From: an uncultured Gammaproteobacteria bacterium | GTDB lineage: Bacteria; Pseudomonadota; Gammaproteobacteria; JAADHQ01 | NCBI GenBank assembly: GCA_947258755.1 | Contig: CAMYJO010000015.1 | Coordinates: 1 to 57,879 of the forward strand | Reading direction: 5' to 3' | DNA: 57,879 nt | Shown here: piece after piece, positions 1 to 57,879 of the stretch | How the letters are laid out: each line of letters opens with the position of its first letter | Numbering within the stretch: position 1 is the stretch's first letter | Notes under the pieces: model-generated | Databases searched by the model: none | Told to the model about the DNA's origin: nothing | Seen by the model: the letters and a program-made list of their open reading frames with translations, nothing else | Translations under genes and position numbers: made by a program

Positions 1-281
1 GCAGCGGGCAGTTGGAAATTAAAACCATCTTCCCAGGGGCTTGACATCTGCAGGGTAAAGGCGACTTGCCCAGGATCCGAGGTATCGAAAATATCATTGG
101 CTTCCAGACTAACAGGCGTGAGGCTGGTGAACCCCTGCGTGGAAGTCAGCATACCGATATAGTCGACAAAACCCGCCGTACCGGCAGTAGCACGCAGGAA
201 CCATTGCCCGGTGTTACAGTTTTGCCACAGGAAGATGGCTCTATCCACGCTCGCATCATATGTCGGCGTTCCACAAAAGCT
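1..281 (-). repeat. Four-Cys CGxPxYD module, copy 1 (partial)
   Basis: Residues 522-612 of the first sulfatase. It reads CGTPTYD, then FLWQNC, QWFLRATAGT, DIFDTSDPG and SSPWEDGF, matching the module found five more times in the next two genes. The DNA is strikingly close to that of the third copy in the second sulfatase (about 6922-7305), suggesting recent duplication or gene conversion. The copy is cut by the window edge before its third cysteine. Confidence 0.8.
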
Positions 282-1838
282 TGGTGAAGTCGGCGGTTCA
301 GGTGTAAATACCGGAACTGTGCGTGCAGATAGATTTAAGGCAGCGTTGTATTGCCCAAACATTTGCGAGATCAAGTCACTATGTTGAGGATTGTTAATCA
401 GGTTCGTTGTTTGCGCGATGTCATTATCTAAATTATATAGTCCTGCTGCATTGCCACTCTCGTTGATTAACAGCGTCCATGGGCCCTGGCGGATGCCTCC
501 CCAAAACATTGTGATGGCGTTACCCTGAACCGCCTGAAAGATCATGTAATCACGTAACGGCTCACTTTCACTTTGTTGCCCTAATAATATTGGAAGGAGA
601 TTGGCGCTGTCGTATGCCTCATCGGGAGCCATGTTTTGATTGACGATGGCATACATCGTGGCCATGATGTCAACGCCGGAGATGGTTTGATTGCTGGTTG
701 AACCTGGTTGAATGTAGGAGCCCGCTGGTGTCCCGTCACCCCACTTGGCGATGAATGGAACTCTGTGCCCACCTTCATATATATGACCCTTATTACTTCG
801 AAAAGGTGAGTTATCACCCCATCCACCATTATCACTTGTAAAGATGAACAAGGTATCATTAGCCAGGTTTAATGCCTCTAATGTCGACACAATCTTGCCG
901 ACTTGCAGGTCAAGTTCGTAGATCATATCTCCCTTGGCATCGCCCGTTACACCTGCGACCGGTTGGCCATCAAAGGTATCCGGTGGTGTCAGTGGCCCAT
1001 GGATTGCCTGGGATTCATACAACATAAAGAACGGTGTGTTTGTGCCATTCTGCTGATTTTGGGCATGATGTTGATTTATGAAGTCAGCAGCCTTGTTTGC
1101 TATTTTAGGCCCAACCTCACTACTATCCCAGTTTGGGTCTCCATACCCTGCAAATGGGATCTCGCCGTTTAAATATGGCCCCTTGGGTAAGAAGATCATG
1201 TTTGACTGACTGGGGTTAATGGGAACATACCGGTCATTTTCAAAGTAGGCATAAGGGGTTCTTTGAATGCCATCAGGTAATACATACGAATAATTAAATC
1301 CGTTGTCACGTGGACCATTAAAAAACCCCCTGTAATAATCCACCATCCAGAAGTCGCTGCCACGGTAAAAATAATTTCCATTAATGACGTAGTAGTCACC
1401 TCCGATACCCCATTTGCCAAAGAATGCGGTGTTATAACCGGCTGATTGCATGAGTTGTGCGATAGTCCGTTGGCCTGGGCGTATCATAGATGCTTCATTG
1501 TAGTTCCAGACTCCCCAGCGAACTTTTCCACGATAAGGATAATTACCGGTTAAAATTGAATAGCGGGTGGGCGAGCATGCTGCCCCTGGAGAGTGGGCAT
1601 CAGTAAACATCATGCCTTCATTGGCCAGTTGATCAATGTTAGGAGTCGGAACATTCGAATTAGCAGGTTGATATGGGCCGACTTCGGTATAGCCAATATC
1701 ATCCGCCAGGATTACTACAACATTGGGCTGATCTACAGCTTTAGCTTGGAGTGAGAGAGCAGATGTGAATGTGAATACGAAAATATACAAGACAAGTGAT
1801 CCTGATAGCGTCGCTACATCTAATCTTAAGGTGTTCAT
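1..1838 (-). CDS. Secreted sulfatase with C-terminal four-Cys module (3' end outside window)
   Basis: Formylglycine-dependent sulfatase that would remove sulfate esters from a glycan outside the cytoplasm. The frame is open from an ATG at 1838, preceded by AAAGGA six bases upstream, to base 1, so the C-terminus is missing. A signal peptide spans about residues 1-34. The metal ligand pair D46-D47 (ILADDIGY) and the motif C88-S-P-T-R are visible; C88 would be converted to formylglycine. A further TSDNGGWGD metal-binding segment follows. From about residue 522 a partial copy of the CGxPxYD module begins, the same module found in the next two genes. The substrate is not deducible, but nearby sulfotransferases suggest a sulfated exopolysaccharide. 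No sulfatase-maturing enzyme is seen in the window. The family call is firm. Confidence 0.9.
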   Translation of the reverse strand, partial: MNTLRLDVATLSGSLVLYIFVFTFTSALSLQAKAVDQPNVVVILADDIGYTEVGPYQPANSNVPTPNIDQLANEGMMFTDAHSPGAACSPTRYSILTGNYPYRGKVRWGVWNYNEASMIRPGQRTIAQLMQSAGYNTAFFGKWGIGGDYYVINGNYFYRGSDFWMVDYYRGFFNGPRDNGFNYSYVLPDGIQRTPYAYFENDRYVPINPSQSNMIFLPKGPYLNGEIPFAGYGDPNWDSSEVGPKIANKAADFINQHHAQNQQNGTNTPFFMLYESQAIHGPLTPPDTFDGQPVAGVTGDAKGDMIYELDLQVGKIVSTLEALNLANDTLFIFTSDNGGWGDNSPFRSNKGHIYEGGHRVPFIAKWGDGTPAGSYIQPGSTSNQTISGVDIMATMYAIVNQNMAPDEAYDSANLLPILLGQQSESEPLRDYMIFQAVQGNAITMFWGGIRQGPWTLLINESGNAAGLYNLDNDIAQTTNLINNPQHSDLISQMFGQYNAALNLSARTVPVFTPEPPTSPSFCGTPTYDASVDRAIFLWQNCNTGQWFLRATAGTAGFVDYIGMLTSTQGFTSLTPVSLEANDIFDTSDPGQVAFTLQMSSPWEDGFNFQLPA

Positions 1839-1966
1839 GTTGTAATCCTTTGATTAGTAATTAATAACTTTATAATATTAAATAAGGGCGATGATTGAAT
1901 CCGAAATAATAAAAAATTTACGGCCAATTTCTTTCCTTATTCCCGAATACAATTGCTCGCGTACAA

Positions 1967-1979
1967 TGACTTCAAGTCA
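1967..1979. promoter_or_regulatory. 13-bp perfect palindrome upstream of the first sulfatase
   Basis: TGACTTCAAGTCA, six-base arms around one central base, lies about 130 bases upstream of the sulfatase start in the gap after the FG-GAP gene. A longer palindrome with a similar CTT-N-AAG core lies at 9242-9258 before the second sulfatase. It could be an operator, but a short palindrome in AT-rich DNA can arise by chance. Confidence 0.25.
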
Positions 1980-2005
1980 ACTCTGTAGAATCCATCCAGA
2001 ACAAT

Positions 2006-5000
2006 TTATTGAATAACGCATGGGCTCAATGATTCCAGATCAAATGGTAGATTTACAGGACTACGCAATGGCCCCACCAGCGCCGTCGTTCCTGCAGGTA
2101 TGCTTAAATCCAAGCATGCTTTCGCACCAGTTGGAAAGCTAAAGTCAAAACCATCCTCCCAAGGGCTCCACATTCGTAGGTCAAAGTTAATGCGTGTTGG
2201 AATTGAAATGTCGAGTACATCACCGGACTCCACACTGAATGGCGTGACACTGTTAAATGCTTGATCTGATTCCAGGCTGCCTATGTACTGGGCATTACCG
2301 CTTGCCCCGGCAGTTACTCTTAAGGACCATTGTCCTGTGGTGCAGTCCTTCCACAGGAAAATTTCCCCATCGATTATGCCATCGTAACTTGGTGGACCGC
2401 AGACAGATAGATCATTGTCGTTGATAGTGGCGGTGCCATTGGCCTTGCTTATGCTAGAATTGATGGCATTGTTTAAATTTACTGTAAAGGTTTCTGTGCC
2501 TTCAGGTAAATTGTCATCTTCAATATTGATAATAACCGTTTTACTGGTTTCACCAGGGTTAAAAGTCAGCACAGTAGGTGGTAGTGGGGTATAGTCCGTT
2601 GGTGCAGTAGCTGTCCCATCCGTGGTGACGACATCTACTGTGACCGTCTGATTGCTCGGTGTTGATAAGGTAACGGTAAAGCTTACGGTGTTAGCACCCT
2701 CGGTGACCAATGCATCATTAATGGATAACGTAGATACAGGAGCTGTACAGGGCCCCAGGGTATCCAGGTTAAATGGTGGACTCACGGGGTTACGTGTTGG
2801 TCCCACTAGTATCATGGCACCTGCAGGTGTGTCTACATCAAGGCAGGTATTCGAGCCAGTCGGGATGCTAAAGTCAAAACCATCATCCCAAGGGCTCCAC
2901 ATTGACATCTCATAGTTAATACGGGTTGGATTCGATGTATCGAGCACATCATTCACTTCTAGACTGAAAGGTGTCACATTGGTAAATACCTGGTCTGACG
3001 TAAGACTGCCGATATATTGGGCGTTGCTATTTGACCCCGAGGTTGCTCTTAAGGACCATTGCCCGGTTTCACAATTTTGCCATAAGAAAATTGCAGTATC
3101 GACTGCACCATCGTAGATTGGTTTGCCGCATGATGACGGTGGGGTCACATCAAGACTGACCTCAGTGAGTCCTCCGGCTTCTGTTGCTTGATAAAGTCTG
3201 TTAACTGGTACATCAACAAAATTGTCTACAATACCACTTGGCCATTCAATACGTAAATCTACAAGCGTGTTGGAGGCAAGCCCGTAGTGAATCCTCTGAT
3301 GGTTTTGTGAATATCGGTGATAGCCACCATTTTGCTCACGGAGTTGAGTGATTCCACCTGATGTGGCATAAACTTTGGCACCAATTCCAGATTTATTACT
3401 CGATGTTCCGTTAAGGTCAATCTCTATCCAGTTGTTTTGATTTCCTAAGTTTCGAAAAATCTGATCTGGCCCCCCTAATGTGTAAGGAGGCCCGGGGATA
3501 TAATTCTGTCCATTGGTCACAAATAGATCAAGGAAGCCATCTACATTATAGTCAGCAACCACAACAGACTCACTCGAATTTACTCCTGTACCTTCTACTC
3601 CCTTGGCGCCACTTAGATTGGGTGCCACTAACTGAAATGTTCCATTTCCTAGGTTTTCATACAGCCGATTAGCTACATTTTCTACACCACGTCGACATGC
3701 CAGATATAAATCAATATCCATGTCATTATCGAAATCGCCGGCAGCAGCGCTGGTGCATTCGATAGGTGTTGCTAAACCATATGATTCGGTTTTATTTTGG
3801 AAACCATCTGTGTAATTCATTAACAAGGCCGGCTGCATCGGCAAATCTGAACCCCATTGCTGAGTCATATTTACATCAGATACGGGTGTGGTACTTCCGA
3901 TTAGAAAATATGCAGTGTTCAGCTTGCCGCCTGCTGAAACCAGAATTTGCCAATAGCCTGTAGTTGTTTCATATCCTATATAAATGCCTTTTTCTAATCC
4001 GGGTAGATGATCTTGAATACCCCAAACAGATGGATCAGATGGATCCAGAGAAAAATGAATTGGTTCATCTCCAGAAAAACCTGAAGGATGCCAGCCAGTT
4101 GACCCAATAAATATGTTATTTCGATTGCGTTGTTGCCAGTGAATGGTAAAAGAGAGAATGCCATTTGTAAGGAAATGAAATCCCTTTTCAGATTGGCCAT
4201 TCACTAGTAGTTGAGCTTCAAGGGTGGTATCGCCTGATTTTGCTGCGCTACTAATCCTCTCGGCGCCTCTTACATGAAAGAAATCTGATCTCAGATTTCC
4301 ATCGAAATCAGCAGTAATCGAGTCGTTGGCGGGATTGGCATTTGGTAGGATTCCTGTTATATCAGTAAAAGGAAAGGTAGTAATATCATAGGCAACTCGA
4401 TTAGGCGATTTAAATGTGGCGCAAATGAATTCCATAACGCCATCATTGTTTAGATCAGTTAGTTGTCCAAAATAACTGTACTGGCATTGAACGCCGGTGT
4501 TCTGGTTTTCTACAAAACCCGACGTGGTTTGTTCTAATACTTTGGGAATTCCTTCGCCTGCTTGTAAATAGATGAGATCAAGCAAGCTGTCGTTATTGAA
4601 ATCTAGCCAGACAACTGACCTGCCGGCCCGATAAACATTATCGAAATTATAATCATTGGATCGATCGACTAAAAGCCCATTTTCATTTACCAGGAATTGA
4701 TCACCGTCTGAAGTGCCTGTAGTTACCAGTAAATCCTGATCTCCATCATTATCAAAATCGGCCCAAGCCGCGCCATGTTGGTCGCCGCCATTGCTGAATG
4801 TCCATTGTGGGACTGTATTTCTCTCGTCTGTAAATGTGCCGTCGCCATTGTTAACATAAAGGCCGGGTTTTTCCCGGTGATTGCTAACAAATAAGTCTGG
4901 GTAGGCATCGTTGTTTAAGTTCCCCCATGAAGCGCCCCAGGATTCTCCGACGTGTGAAATGCCAGAATTGGGCGTATCTTCTACGAACTGAATCTGCGCA

Positions 5001-5056
5001 AGCGCCTGTTGCTGTAGAAAAAAAGTCAATATTGTTATTTTGATCAAATGTTGCAC
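2006..5056 (-). CDS. Secreted FG-GAP/VCBS and UnbV-domain protein with Calx-beta and two four-Cys modules
   Basis: Large exported protein (1016 aa), probably a glycan- or surface-binding protein, not an enzyme. The start is GTG at 5056 with GGGAG seven bases upstream. The signal peptide ends near ALA-QIQF (residue 20). Residues 25-260 and 430-535 hold FG-GAP/VCBS-type repeats with calcium-loop motifs (DNDGDQD, NNDGVME, DNDMDID, NVDGFLD). An unassigned insert of about 130 residues (270-400) splits the propeller. An ASPIC/UnbV (CRTAC1-like) domain covers about 540-612 (IEWPSG at its end). Then follow a four-Cys module (643-770), a Calx-beta domain (774-882) and a second module (886-1013). It sits between two sulfatases sharing the module, all on the same strand, so a joint role is likely. 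Exact function unknown. Confidence 0.88.
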   Translation of the reverse strand: MQHLIKITILTFFLQQQALAQIQFVEDTPNSGISHVGESWGASWGNLNNDAYPDLFVSNHREKPGLYVNNGDGTFTDERNTVPQWTFSNGGDQHGAAWADFDNDGDQDLLVTTGTSDGDQFLVNENGLLVDRSNDYNFDNVYRAGRSVVWLDFNNDSLLDLIYLQAGEGIPKVLEQTTSGFVENQNTGVQCQYSYFGQLTDLNNDGVMEFICATFKSPNRVAYDITTFPFTDITGILPNANPANDSITADFDGNLRSDFFHVRGAERISSAAKSGDTTLEAQLLVNGQSEKGFHFLTNGILSFTIHWQQRNRNNIFIGSTGWHPSGFSGDEPIHFSLDPSDPSVWGIQDHLPGLEKGIYIGYETTTGYWQILVSAGGKLNTAYFLIGSTTPVSDVNMTQQWGSDLPMQPALLMNYTDGFQNKTESYGLATPIECTSAAAGDFDNDMDIDLYLACRRGVENVANRLYENLGNGTFQLVAPNLSGAKGVEGTGVNSSESVVVADYNVDGFLDLFVTNGQNYIPGPPYTLGGPDQIFRNLGNQNNWIEIDLNGTSSNKSGIGAKVYATSGGITQLREQNGGYHRYSQNHQRIHYGLASNTLVDLRIEWPSGIVDNFVDVPVNRLYQATEAGGLTEVSLDVTPPSSCGKPIYDGAVDTAIFLWQNCETGQWSLRATSGSNSNAQYIGSLTSDQVFTNVTPFSLEVNDVLDTSNPTRINYEMSMWSPWDDGFDFSIPTGSNTCLDVDTPAGAMILVGPTRNPVSPPFNLDTLGPCTAPVSTLSINDALVTEGANTVSFTVTLSTPSNQTVTVDVVTTDGTATAPTDYTPLPPTVLTFNPGETSKTVIINIEDDNLPEGTETFTVNLNNAINSSISKANGTATINDNDLSVCGPPSYDGIIDGEIFLWKDCTTGQWSLRVTAGASGNAQYIGSLESDQAFNSVTPFSVESGDVLDISIPTRINFDLRMWSPWEDGFDFSFPTGAKACLDLSIPAGTTALVGPLRSPVNLPFDLESLSPCVIQ
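2018..2401 (-). repeat. Four-Cys CGxPxYD module, copy 3 (FG-GAP protein, C-terminal)
   Basis: Residues 886-1013: CGPPSYD, FLWKDC, QWSLRVTAG, VTPFSVE, WSPWEDGFDF, ACLDLS and a terminal SPC. All four cysteines are present. It forms the extreme C-terminus of the protein. Confidence 0.8.
2747..3130 (-). repeat. Four-Cys CGxPxYD module, copy 2 (FG-GAP protein, internal)
   Basis: Residues 643-770: CGKPIYD, FLWQNC, QWSLRATSG, VTPFSLE, WSPWDDGFDF, TCLDVD and LGPC. All four cysteines are present. It is separated from the next copy by one Calx-beta domain (about residues 774-882). Confidence 0.8.
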
Positions 5057-5319
5057 GTACGTCTCCCTTTTTTAAGTGCTACATAAATATTGAGAGTGAT
5101 TTCTTAAAAGCAAAATTCAACCCCTCTTGAATCCTCCTCACCCCAAAGTTGCACGCAGTCATTTTATTTCAGATATATCTATACCTCCCCCATATTTTGC
5201 ATTCCAATAGTAGATACTCTACATATTGTTGATACACACGCGGCAAGTTCCTAGAACAATCTAATAAATCACGCTTCTTATTTTATACTGTGATTCACCA
5301 AGCCTGATAAAGTAAGCAG

Positions 5320-8300
5320 CTAAGGATTTATTACGAAAGTGAAAACCTCCTTTCTGGAGCCTGGGGCTACTACTTGTTGCGGTTCACCAGTGTGTTTGGC
5401 AATCGAGCTATCATGGATCTTGATCTTGACCAGCTGCGTTTCTGCCTGTGTAGGTGTTCCGCTTATTACTCCTGTAGTCGGATTCAGGGATAAGCCCTGT
5501 GGCAAGGTACCCTCGAATATCGACCAAGTATAAGGTTCTTGCCCGCCCCAAGCGGTGATTTCCAGGCTATATGGGTTGCCGACTTTACCCGCAGGCGCAT
5601 TGTAAGTAGTTGCTGCCAGACCTCTTCTACTTTCCAGCTCTGTGGCGAGAGTTCCAAGCGTGCTAGCAAAGGCAGGATCATTGTGCTTGCTTTCTAGCTC
5701 GAAAGGATCATTAACAAGGTCGTAAAGTTCTTTTTCATGATAGGCGTTTTCAATGTATTTGAAATTTTCGGTACGTATAGCAGACCAAGTACCGAATGCT
5801 CCTTCATGGGACCCCCAGTGCTGGAAGACGAGATCAGAACGCCATGCTGAATTTGTATCCTGTAGTAATGGAGTCAGACTTAAGCCATCAACATCTTTAC
5901 TGATACCAGCCAGATCATATAGTGTCGCGCCAATGTCGATATTGGGCGCAGTCATGGCAGTTTCAGTCCGTGGGGTGATGCCGGGCATGACCACGATGAA
6001 TGGTACTCGAGTAGATTCCTCATAGGCCATGCCTTTGGTGTTAACGCCATGTTCGCCCCACAGGTAGCCATTGTCAGAGGTGAATATAAACACCGTCTTA
6101 TCCATTAAGCCCTTGCTTTCGACCTTATCAACGATGGCGCCGATGGCGCGATCCACTGATTGCAATGAACGTAGCATTTCACGGTGGAATTCATCATCTT
6201 CTGGTTTGGTCTTGATGCTAAGGGATCGATTCGGATTCGCTAACCAATCTGGCTTGTCGCTTAGATCGGTCTCGTTGTAACCACGGCCACGATAGACGTA
6301 ATCCGAGAACAGGCCTTCATCGCCGATATCTGGTGTCGCTTTTGCGTGTGGCGCAAATACCGAGAAGAAGACAAAGAACGGAGAATTACCTGTTCCATCC
6401 AGGAAGTTCAGTACTTGGTCACGGTGGTAGTTAGTCACATATTGATTAACAGTAACCTTTTGTCCGGTGGTTGCCTGGTCAGTGGAGCTACCGATAGTCA
6501 CATCGAAATTAAACCAGTCGGCAGAGAAGGGACCAATGTTGTTGTTGATGAATTTGGTCCAGCCAGGTGGCACGTAAGGTGGACGATAATCATTCAGATA
6601 TTTACCTCCAGCCAGCATGGTCTTGTAGCCCGCTGCCTGCAAATTAGTTGCTAAAGTGTCATTATCGTGCGGTCTGAATTTCAGTTCACCGCCATTGTCC
6701 CCGCCACCTTGCAGAACGCCATTGTTGTGTGGATAAAAGCCGGAAAGGAAGCTGGCTCTGGCAGGACAGCAAAGTGGCGTGGTGATGAAAGCATTGGTGA
6801 AATTGACGCCTCGGTTGCCTAGTTTCTGTTGCAGGATAGGCATCGCCCATAGAGAGTCCCAACGCTGGTCGTCGGTCAGAATTACGACAAAGTTGGGGGA
6901 ATCAGACGGTGGTGGCAGTGCACAAGGCTGCAGCGTTGTGAGATTGATGGGTGATGTAACCTGGGATTTATTACTGCCCAACAGGATCGAGGCATTGTTG
7001 GGTGAGTCAATGGTCAGACACACATCTGCACCTGCTGGAACCTGGAAACCAAAACCATCTTGCCAGGGGCTTGACATCTGCAGGGAAAAGTTTACTTGCC
7101 CAGGATCCGATGTATCCAAAATATCATTGGCTTCCAGGCTAAAAGGAGTGACGCTGGTGAATCCCTGATCGGATGTAATCATGCCGTTATACTGGACAAA
7201 ACTCGTCGTACCGGCAGTTGCACGCAAATTCCATTGTCCTGTGGAGCAGTTTTGCCAAAGAAAAATCGCCTCTTCTGATGCTGCATCATAAGAAGGAATC
7301 CCACAGGCAGACAAATCGTTATCGATGATAGTGCCGGTAGCGCTGACAGTAGACAAGTTGGCGTTGACAGCATTAGCAAGATTTAGTGTAAAGCTTTCCT
7401 GTCCTTCACCAGCTGCATCGTCAATGATTGTGACACTAACTGGTATGCTCGTTACACCGGGATTAAAGGTGACTGTTGAAGGGCTGAGGGCAGTATAGTC
7501 ACCCGGTGCAGTGGCCGTGCCATCCGTAGTAGAGATTTCAACAGTGACTACGTCAGTGCTGGCGGGATTCAGCGTAACCTGGAAGTTCGCCATGCCATCA
7601 CCTTCGCCTACCGTTACATCAGTTACAGAAAGTGTGGGTGATGCTTGTCCGCACGAACCGAAATCCTGCAAGTTGAATGGTGATGCTATCTGGTGGCGAT
7701 TTGCACCCAGGAATACGCTGATTTCTGCCGGTGGACCGGATCCACCGGGTACATCCATACTCAGGCATGCATTAGATCCTGCTGGCAGTTCAAAATCAAA
7801 GCCATCTGACCAGGGAGAGCTCATTTGTAGATTAAATGTGATTTGATTGGGGTCGCTCGTATCAAAAATATCGTTGGTTTCAAGACTATAGGGTATTACG
7901 TTGGTGAAGCCTAAATCGGAGCTTAAATTGCCATTATGTGTCAGGAAACCATAACTGCCAGCTGTCGCTCTCAAATACCATTGGTTTGTGCCGCAGTCAT
8001 TCCAGATAAATACTGCGCCATCGATTGCGGGGTCATAGCTGGGTGCGCCGCAAGCAGAGAGATCATTATCTGTGATTATTCCTGTACCTGAGCCCTTGTT
8101 GATCGTCGCATTGATAGGATTGCTCAGGTTGACAGTATAATTTTCGTTCGTCTCACCAATGGAATCGTCAATGATAGGAATGGTCACTGTTTGAGTGGTG
8201 TCACCAGGGTTAAATGTCAATATCGTGGAAGCCAGTGCGGTATAATCTTCGGGTGATGTGGCCGTGCCATCAAGCGTTACGACATTGACATTGACTACTT

Positions 8301-8940
8301 CAGTACTGGCCGGAGAAAGTGTGACATTGAAGCTTGCTGTGCCAGCTCCTTCGAGGACAGTGACATCGTTAACGGATAGCGACGGAACAGCGGGAACTCC
8401 ACATGCCCCCAACGTAGTTAACTCAAATGGTGTCGTGAGAACCATATTGTCAGCACCAACAGTAATACTAACACCTGCAGGTGTATCAACTGTGAAACAT
8501 GCTGTAGCACCTGCGGGAAGTGTAAAATCAATACCATCTTCACCTTTACCCCATATTTGTAGGTCGAAGCTAATGACATTTGAATTACTTAAATCCAGAA
8601 CATCATGTGGTTCAATGGAAAATGGTGTAACGTTGCTGTAGGCCTGATCGGCGCTTAGATTGCCGACGTAATTGCTATAATTACCAATACCACCCGCTGT
8701 AGCACGTAGACTCCAGGACTCATCAGTGTTTTTCCATAGATACAGACCGGCATCGGTACTCGTATCGTACGTCGGTTTACCGTAGGGTGTTTGTGCATTC
8801 GCATCGTTGATAAAGCTTATCGGCGTCAATGCAGAAAGCACTAGATATAAGCAGCACATCAGAAAGTATCTAGACATTGTATGAGTGCGTGCCACTTTTT
8901 TCAGCTCATTTGAGGTGAGTGAGTGATTGGTAGGAGCCAT
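5320..8940 (-). CDS. Secreted multidomain sulfatase: three four-Cys modules, two Calx-beta, sulfatase, Ig-like domain
   Basis: Exported sulfatase of 1206 aa with an unusual layout. The ATG at 8940 has AAGGGA well placed upstream, so the signal peptide carries a long n-region and ends near NANA-QTP (residue 49). Module copies occupy 53-179, 297-430 and 546-673, alternating with Calx-beta domains (184-293 and 434-543). The sulfatase domain follows (about 682-1110): metal ligands D690-D691, formylglycine site C724-C-P-A-R, and SDNG at 955-958. A He_PIG-type Ig-like domain (about 1112-1178, GVISGTP) ends the protein. CCPxR sulfatases include glucosamine-6-sulfatases, so a sulfated polysaccharide is a plausible substrate, but specificity is inference. 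It is divergent from the sulfotransferase gene at 9454. Confidence 0.9.
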   Translation of the reverse strand: MAPTNHSLTSNELKKVARTHTMSRYFLMCCLYLVLSALTPISFINDANAQTPYGKPTYDTSTDAGLYLWKNTDESWSLRATAGGIGNYSNYVGNLSADQAYSNVTPFSIEPHDVLDLSNSNVISFDLQIWGKGEDGIDFTLPAGATACFTVDTPAGVSITVGADNMVLTTPFELTTLGACGVPAVPSLSVNDVTVLEGAGTASFNVTLSPASTEVVNVNVVTLDGTATSPEDYTALASTILTFNPGDTTQTVTIPIIDDSIGETNENYTVNLSNPINATINKGSGTGIITDNDLSACGAPSYDPAIDGAVFIWNDCGTNQWYLRATAGSYGFLTHNGNLSSDLGFTNVIPYSLETNDIFDTSDPNQITFNLQMSSPWSDGFDFELPAGSNACLSMDVPGGSGPPAEISVFLGANRHQIASPFNLQDFGSCGQASPTLSVTDVTVGEGDGMANFQVTLNPASTDVVTVEISTTDGTATAPGDYTALSPSTVTFNPGVTSIPVSVTIIDDAAGEGQESFTLNLANAVNANLSTVSATGTIIDNDLSACGIPSYDAASEEAIFLWQNCSTGQWNLRATAGTTSFVQYNGMITSDQGFTSVTPFSLEANDILDTSDPGQVNFSLQMSSPWQDGFGFQVPAGADVCLTIDSPNNASILLGSNKSQVTSPINLTTLQPCALPPPSDSPNFVVILTDDQRWDSLWAMPILQQKLGNRGVNFTNAFITTPLCCPARASFLSGFYPHNNGVLQGGGDNGGELKFRPHDNDTLATNLQAAGYKTMLAGGKYLNDYRPPYVPPGWTKFINNNIGPFSADWFNFDVTIGSSTDQATTGQKVTVNQYVTNYHRDQVLNFLDGTGNSPFFVFFSVFAPHAKATPDIGDEGLFSDYVYRGRGYNETDLSDKPDWLANPNRSLSIKTKPEDDEFHREMLRSLQSVDRAIGAIVDKVESKGLMDKTVFIFTSDNGYLWGEHGVNTKGMAYEESTRVPFIVVMPGITPRTETAMTAPNIDIGATLYDLAGISKDVDGLSLTPLLQDTNSAWRSDLVFQHWGSHEGAFGTWSAIRTENFKYIENAYHEKELYDLVNDPFELESKHNDPAFASTLGTLATELESRRGLAATTYNAPAGKVGNPYSLEITAWGGQEPYTWSIFEGTLPQGLSLNPTTGVISGTPTQAETQLVKIKIHDSSIAKHTGEPQQVVAPGSRKEVFTFVINP
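6922..7305 (-). repeat. Four-Cys CGxPxYD module, copy 6 (second sulfatase, third copy)
   Basis: Residues 546-673: CGIPSYD, FLWQNC, QWNLRATAGT, VTPFSLE, SSPWQDGF, VCLTID and LQPC, directly before the sulfatase domain. Its DNA closely resembles 1-281, including a shared 19-base stretch GGGCTTGACATCTGCAGGG (plus strand). Confidence 0.8.
7651..8052 (-). repeat. Four-Cys CGxPxYD module, copy 5 (second sulfatase, second copy)
   Basis: Residues 297-430: CGAPSYD, FIWNDC, QWYLRATAGS, SLETND, SSPWSDGFDF, ACLSMD and FGSC. It carries a small proline/glycine insertion (GGSGPPAE) between the third and fourth cysteines. Confidence 0.8.
8404..8784 (-). repeat. Four-Cys CGxPxYD module, copy 4 (second sulfatase, first copy; lacks Cys 1 and 2)
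   Basis: Residues 53-179: YGKPTYD, LYLWKNTDESW, LRATAGG, VTPFSIE, EDGIDF, ACFTVD and LGAC. The first two cysteines are replaced (Y and T) while the last two remain. This suggests pairing 1-2 and 3-4. Confidence 0.78.
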
Positions 8941-9134
8941 TTTAAATTCCCTTCATTCTCTTCAGTTTCTAGTGAATTATACATCAATTATGGTATTGAG
9001 AAGATCTGTGGTGTTTCATTGATACGCATGGTGATGCTGCCATAAATAACTAAATAACAGGCATGATTTATGCCATGTTTTTTAAGCAATTGATTTAATA
9101 TTATTTATCACCCGATTATGGTAGAAAAAAAGTA

Positions 9135-9154
9135 TTACATGAGTGATTATGTAA
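9135..9154. promoter_or_regulatory. TTACAT-N8-ATGTAA inverted repeat
   Basis: Six-base perfect arms (9135-9140 and 9149-9154) around eight bases, in the divergent region between sulfatase and sulfotransferase. Dyads of this size fit a dimeric regulator, but no protein can be assigned. Confidence 0.3.
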
Positions 9155-9241
9155 AGAATTCTGACATATTACTCATTAATATTAAGGTAATAGGCATGAT
9201 ATTACAGGGCGGCGATTTTGTGAATTGAATTCTAGGATCTG

Positions 9242-9258
9242 ATTGGCTTGAAGCCAAT
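9242..9258. promoter_or_regulatory. 17-bp perfect palindrome ATTGGCTTGAAGCCAAT
   Basis: Eight-base arms around a single G, about 195 bases before the sulfotransferase start and 300 bases before the sulfatase start. It is a good candidate operator. The core CTT-G-AAG resembles the 13-bp palindrome at 1967-1979. Function is inferred from position only. Confidence 0.4.
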
Positions 9259-9453
9259 ATCGATGGCATTTTTTAACAGTGCAAATGTGATTGCAGATGA
9301 GGGCTCTGCAATCATCACTATTCTTGACTAAATTCCTTTCAATAGATTGTTAATTGATGTATATATTCCAGCAATAGATATCAATAAGTACAAAATTTTA
9401 AGTGCTTTTGCATATGGAAATATTTTGTGTATGTCAGTTTAAAGGATTGTTTA

Positions 9454-10353
9454 ATGCAGCAAAATAAAGACCAGGTAGTATTTCTTGTTGGGGCAGGCAG
9501 GTCGGGCACAACATTACTCTATAAAATCTTGTCGTTACATCCGAAACTGGCCTATGTCAGTAATTATGATAATAAATTCCCAAAGTGGTTCCCGTCAGGA
9601 CTGATAGTGAGGTTGTTTAAGCGACATGTGAAGCTGGAAAGAGAAATGTGGTTTAAGAAAGAAGGGAATGCCTACCTGGTTACCAGACGCTGGCTTAAAC
9701 GACTTTTTCCTGCACCTTCAGAAGCTGAAGCTGTGTACAGTCGTTGCGGTCTGCCTTTGCATCCCGAGCAGAGCTATCAGATTACAGATAATGTAAAAAA
9801 GTGTCTTAGCACCAGGTTTAAGCACATACAGGCCTTATCTGGCTGTGATGCAGTGGTTAGCAAGCGTACAGCCAACAACCGGCGTATTCCGTGGTTACAG
9901 CAAGCCATTCCGGATGCACGATACATACACTTGATCCGTGAAGGGCGTGATGTTGCCTATTCACTGTCACAGGTGGCCTGGTGGCCGCATCATGTTACGT
10001 TCTGGGCCGGCTCAACCCCGGCCGAGCTTGAACAGAAGGGCGTTAATCCACTGGAGATTTGTGCAAAAAACTGGGTGGAAGAAGTTAATGGTATAAAGAA
10101 GGGATTAGCGAGTATTGAGAAAGAGAATATACTGGAAATGAGGTATGAAGACCTGCTCAGTCAGCCACTTGATGAACTCAGGAAAATGACTGATTTTATT
10201 GGCTTGACTCAATCATCAGAGTTTGAAGATGCAGTCAACATGCTTGGCCTGAAAAATCGTCCCTCGGCATGGAAAAAAGCATGGACTGACACTGATTTAG
10301 AAGAAGTAACCAAGCATCAGGAAGCCTTATTGAAGGAATTGAATTATCAATAA
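9454..10353 (+). CDS. PAPS-dependent sulfotransferase
   Basis: Cytoplasmic sulfotransferase of about 299 aa that would move sulfate from PAPS to a sugar hydroxyl or amine. The N-terminal P-loop-like 5'-phosphosulfate site FLVGAGRSGTTLLYKIL begins at about residue 10. A 3'-phosphate segment YIHLIREGRDVAYSL lies mid-protein, and RYEDLLSQP follows further on, a common late motif of the Sulfotransfer_3 type. An in-frame GTG occurs at 9427, but the ATG at 9454 has AAAGGA seven bases upstream and starts right before the P-loop region, so it is preferred. The gene is transcribed away from the second sulfatase. Acceptor unknown; probably the local exopolysaccharide. Confidence 0.85.
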   Translation: MQQNKDQVVFLVGAGRSGTTLLYKILSLHPKLAYVSNYDNKFPKWFPSGLIVRLFKRHVKLEREMWFKKEGNAYLVTRRWLKRLFPAPSEAEAVYSRCGLPLHPEQSYQITDNVKKCLSTRFKHIQALSGCDAVVSKRTANNRRIPWLQQAIPDARYIHLIREGRDVAYSLSQVAWWPHHVTFWAGSTPAELEQKGVNPLEICAKNWVEEVNGIKKGLASIEKENILEMRYEDLLSQPLDELRKMTDFIGLTQSSEFEDAVNMLGLKNRPSAWKKAWTDTDLEEVTKHQEALLKELNYQ

Positions 10354-10507
10354 GGGTTAAATTGCCGAGTGGCGGTCTCATAGATCGCTATCGTTCGATC
10401 TGTAATCATCTCCCGGTCGTAGCGGTTGATCTGCCTATTCGTGGTGAGAGCTTTTTCACCGTTGTCGGCGCCATGACTAAAGTGTGCTTTAAGTTTCTCG
10501 CTTGCTT
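10347..10507 (-). pseudogene. Possible 3' remnant of a second glycosyltransferase
   Basis: Just past the stop of the complete glycosyltransferase, a different minus-strand frame stays open for about 52 codons and ends at a TGA overlapping the sulfotransferase stop. Its end reads INRYDREMITDRTIAIYE, which resembles the C-terminal helix of GT4 glycosyltransferases. It has no start of its own. I read it as the tail of a deleted gene whose body was lost when the neighbour was placed here. The evidence is only the look of the peptide. Confidence 0.3.
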
Positions 10508-10509
10508 CA

Positions 10510-11724
10510 CTATTTGGCGACCTTGCTATAAATATCCATTAGTTTTTCGTAATGACTATTCGAGCTGAAATGTTTTTCAATTTTTTCTCTGCCCGCCTTA
10601 CCCATTTCCAGTCTTTTGCTACCCATGTCCCATAGTGATTGTATTTTCTCAGCCAGATCGGTGTGGTCGCCGGATTCGTAAACCAGTCCATCAATACCGT
10701 CATTGATTAACTCAGGAATACCGCCGATTTTAGCACCGACCACAGGTTTACAGAAAGCGAGTGACTCGAGAACGGACATAGGGCAGTTCTCATACCATTT
10801 TGAAGTGATGACAGTAAAGGAGGCGTTAGCGATGAGTTTATTCAGCTCCGCTCCTGTTTTAAAACCCACAAATGAGATGTTATCCAGCTTTTTATCGGCG
10901 GCCAAAGATTTTAGATTGTCTTCATCCGGTCCGGAGCCTGCGATGACGATGGGTATATCACGACACAGTTCTGCAGCACTAATCAAGGTTTCAATCCCTT
11001 TTTCTTCCGAAAGTCTTCCAAAGGATAATATGTAATTTTCATCGATGTTACTGGGAACGTAGTCTGCAGTGTCTATATAATTTGGCAGATAAGTAATCTG
11101 GTCTTCCTGAAAACCAAATTCAATCATTTTTTGTCGATAAAATTGGCTGACAGCGATGTAGTGATCAACGTTCTGGTAATAACCAAGCATATAATGTAGG
11201 TACATTTCAGCAGTGCTGATCAAGCTTTTAACGGTTGAACCTTTATTGCATTTATTGGTGAGGCAGTTATAGAATTTTTTTCCCTTGCATTTTTCGCACA
11301 CGTGCCCATTGGTATACATTTTATAATTAGGACAGATAGGTTTAAGGTCATGCAAGGTCAGAATGATAGGCACATTCTTTTTGCGTAAAGGCCCGAAAAC
11401 GGATGGCGAGATCTGGTGCTGAAATATGTGAAAATGTGCAATATCAGGGGTAAATTTCTCCAGCAGGGCTTTTATTTTTTTTCTGGCATCAAAGGAGAAA
11501 ATTACGGTTGCTGCGGCCCTGAGCTTTGCCGTTGCACTGTCAGTATCATAGTCGACTTCCTCGACAAAAAACTGATTATATTCGCTTTCCAGGTTTTGCT
11601 CACCTTTCATCGAAAATGGAACAACTTTATGGCCATTTGATTCCAGTAATGCCTTTTCACCAAAAAATACTGTTTCACTTCCGCCTTTACGCCAGAAAAA
11701 TTTATTAACCGAAAGAATATTCAT
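10510..11724 (-). CDS. GT4-family glycosyltransferase
   Basis: Cytoplasmic glycosyltransferase (about 404 aa) adding a sugar to the lipid-linked exopolysaccharide repeat unit. The frame could begin at 11787, but the family-typical N-terminus MNILSVNKFFWRKGGSE starts at the ATG at 11724, so that start is chosen although no strong ribosome site is visible. The N-terminal half has a cysteine-rich insert (CEKCKGKKFYNCLTNKC), typical of some GT4 enzymes. The C-terminal half has SFGRLSEEKGIETL, the nucleotide-sugar region PMSVLESLAFCKPVV, and a GGIPELI segment. It is the only complete glycosyltransferase in the window and is convergent with the sulfotransferase. Sugar specificity unknown. Confidence 0.88.
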   Translation of the reverse strand: MNILSVNKFFWRKGGSETVFFGEKALLESNGHKVVPFSMKGEQNLESEYNQFFVEEVDYDTDSATAKLRAAATVIFSFDARKKIKALLEKFTPDIAHFHIFQHQISPSVFGPLRKKNVPIILTLHDLKPICPNYKMYTNGHVCEKCKGKKFYNCLTNKCNKGSTVKSLISTAEMYLHYMLGYYQNVDHYIAVSQFYRQKMIEFGFQEDQITYLPNYIDTADYVPSNIDENYILSFGRLSEEKGIETLISAAELCRDIPIVIAGSGPDEDNLKSLAADKKLDNISFVGFKTGAELNKLIANASFTVITSKWYENCPMSVLESLAFCKPVVGAKIGGIPELINDGIDGLVYESGDHTDLAEKIQSLWDMGSKRLEMGKAGREKIEKHFSSNSHYEKLMDIYSKVAK

Positions 11725-12110
11725 AATTATGCTGGGAGTATGTTGTTTAATTAATTTTGATATTGAAAAACGCAATATAGCATACACACCAACGTGAGCG
11801 TGCTATAAATTGTTTATACTTGGGGATAGACACTGAGGGCAGGTCTGTCCACAACATATCCGCCAAGTCTGCTTCGCTCTGAACAATTTCAGGATTTATA
11901 TTGGATCCAGCAGCAGTGTTGGCCATCCTGCAAATCACCTTGTATGGTATCCTGGTCGCCATCGCATCTAGGAAAGCTGTCGATGGAGTTTGGCTTGTTC
12001 AAAATAGATAACCATGTTTTTCGCTATCATTTAAGTGCAAGCTTGATGCATTTTTTCATAACGGCTGCTGCGGTACCTGTCATCCTGCAATTATTTGGGC
12101 AGTTATGACA

Positions 12111-12188
12111 AGCCCATGGACCTATGCGGCCTGTTTGCTAAGCCAGAGCGCTTAAGGGATTGCACATCCCTGGTATGACCCATGGGCT
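12111..12188. repeat. Inverted repeat AGCCCATGG/CCATGGGCT with inner hairpin
   Basis: Nine-base perfect arms at 12111-12119 and 12180-12188 enclose 60 bases, including a second small hairpin GGGAT-TGCAC-ATCCC at 12156-12170. It could be a structured RNA, a remnant of a small mobile repeat, or chance. No known riboswitch core was recognised in it. Confidence 0.3.
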
Positions 12189-12777
12189 ATTTCCACACTC
12201 TTTGTTCCTGGCTGTCATTCCTCAAAAACATATTTTTTATAATGACATATCAACGATATGCCCTATTTTGGTACATTAATATTTGTGGCACGGGTAGACA
12301 CCTGATGTTAAATATAGGTTAATTATCTGCTATCTTTTTGATTAAAATATAATAATTGTATTTAAGCGAAAAAAACTTGTTAGTGATCTTTTCAATGACC
12401 CGTTAATGAATGCTAAAAGCGACAGGGTATACATAACAATATTAAAATATACAATATTTTTAATGTCGGTAACATTTACACTCGAATAACTCAGCTATTG
12501 AGACACAAGCAAGGCTTCAAATACCTAATATGTATTGTGCTTATGATTCTTGCTCTTGATCGGATTGACAACAAAAGCACAATATTATTTAGGTTTAGGA
12601 CTTTATATTTTCTCAAACCTGTCGATCTACTACCTATGGGCAAACCATCAACTGTCTATTTCTTCAGCAGTGTCTGTTTGAACCTGATTATAGCTAGTAA
12701 AACATATACTTATAAGTTATTTAAGAGTAATTACTTTTAGACATTGTGACTGTGCGTGTGTTGATTGCAGCACTTCT

Positions 12778-12800
12778 AAATGTAATGCGTGATTACATTT
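12778..12800. promoter_or_regulatory. Perfect hairpin/operator 36 bases before the PEP-CTERM-like fragment
   Basis: AAATGTAAT-GCGTG-ATTACATTT: nine-base perfect arms around five bases. It ends 35 bases before the ATG at 12836, so it may be an operator or a 5'-leader stem-loop of the eps transcript. It has no U-tract, so it is not a standard terminator. Confidence 0.45.
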
Positions 12801-12835
12801 CAAATCATAAACTTGGTCTTCGAAGGAAAAAGGCA

Positions 12836-13054
12836 ATGACCTTGAAAAGAGTAAGTCCAATACTGCTCGCACTGGTGCTGATGTCTACTTCTGTGGCTCG
12901 AGCCATTGTGCTGGATTTCACCTATAGCACAGGCAATAATTCAACAACGCAAACATCCCCCGTGGCTTCATTGGAGTTGACCCAGGTCAATAGCGATGTT
13001 CGTTTTGATCTGACTAATTTTGCCACATCGGTTGTTGGCGGAACACCATTGTGA
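12836..13054 (+). pseudogene. Truncated PEP-CTERM-type secreted protein
   Basis: A 72-residue protein with a signal peptide MTLKRVSPILLALVLMSTSV, then a start typical of PEP-CTERM secreted proteins: an LDFTYSTG strand, PVASLELTQV, and VRFDLTNFATSV. In that protein class such a start is followed by 100-200 more residues and a PEP-transmembrane-Arg tail; here the frame stops after VVGGTPL. No PEP-CTERM tail is found in any frame before the next gene, so the 3' part seems deleted. The ATG at 12836 has GAAGGA upstream and is preferred over an upstream in-frame start at 12746. It lies directly before the exosortase operon, where a native substrate would be expected. It could still encode a short secreted peptide. 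Confidence 0.6.
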
Positions 13055-13150
13055 TTGGGATTTGAGCCAATTACTTAAAAAGATTTAATAATATATTGGA
13101 AATGTGGTAAAAATAGTTAATTATAACTTGCCGAAATATAAAAAAATGGA

Positions 13151-14356
13151 ATGAAGATGAAATTACTACATAGATGCATCGCTATTTGTGGTGGGATACT
13201 TATTAGTTTGCCGGTTTTTTCTGCCGAGGGTGACCTGATTACGCCCTATGTGAGCTATGGGGTAAATTATGACAGTAATGTTTTCAGGTTGTCCGGAGAC
13301 AGCGCGGCAATTTCTTTGTTAGGGACAACTGATACGGCGGATACCAGCCAGCATCTTGGGGTGGGCCTGGATAGTACATTAAACTTGAGCCGTCAGGTTA
13401 TAAGCCTGCATGCTGATTTAGCCGGAAATTTTTACAATCAGTTCGATGAGCTTGACCACTCTTCAGGTAACATCAATTTTTTATGGGACTGGAGTTACGG
13501 CGATGCCTGGAAGGGAGAAGTTGGTTATAACTTTTCACAGGGCATCTCAAACTTTGAAGAGCGTGATACTATTTTAAAGGATGAAACAAGTGTAAACGAA
13601 GCTTATTTTACTGCCAATCATTCTTTAACCCCGCGTTGGGCAATGGAAGTAGGTCTCAATGTTGATGATCGTAGGCATGATTTGGCCCAGCAAAAGAAGC
13701 TGAACAGAAAGCAGGCATCGGCCAGTGCTGAATTAAGATATAGTACCCGCCGGTATTCATATGTGGGTTTGTTGGCTACAGTCAGCACAGCAGATTTCCC
13801 TAACAGAGAACTTGTTTCGACAATATTGGTCGATAATTCCTATACAGAAAACGAACTTGGAGTTACGGTAAACTGGGTGACAACAGGAAAATCCAGATTA
13901 AAAGGACGTATTGGGTATACCCGCAGAGACCATGATGAATTTCCTGTGCGTGATTTTTCCGGCGCAACAGGCAAACTGCAGTATATTTGGGAGCCGAAGG
14001 GTAAGTTGAAGATGGATGTGTCCGTGTGGAAGGGACTCAATGCGTATGTAGATTCAACGTCATCATACGTGGATGAGATAGGGCTGGGCGTCAAGCCAAC
14101 CTGGTTACCAACAGCAAAAATAGAAGTGTCTGCAGAGTTCGCCAGAAAACAACGCGAATATAGCGGCGATCCTGGTTTAACATCTTCGATAGTCAGGGAA
14201 GATGATATCTATGTCGCCGGCGTGTCTTTAGCTTACAAACCAAGGAGAAATATCAATACTGCTCTTTCTTACCAGAAAGAAGCCAGGCGATCGAATATTG
14301 GCAATGTGAAGTATGATGTTTACAGTATTTTTGCTTATGTTGATGTGAGATTTTAA
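13151..14356 (+). CDS. epsL: EpsL-like outer-membrane beta-barrel of the exopolysaccharide operon
   Basis: Predicted outer-membrane barrel (401 aa) with signal peptide ending near VFS-AEGDL and many alternating beta strands rich in Tyr, Trp and Asp, ending in the aromatic C-terminal strand YVDVRF typical of barrels. The N-terminal ITPYVSYGVNYDSNVFRL matches the start of EpsL-type proteins, annotated in exosortase-linked exopolysaccharide operons and thought to help export the polymer. A second ATG at 13157 has better spacing to the AATGGA site, so the start may be six bases later. It is the first complete gene of the operon. Confidence 0.75.
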   Translation: MKMKLLHRCIAICGGILISLPVFSAEGDLITPYVSYGVNYDSNVFRLSGDSAAISLLGTTDTADTSQHLGVGLDSTLNLSRQVISLHADLAGNFYNQFDELDHSSGNINFLWDWSYGDAWKGEVGYNFSQGISNFEERDTILKDETSVNEAYFTANHSLTPRWAMEVGLNVDDRRHDLAQQKKLNRKQASASAELRYSTRRYSYVGLLATVSTADFPNRELVSTILVDNSYTENELGVTVNWVTTGKSRLKGRIGYTRRDHDEFPVRDFSGATGKLQYIWEPKGKLKMDVSVWKGLNAYVDSTSSYVDEIGLGVKPTWLPTAKIEVSAEFARKQREYSGDPGLTSSIVREDDIYVAGVSLAYKPRRNINTALSYQKEARRSNIGNVKYDVYSIFAYVDVRF

Positions 14357-14421
14357 ATGGAATTTTTGAGGCAGTATACAATGTTTATTATATTGAGTCG
14401 GCCAGTATATGTGGCGAGAGT

Positions 14422-15333
14422 ATGGTTGACTGCCATATGAGTATTCGATATGGAGCTTTGCAGCTTGTGCTTATAATAATGCTGTTAGGGATAGTATCTT
14501 GTGATAATAATGATGAGCCTAAGCCCAGTGGTCAGGTGGTAGCCAAGGTAGATGGTAACGAAATCACCATACATCAGTTACAATATGAAGTAGGGCAGCA
14601 TAATCTTGGTCAAGTGGTTGATATGGCCGAGGCTTCGAAAAAAATTCTCGAGAATATGATTGATCGGCAATTATTTGCCCAAAAAGCTATCGAGATGAAG
14701 TTGCATCGGACAGCGGATGTTTTAAGGGAAATGGAAAGTTCCAAAAGTAAAATCCTTGCCAAGGCTTACTTGCAAAGATTGTCCAGTACATTAGATAAGC
14801 CAACAGATGCAGAAATTAAAAAGTTTTATGAAGAAAATCCAGAGCGTTTTACAAATCGTAGGATCTTTAAATTTGAACAGTTGTCGGCTAAATCAGATAA
14901 AGATATCCCAGGATTAGAGGATAAAATAAAAAGCGCAGCAGACCTTAAGGAACTGGCTGAGTGGTTCAAAGAAAGCAAGATTGAACACCGGCTCGAGACA
15001 AAAGTTCAGCCGGCTGAAAAATTACCGAAAGACATAGTCAAGCGAATGTTGGCCATGGAAAATGGTCAAGGGGCGTTAATAAAGACGCGAGCAGGTTACA
15101 TCATTATCAGGTTGCTGGCCTTCAAAGAAGAGCCTATTACCCAGGATAAGGCGGGTACCTGGATAAGTGCTGCTTTGACCAGGCAGAAAATGAATGAGTT
15201 AAGTAAGTCAGAAATAGATCAACTTCGTAGTCTGTCAAAGATTACGTATGAAGGTATCTATAAGGTAGACGTAGCGAAGGCTGAAGAAGGGACACCGAAG
15301 GCTGAAGAAGGAGCGCCGAAGGCTGAAAAATAA
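14422..15333 (+). CDS. epsD: EpsD-family peptidyl-prolyl cis-trans isomerase lipoprotein
   Basis: Periplasmic lipoprotein (303 aa) of the SurA/parvulin-like EpsD family, which accompanies exosortase-linked exopolysaccharide operons and probably helps fold export components. The N-terminal hydrophobic segment ends at a lipobox LGIVSC. The sequence VVAKVDGNEITIHQLQYEV is the typical SurA_N start, and a PPIase-like region follows (DIPGLEDKI to GYIIIRLLAF). The C-terminus carries short tandem repeats AEEGTPK, AEEGAPK, AEK. An internal ATG at 14437 would place Cys at residue 22 and may be the true start; the one at 14422 has GAGAG very close. Between EpsL-like and EpsE genes. Confidence 0.78.
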   Translation: MVDCHMSIRYGALQLVLIIMLLGIVSCDNNDEPKPSGQVVAKVDGNEITIHQLQYEVGQHNLGQVVDMAEASKKILENMIDRQLFAQKAIEMKLHRTADVLREMESSKSKILAKAYLQRLSSTLDKPTDAEIKKFYEENPERFTNRRIFKFEQLSAKSDKDIPGLEDKIKSAADLKELAEWFKESKIEHRLETKVQPAEKLPKDIVKRMLAMENGQGALIKTRAGYIIIRLLAFKEEPITQDKAGTWISAALTRQKMNELSKSEIDQLRSLSKITYEGIYKVDVAKAEEGTPKAEEGAPKAEK

Positions 15334-15463
15334 CTGGCGAAAGCCTTAACAAGTAAATTAATTTTCTGTCGTCTATGTCCAACAAGGTTTTTCAGGGTAT
15401 TGCGATACATGAATAAGATTTTTTCTGAATGAGCAACTGTTTTAGTGAAATAAATATTGGAAT

Positions 15464-16294
15464 ATGAATATGAAAACCATAGCGCAAACAAGATATCACT
15501 CCCTGTTAATCTTATTGCTCACATTTTTATGTATGAGCAACGCCATGGCCCAGACTAGTTATCTGGGTAATGGTGATATCGTTAAGATAACGGTTTACGG
15601 GCAATCTGACCTGACGACAATTGCCAGGATAAATCCTCAGGGAAAGATTCGGTTTCCACTTATTGGCGAAGTCGTGTTGGCAGGACTTTCCACCAGGCAA
15701 GCTGAAGTAAAAATAGCAGGGATGTTGCAAACTGGCGGGATTGTAAAAAATCCACAAGTGAATATTTTTCTCGAGCAAAAAAAGCAAACGGTTACCAATA
15801 GTGTCACAATATTGGGCGAAGTAACGAAACCAGGTAAGTACCCGTTAGAGGGCCTGGACTCAGGAGGTATAGAGTCTCTGGTCGACTTGCTAGCCATTGC
15901 TGGCGGTACGAATCCTGCCGCTGCTGATCACCTGATACTGGTGAAAAAGGCCGGTGGCAATGTTAAAAGGAATGTTGACCTGGTTGCCCTGCTTCAATAC
16001 GGGAACTTGTCGCTTAACCACAAGATAGCTGGTGGGGATATAGTGTTCGTTCCCAAGATGGATATGTTTTATATCTATGGAGAGGTGCAACGTCCCGGTC
16101 GATACAGGTTGGAAAGAAATATGACCGTGATGCAGGCTCTGTCAGTAGGAGGAGGTTTGACACCAAGAGGTACAGAAAAGGGCATGGTGTTAAAGCGCAG
16201 CAGTGGCGCGGGTAATGTAAAGACACTGGGTGCCGATTCTTCGGCAATACTGAAGCCAAATGACGTGCTTTATATCAAAGAAAGCCTGTTTTGA
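15464..16294 (+). CDS. epsE: Polysaccharide export outer-membrane protein, Wza/EpsE family
   Basis: Periplasmic/outer-membrane export protein (276 aa) forming the polysaccharide exit channel. Signal peptide ends at AMA-QTSY (about residue 29). A poly-export (PES) domain follows: NGDIVKITVYGQSDLT, INPQGKIRFPLIGEV. Two SLBB-type beta-grasp segments begin at VTILGEVTKPGKYPLEG and IYGEVQRPGRYRLERN. The length fits the EpsE subfamily, which is shorter than Wza and lacks the C-terminal amphipathic helix. An alternative ATG six bases downstream (15470) is better spaced from TTGGA. It lies 130 bases after epsD and 19 bases before epsF. Confidence 0.9.
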   Translation: MNMKTIAQTRYHSLLILLLTFLCMSNAMAQTSYLGNGDIVKITVYGQSDLTTIARINPQGKIRFPLIGEVVLAGLSTRQAEVKIAGMLQTGGIVKNPQVNIFLEQKKQTVTNSVTILGEVTKPGKYPLEGLDSGGIESLVDLLAIAGGTNPAAADHLILVKKAGGNVKRNVDLVALLQYGNLSLNHKIAGGDIVFVPKMDMFYIYGEVQRPGRYRLERNMTVMQALSVGGGLTPRGTEKGMVLKRSSGAGNVKTLGADSSAILKPNDVLYIKESLF

Positions 16295-16313
16295 TTTTAT
16301 CGGGGTAGAGTAA

Positions 16314-17444
16314 ATGAAATTTGAGCAAATCATCCTTGTATTAAAATCACATGTATTCCTGATTTTAATGATTCTAGCGATAACGGTAGGCACCACTTTT
16401 GTTGCTACCAAATTCATCTCAAAACAATACGTGGCAACTACAAGTATTATAGTAGATTTTCAGAACTCAAACCCATTTGAACCCCTGGGTCTGCCTGCAC
16501 AGCTATCTTCCAGTTATATGGCAACGCAGACTGATATTATCAAGAGTCGTAATGTTGCATTAAAAGTTGTTGAAAAGCTGGATCTTGCCTCTAGCACTTC
16601 GTTGCGGAATTGGTATCTTATTGAAACAGGAGGTGCAGGGAGTTATAAAGACTTTTTGGCTGAAGATATGATATCAAATTTGACCGTCGAGCCGGCACGA
16701 GAAAGTCGCGTTATTAAAATCAGCTACAAGTCAGGTAACCCAAAGTTTTCTGTGCAGGCGGCTGATGCTTTTGCAAATGCTTATATTGATACCACGCTTG
16801 AATTACTCATGGGGCCGGCACGCAGGAATGCAGCATGGTTTGATGAGCAGTTGAAAAAGCTAAGGTCAGATTTAGAGACATCACAGTCAAGACTGACATC
16901 TTATCAGCAGGAAAAGGGCATTATCGCGATAGATGAGCGCCTGGACACAGAAACAAGAAGATTGAATGAGCTTTCTACACAATTCGTCAGTGCGCAGGCA
17001 GAAGCATTTGATGTTAAATCAAGGCAGTTGGGACAGAATCATCCGGAATACAAACGTGCAATAAAGCGAGAGTCTTCATTGAAGGCGTCGTTAAACAGAC
17101 AGAAACGTAAATTGCTTGAAGTAAAGAAACAACGTGATGAATTAGGTGTGTTAGCCAGGGAGGTGGATAATGCTCAACTGAGTTATGATACTGCCTTGCA
17201 GCGATACAACAAAAGTAACATGGAAAGCCAGTTCAATCAGACGAATATTTCTATACTTAATAAGGCGGTTGAGCCGGTTAAGCATGTCAGTCCTATCCTG
17301 ACACTGAATCTTGCCATTGCCGTTATTTTGGGTTTGTTTCTGGGTATAGCAATAGCCTTTATTATAGAGCTCTTGAATCAAAAGATTAGAGTGGATGATG
17401 ATTTATTGCAAGTACTTGGCGTCCCGGTGTTGGCGAAAATATAG
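16314..17444 (+). CDS. epsF: Chain-length determinant (Wzz-like), EpsF family
   Basis: Inner-membrane polysaccharide co-polymerase (376 aa) that sets polymer length and links polymerase to export. A Wzz N-terminal transmembrane helix (about residues 13-32) is followed by a periplasmic domain with long coiled-coil stretches (about 170-310, e.g. LKKLRSDLETSQSRL). A second transmembrane helix lies near 333-355 (LNLAIAVILGLFLGIAIAF). Only a short cytoplasmic tail follows, as the kinase is the separate next gene. Operon order epsE-epsF-epsG is conserved in exosortase exopolysaccharide loci. Confidence 0.9.
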   Translation: MKFEQIILVLKSHVFLILMILAITVGTTFVATKFISKQYVATTSIIVDFQNSNPFEPLGLPAQLSSSYMATQTDIIKSRNVALKVVEKLDLASSTSLRNWYLIETGGAGSYKDFLAEDMISNLTVEPARESRVIKISYKSGNPKFSVQAADAFANAYIDTTLELLMGPARRNAAWFDEQLKKLRSDLETSQSRLTSYQQEKGIIAIDERLDTETRRLNELSTQFVSAQAEAFDVKSRQLGQNHPEYKRAIKRESSLKASLNRQKRKLLEVKKQRDELGVLAREVDNAQLSYDTALQRYNKSNMESQFNQTNISILNKAVEPVKHVSPILTLNLAIAVILGLFLGIAIAFIIELLNQKIRVDDDLLQVLGVPVLAKI

Positions 17445-17489
17445 TTTTATTTCCTTTGTTTAAATAGAAGTGATCGTGTGTAAAAAATT

Positions 17490-18356
17490 ATGAATAAAAT
17501 ATACAAATTAGGTGAAGGTGCGGAAGCTGACAGCTCTATTGGAAGATTGCTACTGGATGCCGGCAAGATAAAGGAAAAAGATATAGAGCCCATCATGAAC
17601 TATGCCAGAAAAAAAGGGCTTAGATTTGGTGAGGCAGCGGTGAAGCTTCGACTTGTATCAAAAGAAGATGTTGAGCAAATAATCGCAGTACAATTTGAAT
17701 ATCCCTACTTAAGGAAAAGAGAAGGGGGATTTGGAAAAGAGCTGATAGCGGCTTATAAACCATTTTCCGAGAAAGTGGAAAATCTACGTATATTACGCAG
17801 CCAATTAATGTTGCGATGGGTGTCTACAGGAAGGAAATCTATTGCCATTACAAGTGCGAGCCATAAAGAAGGACGAAGCTTTATAGTCGCAAATCTTGCC
17901 ATTGTTTTTTCCCAGCTGGGTGAGCGTACTTTGATTATAGACGCTGATCTACTGAATGCCCGGCAGCATGATATATTTAAAGTCAACAATAACATTGGCC
18001 TTTCTTCGTTGTTGGTGGGAAGATCATCAATAGACGAAGTTGTAAGGCGGGTAGATGCGTTTAAGGATTTATCAGTCTTGCCGGCAGGCGCGCCACCCCC
18101 TAACCCTCAGGAGTTATTGTCACGTGATGAATTTCCGCAGCTGTTGGCATCTCTGGGCAGGGAGTTTGATGTTATTTTGCTGGATACATCTGCTGGCAAC
18201 ACGCGTGGTGGGTCCACGACGGTTGCAAAAGCGGCAGGTTGCGTAATTTTTGTGGCGCGAAAGAACAAGACCAATGTTGAAGATGCAAGTGATTATGTTG
18301 AGCGTATCAGGAATTCCAGAGTGGAAGTAATTGGATCAGTGTTGAATAATTATTAA
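17490..18356 (+). CDS. epsG: Chain-length tyrosine-kinase-like ATPase, EpsG family
   Basis: Cytoplasmic BY-kinase-like partner of EpsF (288 aa). The N-terminal part (about 15-75) resembles a GspE-type N-terminal domain (AGKIKEKDIEPIMNYARK, LRFGEAAVKLRLV). The C-terminal part has the CpsD/CapB ATPase fold: Walker A' LIIDADLLNARQHDIF and Walker B-like FDVILLDTS. The P-loop position reads TSASHKEGRSFIVANLA, without the GK[ST] core of classical kinases; a degenerate loop is, as far as I recall, usual for EpsG proteins. There is no long tyrosine cluster at the C-terminus, only a terminal Y. Kinase activity is therefore uncertain. Confidence 0.85.
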   Translation: MNKIYKLGEGAEADSSIGRLLLDAGKIKEKDIEPIMNYARKKGLRFGEAAVKLRLVSKEDVEQIIAVQFEYPYLRKREGGFGKELIAAYKPFSEKVENLRILRSQLMLRWVSTGRKSIAITSASHKEGRSFIVANLAIVFSQLGERTLIIDADLLNARQHDIFKVNNNIGLSSLLVGRSSIDEVVRRVDAFKDLSVLPAGAPPPNPQELLSRDEFPQLLASLGREFDVILLDTSAGNTRGGSTTVAKAAGCVIFVARKNKTNVEDASDYVERIRNSRVEVIGSVLNNY

Positions 18357-18390
18357 TATAACAGTCTGATCAAACGCAGTTATATATTTC

Positions 18391-19269
18391 ATGAACGACC
18401 AAGCCTTAGATTCTACTATATCGTTTAGATTAAAAACGCTGGGTAGAATACTGCCGATTATAATTGGCCTGCTATTTCTTTACCTGCCAACATATTATGA
18501 TCTAGCTACCTCTATTTGGAAAAAAGATGAGTACTCGCATGGGCCGCTTATATTGGCGGTTGTTTTATGGCTGTTTTGGCGACTGCGGAATGAGTTGGTA
18601 GCCCTTAAGTCAGAGGCCGGATCTGCGAGTGTGATTGGAAGCGTTACTCTATTTCTAGGCTTATTGTTGTATGCACTGGGAAGATCGCAAGATATTCTGT
18701 TATTTGAGGTGGGTTCTCAGATATTTGTTTTATTCGGTGTCTCCATGTTATTGGGCGGTTGGAGTGCTGTAAAAATCACCTGGTTTCCTATTTTCTTTAT
18801 CGTTTTTCTGATACCTATACCGGGATTTATGCTGGATATGCTAACAGGCCCACTTAAGCATTACGTTTCAGTCATAGTTGAAAATATTCTGTACTACTTT
18901 GACTATCCGATTGCTCGTGATGGGGTCATTATAACCATTGGTGCCTATCAATTGCTGATTGCGGATGCCTGTTCCGGCCTTAATTCCATGTATTCGCTGA
19001 CTGCACTGGGATTGTTGTATTTATACTTGTTCCCCAGGGAGGGGTATGTGCGAAGCATGCTGTTTATTGCAACGATTTTACCAATTGCCTTTATTGCAAA
19101 TGTATCCAGGGTTATTGCGTTAGTATTGATTACATATTATGTGGGTGATGAGATGGGGCAGGGTTTCTTGCATGATTTTGCCGGAATTCTTGAGTTTATC
19201 ATCGCCTTGATGTGTCTGATGCTGATTGGCAAAGTACTATCCGGTCAAAAATCCGGTAATGCCCAATAA
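18391..19269 (+). CDS. xrtB: Exosortase, EpsH/XrtB type
   Basis: Multipass inner-membrane cysteine protease/transpeptidase (292 aa) that recognises PEP-CTERM tails. Eight or so hydrophobic segments are visible. The exosortase catalytic triad is present: C194 in ADACSGLNSMYSL, R240 in FIANVSRVIAL, and H261 in GFLHDFAG. The partners EpsD/E/F/G/I/L and the absence of prsK/prsR/prsT nearby fit the exosortase-B (Methylobacillus EpsH) setting better than exosortase A; this subtype call is inference from context. epsI begins three bases after its stop. No intact PEP-CTERM substrate is seen in the window. Confidence 0.88.
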   Translation: MNDQALDSTISFRLKTLGRILPIIIGLLFLYLPTYYDLATSIWKKDEYSHGPLILAVVLWLFWRLRNELVALKSEAGSASVIGSVTLFLGLLLYALGRSQDILLFEVGSQIFVLFGVSMLLGGWSAVKITWFPIFFIVFLIPIPGFMLDMLTGPLKHYVSVIVENILYYFDYPIARDGVIITIGAYQLLIADACSGLNSMYSLTALGLLYLYLFPREGYVRSMLFIATILPIAFIANVSRVIALVLITYYVGDEMGQGFLHDFAGILEFIIALMCLMLIGKVLSGQKSGNAQ

Positions 19270-19272
19270 GCC

Positions 19273-19950
19273 ATGAGTAATAAACGCCAAATTTTTATAG
19301 CGTTGGCAATGGTGGGTATATCCTTGCTGGCCTATTTTATTACGCCGGATAAAAAAGTCTTTCATGAGCGGAATATGCTTGATCTGGAGTCAATGGTGCC
19401 AAAGACATTTGGTCTATGGAAGATTGATCCCACTGCTATTGCCATGATATCACCTGAGATTGATAAAAATAGACAGTTAGGCAATATTTATAATCAGGTT
19501 CTAATGAGAACCTATGTTAATGACAGTAATGAAAGGGTTATGTTTACTATTGCTTATGGAGGCGATCAGAGTGATAGCATGCAGCTGCATAGACCAGAAG
19601 TATGTTATGTCTTTCAAGGTTTTAAAATTACAAGGGAGTTTGAGGATGCGATCAAGATCGGGGGCGTTGACTTACAGATAAAACGTCTGATTGCTGTTAA
19701 TGGTCGCAGGAGTGAGCCCATAACGTATTGGATTAAAATCGGAGACAAGGTTGTAGCAGACAGGATAGGCAGGAAATTGGAGCAATTAAAATATGGTCTG
19801 ACTGGAAAGATACCAGATGGCATGTTATTGCGGGTATCCAATATCTCAAAAAATGAAGCCGATTCATTTAAGTTGCATGAGAAGTTTATCAATGATTTAT
19901 ACGATAAGTTGGGTGAAAAGTTGAGAACGCGAATAGTAGGTAGGAAGTAA
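19273..19950 (+). CDS. epsI: Exosortase-associated protein EpsI
   Basis: EpsI family protein (225 aa), consistently encoded with, or fused to, exosortases; its exact role is unknown. One N-terminal membrane segment (about 8-22) anchors a periplasmic domain. The family signature HRPEVCYVFQGF is present (about residues 106-117), as are FGLWKIDP and PITYWIKIGDKV. Three-base gap from the exosortase stop and one-base gap to the sulfotransferase start indicate tight coupling in one operon. Confidence 0.88.
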   Translation: MSNKRQIFIALAMVGISLLAYFITPDKKVFHERNMLDLESMVPKTFGLWKIDPTAIAMISPEIDKNRQLGNIYNQVLMRTYVNDSNERVMFTIAYGGDQSDSMQLHRPEVCYVFQGFKITREFEDAIKIGGVDLQIKRLIAVNGRRSEPITYWIKIGDKVVADRIGRKLEQLKYGLTGKIPDGMLLRVSNISKNEADSFKLHEKFINDLYDKLGEKLRTRIVGRK

Positions 19951-19951
19951 C

Positions 19952-20791
19952 ATGAAGCCAACATTTATAGGTATTGGTGCGCAAAAATGTGCGTCAACAT
20001 GGCTATACGATATATTACACGACCATCCGGAAGCCTGTCTGAGTAGTAAGAAAGAGCTCGATTATTTTTCTAATTTCTATGATTACGGATTCCAATGGTA
20101 TGAGGAAAATTTCACCTGTGATGGTAACAGGCCAGTAGTCGGGGAAGTCTCCCCCTCTTATTTTCATGGGCTGGCTGTCCCGGAGAGGGTCTATCAATAC
20201 AATCCGGATATGAAGCTGATACTGTTCTTAAGAAACCCGATTGAGAGACTTATATCTAACCATAAGCATGAGGTTAGAGTTGGTCATATTGCCGGTGGTG
20301 ATATTAGCATCGAGAACGGAATCGAAAATAATCCCTCGTATATAGAGCAGGGTTTATATTCTACTCACCTGGAGAGATGGTTGGAGTATTTCGGCAAAGA
20401 AAGCATATTGATTGTATTATATGACGACCTACTTTCAGATAATGAGGCAGTGGCCAAAAGGGTCTATCAATTTCTTGGCATAGATTATACTCATCGTTCA
20501 AAGTCATTAAAGGAGCGCTCAAACGTCAGTTATGTCAACCGCTGGCAGCTATTGGAGAAAGGCAAGAATTCCTTACGTGGGTTAATCCGTAAAGTTGGCC
20601 TTGGTAAGATATGGGATCTTATTGGCGGAACCGGATTGAAACAACTGTATCGAAAATATAATCGCAAGCCATCCGAAGCAGTCATACCTCCGATGAAGGA
20701 TTCAACAAAGCTAAAATTGCACAATGTTTTTAATCCTGAAATAAAGAGGCTGGAAAAGTATCTTGACCGCTCTTTATCAAGCTGGCTGTAA
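19952..20791 (+). CDS. PAPS-dependent sulfotransferase (heparan/Sulfotransfer_1-like)
   Basis: Cytoplasmic sulfotransferase of 279 aa, of the glycan sulfotransferase type. The 5'-phosphosulfate loop IGIGAQKCASTWLYDIL (residues 5-21) and the 3'-phosphate motif LILFLRNPIERLISNHKHE are both clear; KELDYFSNFYDYGFQWYEENF-type sequence follows the first motif, as in N-deacetylase/sulfotransferase and related proteins. The start lies one base after the epsI stop, so the gene is part of the exosortase operon. With cysC 6 kb away this points to a sulfated exopolysaccharide. Acceptor sugar unknown. Confidence 0.9.
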   Translation: MKPTFIGIGAQKCASTWLYDILHDHPEACLSSKKELDYFSNFYDYGFQWYEENFTCDGNRPVVGEVSPSYFHGLAVPERVYQYNPDMKLILFLRNPIERLISNHKHEVRVGHIAGGDISIENGIENNPSYIEQGLYSTHLERWLEYFGKESILIVLYDDLLSDNEAVAKRVYQFLGIDYTHRSKSLKERSNVSYVNRWQLLEKGKNSLRGLIRKVGLGKIWDLIGGTGLKQLYRKYNRKPSEAVIPPMKDSTKLKLHNVFNPEIKRLEKYLDRSLSSWL

Positions 20792-20888
20792 ATTGCTAAT
20801 GATTGCGAATTTTATAGTATATATGGCTGCCTTTATATTTTTGGCAAAGCCACTTATGCGTGCTTGAACGTGTTAGCAGTGACAATGC

Positions 20889-22421
20889 ATGAGTAATCCA
20901 TCTGGCAGATCAGAACACTATGGAATGAAGGCTTTCAAGAAAAGCTTTGCGCATTTTATATTGGGCAAGGGCTTTTCGGCAATCGCTACAATTTGCGTCT
21001 TGTTTATTATTATCCGTGAGTTGTCGATAGAGGAATTCGCAGTTTATTCTTCCTTGCATGCACTTGTTTTTATAATAGGAAAATTATCATCATTTGGCGT
21101 TAATCCCGTATTATTACGTTACTTGCCAGAATTAAAAACGCAAAATCAGAATAAGCCTATGTATAGATTATTGGTACTTGGCTTGTTGATTCGTGCTTTA
21201 TCTTATGCGTTATTCATTTTGATACTGATCCCTTTTATCGAAAACATTGCCGGCGTGTTTAAGCTTGATAACTGGTTATGGTTGGTGCCCTGGTATTTTA
21301 TTGTCGGTTTTTTTCGTGTTAATACAACATTTTTTTCCCAGGCCCTTGAAAGCTTGCTATGGCAACGCGATGCGCAATATAGTCTTGCTATTGCGGGCTT
21401 CATTAGACTGTTGGGGGTCATCGTAGTTCTTTATTGGTACGATCTGACGCTCTTTAATTTTGTTATAGTTGAATTAGTAGCAGAAATATCCAGTTATCTC
21501 CTGCAGGTGATGTTCTCCATCTCGCGTTGGCGTAAAGATGCTGACAGGCGTCGAGGGAATGAGAATTGTCTGATGGAAAATAGATCGCGTTATCTAAAAT
21601 TCGCTTACTGGTGTTATTTGCAGAATACTACATCGATTCTATATGGAAGTGCACCTAATCGTTTGTTCGCATCTTTTTTCCTGCCTATTGAATATATAGC
21701 AATGTTCGGTGTTATTGATCGATTAATTGATTTTGTCAGGCGTTATGAGCCTTTGCGTATGTTTCAGGGAATGGTCAGGCCGGTGTTTATGTCGCGCTAT
21801 AGTGAAGACGGTAATTTCGCACACCTGGCTTCCATGGCAAACTTTTTAATTAGATTCAACCTGATTTTCCTGTTACTTCCATTTCTCGTTTTATCAATTA
21901 TGGGGGATGTTTTTTTTGCGTGGGTAACGGATGGCAAGTATACGGATATCACGGCATTATTCCTGGGATTCTATTTAGTTGTGCTCGTGAATAGTATGAA
22001 CTATGTGTTTGATATGTTCGCCAAAGCAGTTGAGCGTAACAAGATTCTGCCATTTAGTAATCTTGTGCTGTCGCTGTCAATTGTGTCAGCTATTCCATTA
22101 ATACACCATATCGGGCTATGGTCTATTGCTATTGCAAATGTTCTTGGGCTTGTTGTTTCGTTGTTAATCGTATCAAAATACCTTAAAAAACAAGGCTTTA
22201 TTTTTACTTTTGAATGGCTGCTGACATTTAAAGTGATTGTCTATATGGTCCTTTCATTATTAACGGGGTATTTGCTTTTAATCAATGGAGTAAACGTGTT
22301 TGTCACTACAGTGATATCCTGTCTGCTCTATACCGGCCTGATTATTCTAAAGCCACCGGTTAATCTTTATGAAAGGAATTTATTAAAAAAATTGTTGTCC
22401 TCTAAAATACATAAGGTGTGA
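20889..22421 (+). CDS. Wzx-like oligosaccharide flippase
   Basis: Polytopic inner-membrane protein (510 aa) of the MOP/polysaccharide-transporter superfamily, with about 12 to 14 hydrophobic helices and a short positively charged loop (SRWRKDADRRRGNENC). It would flip undecaprenyl-linked repeat units to the periplasm for polymerisation. The N-terminal FILGKGFSAIATICVLFIII is typical of the family. A second start MKAFKK 36 bases in is possible. Placed between sulfotransferase and hydrolase in the eps operon, with the Wzy-like gene two genes on. Confidence 0.85.
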   Translation: MSNPSGRSEHYGMKAFKKSFAHFILGKGFSAIATICVLFIIIRELSIEEFAVYSSLHALVFIIGKLSSFGVNPVLLRYLPELKTQNQNKPMYRLLVLGLLIRALSYALFILILIPFIENIAGVFKLDNWLWLVPWYFIVGFFRVNTTFFSQALESLLWQRDAQYSLAIAGFIRLLGVIVVLYWYDLTLFNFVIVELVAEISSYLLQVMFSISRWRKDADRRRGNENCLMENRSRYLKFAYWCYLQNTTSILYGSAPNRLFASFFLPIEYIAMFGVIDRLIDFVRRYEPLRMFQGMVRPVFMSRYSEDGNFAHLASMANFLIRFNLIFLLLPFLVLSIMGDVFFAWVTDGKYTDITALFLGFYLVVLVNSMNYVFDMFAKAVERNKILPFSNLVLSLSIVSAIPLIHHIGLWSIAIANVLGLVVSLLIVSKYLKKQGFIFTFEWLLTFKVIVYMVLSLLTGYLLLINGVNVFVTTVISCLLYTGLIILKPPVNLYERNLLKKLLSSKIHKV

Positions 22422-22535
22422 CATGTACATTATGTGCTTACTATAATATTCTCTAGAGAAGAAAACTGTATTGTTTAGTAGTACCAGGTAGTCTGGGTAG
22501 TCTGTCGATTTTATAGGAGCATGGAGTAAATAAGT

Positions 22536-24116
22536 ATGGGTGTAAGTAATAAAACAAAGCCTGCATATGTACATACTGTCTTGTGGCTTATGCTAGGCAT
22601 CTTTTTCGTACTGAGCCCGGTAGTAAATGCGATGGCGGCCACCCCCGAACATCCTGCCAATGCAGTTGTAAAAATTTATGATAATGTTGTCGTGCGAAAC
22701 AAGCTGCCGGACTCTTTTTTCAGCTTTAATATTAATGTATTAAATTTTCAGCGAGATTTTATAAAAAATTCATCGCGGAATATCGATTCATCCGTAATTG
22801 AAAATCTGAATGCCTTTCCGCGGTCATTTTATCGGTACCCTGGAGGTCTGGTTGCAAATAGATTTAACTGGGAAGAGTCTATTGGCCCAGTTGCAGGCAG
22901 GGATGTTCAGAAAATGATCAAAGCCAGGCCGGGGGAGAAGATCGTATTTGGTGTGGATGAGTATCATGATTTTATAAAATCAGTCAATGGTAAAAGATGG
23001 TATGTTCTAAATTTACTTGGGTGGGACACCAGTATCATGGACAGAGAGCTATCTGCTGGTCAAATAACTGATAGTAATCATATGCTCGTAAAGTATCTTA
23101 AAAAATATAACAATAGTGTAGCAAAGCCACATTATTTTCAATTGGGTAATGAGCTGGATAGATCCCAATATCAATGGGATCACGAAAAATATATTAAAAG
23201 AGCTAAACAAACTATTGCGGCCATTCAGAAGGTAGATCCTGATGCTCGTTTTGTAGCATTTCTTCGCGATTTTACCTGGAAGTATAAGCGCGGCAAGGAA
23301 GGTGTCAGTCGATATGATGATTTTATACGTGATGTGTTGAATGGCTTACCGATGGTGAATGATTTCTCCTTGCACTTTTATTATGATGCCCGTGGCAGTG
23401 ACAAGAAGACACGCCAACTAACATGGCGTCTCAAGAATATCAAAAAAGCTATTGAGGTGGCAAAAAAAGCCAGGAAAGGTGCGCCTGTGAATGTGTGGAT
23501 TACAGAACATGCCAGGGGTATCGCACTGGAGCGTGGCAAGGTCATGAAGAGCCGTGAGTACACGAGTAACCTGGGTGGCGCTGTCAGTACTGGTGATTTT
23601 CTAATAGCCCTGGTGCAAATACCGGAAATTAAGGGCGCCTTCTGGCATGGTTTGAATGCCGGTCCATGGCAATTATTTGATGCCGGCACCGTCTATAATG
23701 ATTTACGCCCGAGACCCATTTATTGGGGATTGCGTGTACTGAAAAAGATGGATTTACCTATTGTGCTGTCTTCTGATACTAAAAGTGATAATAATAGTGG
23801 ATACATAGGCGGTTATGATATTCGCTCAGCAGCATTTACCAATAAGGAAAAGTCAAAGCTGGGTTTATGGGTTGTTAACCGTGCCCGTGTAAGCCAGAAT
23901 ATCGACATCGATTATAAGGCATGGAAAAATCAAGCTGTTGGTATCGATCATTACTATATTGCTGGAGCAGAAGGTGTAAGCCCGGATAAAAAACGCCTGG
24001 TACCAAATGTAAAAATTGAGCCGGAAACAACTTCTGGTAGATTCACCAGGTCAGGGATTTTAACATTCAAACTACCTCCAGCCTCTGTTTCAAGTATTAT
24101 TATTCATGAAAAGTAA
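22536..24116 (+). CDS. Secreted glycoside hydrolase-like protein, clan GH-A type
   Basis: Exported protein (526 aa; signal peptide to about AMA-ATPE, residue 34) with a (beta/alpha)8 glycoside-hydrolase pattern. SFYRYPGGLVANRFNWEESI (98-117) resembles the conserved N-terminal strand of GH51/GH79-type enzymes. FQLGNELDRS carries a likely acid/base E206, and VWITEHARG a likely nucleophile E324, the usual N-E and E pair of clan A. SLHFYYDARG lies between. The C-terminal part forms a beta domain. In this locus it may trim or release the exopolysaccharide; GH79 enzymes act on glucuronic-acid-containing, often sulfated, glycans, so that is one option. Family not settled. ATG at 22536 has GGAG nine bases upstream. 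Confidence 0.72.
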   Translation: MGVSNKTKPAYVHTVLWLMLGIFFVLSPVVNAMAATPEHPANAVVKIYDNVVVRNKLPDSFFSFNINVLNFQRDFIKNSSRNIDSSVIENLNAFPRSFYRYPGGLVANRFNWEESIGPVAGRDVQKMIKARPGEKIVFGVDEYHDFIKSVNGKRWYVLNLLGWDTSIMDRELSAGQITDSNHMLVKYLKKYNNSVAKPHYFQLGNELDRSQYQWDHEKYIKRAKQTIAAIQKVDPDARFVAFLRDFTWKYKRGKEGVSRYDDFIRDVLNGLPMVNDFSLHFYYDARGSDKKTRQLTWRLKNIKKAIEVAKKARKGAPVNVWITEHARGIALERGKVMKSREYTSNLGGAVSTGDFLIALVQIPEIKGAFWHGLNAGPWQLFDAGTVYNDLRPRPIYWGLRVLKKMDLPIVLSSDTKSDNNSGYIGGYDIRSAAFTNKEKSKLGLWVVNRARVSQNIDIDYKAWKNQAVGIDHYYIAGAEGVSPDKKRLVPNVKIEPETTSGRFTRSGILTFKLPPASVSSIIIHEK

Positions 24117-24213
24117 CGGTTTTTTTATGATTAAAGTATTATTGACCAGGTATAGAGTAGTTATAGCAAGGGTGTTTTCTCTTGGAAGACGTTAAAATAA
24201 TAGTGCCGAAATT

Positions 24214-25716
24214 ATGTATAGCCATATTCAAATTCAGAATACAGTAAAGTCTACATTTTTTTACATGTTGGCTTTAATGACCGCGGTTCTTGCCGGGTTA
24301 ATTGCCAGCACCGGTAATATTTTAATTGTATCGTTTTTCTTCTTGTTTATTACAGGCCTTATTCTTTTGGGTAAGCCCAATGTTCTCCTGTTTTTGGTAT
24401 TATTGGGAGGTCTAGTCGCGACCGGAGTTAGCCAGTTATATTTGCCGCAAATTCAAATTATACGTTGGGCCATTTCAGCAATCACCATCATTCTCGGCGG
24501 TATGGCAATTATTTTTCACTACATGCCAAATGGGGAAATGCAAAGGCGAAAAACTTCAGGTTTGTCCCGCTGGCTATTGATATTTTTTGTGCTATCCCTG
24601 TTTACCGCGTTTGTTAATTCTCAAGATATCGGGACTCTTGTTGTCGGCTTTAAAGGTTATTATCAGGTTTGGGGGTTGTTTATAGCACTAATGCTAATGC
24701 GATGGTCTCCTGACTTGATGCGATCTATCCCGAAGTTCATCATCGGCCTGGCATTCTTGCAGTTGCCATTCGCTATCCATCAATACTTGTTTATCGTTCC
24801 TAAGCGAGTAGGCTTGGGCCATGGAGTTATACCTGAGGATGTCATTGCAGGAACATTTGGTGCAAGTTTAACGGGCGGCGGTTCAAATGCAGCTTTGTCA
24901 GCGTTTTTAATAACAGCGCTGGCAATTATCATGTCCTATTGGAAGCGAGGCTTGATTTCAATATCTCAGGTAGGTATAGCCAGTTTGTTATTATTAATGC
25001 CTGTGATGGTTAATCTAAGTAAAGTGTCACTGGTTTATCTGCTGCTGATTGCTATAGTCATATTCAAAGATGACATTTCCAAGAGTCCGGGAAAATTTAT
25101 TGCCGGCAGCTTTTTCACTGTTGTGTTTATGGCAGCAATTATTTCGACTTATTCATTTATACAGTCAGATTCTAGAGGCGGGCAATCATTTCAGGAGTTT
25201 ATTAACAAATCTATTGAAAGCAATATTAGCGAGGGAGCCGGACATGGTGGCTACGATCTAAATAGATGGACTTCAATTACCTACTGGGCCAGGGAGCAGT
25301 ATCGTAGTGGTGATATTGCCCAGACCCTGATAGGGCACGGACTTGGCGAAGCACGCTCAGGCAGTGGTGGTGCCGGTTTTGCCGGTGCCAGCCTGGCACA
25401 GACTAAATATGCATATATGGGGATTGGTTTAACATCCATTAGTGCGCTTCTGTGGGAGGCAGGAATCTTGGGCTTGATACTAATACTGGGGGTATTTATA
25501 TCTGCTTACAGGACGGCTGCCAGGTTGGCCATCCATTTTAGTGACGACCCAAAAATGAGCGCCACTTTTCATGGTTTGCAGGCAGGGGTTGCAGTACTCT
25601 TGTTAAGTCTTTCTCATAAAAATTTGTTCGTTTTCGACCTGCCATACCAGACGTTTGTGATGTTGATTTTGGGTTATATTGCGTATTGGGATGTTCAGGC
25701 AAAATCTACCAAATAG
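24214..25716 (+). CDS. Wzy/O-antigen-ligase-like polymerase
   Basis: Polytopic inner-membrane protein (500 aa) with about 12 hydrophobic segments and one large periplasmic loop (about residues 325-400) that includes HGLGEARSGSGGAGFAGA. This matches the layout of O-antigen ligase/polymerase proteins, which polymerise the repeat unit with EpsF as co-polymerase. It is the last gene of the exopolysaccharide operon, after the hydrolase gene and before the tRNA. Sequence in this family is poorly conserved, so the call rests on topology and context. Confidence 0.75.
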   Translation: MYSHIQIQNTVKSTFFYMLALMTAVLAGLIASTGNILIVSFFFLFITGLILLGKPNVLLFLVLLGGLVATGVSQLYLPQIQIIRWAISAITIILGGMAIIFHYMPNGEMQRRKTSGLSRWLLIFFVLSLFTAFVNSQDIGTLVVGFKGYYQVWGLFIALMLMRWSPDLMRSIPKFIIGLAFLQLPFAIHQYLFIVPKRVGLGHGVIPEDVIAGTFGASLTGGGSNAALSAFLITALAIIMSYWKRGLISISQVGIASLLLLMPVMVNLSKVSLVYLLLIAIVIFKDDISKSPGKFIAGSFFTVVFMAAIISTYSFIQSDSRGGQSFQEFINKSIESNISEGAGHGGYDLNRWTSITYWAREQYRSGDIAQTLIGHGLGEARSGSGGAGFAGASLAQTKYAYMGIGLTSISALLWEAGILGLILILGVFISAYRTAARLAIHFSDDPKMSATFHGLQAGVAVLLLSLSHKNLFVFDLPYQTFVMLILGYIAYWDVQAKSTK

Positions 25717-25904
25717 CGCCTGTTGTGGTTTTGTGGGCTTATATGAACGATTAGGTATGCTGAAGGATGGTCTTTAGTCTGCATGTTTTAGGTGCTCACC
25801 TGGTTTTATGTTGGGACTGGAAATAGTTATTATTTTCGTGCCTATGTCAATAAATATGATGACTAACTACCTAAAATTATGTAAAAAATATATTCGCATA
25901 GCTC

Positions 25905-25933
25905 TTGACTCTTTTGTCTGATTCACGTAAATT
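25905..25933 (+). promoter_or_regulatory. Sigma-70 promoter of tRNA-Glu
   Basis: TTGACT at 25905-25910, a 17-base spacer, and TAAATT at 25928-25933. The mature tRNA starts at 25951, so transcription would begin about ten bases upstream, as usual for a lone tRNA gene. Confidence 0.65.
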
Positions 25934-25950
25934 TCCCGCTACTTTGATTT

Positions 25951-26026
<76 letters not shown>

Positions 26027-26034
26027 TAAATAAT

Positions 26035-26060
26035 AAAGCCCGCGTTTAGCGGGTTTTTTT
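26035..26060 (+). terminator. Rho-independent terminator after tRNA-Glu
   Basis: CCCGC-GTTTA-GCGGG stem-loop preceded by an A-run and followed by seven T residues, starting nine bases after the tRNA CCA end. Confidence 0.9.
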
Positions 26061-26072
26061 ATTTAGTCCCCT

Positions 26073-26098
26073 GGGGTTGAGAACCGCAGGGGGCGGCA
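26073..26098 (+). repeat. Degenerate copy of the tRNA-Glu 3' end
   Basis: GGGGTTGAGAACC then GCAGGGGGCGGCA resembles the tRNA T-arm and acceptor end (GGGGTTCGAAACCCC then TAGGGGACGCCA) with several changes. It starts 13 bases after the terminator. It may be a decayed tRNA fragment or an old integrase attachment site; chance G-rich similarity is possible. Confidence 0.35.
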
Positions 26099-26155
26099 GC
26101 TTGGAATTTCTCCAGCGCAGTTCATTCTGACTGGGCGAAACTTAATATGGCTCGC

Positions 26156-26836
26156 TCAGTCCTGATGATTGATTAAGCTTTCCTGGCGGATAATACCACG
26201 CTTCAGCAGGGCAAGAATCACCACATCAACACAGCTATCCAGGCTATCAGAGCCCGTATTGACTAAAATTTCCGGTTTTACCGGTTCTTCATAGGGAGAA
26301 GAGATGCCAGTAAAGTCCTTGATTTTGCCTTCTCGTGCCTTCTTGTATAGACCTTTAACATCACGCTGTTCACAGACTTCGATGTCGGCTTTGCAATAGA
26401 TTTCAATAAAATCACCATGCGGCATCATATTTCTGACCAATTCGCGGTCGGACTTGAATGGCGAGATAAAGGCCGTGAGCACTATGACACCAGCCTCAAG
26501 GAAAAGCTTGGATACATTTCCAACCCTTCTAATATTCTCTTTCCTGTCTTCATCCGAGAAGGTAAGGTCGCCACACAGGCCATGTCTGACATTGTCGCCG
26601 TCAAGCACGAAGGTGGAGCACCTATAGTGATGAAGCCTGTCCTCAACTGCGTGCGCTAGAGTGGACTTTCCGGAACCTGACAGCCCGGTAAACCAGAGTG
26701 TGACACTTTTATGTTTATTAATGTCTTCTCGGTTTTTACGTGTGATGGTGGCGCTATGCCACATAACATTGCTGCTTTTATCTTCACTGTCAATTTCTTT
26801 GTACGGACTGCTTTTGTCTTCTGACTTCGTGCTCAT
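26156..26836 (-). CDS. cysC: Adenylylsulfate (APS) kinase
   Basis: Cytoplasmic kinase (226 aa) that phosphorylates APS to PAPS. The P-loop GLSGSGKST (51-59), DGDNVRHGL, and the lid/substrate segments [11 protein letters not shown] and [17 protein letters not shown] are all present, so it should be active. About 24 residues precede the usual family start (MWHSATITR); they contain SEDKSS twice and may be a non-conserved tail or a start placed too early. No cysD/cysN is nearby, so ATP sulfurylase must come from elsewhere. Two sulfotransferase genes lie within 17 kb, so this copy probably supplies sulfation as well as or instead of cysteine synthesis. Confidence 0.95.
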
Positions 26837-26973
26837 ATTAAAGGCCTATGGAAACATTGTATAACTTGTTGGTAATTTAATACTTTAGCCGGTATTTGTC
26901 TATCGACCAGCATGACCTGCTATTGTATAGTGTCGGCATGACTAGTGCATTACTAAAATAAAACAGGTGAATT

Positions 26974-27927
26974 ATGGCAAATTTTGATGTATTTAATGGG
27001 GATGCCGACGGAATTTGTGCCTTGCATCAGCTCAGGCTCAATGATCCGGTCGACAGTACGCTGATTACCGGCGTCAAGCGTAATATTCAGCTCCTAGATG
27101 GCCTGCAGGCAGGAAAAGACGATATTGTTACCGTATTAGATATATCGCTGGACAAGAACCGCGATGGCTTGCTCACGCTGCTGGAAAACGGTGCAAAGAT
27201 TACCTATTTCGACCACCATTTTGCCGGTGAGATTCCTGAGCACGACAACCTTGAAGTCCATATTGATACGGCATCAAATGTGTGCAGCAGTCTGCTGGTC
27301 AATGATCAGTTGCAGGGCAAACATCTTGCCTGGGCAGTGACTGCGGCCTTTGGTGATAACCTGTTTGACAGTGCCGTGACCGCGGCCAAGCCGCTGGGGC
27401 TAGATCAAGACCAGCTGGAGTTACTCAAGGAGCTGGGTACCTACATCAATTATAACGGCTATGGCGCCACTATTGAGGACTTGCATTTTGCACCGGCGGA
27501 ACTATACAAGCTGATCCGCCCATATACCGATCCTTTCGACTTTATTAAGCAGGCTCCCGAATATACGGTGCTGAAAGAAGGTTATCTGCAGGATTTTCAC
27601 AATGCCAAGGAAATCAAGCCGGAGCAGGCAAATGAGGCCTTTGCGGTTTATATCCTGCCCGATGCCCCCTGGGCACGCCGGGTTAGTGGTGTTTATGCTA
27701 ATCAACTCGCACAGGACTTCCCAGACCGAGCGCACGCGATCTTGTCGCGTAAAAGTGGTGGTGACTTCCTGGTCAGCATTCGGGCGCCGTTGAACCGGCG
27801 TGATGGTGCTGATGAGGTCTGTCGTCAATTTCCATCAGGTGGCGGTAGAAAGGCAGCAGCTGGAATTAATAATCTGCCTGTCGCAGAGTTTGATAGGCTG
27901 ATCAGCGTTATGACAGAGGTATTCTGA
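26974..27927 (+). CDS. DHH-family phosphoesterase
   Basis: Protein of 317 aa with a DHH-type metal-dependent phosphoesterase core: DVFNGDADGICALHQL near the N-terminus, VLDISLDKN, and the signature YFDHHFAG (about 74-81). The C-terminal RKSGGDFLVSIRAP and FPSGGGRKAAAG match the DHHA1 nucleic-acid/phosphate-binding domain. It is shorter than RecJ and closer to the stand-alone nanoRNase/acetyltransferase-like DHH group. The substrate is unknown. ATG at 26974 follows CAGGTG; divergent from cysC. Confidence 0.82.
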   Translation: MANFDVFNGDADGICALHQLRLNDPVDSTLITGVKRNIQLLDGLQAGKDDIVTVLDISLDKNRDGLLTLLENGAKITYFDHHFAGEIPEHDNLEVHIDTASNVCSSLLVNDQLQGKHLAWAVTAAFGDNLFDSAVTAAKPLGLDQDQLELLKELGTYINYNGYGATIEDLHFAPAELYKLIRPYTDPFDFIKQAPEYTVLKEGYLQDFHNAKEIKPEQANEAFAVYILPDAPWARRVSGVYANQLAQDFPDRAHAILSRKSGGDFLVSIRAPLNRRDGADEVCRQFPSGGGRKAAAGINNLPVAEFDRLISVMTEVF

Positions 27928-27946
27928 TTAAAATCGGTGGCCGAAA

Positions 27947-28156
27947 TCAGCTGGAACGTTCATTATTTGTTCTTAATTGCTGTACGCGTTGCCTGTTGCG
28001 GTGGTCCTTGCGGGCCCGCCACACCATCCAGCTGGCAACAATCAACAAGAAGGCCGGTATAAGCGAGAAGGGTTCTTCGATGAATAGCATGCAGGTGAAT
28101 GCAGCTGCGACATAAATAGCAGGGATTGCCTCATATATGGATTGTGGTAAGCGCAT
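27947..28156 (-). CDS. Small inner-membrane protein, unknown function
   Basis: A 69-residue protein with two hydrophobic helices (about 11-26 and 30-46) and a basic C-terminal tail (RARKDHRNRQRVQQLR). No family recognised. It is convergent with the DHH gene and upstream of nothing else on its strand except the sensor kinase beyond a 170-base gap. Composition looks like real coding sequence. Confidence 0.6.
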   Translation of the reverse strand: MRLPQSIYEAIPAIYVAAAFTCMLFIEEPFSLIPAFLLIVASWMVWRARKDHRNRQRVQQLRTNNERSS

Positions 28157-28327
28157 TGTTATTCTCAGTTTTTCAATACCGATTATATATTAAGCAATAA
28201 ACAGGCCAGAAATTTATATCCCTGATTTATAGAAAAAAATAAGCATGGCATACAAAGCAGACCTAAAAGTGTAAAAATATCTGACAATGTTGTGACCATG
28301 CCAGCAGTCACGTAGTTATGGGTTTGA

Positions 28328-30454
28328 TTAGATGGGTTTAAAATACAACATAAACACGACCCCGTCCGGAGTGTCCATGTTTCGTGCTTCTACCCGGCCT
28401 TGGTGAAATTCGATGATTAGCCTGACAATATACAGGCCAAGACCGAGGTGACTACTTCGGGTATTGGTCGGGCGTACAGATATCATCGAATCAAACAGAT
28501 TTTCCTGCATTTCTACAGGTAGAGGCGGGCCTTGGTTGAAGATGCTGAGCCTTATCCACTGATCGTCCGTTCTGTCCAGCCTGATTTCAATGGTGGTATC
28601 TGCCTGGGAAAAATCGATGGCATTTGTCACCAGTTTGTCCAGCATTTGCACGATCAGGTCGGGTGCCGCCAGTACCTTATGGTTTTGCTCAGAAATAGTT
28701 AATTTGAATGGGTGTTGTGGATAGGCTGTTTGATAGCCGGCAACACAGCTTTGCAGTAATGCGCTTAAATCGACTGTGACTTTGTCGGCCTGCTGAATGG
28801 CCTGTTCCAGTCGGGACGCTTCGCTAAGGCGATTGAGTATATTATTGAGCCGTTCCAGACCCTCCTTGGCGCGCAGCAGGTAGGTGTTATTGGTGCTCTC
28901 AGGCTGTACTTGTTCGAGATTGTCCAGCGAACTGCGCACAACCGATAGTGGCGTCCTGAGTTCATGAGAGAGTTTGCTGGCCATACTCTCCAGATAACGG
29001 TTATATTGATGCAGGCGTTGCAACAGGTCTGAGAAAGTTCGTGACAAATCACCAATCTCATCATTACTGTTGGAGGCATTGAACACATGTGCGACTTTGC
29101 CATCACTGGTAATGGCCTGTTCTGTCTGGTTGCGCAAATGACTGATACGTGAGGTCAGGCGGCCGGCAAACAGGACGATGAGCAAAGTACCGCCGAGAAA
29201 GACCGGAATGCTGAGATTTATCAGCTCCTCCATGGCTCGATTCTGCATTAAAAGTATACGCTGACTATTCTGCTCTAGCATAACAGCGCCGATAACGGCG
29301 TTATGTGACATAACCGGATGTGTGGCAGTCAATATGGTTGCATTCTGATCCGATGTTTCACGCCAACTTACTGTCGGTTTACCTGACAGCGCTGTTTCAA
29401 TCTCGCGACCATTTAGTTTGGAGACCCCGGACAATATGTCCTCAAAGCTGGCGGCAGGCTGTTGCAGGATTAAACGATAGAAGAGTGACAATAATTTTGT
29501 CGGTACACTACGTTGCGAAGCATCCGTATCTGTTACCGCCTGCAGGTTGCCTGAAAGGGCCAGGACGCGCTTATTTTTATCAATGACCCAGATGCGCGAA
29601 GAATCCATACCCAGTGTATTCAATAATTTTTCCAGACCGCTGGAGGGTACTTTGATCGTGGATAATGCCGATAAATGTTCTGTGCTGGCAGAACCGATTA
29701 TGCTGCCGCTATGTCCCGCTTGTGGATCATCGACGTCGTTGATTGCAAATGACAATTTACTACCAATCATCGAGATAGGTAGGCGAATTTCCAGCGTATA
29801 TCCCTCGGCGGTCTCCTGCCATGCGCCCTGGATACGGGTTTCTGCTTTTATCGGTGTGTTGTTGTCAGGGTCGTTAGGCATCAGCTGAGCGATGATGCGT
29901 CCAGGTGCTACGGTACTTAAATAATAGCGCTGAAATTTTCCTTGCGGCGTCAGTAATGCGATGCGTAAGTGGTCGCAATCATCGATACGGTTATTATTCG
30001 GATTGTGGTATGTGATTTGATTATCGTTGACCTTGAAGACGGCAAAAAGGTGCTGTTTGTAGCTACCGGTGGCCTGGCGGAAATGTAGCGAACCAGGTTT
30101 ATGATCACTGGATTTTTTTATAATATGTTGTTCACTATATTCCTGGAAAAGGTCCTGGCTGAAATGCCAGTCATCGGTATAGCCGTCCAGTTGGATCGGA
30201 TTGTCCAGCGGGCGTAAATATAAATGTTCACTTTCGTTGTTAATATTGATTGCTGCCTGGTTTGATAGCAGATCGACATGCTGTTGCAATACGATGGCGA
30301 GTGAGTGCGCGCGATTACCAAGGGCTTCTTCCATGGATGATTTCAGGAAGGTCTCCATGCCGCGCACATATTTATAACCAATCCAGGGGATCAACAGGAT
30401 AGTAATGGAAAACAGTAAGAGCTTGGTTTTCAGACTGAAGCGTGTTTTTATCAT
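28328..30454 (-). CDS. pdsS: Sortase-system sensor histidine kinase PdsS
   Basis: Membrane sensor kinase (708 aa) of the proteobacterial dedicated sortase system. An N-terminal helix lies near 11-28. A periplasmic region has a CBM9/DOMON-like beta domain (about 84-250: PIQLDGYTDDW, YTLEIRLPISMIG, FAINDVDD), then a Cache-like segment (about 284-400). A second helix (413-432), HAMP linker, and HisKA with phospho-acceptor H497 in KLSHELRTPLSV follow. HATPase motifs come last (NAIDF, GLGLYIV). The paired regulator lies 46 bases upstream. The signal is unknown; the CBM9-like fold suggests sugar or glycan sensing, which is inference. Confidence 0.9.
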   Translation of the reverse strand: MIKTRFSLKTKLLLFSITILLIPWIGYKYVRGMETFLKSSMEEALGNRAHSLAIVLQQHVDLLSNQAAININNESEHLYLRPLDNPIQLDGYTDDWHFSQDLFQEYSEQHIIKKSSDHKPGSLHFRQATGSYKQHLFAVFKVNDNQITYHNPNNNRIDDCDHLRIALLTPQGKFQRYYLSTVAPGRIIAQLMPNDPDNNTPIKAETRIQGAWQETAEGYTLEIRLPISMIGSKLSFAINDVDDPQAGHSGSIIGSASTEHLSALSTIKVPSSGLEKLLNTLGMDSSRIWVIDKNKRVLALSGNLQAVTDTDASQRSVPTKLLSLFYRLILQQPAASFEDILSGVSKLNGREIETALSGKPTVSWRETSDQNATILTATHPVMSHNAVIGAVMLEQNSQRILLMQNRAMEELINLSIPVFLGGTLLIVLFAGRLTSRISHLRNQTEQAITSDGKVAHVFNASNSNDEIGDLSRTFSDLLQRLHQYNRYLESMASKLSHELRTPLSVVRSSLDNLEQVQPESTNNTYLLRAKEGLERLNNILNRLSEASRLEQAIQQADKVTVDLSALLQSCVAGYQTAYPQHPFKLTISEQNHKVLAAPDLIVQMLDKLVTNAIDFSQADTTIEIRLDRTDDQWIRLSIFNQGPPLPVEMQENLFDSMISVRPTNTRSSHLGLGLYIVRLIIEFHQGRVEARNMDTPDGVVFMLYFKPI

Positions 30455-30500
30455 CGGTCAGTGATGTCTATTCTGATTATTGTGTAGCTGTTCATATAGT

Positions 30501-31196
30501 CTAGGCGTTCCATCGATAGCCCATGCCGTAAACGGTATCAATGGCATCAAAAGCGGTATCGATTCCTTCGAACTTTTTTCTGATGCGTTTAATATGTGAT
30601 GTTATTGTGCTGTCATCGACAAAAATATTGGCGTCCTGCATCAGTTGTTCGCGGTTCTTTACATGTCCAGGATGAAGTGCGAGCGCATGTACAATCCAGA
30701 ATTCCGTCAGCGTCAGATCAATGGCTTGTTGTTGCCAATGTGCGCACAGGCGATCCAGGTCAAGGCTTAAATCAGCACGGACCAATATATTGTCCTTTTC
30801 GTCCTGATCAGACTGCTGCACAGCCTCAAGTCTTCGAAACAAGGCAGAGATGCGCGCCATCAGTTGTGGCAGGCTGACATCTTTGGTCAGATAATCATCG
30901 GCGCCCAGACGTAGGCCTGCGACGGTATCAAAATCACTGTCACGCGCAGTCAGGAATATAATGGGCAAAGTCGCTGATTGCCCTCTTAAATCACGGCATA
31001 AGTCAAAGCCGCCATCGATCTCATCCTCAAGCCCAATATCAAGCAAGACCAGATCGGGTAAAGCCTGTTGAAAGGCCGCATGGGCATCACGGCCATTGGC
31101 ATAGGTGTTTACCTGGTAACCCTGTCGGCGCAAAGCGTCGGCATAGTTTTCTCGAATGCTGGGCTCGTCTTCTACAATGGCAATGGTTTTTGGCAT
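30501..31196 (-). CDS. pdsR: Sortase-system response regulator PdsR
   Basis: OmpR/PhoB-type response regulator (231 aa). The receiver domain has the acidic pair E10-D11-type pocket (VEDEPSIRENY), phospho-acceptor D53 in LVLLDIGLED, and FLTARDSD with the later K in LTKDV. The C-terminal winged helix has LTLTEFWIVHALALHPG and a DDSTITSHIKRIRKKF recognition helix. It is followed by pdsS in one operon and is divergent from pdsO, so it likely controls the shared intergenic region. Confidence 0.93.
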   Translation of the reverse strand: MPKTIAIVEDEPSIRENYADALRRQGYQVNTYANGRDAHAAFQQALPDLVLLDIGLEDEIDGGFDLCRDLRGQSATLPIIFLTARDSDFDTVAGLRLGADDYLTKDVSLPQLMARISALFRRLEAVQQSDQDEKDNILVRADLSLDLDRLCAHWQQQAIDLTLTEFWIVHALALHPGHVKNREQLMQDANIFVDDSTITSHIKRIRKKFEGIDTAFDAIDTVYGMGYRWNA

Positions 31197-31263
31197 CTTC
31201 TATCTATCCGTCATCAAGCACTGAAAGATTAACATGATATGCAAGCATTGGCCTAGTTTCCCG

Positions 31264-31336
31264 CTGATTCTTGCCATTGCCATAATTCGTCAGAATTCAT
31301 CCCGACATTGCCATTTTTCCAGCCTGATCCTGCCAT
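31264..31336. promoter_or_regulatory. TGCCAT direct repeats between pdsR and pdsO
   Basis: TGCCAT occurs at 31272, 31278, 31309 and 31331. The first and last sit in similar contexts: CTGATTCTTGCCAT (31264) and CTGATCCTGCCAT (31324). Clustered direct repeats in a divergent promoter region suit an OmpR-type regulator such as PdsR. This is inference from pattern and place. Confidence 0.4.
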
Positions 31337-31411
31337 CTCAGCTTGCTTGAATAAAGTACATGGACGAAGGCGAAGACGCTTCGTGACTTTAGGCTAAATG
31401 GAGATGAGTAA

Positions 31412-32179
31412 ATGATCATATCAAATATTTCTAAAAAAACACTGACAGGTGCATTGATGCTTGCTTGTTTAACGTCACCCGTGAGTCATGCGAGTGACTG
31501 GGATGAGCTGCCGCCAGATGACAGTATGCCAAATTATGCGCAAGGTAATTGGGGGCTGGGTGTTGGCGCTACGGGTGGTGCCCTGGCTGGCGGACCGCCA
31601 GGACTGCTTATCGGTGCCATTGTTGGCAAGTTAGTGGGCCGACACCAGGGTATGCAAACCGCAATCGATGATAATGAGGTGCAGTTACAATCCCTGCGCT
31701 CCCAACTTGATGCCAGGCAAAAGATTATCCATTCATTGCAGCAACAAGATGAAAAAAAACAGTTACAGCTAGCTAGTTTGGGAAATGTAGCTATCAGTCA
31801 ACGACCTGACTTTGCACAATTGATGGCGCAGGGATTCACCTACACGGTCCATTTTAAAACCGGCAGTGACCGGATTGAAACGCATCTGATGGCCCAATGT
31901 CAGGCCCTTGGGCGCATGTTGAAGTCAATGCCTGGTCTCGAGGTCGAGCTCAAGGGTTATGCAGATGAGCGCGGTGATGAGCCTTATAACCAACTGCTCT
32001 CAGAAAAAAGACTGCAGGCTGTAAAGAGACTGTTGTTGGCAGAGGGCATAAATGAAAATGCGATTCACATGACAGCCAAAGGAGAGCAGGAATTATTACA
32101 GTTGGGTAAAGATCCGGACAGCCTGGCGTTCGATAGACGTGTAGTAATTACAATCACACAAAAGGATGCGCAATCATGA
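31412..32179 (+). CDS. pdsO: OmpA-family protein PdsO of the sortase system
   Basis: Exported envelope protein (255 aa). Signal peptide ends near SHA-SDWDE (about residue 27). A glycine-rich zipper-like hydrophobic segment (GLGVGATGGALAGG...) covers about 46-76, then a coiled-coil stretch (about 85-115), then an OmpA C-terminal peptidoglycan-binding domain (about 145-250: VHFKTGSDRIE, LKGYADERGDEPYNQLLSEKR). Such proteins accompany PdsS/PdsR systems; the role is unknown. Divergent from pdsR; its TGA overlaps the ATG of a small downstream ORF. Confidence 0.9.
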   Translation: MIISNISKKTLTGALMLACLTSPVSHASDWDELPPDDSMPNYAQGNWGLGVGATGGALAGGPPGLLIGAIVGKLVGRHQGMQTAIDDNEVQLQSLRSQLDARQKIIHSLQQQDEKKQLQLASLGNVAISQRPDFAQLMAQGFTYTVHFKTGSDRIETHLMAQCQALGRMLKSMPGLEVELKGYADERGDEPYNQLLSEKRLQAVKRLLLAEGINENAIHMTAKGEQELLQLGKDPDSLAFDRRVVITITQKDAQS

Positions 32180-32352
32180 AGTCCTTGCAGCCTTTATCAG
32201 AGGAGTTTTTATATCGCAGCCCCGAAGAAATATATATCAAGCTACAACTGCTCGCTAACAGTGAAGTCAAAGTATTTCATTGTAGTTGTGCACTGCTGCT
32301 GACCATCCAAGCTTATCGATATCAGGAGGCGAGTGATGAAAGACAGGACTGA
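32176..32352 (+). CDS. Possible 58-residue small protein in the sortase operon
   Basis: A frame starting ATG at 32176, overlapping the pdsO stop by ATGA, and ending TGA at 32352, inside the start of the sortase target. It begins MKSLQPLSEEFLYRSPEEIY and has a FHCSCALLLTIQAYRY stretch. AAAGGA lies about ten bases before the ATG. Overlaps on both sides suggest translational coupling, but no family is recognised and the gap might simply be a leader. Confidence 0.4.
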   Translation: MKSLQPLSEEFLYRSPEEIYIKLQLLANSEVKVFHCSCALLLTIQAYRYQEASDERQD

Positions 32353-34495
32353 AAATGAGTTTACCGTGGAGCTATTGTGTGGATTGCTAATGAGTATTCT
32401 TGCAGGCTTTATGATTTCTGCACTATTGGCTGTGATGGTGATGTTTTTGCCTGGCCTGGCGCGCACAGCCGAGGCTGCAGATATTGTGGATCGGGACATG
32501 CTCAGAAAAAATGAGGTGACCCGAGGTAGTGTGTTGTTGCAAACAGAGAGCAAGGGTCTGTATAGGATGGCGCCGCTGGTAAAAACGGACGTGCATATGC
32601 GTGTTAACGGTATGCTCGTGCGTACCCGTGTCGTGCAGCGATTCAAAAACCCGGGGCAGGAATGGCAGGAAGGTATATATGTGTTCCCACTGCCAGACAA
32701 GGCGGCGGTAGATCACCTGCGCATGCATATCGGCGATCGAGTCATTAATGGTGTGATTAAGCAACGCCAGGAAGCAAAAAAGATTTATCACCGTGCCAAA
32801 CAGGCAGGGCAGAAGGCTTCTTTGATAGAACAGGAGCGCGCTAATATCTTTACCACCTCAATCGCTAATATTGGTCCTGGAGAAACGGTATCGATAGAAA
32901 TTGAGTATCAACAGACCCTGAAGCTTGATAAGGAACATTTCCGCCTGCGCTTTCCGTTGGTGGTAGCACCCAGGTATATCCCGGGTACGGTGCCAAATGT
33001 TGAAGAACAGGTGCAGGGATTTAGTGGTTCTGGCTGGGCCAGGAACACCAACCAGGTGCTTGATGCCTCGCGTATTACGCCGCCAGTTATATCGCCGGGT
33101 CATGGCCCATTGAATCCAGTGACTTTGCGTGTAGACCTGAATGCGGGTTTTCAAATTGACAAGATACAGAGTAGTTATCACCGTATTAGTCAGGAAGTGC
33201 AGTCAGCCACGAGCATGACATTAACACTGGCAGACAAGCAAGTCGTTGCCGACCGTGATTTCGAACTGGTGTGGAAGCCGAAGAGTGGGCATGTTCCCAG
33301 GGCTGCATTATTCAGTGAGCGCAAAGGTCAGCATAATTATCTGATGTTGATGCTCATGCCGCCGGACAAGCAACAGATTGCACAGCAGGTACTGGATCGT
33401 GAAATCATTTATGTTATCGATACCTCCGGCTCTATGGGGGGCGCCTCGATCAGACAGGCAAGACGTGCATTGCAGTATGCTATTCGCGAGTTAAAACCGA
33501 CCGACTACTTCAATGTAATCCAGTTTAATTCCAAAACCAGTCGCTTGTATCAGCAGTCCGTACCCGCAGACCAGGTGCATATGGACGAGGCCCTGGATTA
33601 TGTGCGCTCATTACAGGCATCGGGTGGTACCGAAATGGCCAGTGCCTTGCACGCTGCCTTGGAGCTTGCGAGTGACAATGAAACAGGGCGCCTGCGTCAG
33701 GTGGTTTTTTTGACCGATGGCAGTATCGGCAATGAAGAGGCACTGTTTTCGATAATCAAAGACAAGCTGGGCGACAGTCGTTTATTCACAGTGGGCATAG
33801 GTTCTGCACCGAATAGCCACTTCATGCATAAAGCAGCGCAATTTGGACGCGGTACATATACCTATATCGGTAAAATTCAGGAGGTCGACGAAAAGATGTC
33901 GGCATTGTTCAGAAAAATTCAGATGCCGGTATTATCAGACCTGAAGGTGGAATGGCCCGAGCATACTGAAGTCGAGATGTGGCCGGCAAGATTACCGGAC
34001 CTGTACGCTGGTGAGCCAATTATTTTGAGTGCACGACTGTCTGCGCAACAGGGAACAGTAAGATTATCAGGTAAACGTTCGCAGCAACGCTGGCAGACCG
34101 ACGTAACGTTGGATACGGAGCAGCAGTCATCGGGTGTTGCGGTCTTGTGGGCGCGCGAGAAAATAGCCGATCTGATGGACCGACTACGTGATGGCAGCAG
34201 TGTTGATGTTATCAAAAAGGGGGTCACCGATCTTGCTCTTGAACATCATCTGGTCAGTCGCTATACCAGCCTGGTTGCCGTGGATGAGACGCCCGTACGT
34301 AGCATAAGTGAAAAGCTGGTCACCAAGGCCGTAAAGGTGAGCCTACCCGCAGGTTGGCAGCATAACAAGGTGTTTAGTAACCTGCCGCAGACCGCCGCTG
34401 GTTCCTATCGTGACTTGATATTAGGAATGTTGCTGACATTGCTCGGCTGTCTATTGAGTGTGTACTTCCACAGGAAAAATACTCATGCAGCCTAA
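32336..34495 (+). CDS. Sortase target protein with VIT and von Willebrand A domains
   Basis: Secreted, membrane-tethered protein (719 aa), the dedicated substrate of the following sortase. ATG at 32336 has AGGAGG seven bases upstream; an in-frame GTG three bases earlier is unlikely. N-terminal membrane/signal segment (about 14-45), VIT domain (about 75-200: FPLPDKAAVDHL, ANIFTTSIANIGPGE), and vWA domain with MIDAS motif DTSGSMGG (about 362-369) and FLTDGSIGNE. The C-terminus has sorting motif LPQTA (683-687), a hydrophobic helix, and a basic tail HRKNTHAA: a Gram-positive-style sorting signal. Matches the marine proteobacterial sortase target family. Confidence 0.92.
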   Translation: MKDRTENEFTVELLCGLLMSILAGFMISALLAVMVMFLPGLARTAEAADIVDRDMLRKNEVTRGSVLLQTESKGLYRMAPLVKTDVHMRVNGMLVRTRVVQRFKNPGQEWQEGIYVFPLPDKAAVDHLRMHIGDRVINGVIKQRQEAKKIYHRAKQAGQKASLIEQERANIFTTSIANIGPGETVSIEIEYQQTLKLDKEHFRLRFPLVVAPRYIPGTVPNVEEQVQGFSGSGWARNTNQVLDASRITPPVISPGHGPLNPVTLRVDLNAGFQIDKIQSSYHRISQEVQSATSMTLTLADKQVVADRDFELVWKPKSGHVPRAALFSERKGQHNYLMLMLMPPDKQQIAQQVLDREIIYVIDTSGSMGGASIRQARRALQYAIRELKPTDYFNVIQFNSKTSRLYQQSVPADQVHMDEALDYVRSLQASGGTEMASALHAALELASDNETGRLRQVVFLTDGSIGNEEALFSIIKDKLGDSRLFTVGIGSAPNSHFMHKAAQFGRGTYTYIGKIQEVDEKMSALFRKIQMPVLSDLKVEWPEHTEVEMWPARLPDLYAGEPIILSARLSAQQGTVRLSGKRSQQRWQTDVTLDTEQQSSGVAVLWAREKIADLMDRLRDGSSVDVIKKGVTDLALEHHLVSRYTSLVAVDETPVRSISEKLVTKAVKVSLPAGWQHNKVFSNLPQTAAGSYRDLILGMLLTLLGCLLSVYFHRKNTHAA

Positions 34496-35078
34496 GGCCA
34501 TGAAGTTGGCTGGCCTGGCTATCGCTTTATTGGGTATGGTCTGGTTGTCGCAAGGGATCTATATCCAGGCAAAGGCCTTACTGGCGCAGAAGTTATTGCA
34601 ATCGGCCTGGCAGCAAACCTTACAGGGTAAAAGCAAAGTAAAACCCTGGGCCTGGGCCGATACCTGGCCGGTGGCCAGGTTACGTGTTCCATCGAGGAAC
34701 ATTGACCTGATTATATTGGAAGGCGCCACAGGCCGTTCGCTGGCCTTTGCGCCGGGGCATATGCAGGGCACGCCGGCACCCGGTGACAGGGGCTTCTCGG
34801 TCATCAGTGCTCACCGCGACACGCACTTTGCATTTCTTCGCAACCTACAGTCCGGCGAGACCTTGCATCTGCAGTCCGGGAGTGGGGCAAGCCGTACTTA
34901 TCAGGTGGCTGCGATGCAGGTGGTCGATGCCGATAACGCATCGGTACCCATCAATGCAACCGATCGAGGACTGTTGTTGGTGACCTGTTATCCGTTTGAT
35001 CAGTTAGGTGCCGGTAGTCGGCAACGTTATCTCGTTTATGCAATCGAGAGCAAATCGCCAGAAGGGGAAGACGTATGA
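34485..35078 (+). CDS. Class GN-type sortase
   Basis: Membrane-anchored transpeptidase (197 aa) that would process the LPQTA target encoded just upstream. N-terminal helix about 8-24. The sortase triad is visible: H110 in SVISAHRDTHF, C168 in GLLLVTCYPF, and R181 in SRQRYLVY. The ATG at 34485 lies 11 bases inside the target gene, with AGGAAA eight bases before it; a longer in-frame start at 34458 would lie deeper inside. The single-substrate pairing is typical of this system. The nucleophile that accepts the cleaved target is unknown. Confidence 0.92.
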   Translation: MQPKAMKLAGLAIALLGMVWLSQGIYIQAKALLAQKLLQSAWQQTLQGKSKVKPWAWADTWPVARLRVPSRNIDLIILEGATGRSLAFAPGHMQGTPAPGDRGFSVISAHRDTHFAFLRNLQSGETLHLQSGSGASRTYQVAAMQVVDADNASVPINATDRGLLLVTCYPFDQLGAGSRQRYLVYAIESKSPEGEDV

Positions 35079-35134
35079 AATATCCTTGATTAGCTGCTAA
35101 TAAAAAATCTTGTTACACCGGGTGCTCCCCGTTT

Positions 35135-35161
35135 GCCTCTTGCTTGCAAGAGGCCTTTTTT
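35135..35161 (+). terminator. Terminator after the sortase operon
   Basis: Perfect nine-base inverted repeat GCCTCTTGC/GCAAGAGGC with a TT turn, followed by C and six T residues. It lies 56 bases after the sortase stop. Confidence 0.9.
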
Positions 35162-35270
35162 ATTGTATCAAAAGGAACATAGTGGGACGAATTTGGCTAT
35201 CGTCGCAGCCCTTGATTGGATACAATGGTGGTTGTTAGATAAAATCAAAACAGATACGTAGACTATTGTT

Positions 35271-37592
35271 ATGGCAGGCAAGAAAAAAACACAGAGAAGA
35301 CGAAAAAAGCCGGTGCGTTCCAGGCGTAAGCAGCCGAGGAAAAAACGCAAAATCTGGCGCTATATCCTGTTGCCAGCAGTATTGGTCTTTATTGCCTACG
35401 CCATCTATCTCGATGTCAGCATTCGCGATCGCTTTGAAGGCAATCGTTGGGAGATCCCGGCGCGTGTCTATGCCAGCCCATTGGAGTTATATCCAGGCCT
35501 GGCCCTGCAAAAATCGGCCTTGCTGGCTGAGTTGAAAAGACTGAATTACCGTCGCGTCAACAAGCCGAACGAGCCGGGTACCTATAGAGTGCAGGGTGCT
35601 GCGGTGACGTTGATCAGTCGCGCCTTTGCTTTCTGGGATGGCGAAGAAGCATCCAGACAATTGCGTATTCAGTTTGACCAAAGTGGCGTGCAACGGATTG
35701 AACAATTAGTCACACGTGAGTCGATCAGCCTGGCACGGCTCGATCCCGCGCATATCGCCAGTATTTACCCGCGCCATAATGAGGACCGCATACTGGTGCA
35801 ATTAAAAGAGGTGCCGGTTTTAATGCAGCAGGCTCTGATTGCCGTAGAGGACCGAAAATTCAAGCGCCATCCTGGTATTGATGTTAGCGCCATTGCGCGC
35901 GCGCTCTACAGTAATATCAAAGCCGGTAAGACTGTGCAGGGCGGCAGTACCCTGACCCAGCAACTGGTGAAAAATTATTTCCTGACCTCTGAGCGTACGC
36001 TTAGCAGGAAAATCAATGAAGCCATGATGGCTGTGTTGTTGGAGCTGCATTATGACAAGGATGATATCCTTGAGTCCTATCTGAATGAAGTCTATCTGGG
36101 GCAGGATGGTCAGCGTTCCATTCATGGTTTTGCTCTTGCCAGTCAATTTTATTTTGGCCGTAAACTAAAGCACCTGAAAACGGAGCAAATTGCCTTGTTG
36201 GTCGGTATGGTCAAGGGGCCGTCCTACTTCGATCCAAGAAAGCATCCGAAACGGGCAACTCGCCGACGTAACGCTGTCCTCGATGTCATGCATGAACGCG
36301 GCTTGCTGGATAAAAATGAGCGAAATCGTTTTAAGAAATCTGGGTTAAATGTTAATTCGGCGCAGAAGGCAGCACTGACACGGTACCCGGCATTTCTTGA
36401 TCTGGTGAAAAGACAATTACGTCGTGATTATCGCGATGAAGACCTGTCGAGCGCAGGCCTGCGTATATTCACGACCCTCAGGCCTGATATCCAGCTGAAG
36501 ACAGAGCAGGCATTGTCGGGCAAGCTAAAGGCGCTCGAACGCGGCTATCGGCTGACTGCGGGGCGTTTGCAAGGTGCTGTGCTGGTCACGGATATCAATA
36601 GTGCAGAGGTGGTAGCAGTCGTTGGTGATCGTAAGCCACGGAGTTCGGGTTTCAATCGAGCACTGGATGCCGTGCGCCCGATCGGTTCACTGGTCAAACC
36701 CGCAGTTTATCTGGCGGCGCTAAAAACACAGCAGTATAGCTTGGCGTCGATGCTGAATGATGATTTCCTCAGGGTAGAGCAGGCTCATGAGGATAAGGAT
36801 TGGACGCCGAAGAATTACGATAAAGAGTACCATGGCCAGGTACCCTTGTTTCAAGCGCTGGCACACTCATACAATGTTGCTACGGTGCGCCTGGGCATGG
36901 ATGTCGGCTTATCTGCCGTCATCGACATGTTGTATGATCTGGGCGTACGTCGGCCAATCAATAAGTTTCCATCCATGCTATTGGGGACGCTGGCATTGTC
37001 ACCACTAGAAGTCGCGCAAATGTATCAGACCCTGGCGGCTTCCGGGTTTTATTCGCCGTTACGCAGTATTCGTGCGGTACTGGATATCAATGCCGAGCCA
37101 TTGAATCGTTACCCGTTGTCAGTTTCGCAGGTGGTTGATGCCGAAGACAGCCTGTTGATCAATTACGGCATGCATTTGGTGACGAAATTCGGTACCGCCA
37201 GTCAATTGTCCAGTTTATTACCACAAGGTCTCAATGCTGCCGGTAAGACCGGTACCACGGATAAATTGCGTGATAGTTGGTTTGCCGGTTATACGCAGGA
37301 TTACCTGTCGGTCGTCTGGCTTGGTCATGATGATGACAAGCCGACCCGGTTTACCGGCAGCAGTGGTGCCATGCAGGTGTGGGCCTCTTTATTTAATACG
37401 ATTGATGCCCAGCCATTGCAGTTGGAGTCAGACGATGCGATTGAAATGACATGGATCGATATACAAAGCGGCAACAGGACTGATGGTCACTGTCAAAATG
37501 CGATACAATTGCCCTTCAGGCGTGGCACAGCTCCGCAGCAACATAGCGGCTGTAGTCACAATATTATCGACTGGTTTAAGAAGGTATTCTGA
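35271..37592 (+). CDS. mrcB: Penicillin-binding protein 1B (class A)
   Basis: Bifunctional peptidoglycan synthase (773 aa), inner membrane. Very basic cytoplasmic N-terminus (1-30), one helix (about 31-48), UB2H-like region (RWEIPARVYASPLELYPG), glycosyltransferase domain with E193 in VEDRKFKRHPGID and GGSTLTQQLVKN, and transpeptidase with S473-x-x-K476 (RPIGSLVKPAVY), S533-Y-N, and K659-T-G-T. All catalytic motifs are intact. UB2H suggests activation by an LpoB-like lipoprotein. A TPR lipoprotein gene starts one base after its stop. Confidence 0.95.
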   Translation: MAGKKKTQRRRKKPVRSRRKQPRKKRKIWRYILLPAVLVFIAYAIYLDVSIRDRFEGNRWEIPARVYASPLELYPGLALQKSALLAELKRLNYRRVNKPNEPGTYRVQGAAVTLISRAFAFWDGEEASRQLRIQFDQSGVQRIEQLVTRESISLARLDPAHIASIYPRHNEDRILVQLKEVPVLMQQALIAVEDRKFKRHPGIDVSAIARALYSNIKAGKTVQGGSTLTQQLVKNYFLTSERTLSRKINEAMMAVLLELHYDKDDILESYLNEVYLGQDGQRSIHGFALASQFYFGRKLKHLKTEQIALLVGMVKGPSYFDPRKHPKRATRRRNAVLDVMHERGLLDKNERNRFKKSGLNVNSAQKAALTRYPAFLDLVKRQLRRDYRDEDLSSAGLRIFTTLRPDIQLKTEQALSGKLKALERGYRLTAGRLQGAVLVTDINSAEVVAVVGDRKPRSSGFNRALDAVRPIGSLVKPAVYLAALKTQQYSLASMLNDDFLRVEQAHEDKDWTPKNYDKEYHGQVPLFQALAHSYNVATVRLGMDVGLSAVIDMLYDLGVRRPINKFPSMLLGTLALSPLEVAQMYQTLAASGFYSPLRSIRAVLDINAEPLNRYPLSVSQVVDAEDSLLINYGMHLVTKFGTASQLSSLLPQGLNAAGKTGTTDKLRDSWFAGYTQDYLSVVWLGHDDDKPTRFTGSSGAMQVWASLFNTIDAQPLQLESDDAIEMTWIDIQSGNRTDGHCQNAIQLPFRRGTAPQQHSGCSHNIIDWFKKVF

Positions 37593-37593
37593 C

Positions 37594-38079
37594 GTGCCGA
37601 ATTATTTTAAACGACTATCGCTATCGCTGCTGACGTTATTTGTCATTAGTTGCAGCACCAACCCCAAGCAGGAAGCCCCTGTCATTGATATCAATGACCC
37701 GGGTTCAAGTTCGTCTGTGAGTGTGATTAAACCTCGGGCTGAGGTCAGTAAGCCGATAGTCGTCGCCGGATTACAACAAAACGCCGCTGAGCTGAATCGT
37801 AAAGGTGAATCGGCCAAAGCCGCTTCCATCCTGGAGCGCGCGTTGCGCATCCAACCCAGAAACCCAAAGTTATGGCATGAGCTGGCCAATGTGCGTTACA
37901 CACAGGAACGTTATCAACAGGCCGAATCACTGGCCTTGCGCTCTAATCAATATGCCTTACGTGACCCAGGTATACAGCATGCAAACTGGGTGCTGATTGC
38001 CAGGGCCAGGCAAAAACAAGGTGATAGCAGTGGTGCGGCAGAGGCACGCAAGCAAGTGCAAAAGCTACAGCGCCGCTAG
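37594..38079 (+). CDS. TPR-containing lipoprotein
   Basis: Lipoprotein of about 161 aa. The frame extends upstream into mrcB, but the GTG at 37594, one base past the mrcB stop and with AAGG nine bases before it, gives a clean lipoprotein signal ending LFVISC (Cys about residue 19). The mature part has two or more TPR-like helices (AAELNRKGESAKAASILERA, NPKLWHELANVRYTQERYQQ). Placement right after mrcB suggests a partner in peptidoglycan synthesis, which is inference only. Confidence 0.8.
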   Translation: MPNYFKRLSLSLLTLFVISCSTNPKQEAPVIDINDPGSSSSVSVIKPRAEVSKPIVVAGLQQNAAELNRKGESAKAASILERALRIQPRNPKLWHELANVRYTQERYQQAESLALRSNQYALRDPGIQHANWVLIARARQKQGDSSGAAEARKQVQKLQRR

Positions 38080-38202
38080 CAAGAAAGCCTTTCGGAAAAA
38101 TTTAATTCGTTGAACTTTCAAGGTTTTTATCGCTATATTCTATGCAGGCTCGGGGTTTTGTATTATCATGCAGAATGATATAACTGGTCTGGACGAATTA
38201 TC

Positions 38203-38706
38203 TTGAGTGTTTTTTCTGTCGACAAACTGATTTCCGAGGCCCGCAGGATAGCAGCAGACTATCGTCGTGCTACCGGAAAAACCCTGGGTGGTGTCACTGG
38301 TGAAATCGCCGAAAATGATGCCGCGCGATTGTTGGGGCTGGAACTGGCGAGCGATAAAAACGCTGGTTATGATGCTATTGGCAAAGGCAAGCGCGAAGGC
38401 AAGAAAGTCCAGATCAAGGGTCGGGCGATATTTGATCAAGCCAAATCCGGTCAACGCATAGGTCAATTGAAAGTAAACCAGGAATGGGACTGTGTCGTGC
38501 TGGTGCTGATGAATGAAGATTTTGAGCCCATAGAAATATATGAAGCGGAACGTAGCGAATTACTGGATTCCCTGGATGAAACCAGTGACAGCAAACGCAA
38601 TAAACGCGGCGCCATGTCAGTCTCACGCTTTAAACATCTGGCCAGACTGGTCTGGACTATTGATGAAGGTGAGATAGAAAATAGCGAAGTCAGCGACAAT
38701 GCCTGA
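38203..38706 (+). CDS. Conserved hypothetical protein, DUF6998-like
   Basis: A 167-aa soluble protein. The predicted start is TTG at 38203 with only a weak GGA upstream, so the start is uncertain. The middle shows GYDAIGKGKREGKKVQIKGR, a D...QxK pattern seen in PD-(D/E)XK nuclease folds and in DUF6998 proteins. I recall this family only loosely. Polar acidic C-terminus. Located between the TPR lipoprotein and yoaA, both on the same strand. Confidence 0.6.
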   Translation: MSVFSVDKLISEARRIAADYRRATGKTLGGVTGEIAENDAARLLGLELASDKNAGYDAIGKGKREGKKVQIKGRAIFDQAKSGQRIGQLKVNQEWDCVVLVLMNEDFEPIEIYEAERSELLDSLDETSDSKRNKRGAMSVSRFKHLARLVWTIDEGEIENSEVSDNA

Positions 38707-38807
38707 GTACCTACCTGAATAATAACCTGTAAACCGATATTATTAATACGCACCCTGACAGACTATTCAAGGCCTCGGAAGTTCTGGGATCCCAGGGCCC
38801 ATTTGCC

Positions 38808-40673
38808 ATGCAGCTCGACGATTTCGTTCCGCGTGAGCAGCAGATGCAAATGGCCGATGCTGTACAGGCGACCATTAAAGACAGCGCCCACCTGGTCGTC
38901 GAAGCAGGGACGGGTACAGGCAAGACCTTCGCCTACCTGGTGCCGGCCTTGTTGAGTGGTAAAAAAGTCATCATTTCTACCGGCACAAAAAACCTGCAGG
39001 ACCAGCTTTATCACCGCGATTTACCCCGGGTACTGGATATCCTGAAAATTCCTGTCAAGGTAGCGTTATTAAAAGGTCGCGCCAATTACCTGTGTAAATA
39101 CCGGCTTGATGTCAGCGTCATGGAAGGGCGTTTGCGATCGCGGACCCAGGCCTCCTATTTGCAGACAATCAGACAGTGGTCAGGACGCACCGATAGTGGC
39201 GATATCGCCGAAGTGCGCGGGGTTCCTGAAGATGCGCCCGTTTGGCCAATGGTGACATCCAATGTGGACAACTGTCTGGGTGCAGAATGCCCGTCGTACA
39301 ATGGTTGTTATGTGATGGAATCCAGGCGTAAGGCGCAGGAAGCGGACCTGTTGGTCATTAACCATCATCTGATGTTTGCCGATATGGCCTTGAAGGAGTC
39401 GGGCTACGGCGAACTGCTGCCCGGCGCCAATGCCTTTATAATTGATGAGGCGCATACCTTGCCGGATGTCGCCAGTCAATTTTTCGGTAAGTCTTTTAGT
39501 GGACGTCAATTGCATGAACTATGTAAGGACACGCGCAGTGAACATCTTGCTGCCGGTGGCGATATGTCGGATTTAGCTAACGCCTGTGACCATGTGGAAA
39601 AAGCCGTTAATGATTTTCGCCTGGCCTTGGGGCAACAACTGGGTCGCCTGTCCTGGGCGCAGGTGAAGAACAAGCAAACGATTAAAGATGTACTCGATGA
39701 GATGCAATCCAAACTGGGTACACTATCGGATTGGCTCGAGCATGCCGCCGTCAGGAGTAAGGGCCTGGAAAATTGCTGGCGACGTAGTCAGGATTTTAGT
39801 CATCAACTGAATGTAACCACGCGTTCCGTGGATGAGGATTATATTCAATGGCTCGACGTGCATAAGCGTTCATTTGTCTTTCATTTGACGCCGTTGGATA
39901 TCGCACCGGCATTTCAGGCGCAATTACAGACCCATCCTAGCGCCTGGGTGTTTACCTCGGCGACCCTGGCGATCAATAATGATTTTACGCATTTTACCCG
40001 TCGTCTAGGTATCGACAAATGCGAGACGCTGCTGTTGGATAGCCCGTTTGATTATGCCCGCAATGCGATGCTGGTAGCGCCGCAGAATATGCCGGATCCT
40101 AATAGCGAGCAGTATACAGAAACGGTTATTGAATATGCGATTGAGTTGATTGAGGCGAGCAAAGGACGCGCCTTCCTGTTGTTTACCAGTTATAAGGCGT
40201 TGCGTCTGGCGGAAAAGTTACTGGATGGTCGCATCGACTACCCGATCCTGGTGCAGGGTAATAGCCCACGGGACCTGCTGCTGGAAACGTTCAGGAAAGA
40301 AGGTAATGCGGTGCTCCTGGGTACCAGTAGTTTTTGGGAAGGTGTGGATGTCCGTGGGCCGGCTTTATCCCTGGTGGTGATAGACAAGCTGCCGTTCGCG
40401 TCGCCCGGTGACCCGGTGTTGCAAGCGCGCATAGACCAGATTAAAAAAAGCGGCCAAAATGCCTTTTTTGATTTTCAGTTACCAAATGCAGTGATCAACC
40501 TGAAGCAGGGAGTCGGTCGACTGATAAGGGATGTCTCGGATAAGGGTGTCATGGTTATCTGTGATCCGCGCCTGACCGGTAAATCCTATGGCAAGGTGTT
40601 TCTAAAAAGTCTGCCACCGATGCGGCGTGTGATCGATGTCAATATTGTGAAATCATTTCTGGAGCAATTGTAG
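38808..40673 (+). CDS. yoaA: DinG/YoaA-family ATP-dependent DNA helicase
   Basis: XPD-like iron-sulfur helicase (621 aa) involved in DNA repair. Walker A AGTGTGKT (33-40), four cysteines spaced for a 4Fe-4S cluster (C96, C156, C161, C167), DEAH box at 213-216, and late helicase motifs (LLGTSSFWEGVDV, GVGRLIRD). The length (about 620-640) fits YoaA better than the longer DinG. tsaB starts four bases after its stop, the same order as in many gammaproteobacteria. Confidence 0.93.
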   Translation: MQLDDFVPREQQMQMADAVQATIKDSAHLVVEAGTGTGKTFAYLVPALLSGKKVIISTGTKNLQDQLYHRDLPRVLDILKIPVKVALLKGRANYLCKYRLDVSVMEGRLRSRTQASYLQTIRQWSGRTDSGDIAEVRGVPEDAPVWPMVTSNVDNCLGAECPSYNGCYVMESRRKAQEADLLVINHHLMFADMALKESGYGELLPGANAFIIDEAHTLPDVASQFFGKSFSGRQLHELCKDTRSEHLAAGGDMSDLANACDHVEKAVNDFRLALGQQLGRLSWAQVKNKQTIKDVLDEMQSKLGTLSDWLEHAAVRSKGLENCWRRSQDFSHQLNVTTRSVDEDYIQWLDVHKRSFVFHLTPLDIAPAFQAQLQTHPSAWVFTSATLAINNDFTHFTRRLGIDKCETLLLDSPFDYARNAMLVAPQNMPDPNSEQYTETVIEYAIELIEASKGRAFLLFTSYKALRLAEKLLDGRIDYPILVQGNSPRDLLLETFRKEGNAVLLGTSSFWEGVDVRGPALSLVVIDKLPFASPGDPVLQARIDQIKKSGQNAFFDFQLPNAVINLKQGVGRLIRDVSDKGVMVICDPRLTGKSYGKVFLKSLPPMRRVIDVNIVKSFLEQL

Positions 40674-40677
40674 TCCG

Positions 40678-41370
40678 ATGAAAATTCTGGCCATCGATAC
40701 CTCCACTGAGGCATGTTCTGTTGCCATTACAATTGATGGCGACAGTCGTGAACGCTTTGAGTTAGCCAGGCAACGGCATACCGAATTAATCCTGCCGATG
40801 ATTGAATCGCTGCTGGCCGAATCCGGCCTGAACAGTATCAATGATATTGATGTGCTCGCCTTCGGTCGAGGCCCTGGCAGCTTTACCGGTATACGCATCG
40901 GTACCGGGGTTGTGCAGGGAATTGCCCTCGGCTCGGGTCTATCCGTCGCCCCGGTGTCGACATTGGCAGCTATCGCCCAGGGCGTTTATCGTCAACGGCA
41001 GGAGACGCGTGTGCTGGCAGCGATTGACGCGAGAATGGCAGAAATCTACTGGGGCTGTTATCAAGTCAACGAACAAGGCTACATGCAAGCTGTGCAGGCG
41101 GAGGTGGTAGGCAAGCCGGATGCATTGCCATTGCCCGAACAGGACGATAAAAGCTGGTATGGCGCTGGTAGTGCATGGGCTGCCTATGAGCATGATCTGA
41201 GTTGCATCAGTAGCGAATATCTGTCAGCCTATGACGGCAGTGTTCTGCCACATGCAACGGATATTGCCCACCTGGCCCTGGACAGCATTGCCAAGGGTGA
41301 GCTGGTGACTGCTGAGAACATTGAACCCGTCTATCTTCGGAATGAGGTGGCGTGGAAAAAAACCAGGTGA
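40678..41370 (+). CDS. tsaB: tRNA threonylcarbamoyladenosine biosynthesis protein TsaB
   Basis: Cytoplasmic ASKHA-fold protein (230 aa) needed with TsaD and TsaE to make t6A37 in tRNAs. Starts MKILAIDTSTEACSVAI, has AFGRGPGSFTGIRIG (about 62-76), and AAIDARMAEIYWG, all family hallmarks. It follows yoaA closely and is convergent with dapE; a long palindromic repeat fills the gap. Confidence 0.95.
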   Translation: MKILAIDTSTEACSVAITIDGDSRERFELARQRHTELILPMIESLLAESGLNSINDIDVLAFGRGPGSFTGIRIGTGVVQGIALGSGLSVAPVSTLAAIAQGVYRQRQETRVLAAIDARMAEIYWGCYQVNEQGYMQAVQAEVVGKPDALPLPEQDDKSWYGAGSAWAAYEHDLSCISSEYLSAYDGSVLPHATDIAHLALDSIAKGELVTAENIEPVYLRNEVAWKKTR

Positions 41371-41379
41371 TAATTACTG

Positions 41380-41530
41380 TGTAGGAGCGGCCCTTGGCCG
41401 CGATCAATCGAGTAGCGAGGGACGAGTAGCTAGTGGCTAGAAAAAGACTAAGATTTAGGCTCTGTTTTACCTCGCTACTAGCTACTAGCAACTCGACACT
41501 GTTTTATCGCGGCCAAGGGCCGCTCCTACA
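41380..41530. repeat. REP/BIME-like palindromic element between tsaB and dapE
   Basis: Twenty-five-base arms (41380-41404 and 41506-41530) are near-perfect inverted copies starting TGTAGGAGCGGCC and ending GGCCGCTCCTACA. They enclose about 100 bases that hold further imperfect inverted repeats (CGAGTAGCGAGG / CCTCGCTACT, CTAGCTACT). The arm sequence resembles REP sequences of Pseudomonas and other gammaproteobacteria. Its place between convergent genes is typical. It could also act as a two-way terminator-like structure. No RAYT transposase in the window. Confidence 0.85.
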
Positions 41531-41535
41531 CTATG

Positions 41536-42672
<1,137 letters not shown>

Positions 42673-43011
42673 TTATTTTAATTTCCGATATTGCGCTTCA
42701 TCGAATCCTACAAGGATTTGTTTGCCCTTGACCAGCACCGGTCTTTTGATGATGGCGGGTTGTTCGAGCATGATCTTGATGGCTGTTTTCTCATCGATTG
42801 TGTTACGGACCTTTTCCGGCAACTTACGCCAGGTCGTACCACGTCGGTTTAGCAGGGTTTCCCAACCCACCTTGTCGACCCATTGCTTAAGCAGGGCAGG
42901 TTCCAGCCCATCCTTGCGAAAATCATGAAACTGGTATTCAAGGTCGTGGCCCTGCAACCATTTGCGCGCCTTTTTTATTGTGTCACAGTTGGGTATGCCA
43001 TAGACAATCAT
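42673..43011 (-). CDS. ArsC/Spx/YffB-family protein
   Basis: Small thioredoxin-fold protein (112 aa): [19 protein letters not shown] with a single CxxT-type cysteine, and the C-terminal RPVLVKGKQILVGFDEAQY. It matches the YffB group, often found beside dap genes but without proven function; arsenate reduction is doubtful. The ATG at 43011 overlaps the last base of the dapD stop, so it is coupled to dapD. Confidence 0.88.
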   Translation of the reverse strand: MIVYGIPNCDTIKKARKWLQGHDLEYQFHDFRKDGLEPALLKQWVDKVGWETLLNRRGTTWRKLPEKVRNTIDEKTAIKIMLEQPAIIKRPVLVKGKQILVGFDEAQYRKLK

Positions 43012-43832
43012 CAAATGTCACGAAGCAGCTCATTGATGCCGACCTTGCCACGCGTCTTTTCATCGACTTGCTTGACGATAACTGCACAATACAGACTGTA
43101 GGTACCGTCCTTTGAAGGCAGGTTTCCTGAAACCACAACAGAACCGGCCGGGATGCGGCCATAAGTGATCTCACCGGTCATACGGTTGAAGATCTTGGTG
43201 CTCTGGCCAATATACACACCCATGGATATAACCGAACCTTCTTCAACAATAACGCCTTCAACCACTTCGGAGCGGGCTCCAATAAAACAGTTGTCTTCAA
43301 TGATGGTCGGTCCGGCCTGGATTGGTTCGAGTACACCGCCGATACCCACGCCACCGGATAGATGGACGTTTTTACCGATCTGCGCGCAGGAGCCTACCGT
43401 GGCCCAGGTGTCGACCATGGTGCCGGCATCAACATAGGCGCCGATATTGACATAAGATGGCATCAAGACCACGCCGGAGGATATGTAGCTGCCTTTACGG
43501 GCTGCGGCCGGTGGTACGATACGAACGCCACCTTCACGCAGATCACGTGAATTACTATCGGCATACTTGGACGGGACCTTGTCGTAGTAGTTGGTAAAGC
43601 CACCCTTCATGAAACTGTTGTCTTCAATACGGAAATACAAGAGTACGGCCTTTTTCAGCCATTGATTAACCACCCAGTCACCGTCTTTTTTCTCGGCAAC
43701 GCGGGCAGTACCAGAGTCGAGCATGGTGATGGCCTCCATGACCGCTTCTTTCACCTGTGGTTCAACGCTGCGAGGGGTGATATCTGCGCGTCGTTCAAAT
43801 GCTTCTTCAATGATTTGCTGCAAGTTACTCAT
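43011..43832 (-). CDS. dapD: Tetrahydrodipicolinate N-succinyltransferase
   Basis: Cytoplasmic succinyltransferase (273 aa) using succinyl-CoA to block tetrahydrodipicolinate. N-terminal helical domain, then a left-handed beta-helix of hexapeptide repeats ([44 protein letters not shown]) and a C-terminal GIPxGS-like segment. Length is typical. Overlaps the downstream ArsC-like gene by one base. Confidence 0.96.
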
Positions 43833-43957
43833 GCTATTACCTATTTAAATTTGTTAAAGGCCGATTCCGGTGGATATATATAATGGCCGGAATTGTAAGC
43901 CAGATAGCGGTTCAAAACCAGCTTTCTATCGGTCAGGGCCTCAGTTAAAGACCTGTA

Positions 43958-45154
43958 TTACAGGGTTTCGGTGTAATTTTTGATACGGTTCGCTGCTGTC
44001 ACGCACTCATCCAGACCGGCGACTAACGCCATGCGTACCCAGTTCTGACCCGGATTAATGCCATGCGCCTGTCTGGACAGGTAACTGCCGGGCAAGACGG
44101 TGACATGTTGCTGGGCAAACAGATCGTGGGCGAACTGTGTGTCGGGCACGGGTGTTTTGACCCATAAATAAAATGCCCCTGCAGGCAACTCGGCTTCAAG
44201 TACCGGTGCCAGGATGTCAATGACGGCAGTGAACTTTTCCCGGTACAACTGGCGGTTCTCTATGACATGTGACTCATCGCTCCAGGCCTGGATGCTGGCC
44301 ATTTGCGTCGGAGGAGGCATGGCGCAGCCATGGTAGGTTCTGTACAACAGAAATTGTTTAATGATATCGGCATCACCGGCTACAAAACCGGAGCGCAGGC
44401 CTGGTGCGTTGGAGCGCTTGGATAGACTGTGAAATACGATACAACGATGATAATCATGCCTGCCCATTAAGGCGGCGGCCTCTAGCAGACCTGGCGGTGG
44501 TTGTGCCTCATCGGTATAGAGTTCCGAATAACATTCATCCGAGGCAATGATGAAATCATGTTTATCGGCCAGCGTGATCAGCTGTTGCAGTGTCGGGATG
44601 TCGATGACAGCGCCGGTCGGGTTGCCAGGGGTACAGATATAAAGGATCTGGCAGCGCTCCCAGACCTCAGCCTCAACCTGGTCGAAATCGGGGATGAAAT
44701 GATTGTCAGCGAGGGTATTGAGGAAATAGGGCGTAGCACCCGCCAGATAGGCAGCGCCTTCATAGATCTGATAAAAAGGGTTCGGCATGACAATAGTGGG
44801 ATTCGCCTGTCTGTCGATCATGCATTGGGCAAACGCAAACAGGGCTTCGCGAGTGCCGTTGACCGGTAGGACGTGACGCTGGCTATCGATCGTGTCCTCG
44901 GCCAACTTGAATCGTCTGATTAGCCAGGAAGCGATCGTTTGTCGCAACTCATCGCTGCCGCGCGTGAGCGGATAGCGGGTGAGGCCATCGATATGATTGA
45001 TGACGGCTTTACTGATAAAGGCGGGCGTCGGGTGTTTTGGTTCTCCGATTGACAGGGCAATATGTTCGAGCGCTGTCGGAGGCGTGCAATCGGATTTAAG
45101 TGCTGCCAGTTTCTCGAAAGGATAGGGTTGTAACTTTTTCAGGTCCGGATTCAT
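43958..45154 (-). CDS. dapC: Succinyldiaminopimelate transaminase
   Basis: PLP-dependent class I/II aminotransferase (398 aa). Start MNPDLKKLQPYPFEKL is characteristic of the gammaproteobacterial DapC group. CTPGNPTGAVI and the lysine site SLSKRSNAPGLRSGF are intact. It lies 125 bases upstream of dapD in the lysine/DAP block and is divergent from the DMT transporter. Confidence 0.93.
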   Translation of the reverse strand: MNPDLKKLQPYPFEKLAALKSDCTPPTALEHIALSIGEPKHPTPAFISKAVINHIDGLTRYPLTRGSDELRQTIASWLIRRFKLAEDTIDSQRHVLPVNGTREALFAFAQCMIDRQANPTIVMPNPFYQIYEGAAYLAGATPYFLNTLADNHFIPDFDQVEAEVWERCQILYICTPGNPTGAVIDIPTLQQLITLADKHDFIIASDECYSELYTDEAQPPPGLLEAAALMGRHDYHRCIVFHSLSKRSNAPGLRSGFVAGDADIIKQFLLYRTYHGCAMPPPTQMASIQAWSDESHVIENRQLYREKFTAVIDILAPVLEAELPAGAFYLWVKTPVPDTQFAHDLFAQQHVTVLPGSYLSRQAHGINPGQNWVRMALVAGLDECVTAANRIKNYTETL

Positions 45155-45231
45155 AGGGAAACGAATTTGTCTTTAATTGTAATCGGTTATTCCATTATAC
45201 TGGATATTCTACAGCAAGAGCAGTGTTATCC

Positions 45232-46110
45232 ATGACCGAATCCCGTTCATCCTATCTATTGACCGACCTGGCCTTGCTATTTGCCGCCACAATGTGGGGT
45301 CTTTTCTGGTATCCGATACGTCTGTTCGAGGCCAATGGCATGCCGGCGATCTGGGTGACATTGGTCGCATTTAGTTGCGCACTGCTGGTAGGGCTTATCT
45401 ATAGCAGGAAACAATGGCACGAATTTCGTCAATATCCACTGACATTGCTGCTGATTGGTTTGTCCGCGGGTTGGTGTAATGCTGCCTTCCTGGTGGCGCT
45501 CGTGGAAGGTAATGCCATCAGGGTCATATTGCTGTTTTATCTTTCTCCTGTTTGGACCGTTATACTCGGGCATTACATCTTGAAGGAAAAGCTTTCCCTG
45601 CAGTCCTTTTTGATATTTGCGCTGGCCTTTCTCGGCGCCATGATCATGCTCTGGGATGTCGACGTGGGATTTCCATGGCCGCAAAATGAGGCCGACTGGC
45701 TGGCGCTGTCTTCCGGCTTCGCCTTTGCTTTGAGTAATGTGTTGATACGTGCGTTACAGGATGTCAGCATTGCCGTTAAAACCACCGCCAGTTGGCTGGG
45801 TTGCGTCTTTATCGCTGCGACATGGATTATACTGACTGCCACGGGTGCGACAAGCATTCCTGAGTCGGCATGGTATTACAGTATGCTCCTGGGCATATTT
45901 GGCATCATTTTTATGACCCTCGCAGTTCAGTACGGTGTAACACATATGCCGGTCTATCGTTCTGCTATTATTCTGTTATTCGAAATACCGGTGACTGCCG
46001 TGTCCGTTTACTGGTTGGCAGGCGAAACCATGAGTTCACTGGAATGGGTGGGAGGCATCATTGTTGCCATCAGCTCCGTTTTGATAGCGCGTACAGGTCA
46101 GAAAACATGA
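45232..46110 (+). CDS. DMT/EamA-family transporter
   Basis: Ten-helix inner-membrane drug/metabolite transporter (292 aa) with two EamA repeats. An in-frame GTG at 45223 is possible, but the ATG at 45232 (MTESRSSYLL) is preferred. Substrate cannot be told. Its TGA overlaps the ATG of the next gene. Divergent from dapC. Confidence 0.88.
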   Translation: MTESRSSYLLTDLALLFAATMWGLFWYPIRLFEANGMPAIWVTLVAFSCALLVGLIYSRKQWHEFRQYPLTLLLIGLSAGWCNAAFLVALVEGNAIRVILLFYLSPVWTVILGHYILKEKLSLQSFLIFALAFLGAMIMLWDVDVGFPWPQNEADWLALSSGFAFALSNVLIRALQDVSIAVKTTASWLGCVFIAATWIILTATGATSIPESAWYYSMLLGIFGIIFMTLAVQYGVTHMPVYRSAIILLFEIPVTAVSVYWLAGETMSSLEWVGGIIVAISSVLIARTGQKT

Positions 46111-46484
46111 CAGAAAACATAATGTCAATTCATCACGCCAGCGTGATTGTCGACGATACGGAAACGGCCTTGATATTCTATCGGGATGTGCTCGGGCTTA
46201 AGCACAACAGGAAACGCCCGTCGCTAGGCTATCCCGGCGCATGGCTCGACGTAGGTGATCAGCAGATTCATTTGTTGGAACTGGCTAATCCGGACCCCAG
46301 GCAAGGCCGTCCCGAACATGGTGGCCGTGACAGGCATATTGCCTTAGCAGTCAACTCGCTGGACGATATAATGACACGCCTGGATAACAACAACTACACT
46401 TACACGAGCAGTGCATCAGGTCGACGTGCCTTATTTTGCCGCGATCCGGATGGTAATGCCCTGGAATTTATCGAGATCAGCTAA
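46107..46484 (+). CDS. VOC-family (glyoxalase/dioxygenase-like) protein
   Basis: Single-domain protein of 125 aa: IHHASVIVDDTETALIFYRD at the start, DRHIALAV mid-way, and FCRDPDGNALEFIEI at the end, the usual VOC metal/fold positions. The frame runs upstream inside the transporter gene, but the ATG at 46107, in ATGA overlap with that gene's stop, fits the family start. Substrate unknown. Only five bases separate its stop from the glnD stop. Confidence 0.88.
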   Translation: MTENIMSIHHASVIVDDTETALIFYRDVLGLKHNRKRPSLGYPGAWLDVGDQQIHLLELANPDPRQGRPEHGGRDRHIALAVNSLDDIMTRLDNNNYTYTSSASGRRALFCRDPDGNALEFIEIS

Positions 46485-46489
46485 GCCGT

Positions 46490-49144
46490 TTAATTGTCTA
46501 TTTGTTCCAGTAGTTCAGTACGAAGCCGTTGGAATTGTTCCTTGCTTAGCGGCTGAAGCTGTTCATCGGTAATAAAAAAAACATCCTCAATACGTGCGCC
46601 GATAGTAGTAATTTTTGCGTTATGCAGTTTGATCCCGCAGTTTTTAAATACCTGGCCAATCAGTGACAATAGTCCAGGCATGTCGGCTGTAGTCACTTCC
46701 AGGATAGAGCGTTTATTGTTGTTGTCCTCAGAGATGTTGATTTCTGTCTTGACCTTGAAATGCTTGAACTGTCTTGGCATGCGTCTGCGCACGACAACAT
46801 CATCGGTTTCTATTTTAGTCAGGTCCTGTTGTAAGGCTGTCCTGATTTCATCAAGACGATTCTGGTCATGCATGGTTTTGCTGTTTTGTTCAAGAACCTG
46901 GTAGGTGTCGAGGGTATAGTCTTCGTCAGTAGCAATAATACGTGCATCGACAACATTCAGGCCAACTCTTTCCAGGCAGGCTGTGGTTGCCGCAAACTGG
47001 TATGGTCTGGCAGGTCCGTAAATGAATATAGAAGTACTACCGCGAGAATCATCCTGCCTGATATCTATCAGCGGGAAGACTGTACACTCTGCGAGGTTGA
47101 TCGATTTCAGGTGCCATGCTATTTCCTCGGAGCTGTAACGGATAAAGTATTCCTGTGGGAAATGCGACCATGTAGCGTTCAATTTTTCCTTGTCGATACC
47201 GGAGTCTTTAATGAGTTCCAGGGCATCGTGTTTCTTGCTGCGTGTGATGTCTTCATTGCTGGCCAGCTCATCACTACGTACTCGTAGGACTTTTCTGGTG
47301 GAATAGTACAGTTTACGCAATAAGGAATCCTTCCATGAGTTCCACATCTCCGGGTTGGTGGCGCGGATATCGGCGACAGTCAATAAGTAAATGTAATCGA
47401 GGTAACTCTTTTCGCCAACCTTTTCGGCAAATTCCTGAACTACTTCAGGGTCACTGATGTCCTTGCGTTGTGCCGTCATCGACATTAGTAGGTGATGACG
47501 AACCAGCCAGGCAACTAATTGTGTATCGTATTCTCCCAGACCATGAGAGCGGCAAAAGTGTTTTGCTTCATCTTCACCCAGTTTGGAGTGGTCGCCACCA
47601 CGTCCCTTGGCAATGTCATGATAGAGTCCGGCGATATAGAGTAGTTCGGGTTTGGCTATGTTCTGGATGATTTCGCTGCAAAGTGGGAACTCGTCATAAA
47701 ATTCGGGAACCGTAAACCGGCGCAGGTTACGCACAACGAATAGAATATGCTCGTCTACGGTATAGTGATGAAATAGATCGTATTGCATGCGGCCGACGAT
47801 ATTGGCAAATGGCGGCAGATAAGCAGCGAGCACGCCATAGCGGTTCATACGTCGTAGTTCGTGTGTGATGCCACTCGGTTGGCGCAAGATCTCCATGAAA
47901 AGGCTGATTGTACGCAAATCATTCCTGACTGTGTCATCGATTAAATCAGTGCTGGCGCGGATTAACCTGATGGTGGTGGCGCGCACACCTTTCAGCTCCG
48001 GATGTTGCTGTAGCAGCAGGAATATTTCCAATAATGCATAGGGGTAGTGTTTGAACGTGTCTTCATGAGTGACTTCAATGAAGCCCCTGGTAATCTGGAA
48101 GCGATTGTTGATAGGGGTCGGCGTTATGGGCTCCTGTGCATACAGTATGGCTTCCTGGAAATGCTGCAATAACATTTCGTTCAATCGATCCAGTTCCATG
48201 ACCGTGCGGTAATATTGCTGCATAAATTGTTCGACGGCGCCGTTATTACCGTCATCATCAAAACCAAAGCTGAGTGCCAAGGTCTTTTGGTGATCGAACA
48301 GCAAGCGGTCTTCGCGGCGCTTGGTCAGACTGTGTAATGCAAAACGTATTTTCCACAACAGCTTCTGACCGTAGATCAATGACTGATATTCATCCTCTGT
48401 GAGAAAGTTATGAGCGACCAGTTCGTGCAGGTCTTTGGCGCCAAAGTGGCGTTTGGCCACCCAGCCGATCATATGGATATCTCTGAGGCCGCCCGGACTT
48501 TCCTTGATATTGGGTTCGAGCTTATAGGCGCTATCGTCGAAGCGAAGATGACGTCGTTGTTGTTCTTCGTACTTTGCGGCAAAGAACTCATCACTCGGCC
48601 AGATCTTGTCGACTGCAGTGGCCTCGGTCATTTGTTCGAATAATGCCAATGAACCGTCCAGATAACGGCTTTCAACCAGATTAGTGATGACGGTAACGTC
48701 CTGGTTGGCTTCGTTAACGCAATCGTCAATCGTACGCACGCTTTGTCCGACCTCCATGCCGATGTCCCATAGCATGGTCAGGAAGGTCTCTATCGATGTG
48801 CGGCTGTTTTCCAGATCGTCCTGATCAAACAGTAACAATAGATCGATATCAGAGCCTGGGTGAAGTTCGCGACGACCATAGCCACCGACCGCGATCAATG
48901 CAGCCTGCCGGGACAAATCACCTAAGGTCAGTTGCCATGCGCGGCGTAAAATTTCATCGATCATGTCGGCGTATTCATAGACCATCGATTCGATGTCATC
49001 GTTGGCCTGGAAGCGCTGCTTCAGAATCTGTTTGCCCTGTTGCAGCGTGTCGCGGAAAGTGGCAGCCACATCCGCACCTGAGGCCAGGTCTTTATCCAGC
49101 TGTTGTGTGTCAAACGCCGTTTGTGGCTCGTTTATCATTGGCAT
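46490..49144 (-). CDS. glnD: PII uridylyltransferase/uridylyl-removing enzyme
   Basis: Nitrogen sensor (884 aa) that adds or removes UMP on PII proteins in response to glutamine. Nucleotidyltransferase site GGYGRRELHPGSDIDLLLLF, HD domain LLYIAGLYHDIAKGRGGDHS, and two C-terminal ACT domains (TSIFIYGPARPYQFAATTAC; LEVTTADMPGLLSLIGQVF). Full length. Directly downstream of map, an arrangement common in gammaproteobacteria. Confidence 0.96.
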   Translation of the reverse strand: MPMINEPQTAFDTQQLDKDLASGADVAATFRDTLQQGKQILKQRFQANDDIESMVYEYADMIDEILRRAWQLTLGDLSRQAALIAVGGYGRRELHPGSDIDLLLLFDQDDLENSRTSIETFLTMLWDIGMEVGQSVRTIDDCVNEANQDVTVITNLVESRYLDGSLALFEQMTEATAVDKIWPSDEFFAAKYEEQQRRHLRFDDSAYKLEPNIKESPGGLRDIHMIGWVAKRHFGAKDLHELVAHNFLTEDEYQSLIYGQKLLWKIRFALHSLTKRREDRLLFDHQKTLALSFGFDDDGNNGAVEQFMQQYYRTVMELDRLNEMLLQHFQEAILYAQEPITPTPINNRFQITRGFIEVTHEDTFKHYPYALLEIFLLLQQHPELKGVRATTIRLIRASTDLIDDTVRNDLRTISLFMEILRQPSGITHELRRMNRYGVLAAYLPPFANIVGRMQYDLFHHYTVDEHILFVVRNLRRFTVPEFYDEFPLCSEIIQNIAKPELLYIAGLYHDIAKGRGGDHSKLGEDEAKHFCRSHGLGEYDTQLVAWLVRHHLLMSMTAQRKDISDPEVVQEFAEKVGEKSYLDYIYLLTVADIRATNPEMWNSWKDSLLRKLYYSTRKVLRVRSDELASNEDITRSKKHDALELIKDSGIDKEKLNATWSHFPQEYFIRYSSEEIAWHLKSINLAECTVFPLIDIRQDDSRGSTSIFIYGPARPYQFAATTACLERVGLNVVDARIIATDEDYTLDTYQVLEQNSKTMHDQNRLDEIRTALQQDLTKIETDDVVVRRRMPRQFKHFKVKTEINISEDNNNKRSILEVTTADMPGLLSLIGQVFKNCGIKLHNAKITTIGARIEDVFFITDEQLQPLSKEQFQRLRTELLEQIDN

Positions 49145-49161
49145 AATTAGGAAAGCTTTGT

Positions 49162-49944
49162 TTACTCGGCTGGCAGGATGGGTTCTTCATCGGCTCTGAG
49201 CGTCAACACCTCAAAACCATCGGCGGTCACCAGAATGGTATGTTCCCATTGTGCCGAGGCCTTGTGGTCCTTGGTCACCACCGTCCATTGGTCGCCGAGT
49301 AACTTGACGTTACGTTTGCCCAGATTGACCATCGGCTCGATGGTAAAGGTCATGCCTTCCACCAGTGCCTCGCCGGTGCCGGCTGTGCCGTAATGGACCA
49401 CTTGTGGGTCCTCATGGAAATTGCGGCCGATGCCATGGCCACAATATTCGCGGACCACGGAATAATTACGTGCTTCGACGAATTTCTGGATCAGGCTGCC
49501 GATATCACCGAGGCGGGTGCCGGGTTTGACAATGGCGATAGCCCGGCGCAGGCTTTCATAGGTGGTCTCGACCAGGCGCTTATTATGTGGCAAGGGCGTG
49601 CCGACATAGAACATCTTGCTGGTGTCCCCATGAAAACCGTCCTTGATGACGGTGATATCGATATTAATAATATCGCCGTTTTTTAATTTCTTTTTTCCAG
49701 GTATTCCATGGCAAACCTGGTGGTTAACCGAGGTGCAGATAGATTTTGGAAAGCCGCGGTAATTCAGTGGTGCCGGGATCGCCTTTTGCTCATTAACTAT
49801 ATAATTATGGCAAATCTGGTCCAGTGTATCAGTTGTAACACCTTGTTTTACATGCTCCTCTATCATTTCCAGCACTTCTGCTGCGAGTCGGCCGGCGACT
49901 TTCATTTTTTCTATTTCATCGCCTGTTTTTATGCTTACTGCCAT
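49162..49944 (-). CDS. map: Methionine aminopeptidase, type I
   Basis: Cytoplasmic metalloprotease (about 260 aa) removing the initiator methionine. HQVCHGIPG, the metal ligands in INIDITVIKDGFHGDTS, GHGIGRNFHEDPQ, and MTFTIEPM are intact. The frame extends upstream to 49980, but the ATG at 49944 has a well-spaced AGGAG and matches the family start MAVSIKTGDEIEKM. Divergent from rpsB, as in E. coli. Confidence 0.95.
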   Translation of the reverse strand: MAVSIKTGDEIEKMKVAGRLAAEVLEMIEEHVKQGVTTDTLDQICHNYIVNEQKAIPAPLNYRGFPKSICTSVNHQVCHGIPGKKKLKNGDIINIDITVIKDGFHGDTSKMFYVGTPLPHNKRLVETTYESLRRAIAIVKPGTRLGDIGSLIQKFVEARNYSVVREYCGHGIGRNFHEDPQVVHYGTAGTGEALVEGMTFTIEPMVNLGKRNVKLLGDQWTVVTKDHKASAQWEHTILVTADGFEVLTLRADEEPILPAE

Positions 49945-50028
49945 TCGTGGCTCCTGCTGAGTTCTGTTGGTATGGCCCATTAATCGGCTAATAGTATCAT
50001 GAAGCGGACCGCGGCGCGGCCCCAGACA

Positions 50029-50057
50029 TTGTTGTTGTCTCTGGATTATGGTATAAA
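50029..50057 (+). promoter_or_regulatory. Promoter of rpsB-tsf
   Basis: TTGTTG at 50029-50034, 17-base spacer, TATAAA at 50052-50057, then a GC-rich discriminator GCGCGCGC, as at stringently controlled ribosomal promoters. It lies about 120 bases before the rpsB start. Confidence 0.65.
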
Positions 50058-50082
50058 GCGCGCGCTAATAAGCAAATTCACA

Positions 50083-50142
50083 CATGTACTATAACGTGCT
50101 GCTGGGTGCCTGAGATAATCGGGTTGTAGCATGAGGTACATG
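50083..50142 (+). promoter_or_regulatory. rpsB leader element (putative S2 autoregulatory RNA)
   Basis: CATGTAC at 50083-50089 pairs with GTACATG at 50136-50142, enclosing GCTGCTGGGTGCCTGAGATA and GTAGC, which can pair inside. A structured leader bound by S2 is known upstream of rpsB in gammaproteobacteria, and this matches in place and shape. Confidence 0.55.
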
Positions 50143-50175
50143 GAGGCCTAACCCTTTAAAAATTGGAGTTTTACC

Positions 50176-51030
50176 ATGGCTAAAGTAACCATGCGCCAGA
50201 TGCTTGAAGCAGGCGTGCATTTTGGACATCAAACCCGCTACTGGAATCCGAAGATGGCACCTTTCATCTTTGGCGAAAGAAGCAAGATTCATATCATCAA
50301 CCTGGAAAAATCCTTGCCGATGTATAATGACGCGACTAACTTTGTTAGTAGTCTGGCGTCTAAAAACGGCAAGATCATGTTTGTAGGCACCAAGCGTTCT
50401 GCGCGCATAGCGATCGCCGAAGAGGCAACCCGTGCCGGTATGCCGTATGTCAATCATCGTTGGTTGGGCGGTATGCTGACCAACTTCAAAACCGTCAAGC
50501 AATCCATCAAGCGTCTTAAAGACCTGGAGGCCATGCAGGCCAACGGCGGATTTGAGCGTCTGAGCAAGAAAGAAGGCCTGATGCGTACGCGTGAAATGGA
50601 CAAACTGGAAAAGAGCCTCGGTGGTATCAAGGATATGAAGGGACTACCCGATGCCTTGTTCGTTATCGACGTTGAACAGGAAAGAATTGCCGTCCAGGAA
50701 GCCGTTAAACTGAATATCCCTGTGATCGCTGTAGTCGACAGCAACAGCACTCCTGATAATATTGATTATATTATTCCGGGAAATGACGACTCTATCCGTG
50801 CAATCCAGCTGTACACCCTGGGTGTTGCTGATGCCGTCCTTGAGGGCAAGGCCTCATCATCAACTGTGGGCGACACAGAGGATGAATTCGTTGAAGTCGA
50901 CGAAAGTGCTGCCAAGAAGGCGAAGAAAAAAGCGCCAGCTAAAGCCAAAGCAAAACCTGAGGCAAGCAGCGAAGCGGCTGAAGCAGCAGCGCCTAGTGAT
51001 GAGTCAGGAACAGCTGAAACCGGCGCATAA
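50176..51030 (+). CDS. rpsB: 30S ribosomal protein S2
   Basis: Small-subunit ribosomal protein (284 aa). [39 protein letters not shown] and [10 protein letters not shown] are diagnostic. It is longer than E. coli S2 (241 aa) because of a C-terminal Ala/Lys/Glu-rich tail from about residue 238 ([17 protein letters not shown]). GGAG sits before the ATG. First gene of the operon with tsf. Confidence 0.98.
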
Positions 51031-51083
51031 TGTTTGCTTAGGTTCAGCATCTCAAGATATATATTTTCAGGGGATAAATAGAT

Positions 51084-51959
51084 ATGGCTATTACAGCAGC
51101 CTTAGTTAAAGAATTACGTGACCGCACAGGTGCAGGCATGATGGAATGCAAAAAGGCACTGGTCGAAACCAATGGTGATATCGATGCGGCTATTGATGCA
51201 ATGCGCAAATCCGGTTTGGCCAAGGCCGATAAAAAATCGGGTCGTGTAGCTGCGGAAGGCGTTATTGGTATACAGATTTCAGATGGCGGCAAGCAAGGCG
51301 TCATGGTTGAGATAAACAGCGAGACTGATTTTGTTTCCAAAGGAGATGATTTCAAGGGTTTCGTTACTGCCGTCATGCAATGCGCCAGTCAGGATGGTGT
51401 TCAGGATATCGAAGGCTTACAGGCCGCCGCCATGGATAATGGCGATTCTGTGGATAATAACCGTCAGGCACTGGTGGCCAAGATAGGTGAAAATATTCAG
51501 GTGCGACGCATGGCCAAGATCGGCGGCGACAACCTGGTGATATCCTATCTGCATGGCGACCGTATCGGTGTCATGGTTGAGCTCAAGGGTGGTGATGAGG
51601 CATTAGGCAAGGACATCGCCATGCACGTGGCCGCAAGCCGACCGGTTTGTGTGAATGCTGAAGACGTCCCGGCTGAAGTGCTGGAAAAGGAAAAAGAGAT
51701 CTTTATCGCTCAGGCCAGGGAAAGTGGTAAGCCTGACAATATCATCGAAAAGATGATTGAGGGTCGGATGCGTAAATACCTGTCAGAAATTACCCTGTTG
51801 GGCCAGCCTTTTGTTAAGGAGCCGGACCTTACTGTCGAGAAGTTACTGGCTTCAAAGGGCGCAGAAGTGGTTAGTTTTGTGCGCATGGAAGTCGGTGAAG
51901 GCATCGAGAAGAAAACAGAGAATTTTGCTGATGAAGTCATGGCGCAAGTAAAAGGCTAG
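51084..51959 (+). CDS. tsf: Elongation factor Ts
   Basis: Nucleotide-exchange factor for EF-Tu (291 aa). N-terminal UBA-like domain [20 protein letters not shown], the TDFVSK motif in [15 protein letters not shown], and the C-terminal core. Length is normal. It follows rpsB by 53 bases; a hairpin separates it from pyrH. Confidence 0.98.
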
Positions 51960-51991
51960 TAGACTTTCTGCCAAATTGTTATGCTTGAAAT

Positions 51992-52021
51992 CATGGGTGC
52001 CTGCATTAACGGGCGCCCATG
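51992..52021 (+). terminator. Hairpin between tsf and pyrH (attenuator-like, no U-tract)
   Basis: CATGGGTGCC and GGCGCCCATG form a ten-pair stem with one G-U pair and a ten-base loop. No T-run follows, so it is not a full intrinsic terminator. It may cause partial termination or protect the rpsB-tsf mRNA end. Confidence 0.5.
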
Positions 52022-52072
52022 GTCATGTTAGGGATGAATAAATAATAACGCTAATTAATAAGGGTGTTCAGC

Positions 52073-52792
52073 ATGTCAAAGAAAGCTTCCCAATTTAAAC
52101 GCATATTGCTCAAGTTGAGTGGTGAGGCATTAATGGGAGAAGGCGATTACGGCATTGACCCAAACGTCATCAGTAGAGTGGCGAGTGAAATCAAGGATGT
52201 TGTCGCACTGGGTGTTGAAGTCGGTGTTGTTATTGGTGGTGGCAATATTTTCAGAGGTGCCGGTCTTGCCGAGGGTGGTATGGACAGGGTCGCCGGTGAT
52301 CATATGGGTATGCTGGCCACAGTCATGAACTCGCTGGCGATGCAGGACGCATTGGAAAAACAGGATGTGCCCGCCCGTGTTATGTCCGCGCTGAGTATTC
52401 ATCAGGTTTGTGAAGATTACATACGCAGGAAGGCCATTCGTCACTTAGAGAAAGGACGCGTGGTGATGTTTGCAGCCGGCACCGGCAATCCCTTCTTTAC
52501 CACTGACTCCGCAGCCAGTCTGCGTGCTATCGAGATTGGCGCTGATATCGTTATCAAAGCAACCAAGGTGGATGGTGTTTACAGTGATGATCCAATGAAA
52601 AATGCGGATGCAGTACGCTATGATCGCCTTGGCTATGATGAGGTGCTGGCGAAAAAACTAATGGTGATGGATGCCACTGCGATCGTCTTATGCAGGGACA
52701 GCGATATGCCTATATGTGTTTTTAGTATCAATAATCACGGCGACTTGCAGCGTATGATGCAGGGCGAGTCCGTTGGAACTGTGGTGGAGTGA
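52073..52792 (+). CDS. pyrH: UMP kinase
   Basis: Hexameric amino-acid-kinase-fold enzyme (239 aa) converting UMP to [46 protein letters not shown] and the [13 protein letters not shown] segment are intact. The ATG at 52073 fits the family start; an in-frame GTG at 52064 is less likely. Its stop overlaps the longer possible frr start. Confidence 0.97.
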
Positions 52793-52800
52793 ATCAGGAT

Positions 52801-53358
52801 ATGATCGAAGATATCAAAGCTGATGCAAGCAGTCGTATGACTAAGAGTGTTGAATCATTCAAACACGAGTTGGGTAAAATCCGGACAGGAAGGGCTCATC
52901 CCAGTCTGTTGGATCAAGTGTCAGTTGACTATTATGGCAGTCAAGTGCCTATCAGTCAGGTTGCCAATGTGGTTTCCGAGGATGCACGTACCTTGCTGGT
53001 AACCCCGTGGGAAAAGGATATGGTTAAGGTTGTCGAAAAAGCTATTTTGACCTCTGACCTCGGTCTCAACCCGGCAACAGCCGGGACCGCGATTCGTGTA
53101 CCGATGCCACCACTGACAGAGGAACGCCGACGCGATCTGGTTAAGGTTGTAAAACAGGAAGCGGAAAACGGCAAGATTGCCATTCGTAATATCAGGCGTG
53201 ATGGTAATAACGACCTCAAGGAATTGGTCAAGGAAAAGGAAATCTCCGAGGACGATGAACGTCGGGGCCAGGACCTGATACAAAAGCTGACCGATAAATT
53301 TGTTGCTGAGATCGACCAGTTACTGGAAGTAAAAGAAAAAGAGTTGATGGAAGTCTAA
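52801..53358 (+). CDS. frr: Ribosome recycling factor
   Basis: Recycles post-termination ribosomes with EF-G. The ATG at 52801 gives 185 aa and aligns with the E. coli start (MISDIRKDAE versus [10 protein letters not shown]); a GTG at 52789 overlapping the pyrH stop would add four residues and cannot be excluded. [34 protein letters not shown] and EISEDDERR are conserved. Confidence 0.96.
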
Positions 53359-53397
53359 CGCTGTCAACGTAATTCAAATGAAGCATAAGGAATCAGT

Positions 53398-54132
53398 TTG
53401 AATAATTTGCCACGTCATATTGCCATTGTCATGGATGGAAATGGGCGCTGGGCAAGAAAACGCTTCCTGCCACGTTTCGCCGGCCATAAATCTGGCCTGA
53501 ACGCCACCCGCGATATAGTCCAGGCCTGTTCTGACCTGGGAATTAAAGCACTGACCCTGTTCGCCTTCAGTAGCGAGAACTGGAAACGTCCTAAACTTGA
53601 GGTCCGTTTGTTATTGGACCTGTTTGTCAGTTCACTACAAAAAGAAATGACGCGCCTGCACGAAAATAATGTGCGTATTCGTTTTATAGGTGATTTATCA
53701 GCATTCTCGAGTAAGCTGCAGGATCTCATTGCTGAATCCGAACAACAGACGGCGGCTAATACCGGCCTGGAACTTAGCATTGCGGTGAATTATGGTGGTC
53801 GATGGGATATCGTCAACGCCATTCAGGACATATCTGCAGCCGTGCTGGCCGGCACCATCGAACATGAACAGATAGACTCTGAACTGGTTTCCAATTACAT
53901 GTCTCTATCTGACTTGCCGGAGCCAGACCTGTTTATCCGTACCGGAGGAGAGCAACGCATCAGTAACTTTTTATTGTGGCAACTGGCTTATACCGAACTC
54001 TATTTTACTGACGTCTTATGGCCGGATTTCAATAAGCACGATCTGCAAACGGCTATCGAGGCCTTTGGCAGGCGTCAGCGCCGTTACGGCAAGACCGGCG
54101 AGCAGGTGGAAGGAAAAGAGCAGAATGCTTAA
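53398..54132 (+). CDS. uppS: Undecaprenyl diphosphate synthase
   Basis: Cis-prenyltransferase (244 aa) that makes the C55 lipid carrier for peptidoglycan and exopolysaccharide. HIAIVMDGNGRWA (catalytic Asp), FAGHKSG, FAFSSENWKRP and RTGGEQRISNFLLWQ are present. Start is TTG at 53398, supported by AAGGA six bases before it and the family N-terminus. Its end overlaps the cdsA start by eight bases. Confidence 0.96.
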   Translation: MNNLPRHIAIVMDGNGRWARKRFLPRFAGHKSGLNATRDIVQACSDLGIKALTLFAFSSENWKRPKLEVRLLLDLFVSSLQKEMTRLHENNVRIRFIGDLSAFSSKLQDLIAESEQQTAANTGLELSIAVNYGGRWDIVNAIQDISAAVLAGTIEHEQIDSELVSNYMSLSDLPEPDLFIRTGGEQRISNFLLWQLAYTELYFTDVLWPDFNKHDLQTAIEAFGRRQRRYGKTGEQVEGKEQNA

Positions 54133-54949
54133 ACAACGAATACTGACCGCGGTGATACTGATCCCATTGGTGCTGGCCGGGATTCTGTATTTACCAGTGA
54201 TTGCCATCGCCTCTATCCTGGCCGTATTGATGTTGCAAGGGGCCTGGGAGTGGAGTCGACTGGCAGGGTTGCAGCAGCGTACGCTGCGTTTTGCCTATGT
54301 CGCCTTGCTGGCGCTGGTGCTGTGGTTGCTATGGCGACAGATGGGTACCGATACCTGGAGGCCGATGATGGCATACAGCTCGGCAATTTTCTGGTTGTTG
54401 GCGACAGTCTGGATTTTTCTGCCGCAATTAGGCAAACAACAGAACGTGTTGAACACAAGTGTGAAATTGCTGGCCGGACTATTTGTGCTTGGGCTGTCCT
54501 GGTATGCACTGGTGACGATACAGGCAGCGCCGCAGCTAGGCCCCCGATGGATTCTTTATCTACTGTTTCTGATCTGGATTGCCGACAGTGGCGCCTATTT
54601 TGCCGGTAGGGCATTCGGACGTCACAAACTCGCACCGGTCGTCAGTCCGGGTAAGACCTGGGAAGGTGTTGCCGGTGCGCTGTTATTGGTCTTTTTATAT
54701 TCATTAACGGCGCCATACTGGTTGCCACTGACAGAAGGGCAGGCATCCACATTGGTAGCGATCAGCTTGCTGCTGGTGCCGGTATCGGTCATCGGCGATT
54801 TGTTTGAAAGCCTGATGAAACGGCAAAGCGGTATCAAGGACAGTGGGCAATTACTGCCCGGCCACGGTGGAGTGATGGACCGGATTGATAGCCTGACAGC
54901 AGTGTTTCCCGTGTATCTATGGGGCGCGAGCCTGGCAGGATTGTTATGA
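54125..54949 (+). CDS. cdsA: Phosphatidate cytidylyltransferase
   Basis: Polytopic inner-membrane enzyme (274 aa) making CDP-diacylglycerol. The C-terminal signature is intact: [13 protein letters not shown], then [20 protein letters not shown] and [14 protein letters not shown]. The frame extends 60 bases upstream inside uppS, but [19 protein letters not shown] at 54125 is the family start. ATGA overlap with dxr. Confidence 0.96.
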
Positions 54950-56127
54950 AGGGTATCGCCATACTGGGTGCCACCGGTAGCATCGGTGTTAGTACCCTGG
55001 ACGTACTATCGCGTTACCCTGAGGACTATCGCGTTGTTGCCTTAACAGCCAATCGTGATGCCAGACGCCTGTTCGAGCAATGCGTGCAATTCAGGCCGGA
55101 CTACGCAGTGCTTATTGATGAGCAGGCGGGCAAGGAGTTTTCCGCCTGGCTGCAGGATGCGGACCTACCGACCGAATTACTCATGGGTAAAGAGAATCTC
55201 GACAAGGTGACGGCCTTATCGAACGTGGATTATGTCATGGCCGCTATTGTTGGAGCTGCCGGTCTGCTACCGACGCTAGCCGCTGCCCGTGCCAGCAAGC
55301 GTATCCTGCTGGCCAACAAGGAATCGCTGGTGATGTCGGGCAAGCTGTTATTGGACGAAGTGCATGCAAACAGCGCTGAACTATTGCCCATCGACAGCGA
55401 GCACAATGCGATCTTCCAATGCATGCCAACAAATTTTACCGAGGGACTGGAACAAACCGGCGTCACCCGCATCCTGTTAACGGCATCGGGTGGTCCGTTT
55501 AGAACAACCGCCCTTGAGCAACTACAACACGTTACCCCCGAACAGGCCTGTGCACATCCAAACTGGGATATGGGCCGCAAGATTTCGGTCGATTCAGCGA
55601 CGATGATGAATAAGGGGCTTGAGGTCATCGAGGCCTGCTGGCTGTTCAATACCACCCCGGACAAGGTCCAGGTGGTGTTGCATCCGCAAAGTGTTGTGCA
55701 TTCAATGGTGCAGTATACCGATGGTTCCGTGCTCGCGCAGTTGGGTAACCCCGACATGCGTACGCCTATCGCGCATGCCTTGGCATGGCCGCAGCGTATT
55801 CATTCCGGTGTAGAGCCGCTGGATATATTCGATGTTGCCAGGCTGGATTTTGAACAGCCGGATATGACGCGTTTTCGATGTCTGGCTTTGGCCTATGAAG
55901 CCATGCAGCAAGGAGGCACCGCACCGACAATTCTAAATGCGGCCAATGAAGTGGCTGTAGACAGCTTTTTAGGTAACGAACTTTCTTTTATAAATATTGC
56001 CAAAGTCATAGATGCAACATTGAACGCCATTGAGATCCGCGCTGCCGATAGTCTTGATGTCATTCTCGATGCTGACCGAATTGCCAGGGAAAAAGCCTTG
56101 CAATCCATTGGTACTATTAACGCTTAA
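54946..56127 (+). CDS. dxr: 1-deoxy-D-xylulose 5-phosphate reductoisomerase
   Basis: NADPH-dependent enzyme (393 aa) of the MEP isoprenoid pathway, feeding Upp[15 protein letters not shown] nucleotide loop, [23 protein letters not shown], and [20 protein letters not shown] are complete. The ATG at 54946 overlaps the cdsA stop; an upstream in-frame start at 54919 lies inside cdsA. Confidence 0.97.
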
Positions 56128-56141
56128 AGGTTGCAGTCTGA

Positions 56142-57500
56142 ATGTTGGAAATTTTACTTTACCCTCTGTCATTTATCGTCGCCCTGGCATTACTGATTGC
56201 AGTGCATGAATTTGGCCATTTTTGGGTGGCGCGAAAGCTGGGCGTTAAGGTGCTGCGCTTTTCCATTGGCTTTGGCAAGCCCATCTGGAAACGAAAATCA
56301 GCCGTCGATGGTACAGAATACGTACTCGCGGCAGTACCGCTTGGCGGTTACGTCAAGATGCTTGATGAGCGTGAAGGCGAGGTGGAAGAGCAGGACAAAC
56401 CCGCCGCCTTTAATAACAAACCAGTTTGGGTGCGTTTTGCCATCGTTGCTGCCGGGCCGATATTTAATTTTTTGTTTGCCATCCTGATCCTGTGGATGAT
56501 GTACATGAACGGAGTCAGTGGTATCAAGCCCGTGGTTGGTGATGTTGCCAAGGGATCCAGCGCTGAAGTCAGCGGATTTCAGGAAGGTGACCAAATCCTG
56601 AGTATTGATGATGTTGAAACATCCACCTGGCATCAGGTGCGTTTGTATTTACTGGATGCAGCACTGGATAAAAAGACGGTACAAGTTCAGGTCCGTGACC
56701 GACATGATGACATCAGTTTACGGCAGATGAAGCTGGATATGATTAGTGATCCGGTTGACAGCAAGGATTTGCTCGGAGACCTCGGTCTCAAGTTATGGTC
56801 GCCACCGGCAGAACTGGGAATACCAGTCAGTGGTGGCGCTGCTGATCTCGCTGGACTACGCGAGGGTGACACCATCGTTGCCGTAGACGATAAGGCGATT
56901 GGCAACTGGATCGAATGGTTGCAAGCTGTCAGGAATAATCCCGGCAAACAGGTGCAGGTGCAAGTCGATAGAAATGGTGCGCGCATGGCCTTTACCCTGC
57001 AGATTAAATCGATCAGCCGTAAGGGCAAAGAAATCGGCCAGGTTCAGGTGGCTTTACCGAAAAAATATTGGGATATGCTGGACGTCAAGATAGAGTACAA
57101 CGTATTGCAGGCCCTCGAGGCCGGTGTGGTCCGGACCTGGGATATGTCCGTGCTGATGCTAAGGGTATTGGGTCGGATTGTGATGGGGGACTCCTCACTT
57201 AAGAATATCAGTGGACCATTGACGATAGCGCAATACGCCGGCGATACGGCCAGTTTGGGCCTGATTCCGTTTCTGTCATTCCTGTCGATTGTCAGTATCA
57301 GTCTGGGCGTGCTGAACCTGTTGCCGATTCCGGTGCTCGATGGCGGCCATCTTCTCTACTTTGTGGTCGAGATGTTCACCGGCAAACCGGTATCTGAACA
57401 GTTTCAACTGACGGCCCAGCAATTTGGCATATTCTTATTGGTAGCATTAATGGCGCTGGCTTTTTATAATGACATCCTGCGGTTATTCGGCTTGTCGTAA
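56142..57500 (+). CDS. rseP: Site-2 metalloprotease RseP
   Basis: Inner-membrane zinc protease (452 aa) that cleaves anti-sigma-E RseA and signal-peptide remnants. H22-E-F-G-H26 in VHEFGHFWVARK, two PDZ domains (about 125-200 and 220-300), and the second metal site PVLDGGHLLYF near residue 400. Typical length and placement between dxr and bamA. Confidence 0.97.
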   Translation: MLEILLYPLSFIVALALLIAVHEFGHFWVARKLGVKVLRFSIGFGKPIWKRKSAVDGTEYVLAAVPLGGYVKMLDEREGEVEEQDKPAAFNNKPVWVRFAIVAAGPIFNFLFAILILWMMYMNGVSGIKPVVGDVAKGSSAEVSGFQEGDQILSIDDVETSTWHQVRLYLLDAALDKKTVQVQVRDRHDDISLRQMKLDMISDPVDSKDLLGDLGLKLWSPPAELGIPVSGGAADLAGLREGDTIVAVDDKAIGNWIEWLQAVRNNPGKQVQVQVDRNGARMAFTLQIKSISRKGKEIGQVQVALPKKYWDMLDVKIEYNVLQALEAGVVRTWDMSVLMLRVLGRIVMGDSSLKNISGPLTIAQYAGDTASLGLIPFLSFLSIVSISLGVLNLLPIPVLDGGHLLYFVVEMFTGKPVSEQFQLTAQQFGIFLLVALMALAFYNDILRLFGLS

Positions 57501-57621
57501 TCAGACTGCCTGCTGCCATTAAACCATTAAAAAAGTAGTTAATTATGATAAAAAAAATTCGATGTGAGTACCAACCAGTGCGGGTTTCTGCTTATGGGTA
57601 TCACAGTAGTTTGGCGCAGTA

Positions 57622-57879
57622 ATGAAAAGATTACTTCTGATATTTCTATTTTGGGGTCTTGCAGCTAATCTGGCGCAGGCCTTTGAACCTTTCGTTATTA
57701 AAGATATCCGTATCGAAGGCTTGCAGCGTATCTCAGCCGGTACGGTTTTCAGTTACCTGCCGGTCAAGGTCAATGAAAGCTTTGATAACAAGATCTCGAC
57801 GCAATCGATCAAGGCGCTTTTCAAGACCGGATTTTTCAAAGACGTGGCCCTTAGCCGGGAAGGGAATGTGCTCGTTGTC
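57622..57879 (+). CDS. bamA: Outer-membrane assembly factor BamA (N-terminal part; cut by window edge)
   Basis: The open frame from ATG 57622 runs past the end. It encodes a signal peptide (MKRLLLIFLFWGLAANLAQA) and the start of POTRA 1: FVIKDIRIEGLQRISAGTVF, LPVKVNESF, and LFKTGFFKDVAL. These are diagnostic of BamA, as is the position after rseP. Confidence 0.95.
   Translation, partial: MKRLLLIFLFWGLAANLAQAFEPFVIKDIRIEGLQRISAGTVFSYLPVKVNESFDNKISTQSIKALFKTGFFKDVALSREGNVLVV

Follow-up and report, generated by a model that had tools for sequence, protein, structure and literature searches.

The closest described systems to the protein analyzed here are the proteobacterial dedicated sortase system histidine kinases of the TIGR03785 family (PdsS), the sensor kinases of the ChvG/ExoS and CreC types and, for one module of the protein, the CBM9 modules of xylanases, such as TmCBM9-2 (1i82) and CkCBM9.3 (7nwn). 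According to excerpts of PMC8280721, the sugar is clamped in CBM9 by two aromatic residues, Trp71 and Trp175 in TmCBM9-2 and Tyr89 and Trp191 in CBM9.3. A literature search, which covered few of the papers behind subscription, retrieved no paper describing the form or the signal of the PdsS sensor, and domain databases may already note its domain.

The window, i.e., the whole stretch of DNA analyzed (57,879 nucleotides from an uncultured Gammaproteobacteria bacterium), contains on its minus strand (28328-30454) an open reading frame of 708 amino acids that corresponds to pdsS and encodes a sensor histidine kinase. The protein matched TIGR03785 over residues 8-702 with a score of 752.6 bits (cut-off 612.2) and was the only one in the source genome to score above this cut-off. 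Four neighboring genes also exceeded the cut-off of their own NCBIfam profile: pdsR (30501-31196, minus strand), encoding the response regulator (TIGR03787, 390.1 bits, cut-off 335.7); pdsO (31412-32179, plus strand), encoding an OmpA-like protein and divergently transcribed from pdsR with a spacing of 215 bp (TIGR03789, 156.2 bits, cut-off 152.2); the gene encoding the VIT/VWA sortase target (32333-34495, plus strand; TIGR03788, 819.5 bits, cut-off 551.65); and the gene encoding the class GN sortase (34458-35078, plus strand; TIGR03784, 223.9 bits, cut-off 158.25). When compared to the TIGR03785 family, the PdsS of the window is a full-length member with the same neighbors, and the gene itself shows no difference; it is a typical representative of this named family. 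The C-terminal end of the sortase target (34420-34495), in which LPQTA is followed by a hydrophobic stretch and basic residues, was by our own reading a sortase signal, and it gave a weak match to NF058670 (15.4 bits, cut-off 32). A gene encoding penicillin-binding protein 1B (35271-37592, TIGR02071) lies directly after the sortase gene, and a match to this protein was also found in 4 of 20 PdsS neighborhoods.

From its N-terminus, PdsS comprises a first membrane segment (residues ~4-31, 30362-30445), a short stretch, a CBM9/DOMON-like module (residues ~84-270, 29645-30205), a Cache/PDC-like membrane-proximal module (residues ~275-408, 29231-29632), a second membrane segment (residues ~408-437, 29144-29233), and then the HAMP (429-483), HisKA (489-551), and HATPase_c (598-705) domains (28340-29170), all encoded on the minus strand. 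The membrane segments were delimited by hydropathy windows, the CBM9-like module by profile searches, with boundaries placed by visual inspection of the alignment, and the last three domains by Pfam, HAMP being a weak match of 17.5 bits, under its cut-off of 25. Because the hydrophobic stretches at residues ~4-31 and 408-437 flank the CBM9-like module, it is predicted to lie outside the cytoplasmic membrane, in agreement with a preliminary description of this DNA in which the domain faced the periplasm. That description had set the domain at 29704-30205 (residues 84 to ~250); the start was retained, whereas the alignment extends the end to residue ~270 (29645).

The membrane-proximal module was assigned from matches to Cache_WalK and dCache_1. 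With the PdsS of the window, Cache_WalK scored 24.5 bits and did not reach the Cache threshold of 27; among the 68 aligned PdsS proteins, it matched 35 at E ≤ 1 (best 2e-7) and dCache_1 matched nine. A profile of this region searched against the PDB gave as its best match (E = 0.0056) an NHL-repeat protein, with no stretch passing alone, and this match was not counted. The CreC profile (NF008312) aligned to residues 365-702 of PdsS (162.4 bits, cut-off 356) and the ChvG profile (NF058527) to residues 349-701 (154.2 bits, cut-off 740). PdsS thus aligns with the ChvG/ExoS and CreC kinases over the kinase core and some of the membrane-proximal sensor, but the scores are far under the cut-offs, and PdsS carries its CBM9-like module ahead of the aligned part. 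In a divergent PdsS member (L063), the ChvG alignment begins at residue 237, which by our own reading is located just after the CBM9 region. As judged from these profiles, PdsS is related to ChvG and CreC and a member of neither, and we infer that it is a ChvG/CreC-type kinase in which a CBM9-like module precedes the Cache-like one.

A divergent PdsS-like protein of 734 amino acids (L113:124-2325, minus strand, genome G038) showed a CBM9_1 match of 20.4 bits, a weak HisKA match, and no HATPase_c match at E ≤ 0.01; its sensor half was nearer to PdsS than its kinase half. Relatives of PdsS were also sought with the single protein and, in viral contigs, with the alignment; both searches recovered only other kinases. 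Among the rejected candidates, L038 was nearest to ChvG and L039 to BarA, both under the cut-offs of those profiles, and L040 and L082 aligned with PdsS over the kinase parts only.

Taken alone, the window protein scored under the cut-off of the Pfam CBM9_1 profile (PF06452, 23.4 bits), either as the whole protein (15.9 bits, E = 0.012) or as the isolated domain (19.1 bits, E = 0.0013); in a CBM9_1 search of the source genome, PdsS was the only match at E ≤ 0.01 (18.8 bits, E = 0.0021). A single-sequence phmmer search of the PDB with the window protein yielded noise and nothing credible. At the level of the family, a profile of the domain built from 68 PdsS members and searched against PDB chain sequences retrieved two chains at E < 0.01, both of them CBM9 (7nwn, 1.9e-5, and 1i82, 2.5e-5); these matches covered positions 15-174 of the 202 positions of the profile, and the next PDB match had an E-value of 0.62. 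At a threshold of E ≤ 1, CBM9_1 was matched by 46 of the 68 members, with a best E-value of 6.9e-10, and not by the 22 others; any other family matched at most two of the 68 domains. When the PdsS domain was aligned by hhalign with 11 CBM9 sequences (nine loci and two PDB fragments, with L093 and weaker or short matches left out), the probability was 96.6% (E = 5.7e-10). Among the controls, 20 copies with shuffled columns reached 0.7% at most, the membrane-proximal region of PdsS 0.9%, and its kinase region 0.1%. When CBM9_1 was run against 369 genomes of the class, 16 of the 51 rows obtained were located within PdsS genes, 13 of them at 23.4 bits or more, one of which (G178) reaches this score only with its neighbors in frame added. 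A PdsS of the same genus (G184) passed the cut-off with 23.9 bits. The top score among PdsS proteins, 38.9 bits, was that of G198, a genome without detected sortase, whose PdsS (L043) combines CBM9_1, HisKA, and HATPase_c, each over its cut-off.

A comparison with other PdsS proteins, one of the checks proposed in the preliminary description, supported the domain assignment: the module was present in all 68 aligned PdsS, with Gly218 conserved in 68/68 and Trp96 and Glu222 in 67/68 each. Seventeen positions were conserved in at least 80% of the 68 sequences, and most of them belong, by our own reading, to the general CBM9 pattern; DG..DDW, V.D, D.(L/V), GY..E..P, and a D near the end are common to PdsS and the xylanase modules TmCBM9-2 and CkCBM9.3. 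Single-sequence AlphaFold2 models were of low confidence, both for residues 74-272 (pLDDT 43.4, pTM 0.41) and for residues 262-408 (pLDDT 44.0, pTM 0.29). With the low-confidence model of residues 74-272, Foldseek returned no match at E ≤ 0.001, and most VIA-align matches were antibody domains, with Z no higher than 6.4; no CBM9 chain was among the matches listed. These results have no bearing on the fold. At the level of sequence, the order of the modules, the kinase core, the adjacent response regulator, and the kinship with CBM9 are all evident, and we consider this kinship as established. The CBM9 label denotes here a kinship of fold and is not a proof of sugar binding.

The PdsS module differs from TmCBM9-2 and CkCBM9.3 in that it sits in a membrane kinase, not in an enzyme, and in that the aromatic clamp is not conserved. 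In the profile alignment to CBM9, the first clamp aromatic (Trp71 of TmCBM9-2, Tyr89 of CBM9.3) coincides with Asp158 of PdsS (29981-29983, minus strand) or its immediate neighbor, and the Asp158 column contains W, Y, or F in only 2 of 67 PdsS and Asp in 34. The second clamp aromatic would fall, by our own reading (the alignment output ends before it), in the stretch 247-262, in which no conserved aromatic residue was found across the family and none at all in the PdsS of the window. Any W, Y, or F was present at 155-160 in 15 of the 68 sequences, at 247-262 in 21, and in both stretches in three. Because the clamp aromatics are without conserved counterparts, the data do not support binding of sugar in the way known from CBM9, and in this respect the earlier proposal of a sugar or glycan signal was not upheld. 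Binding sites vary between CBM9 modules, and thus loss of the clamp is still compatible with a sugar ligand.

Aromatic residues were found elsewhere in the module, at the positions of Tyr149 (60/68) and Trp212 (57/68), and position 186 (29897-29899) is Trp in 31 of the 68 PdsS and Arg in 15, including the window protein. This last position aligns with an Arg of TmCBM9-2 located two residues after Gln96, a residue that contacts the sugar according to excerpts of PMC8280721. As far as conservation can tell, the positions of Tyr149, Trp212, and Trp186 might constitute another binding platform, and the Trp/Arg split at position 186 could mark ligand differences between clades. Heme binding, a role of other DOMON domains, was considered for PdsS, in which the position of His162 is His in 47/68 and that of Met229 is Met in 34/68, with no invariant pair.

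PdsS was found in at least 71 of the 369 genomes of the class (profile search, E ≤ 1e-80), a lower bound, as at most three candidates per genome were scored and G038, with its divergent L113 protein, is not in the count. Sixty-eight of the 71 proteins, the most distant sharing 27% identity with that of the window, were aligned; those omitted were the incomplete genes of G208 (L067) and G001 (L073), and the PdsS of G184. With a GN sortase threshold of E ≤ 1e-15, 41 genomes contained both PdsS and a GN sortase, 30 contained PdsS only, 14 the sortase only, and 284 neither. This co-occurrence is far above chance (p ~2e-23, not corrected for relatedness), and in 25 of the 41 genomes with both, the two genes lie on one contig at most 15 kb apart. 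The idea that PdsS is the sensor of the sortase system was partly supported, by its strong association with the GN sortase, but not to the extent that the sortase would be its only output, since no GN sortase was found in 30 of the 71 PdsS genomes. As the genomes are drafts, absence of the sortase may reflect an assembly gap. The sortase was likewise not found in 26 of the 62 PdsS genomes at least 90% complete (completeness figures being rounded), nor in 16 of the 32 genomes of such completeness with a PdsS over the TIGR03785 cut-off. PdsS is not strictly dedicated to sortase, and the CBM9-like module belongs to the PdsS family as such, many members of which occur without a detected sortase.

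PdsR adjoins PdsS in all 20 of the larger neighborhoods and in 39 of the 40 smaller ones. The neighborhood of PdsS was inspected for PdsO in 57 of the 71 PdsS genomes, some flanks ending at a contig edge: a PdsO-like OmpA-like gene was located at most 2.5 kb from PdsS in 12 of the 22 genomes without a detected sortase and in 10 of the 35 with one, and was not found within this distance in 35 of the 57. The PdsS-PdsR pair, often with PdsO, can thus occur without a detected sortase.

The reading that we favor, tentatively and with slightly less than even confidence, is that a clamp-less CBM9-like module recognizes a partner in the envelope and sets the kinase activity through the Cache-like and HAMP parts, with PdsR as the output. 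PdsS would be an inner-membrane kinase of the ChvG/CreC type whose outer part consists of a distal beta-sandwich of the CBM9/DOMON kind (~84-270) and, closer to the second membrane segment, a Cache/PDC-like module (~275-408). The CBM9-like module would recognize its partner, most likely a protein, by a face other than the CBM9 clamp; this recognition would change the Cache-like and HAMP parts and so adjust the kinase, and PdsR would then control the divergent pdsO and, where present, the sortase genes. PdsO would be the first candidate for both partner and target, the partner step being deduced from gene order. Control of such a kinase by a periplasmic protein is described for ExoR and ExoS in excerpts of PMC10659215. 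Since 35 of 57 genomes had no PdsO-like gene near PdsS, PdsO would not be a universal partner, unless it was missed or is encoded elsewhere. With its OmpA domain, PdsO may also sit at the wall or the outer membrane and not at the kinase, which argues against it as the partner. In a bolder version, to which we give rather little credit, PdsS-PdsR, often with PdsO, would be a self-standing envelope-sensing system joined by the sortase in part of its range, and the module would have traded its clamp for a new face reading either an OmpA-like protein or a glycan of the wall or outer membrane.

The module may instead be a glycan sensor working by another site, a possibility that we consider somewhat unlikely, in which an envelope glycan (a fragment of peptidoglycan, lipopolysaccharide, or another surface polymer) would be bound by non-clamp residues and report the state of the envelope. 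The CBM9 kinship found in the profile searches and the aromatic residues conserved elsewhere, at the Tyr149, Trp212, and Trp186 positions, are consistent with such a role; however, the family-wide conservation mostly reflects the general CBM9 pattern, and the window PdsS has Arg at position 186. Loss of the CBM9 clamp would also suit a spacer or stability module without ligand, which would distance the Cache-like sensor from the membrane or aid dimerization and leave the signal to be read by the Cache-like part, a type of sensor in its own right. CBM9.1, for which excerpts of PMC8280721 give no known binding role, is in line with this explanation, but the module was kept in the 68 aligned PdsS down to 27% identity, and we regard a ligand-free module as improbable. 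A chance resemblance to CBM9, with a different underlying fold, is barely credible: the window protein alone is under the CBM9_1 cut-off and the structure models are of low confidence (pLDDT 43-44), whereas independent profile searches with controls point to CBM9.

The preliminary description had also pointed to the nearby polysaccharide as a possible signal, and the corresponding explanation would be that the module binds this polymer and ties sortase activity to it. Such a cluster does exist ~2.6 kb from pdsS (9427-26836), with genes for two sulfotransferases, a glycosyltransferase, Poly_export, Wzz, an exosortase, DUF3485, and an APS kinase, a content that suggests the synthesis of a sulfated exopolysaccharide; a sulfatase gene (5320-8940) precedes it. 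However, the exosortase of the window was matched in none of the three further genomes of the genus (PdsS is present in two of them), and none of 20 PdsS neighborhoods (19-20 kb), queried with the genes of the window only, matched its polysaccharide genes. The APS kinase of the window was matched in one of these 20 neighborhoods, a congeneric one. Exosortases were detected in 29 of 71 PdsS genomes versus 87 of 298 others (p = 0.065), and their link with PdsS across the class is weak at best. Together with the non-conserved clamp, these results make binding of this polysaccharide very improbable, and the proximity of the cluster to pdsS looks incidental.

The assignment of the domain is thus correct and useful, and the inference of a sugar signal is weakened. 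The CBM9-like module that precedes the Cache-like one offers a defined fragment for expression and testing. More interesting as a by-product of this analysis is that PdsS is partly independent of the sortase, and the frequent occurrence of PdsS without a detected sortase calls for caution before assuming that its job is the control of sortase. In excerpts of a 2025 review (PMC12114352), pdsO, associated with pdsS in Shewanella algae, is tied to membrane integrity and beta-lactam resistance, and through this link the signal perceived by PdsS may be of medical interest.
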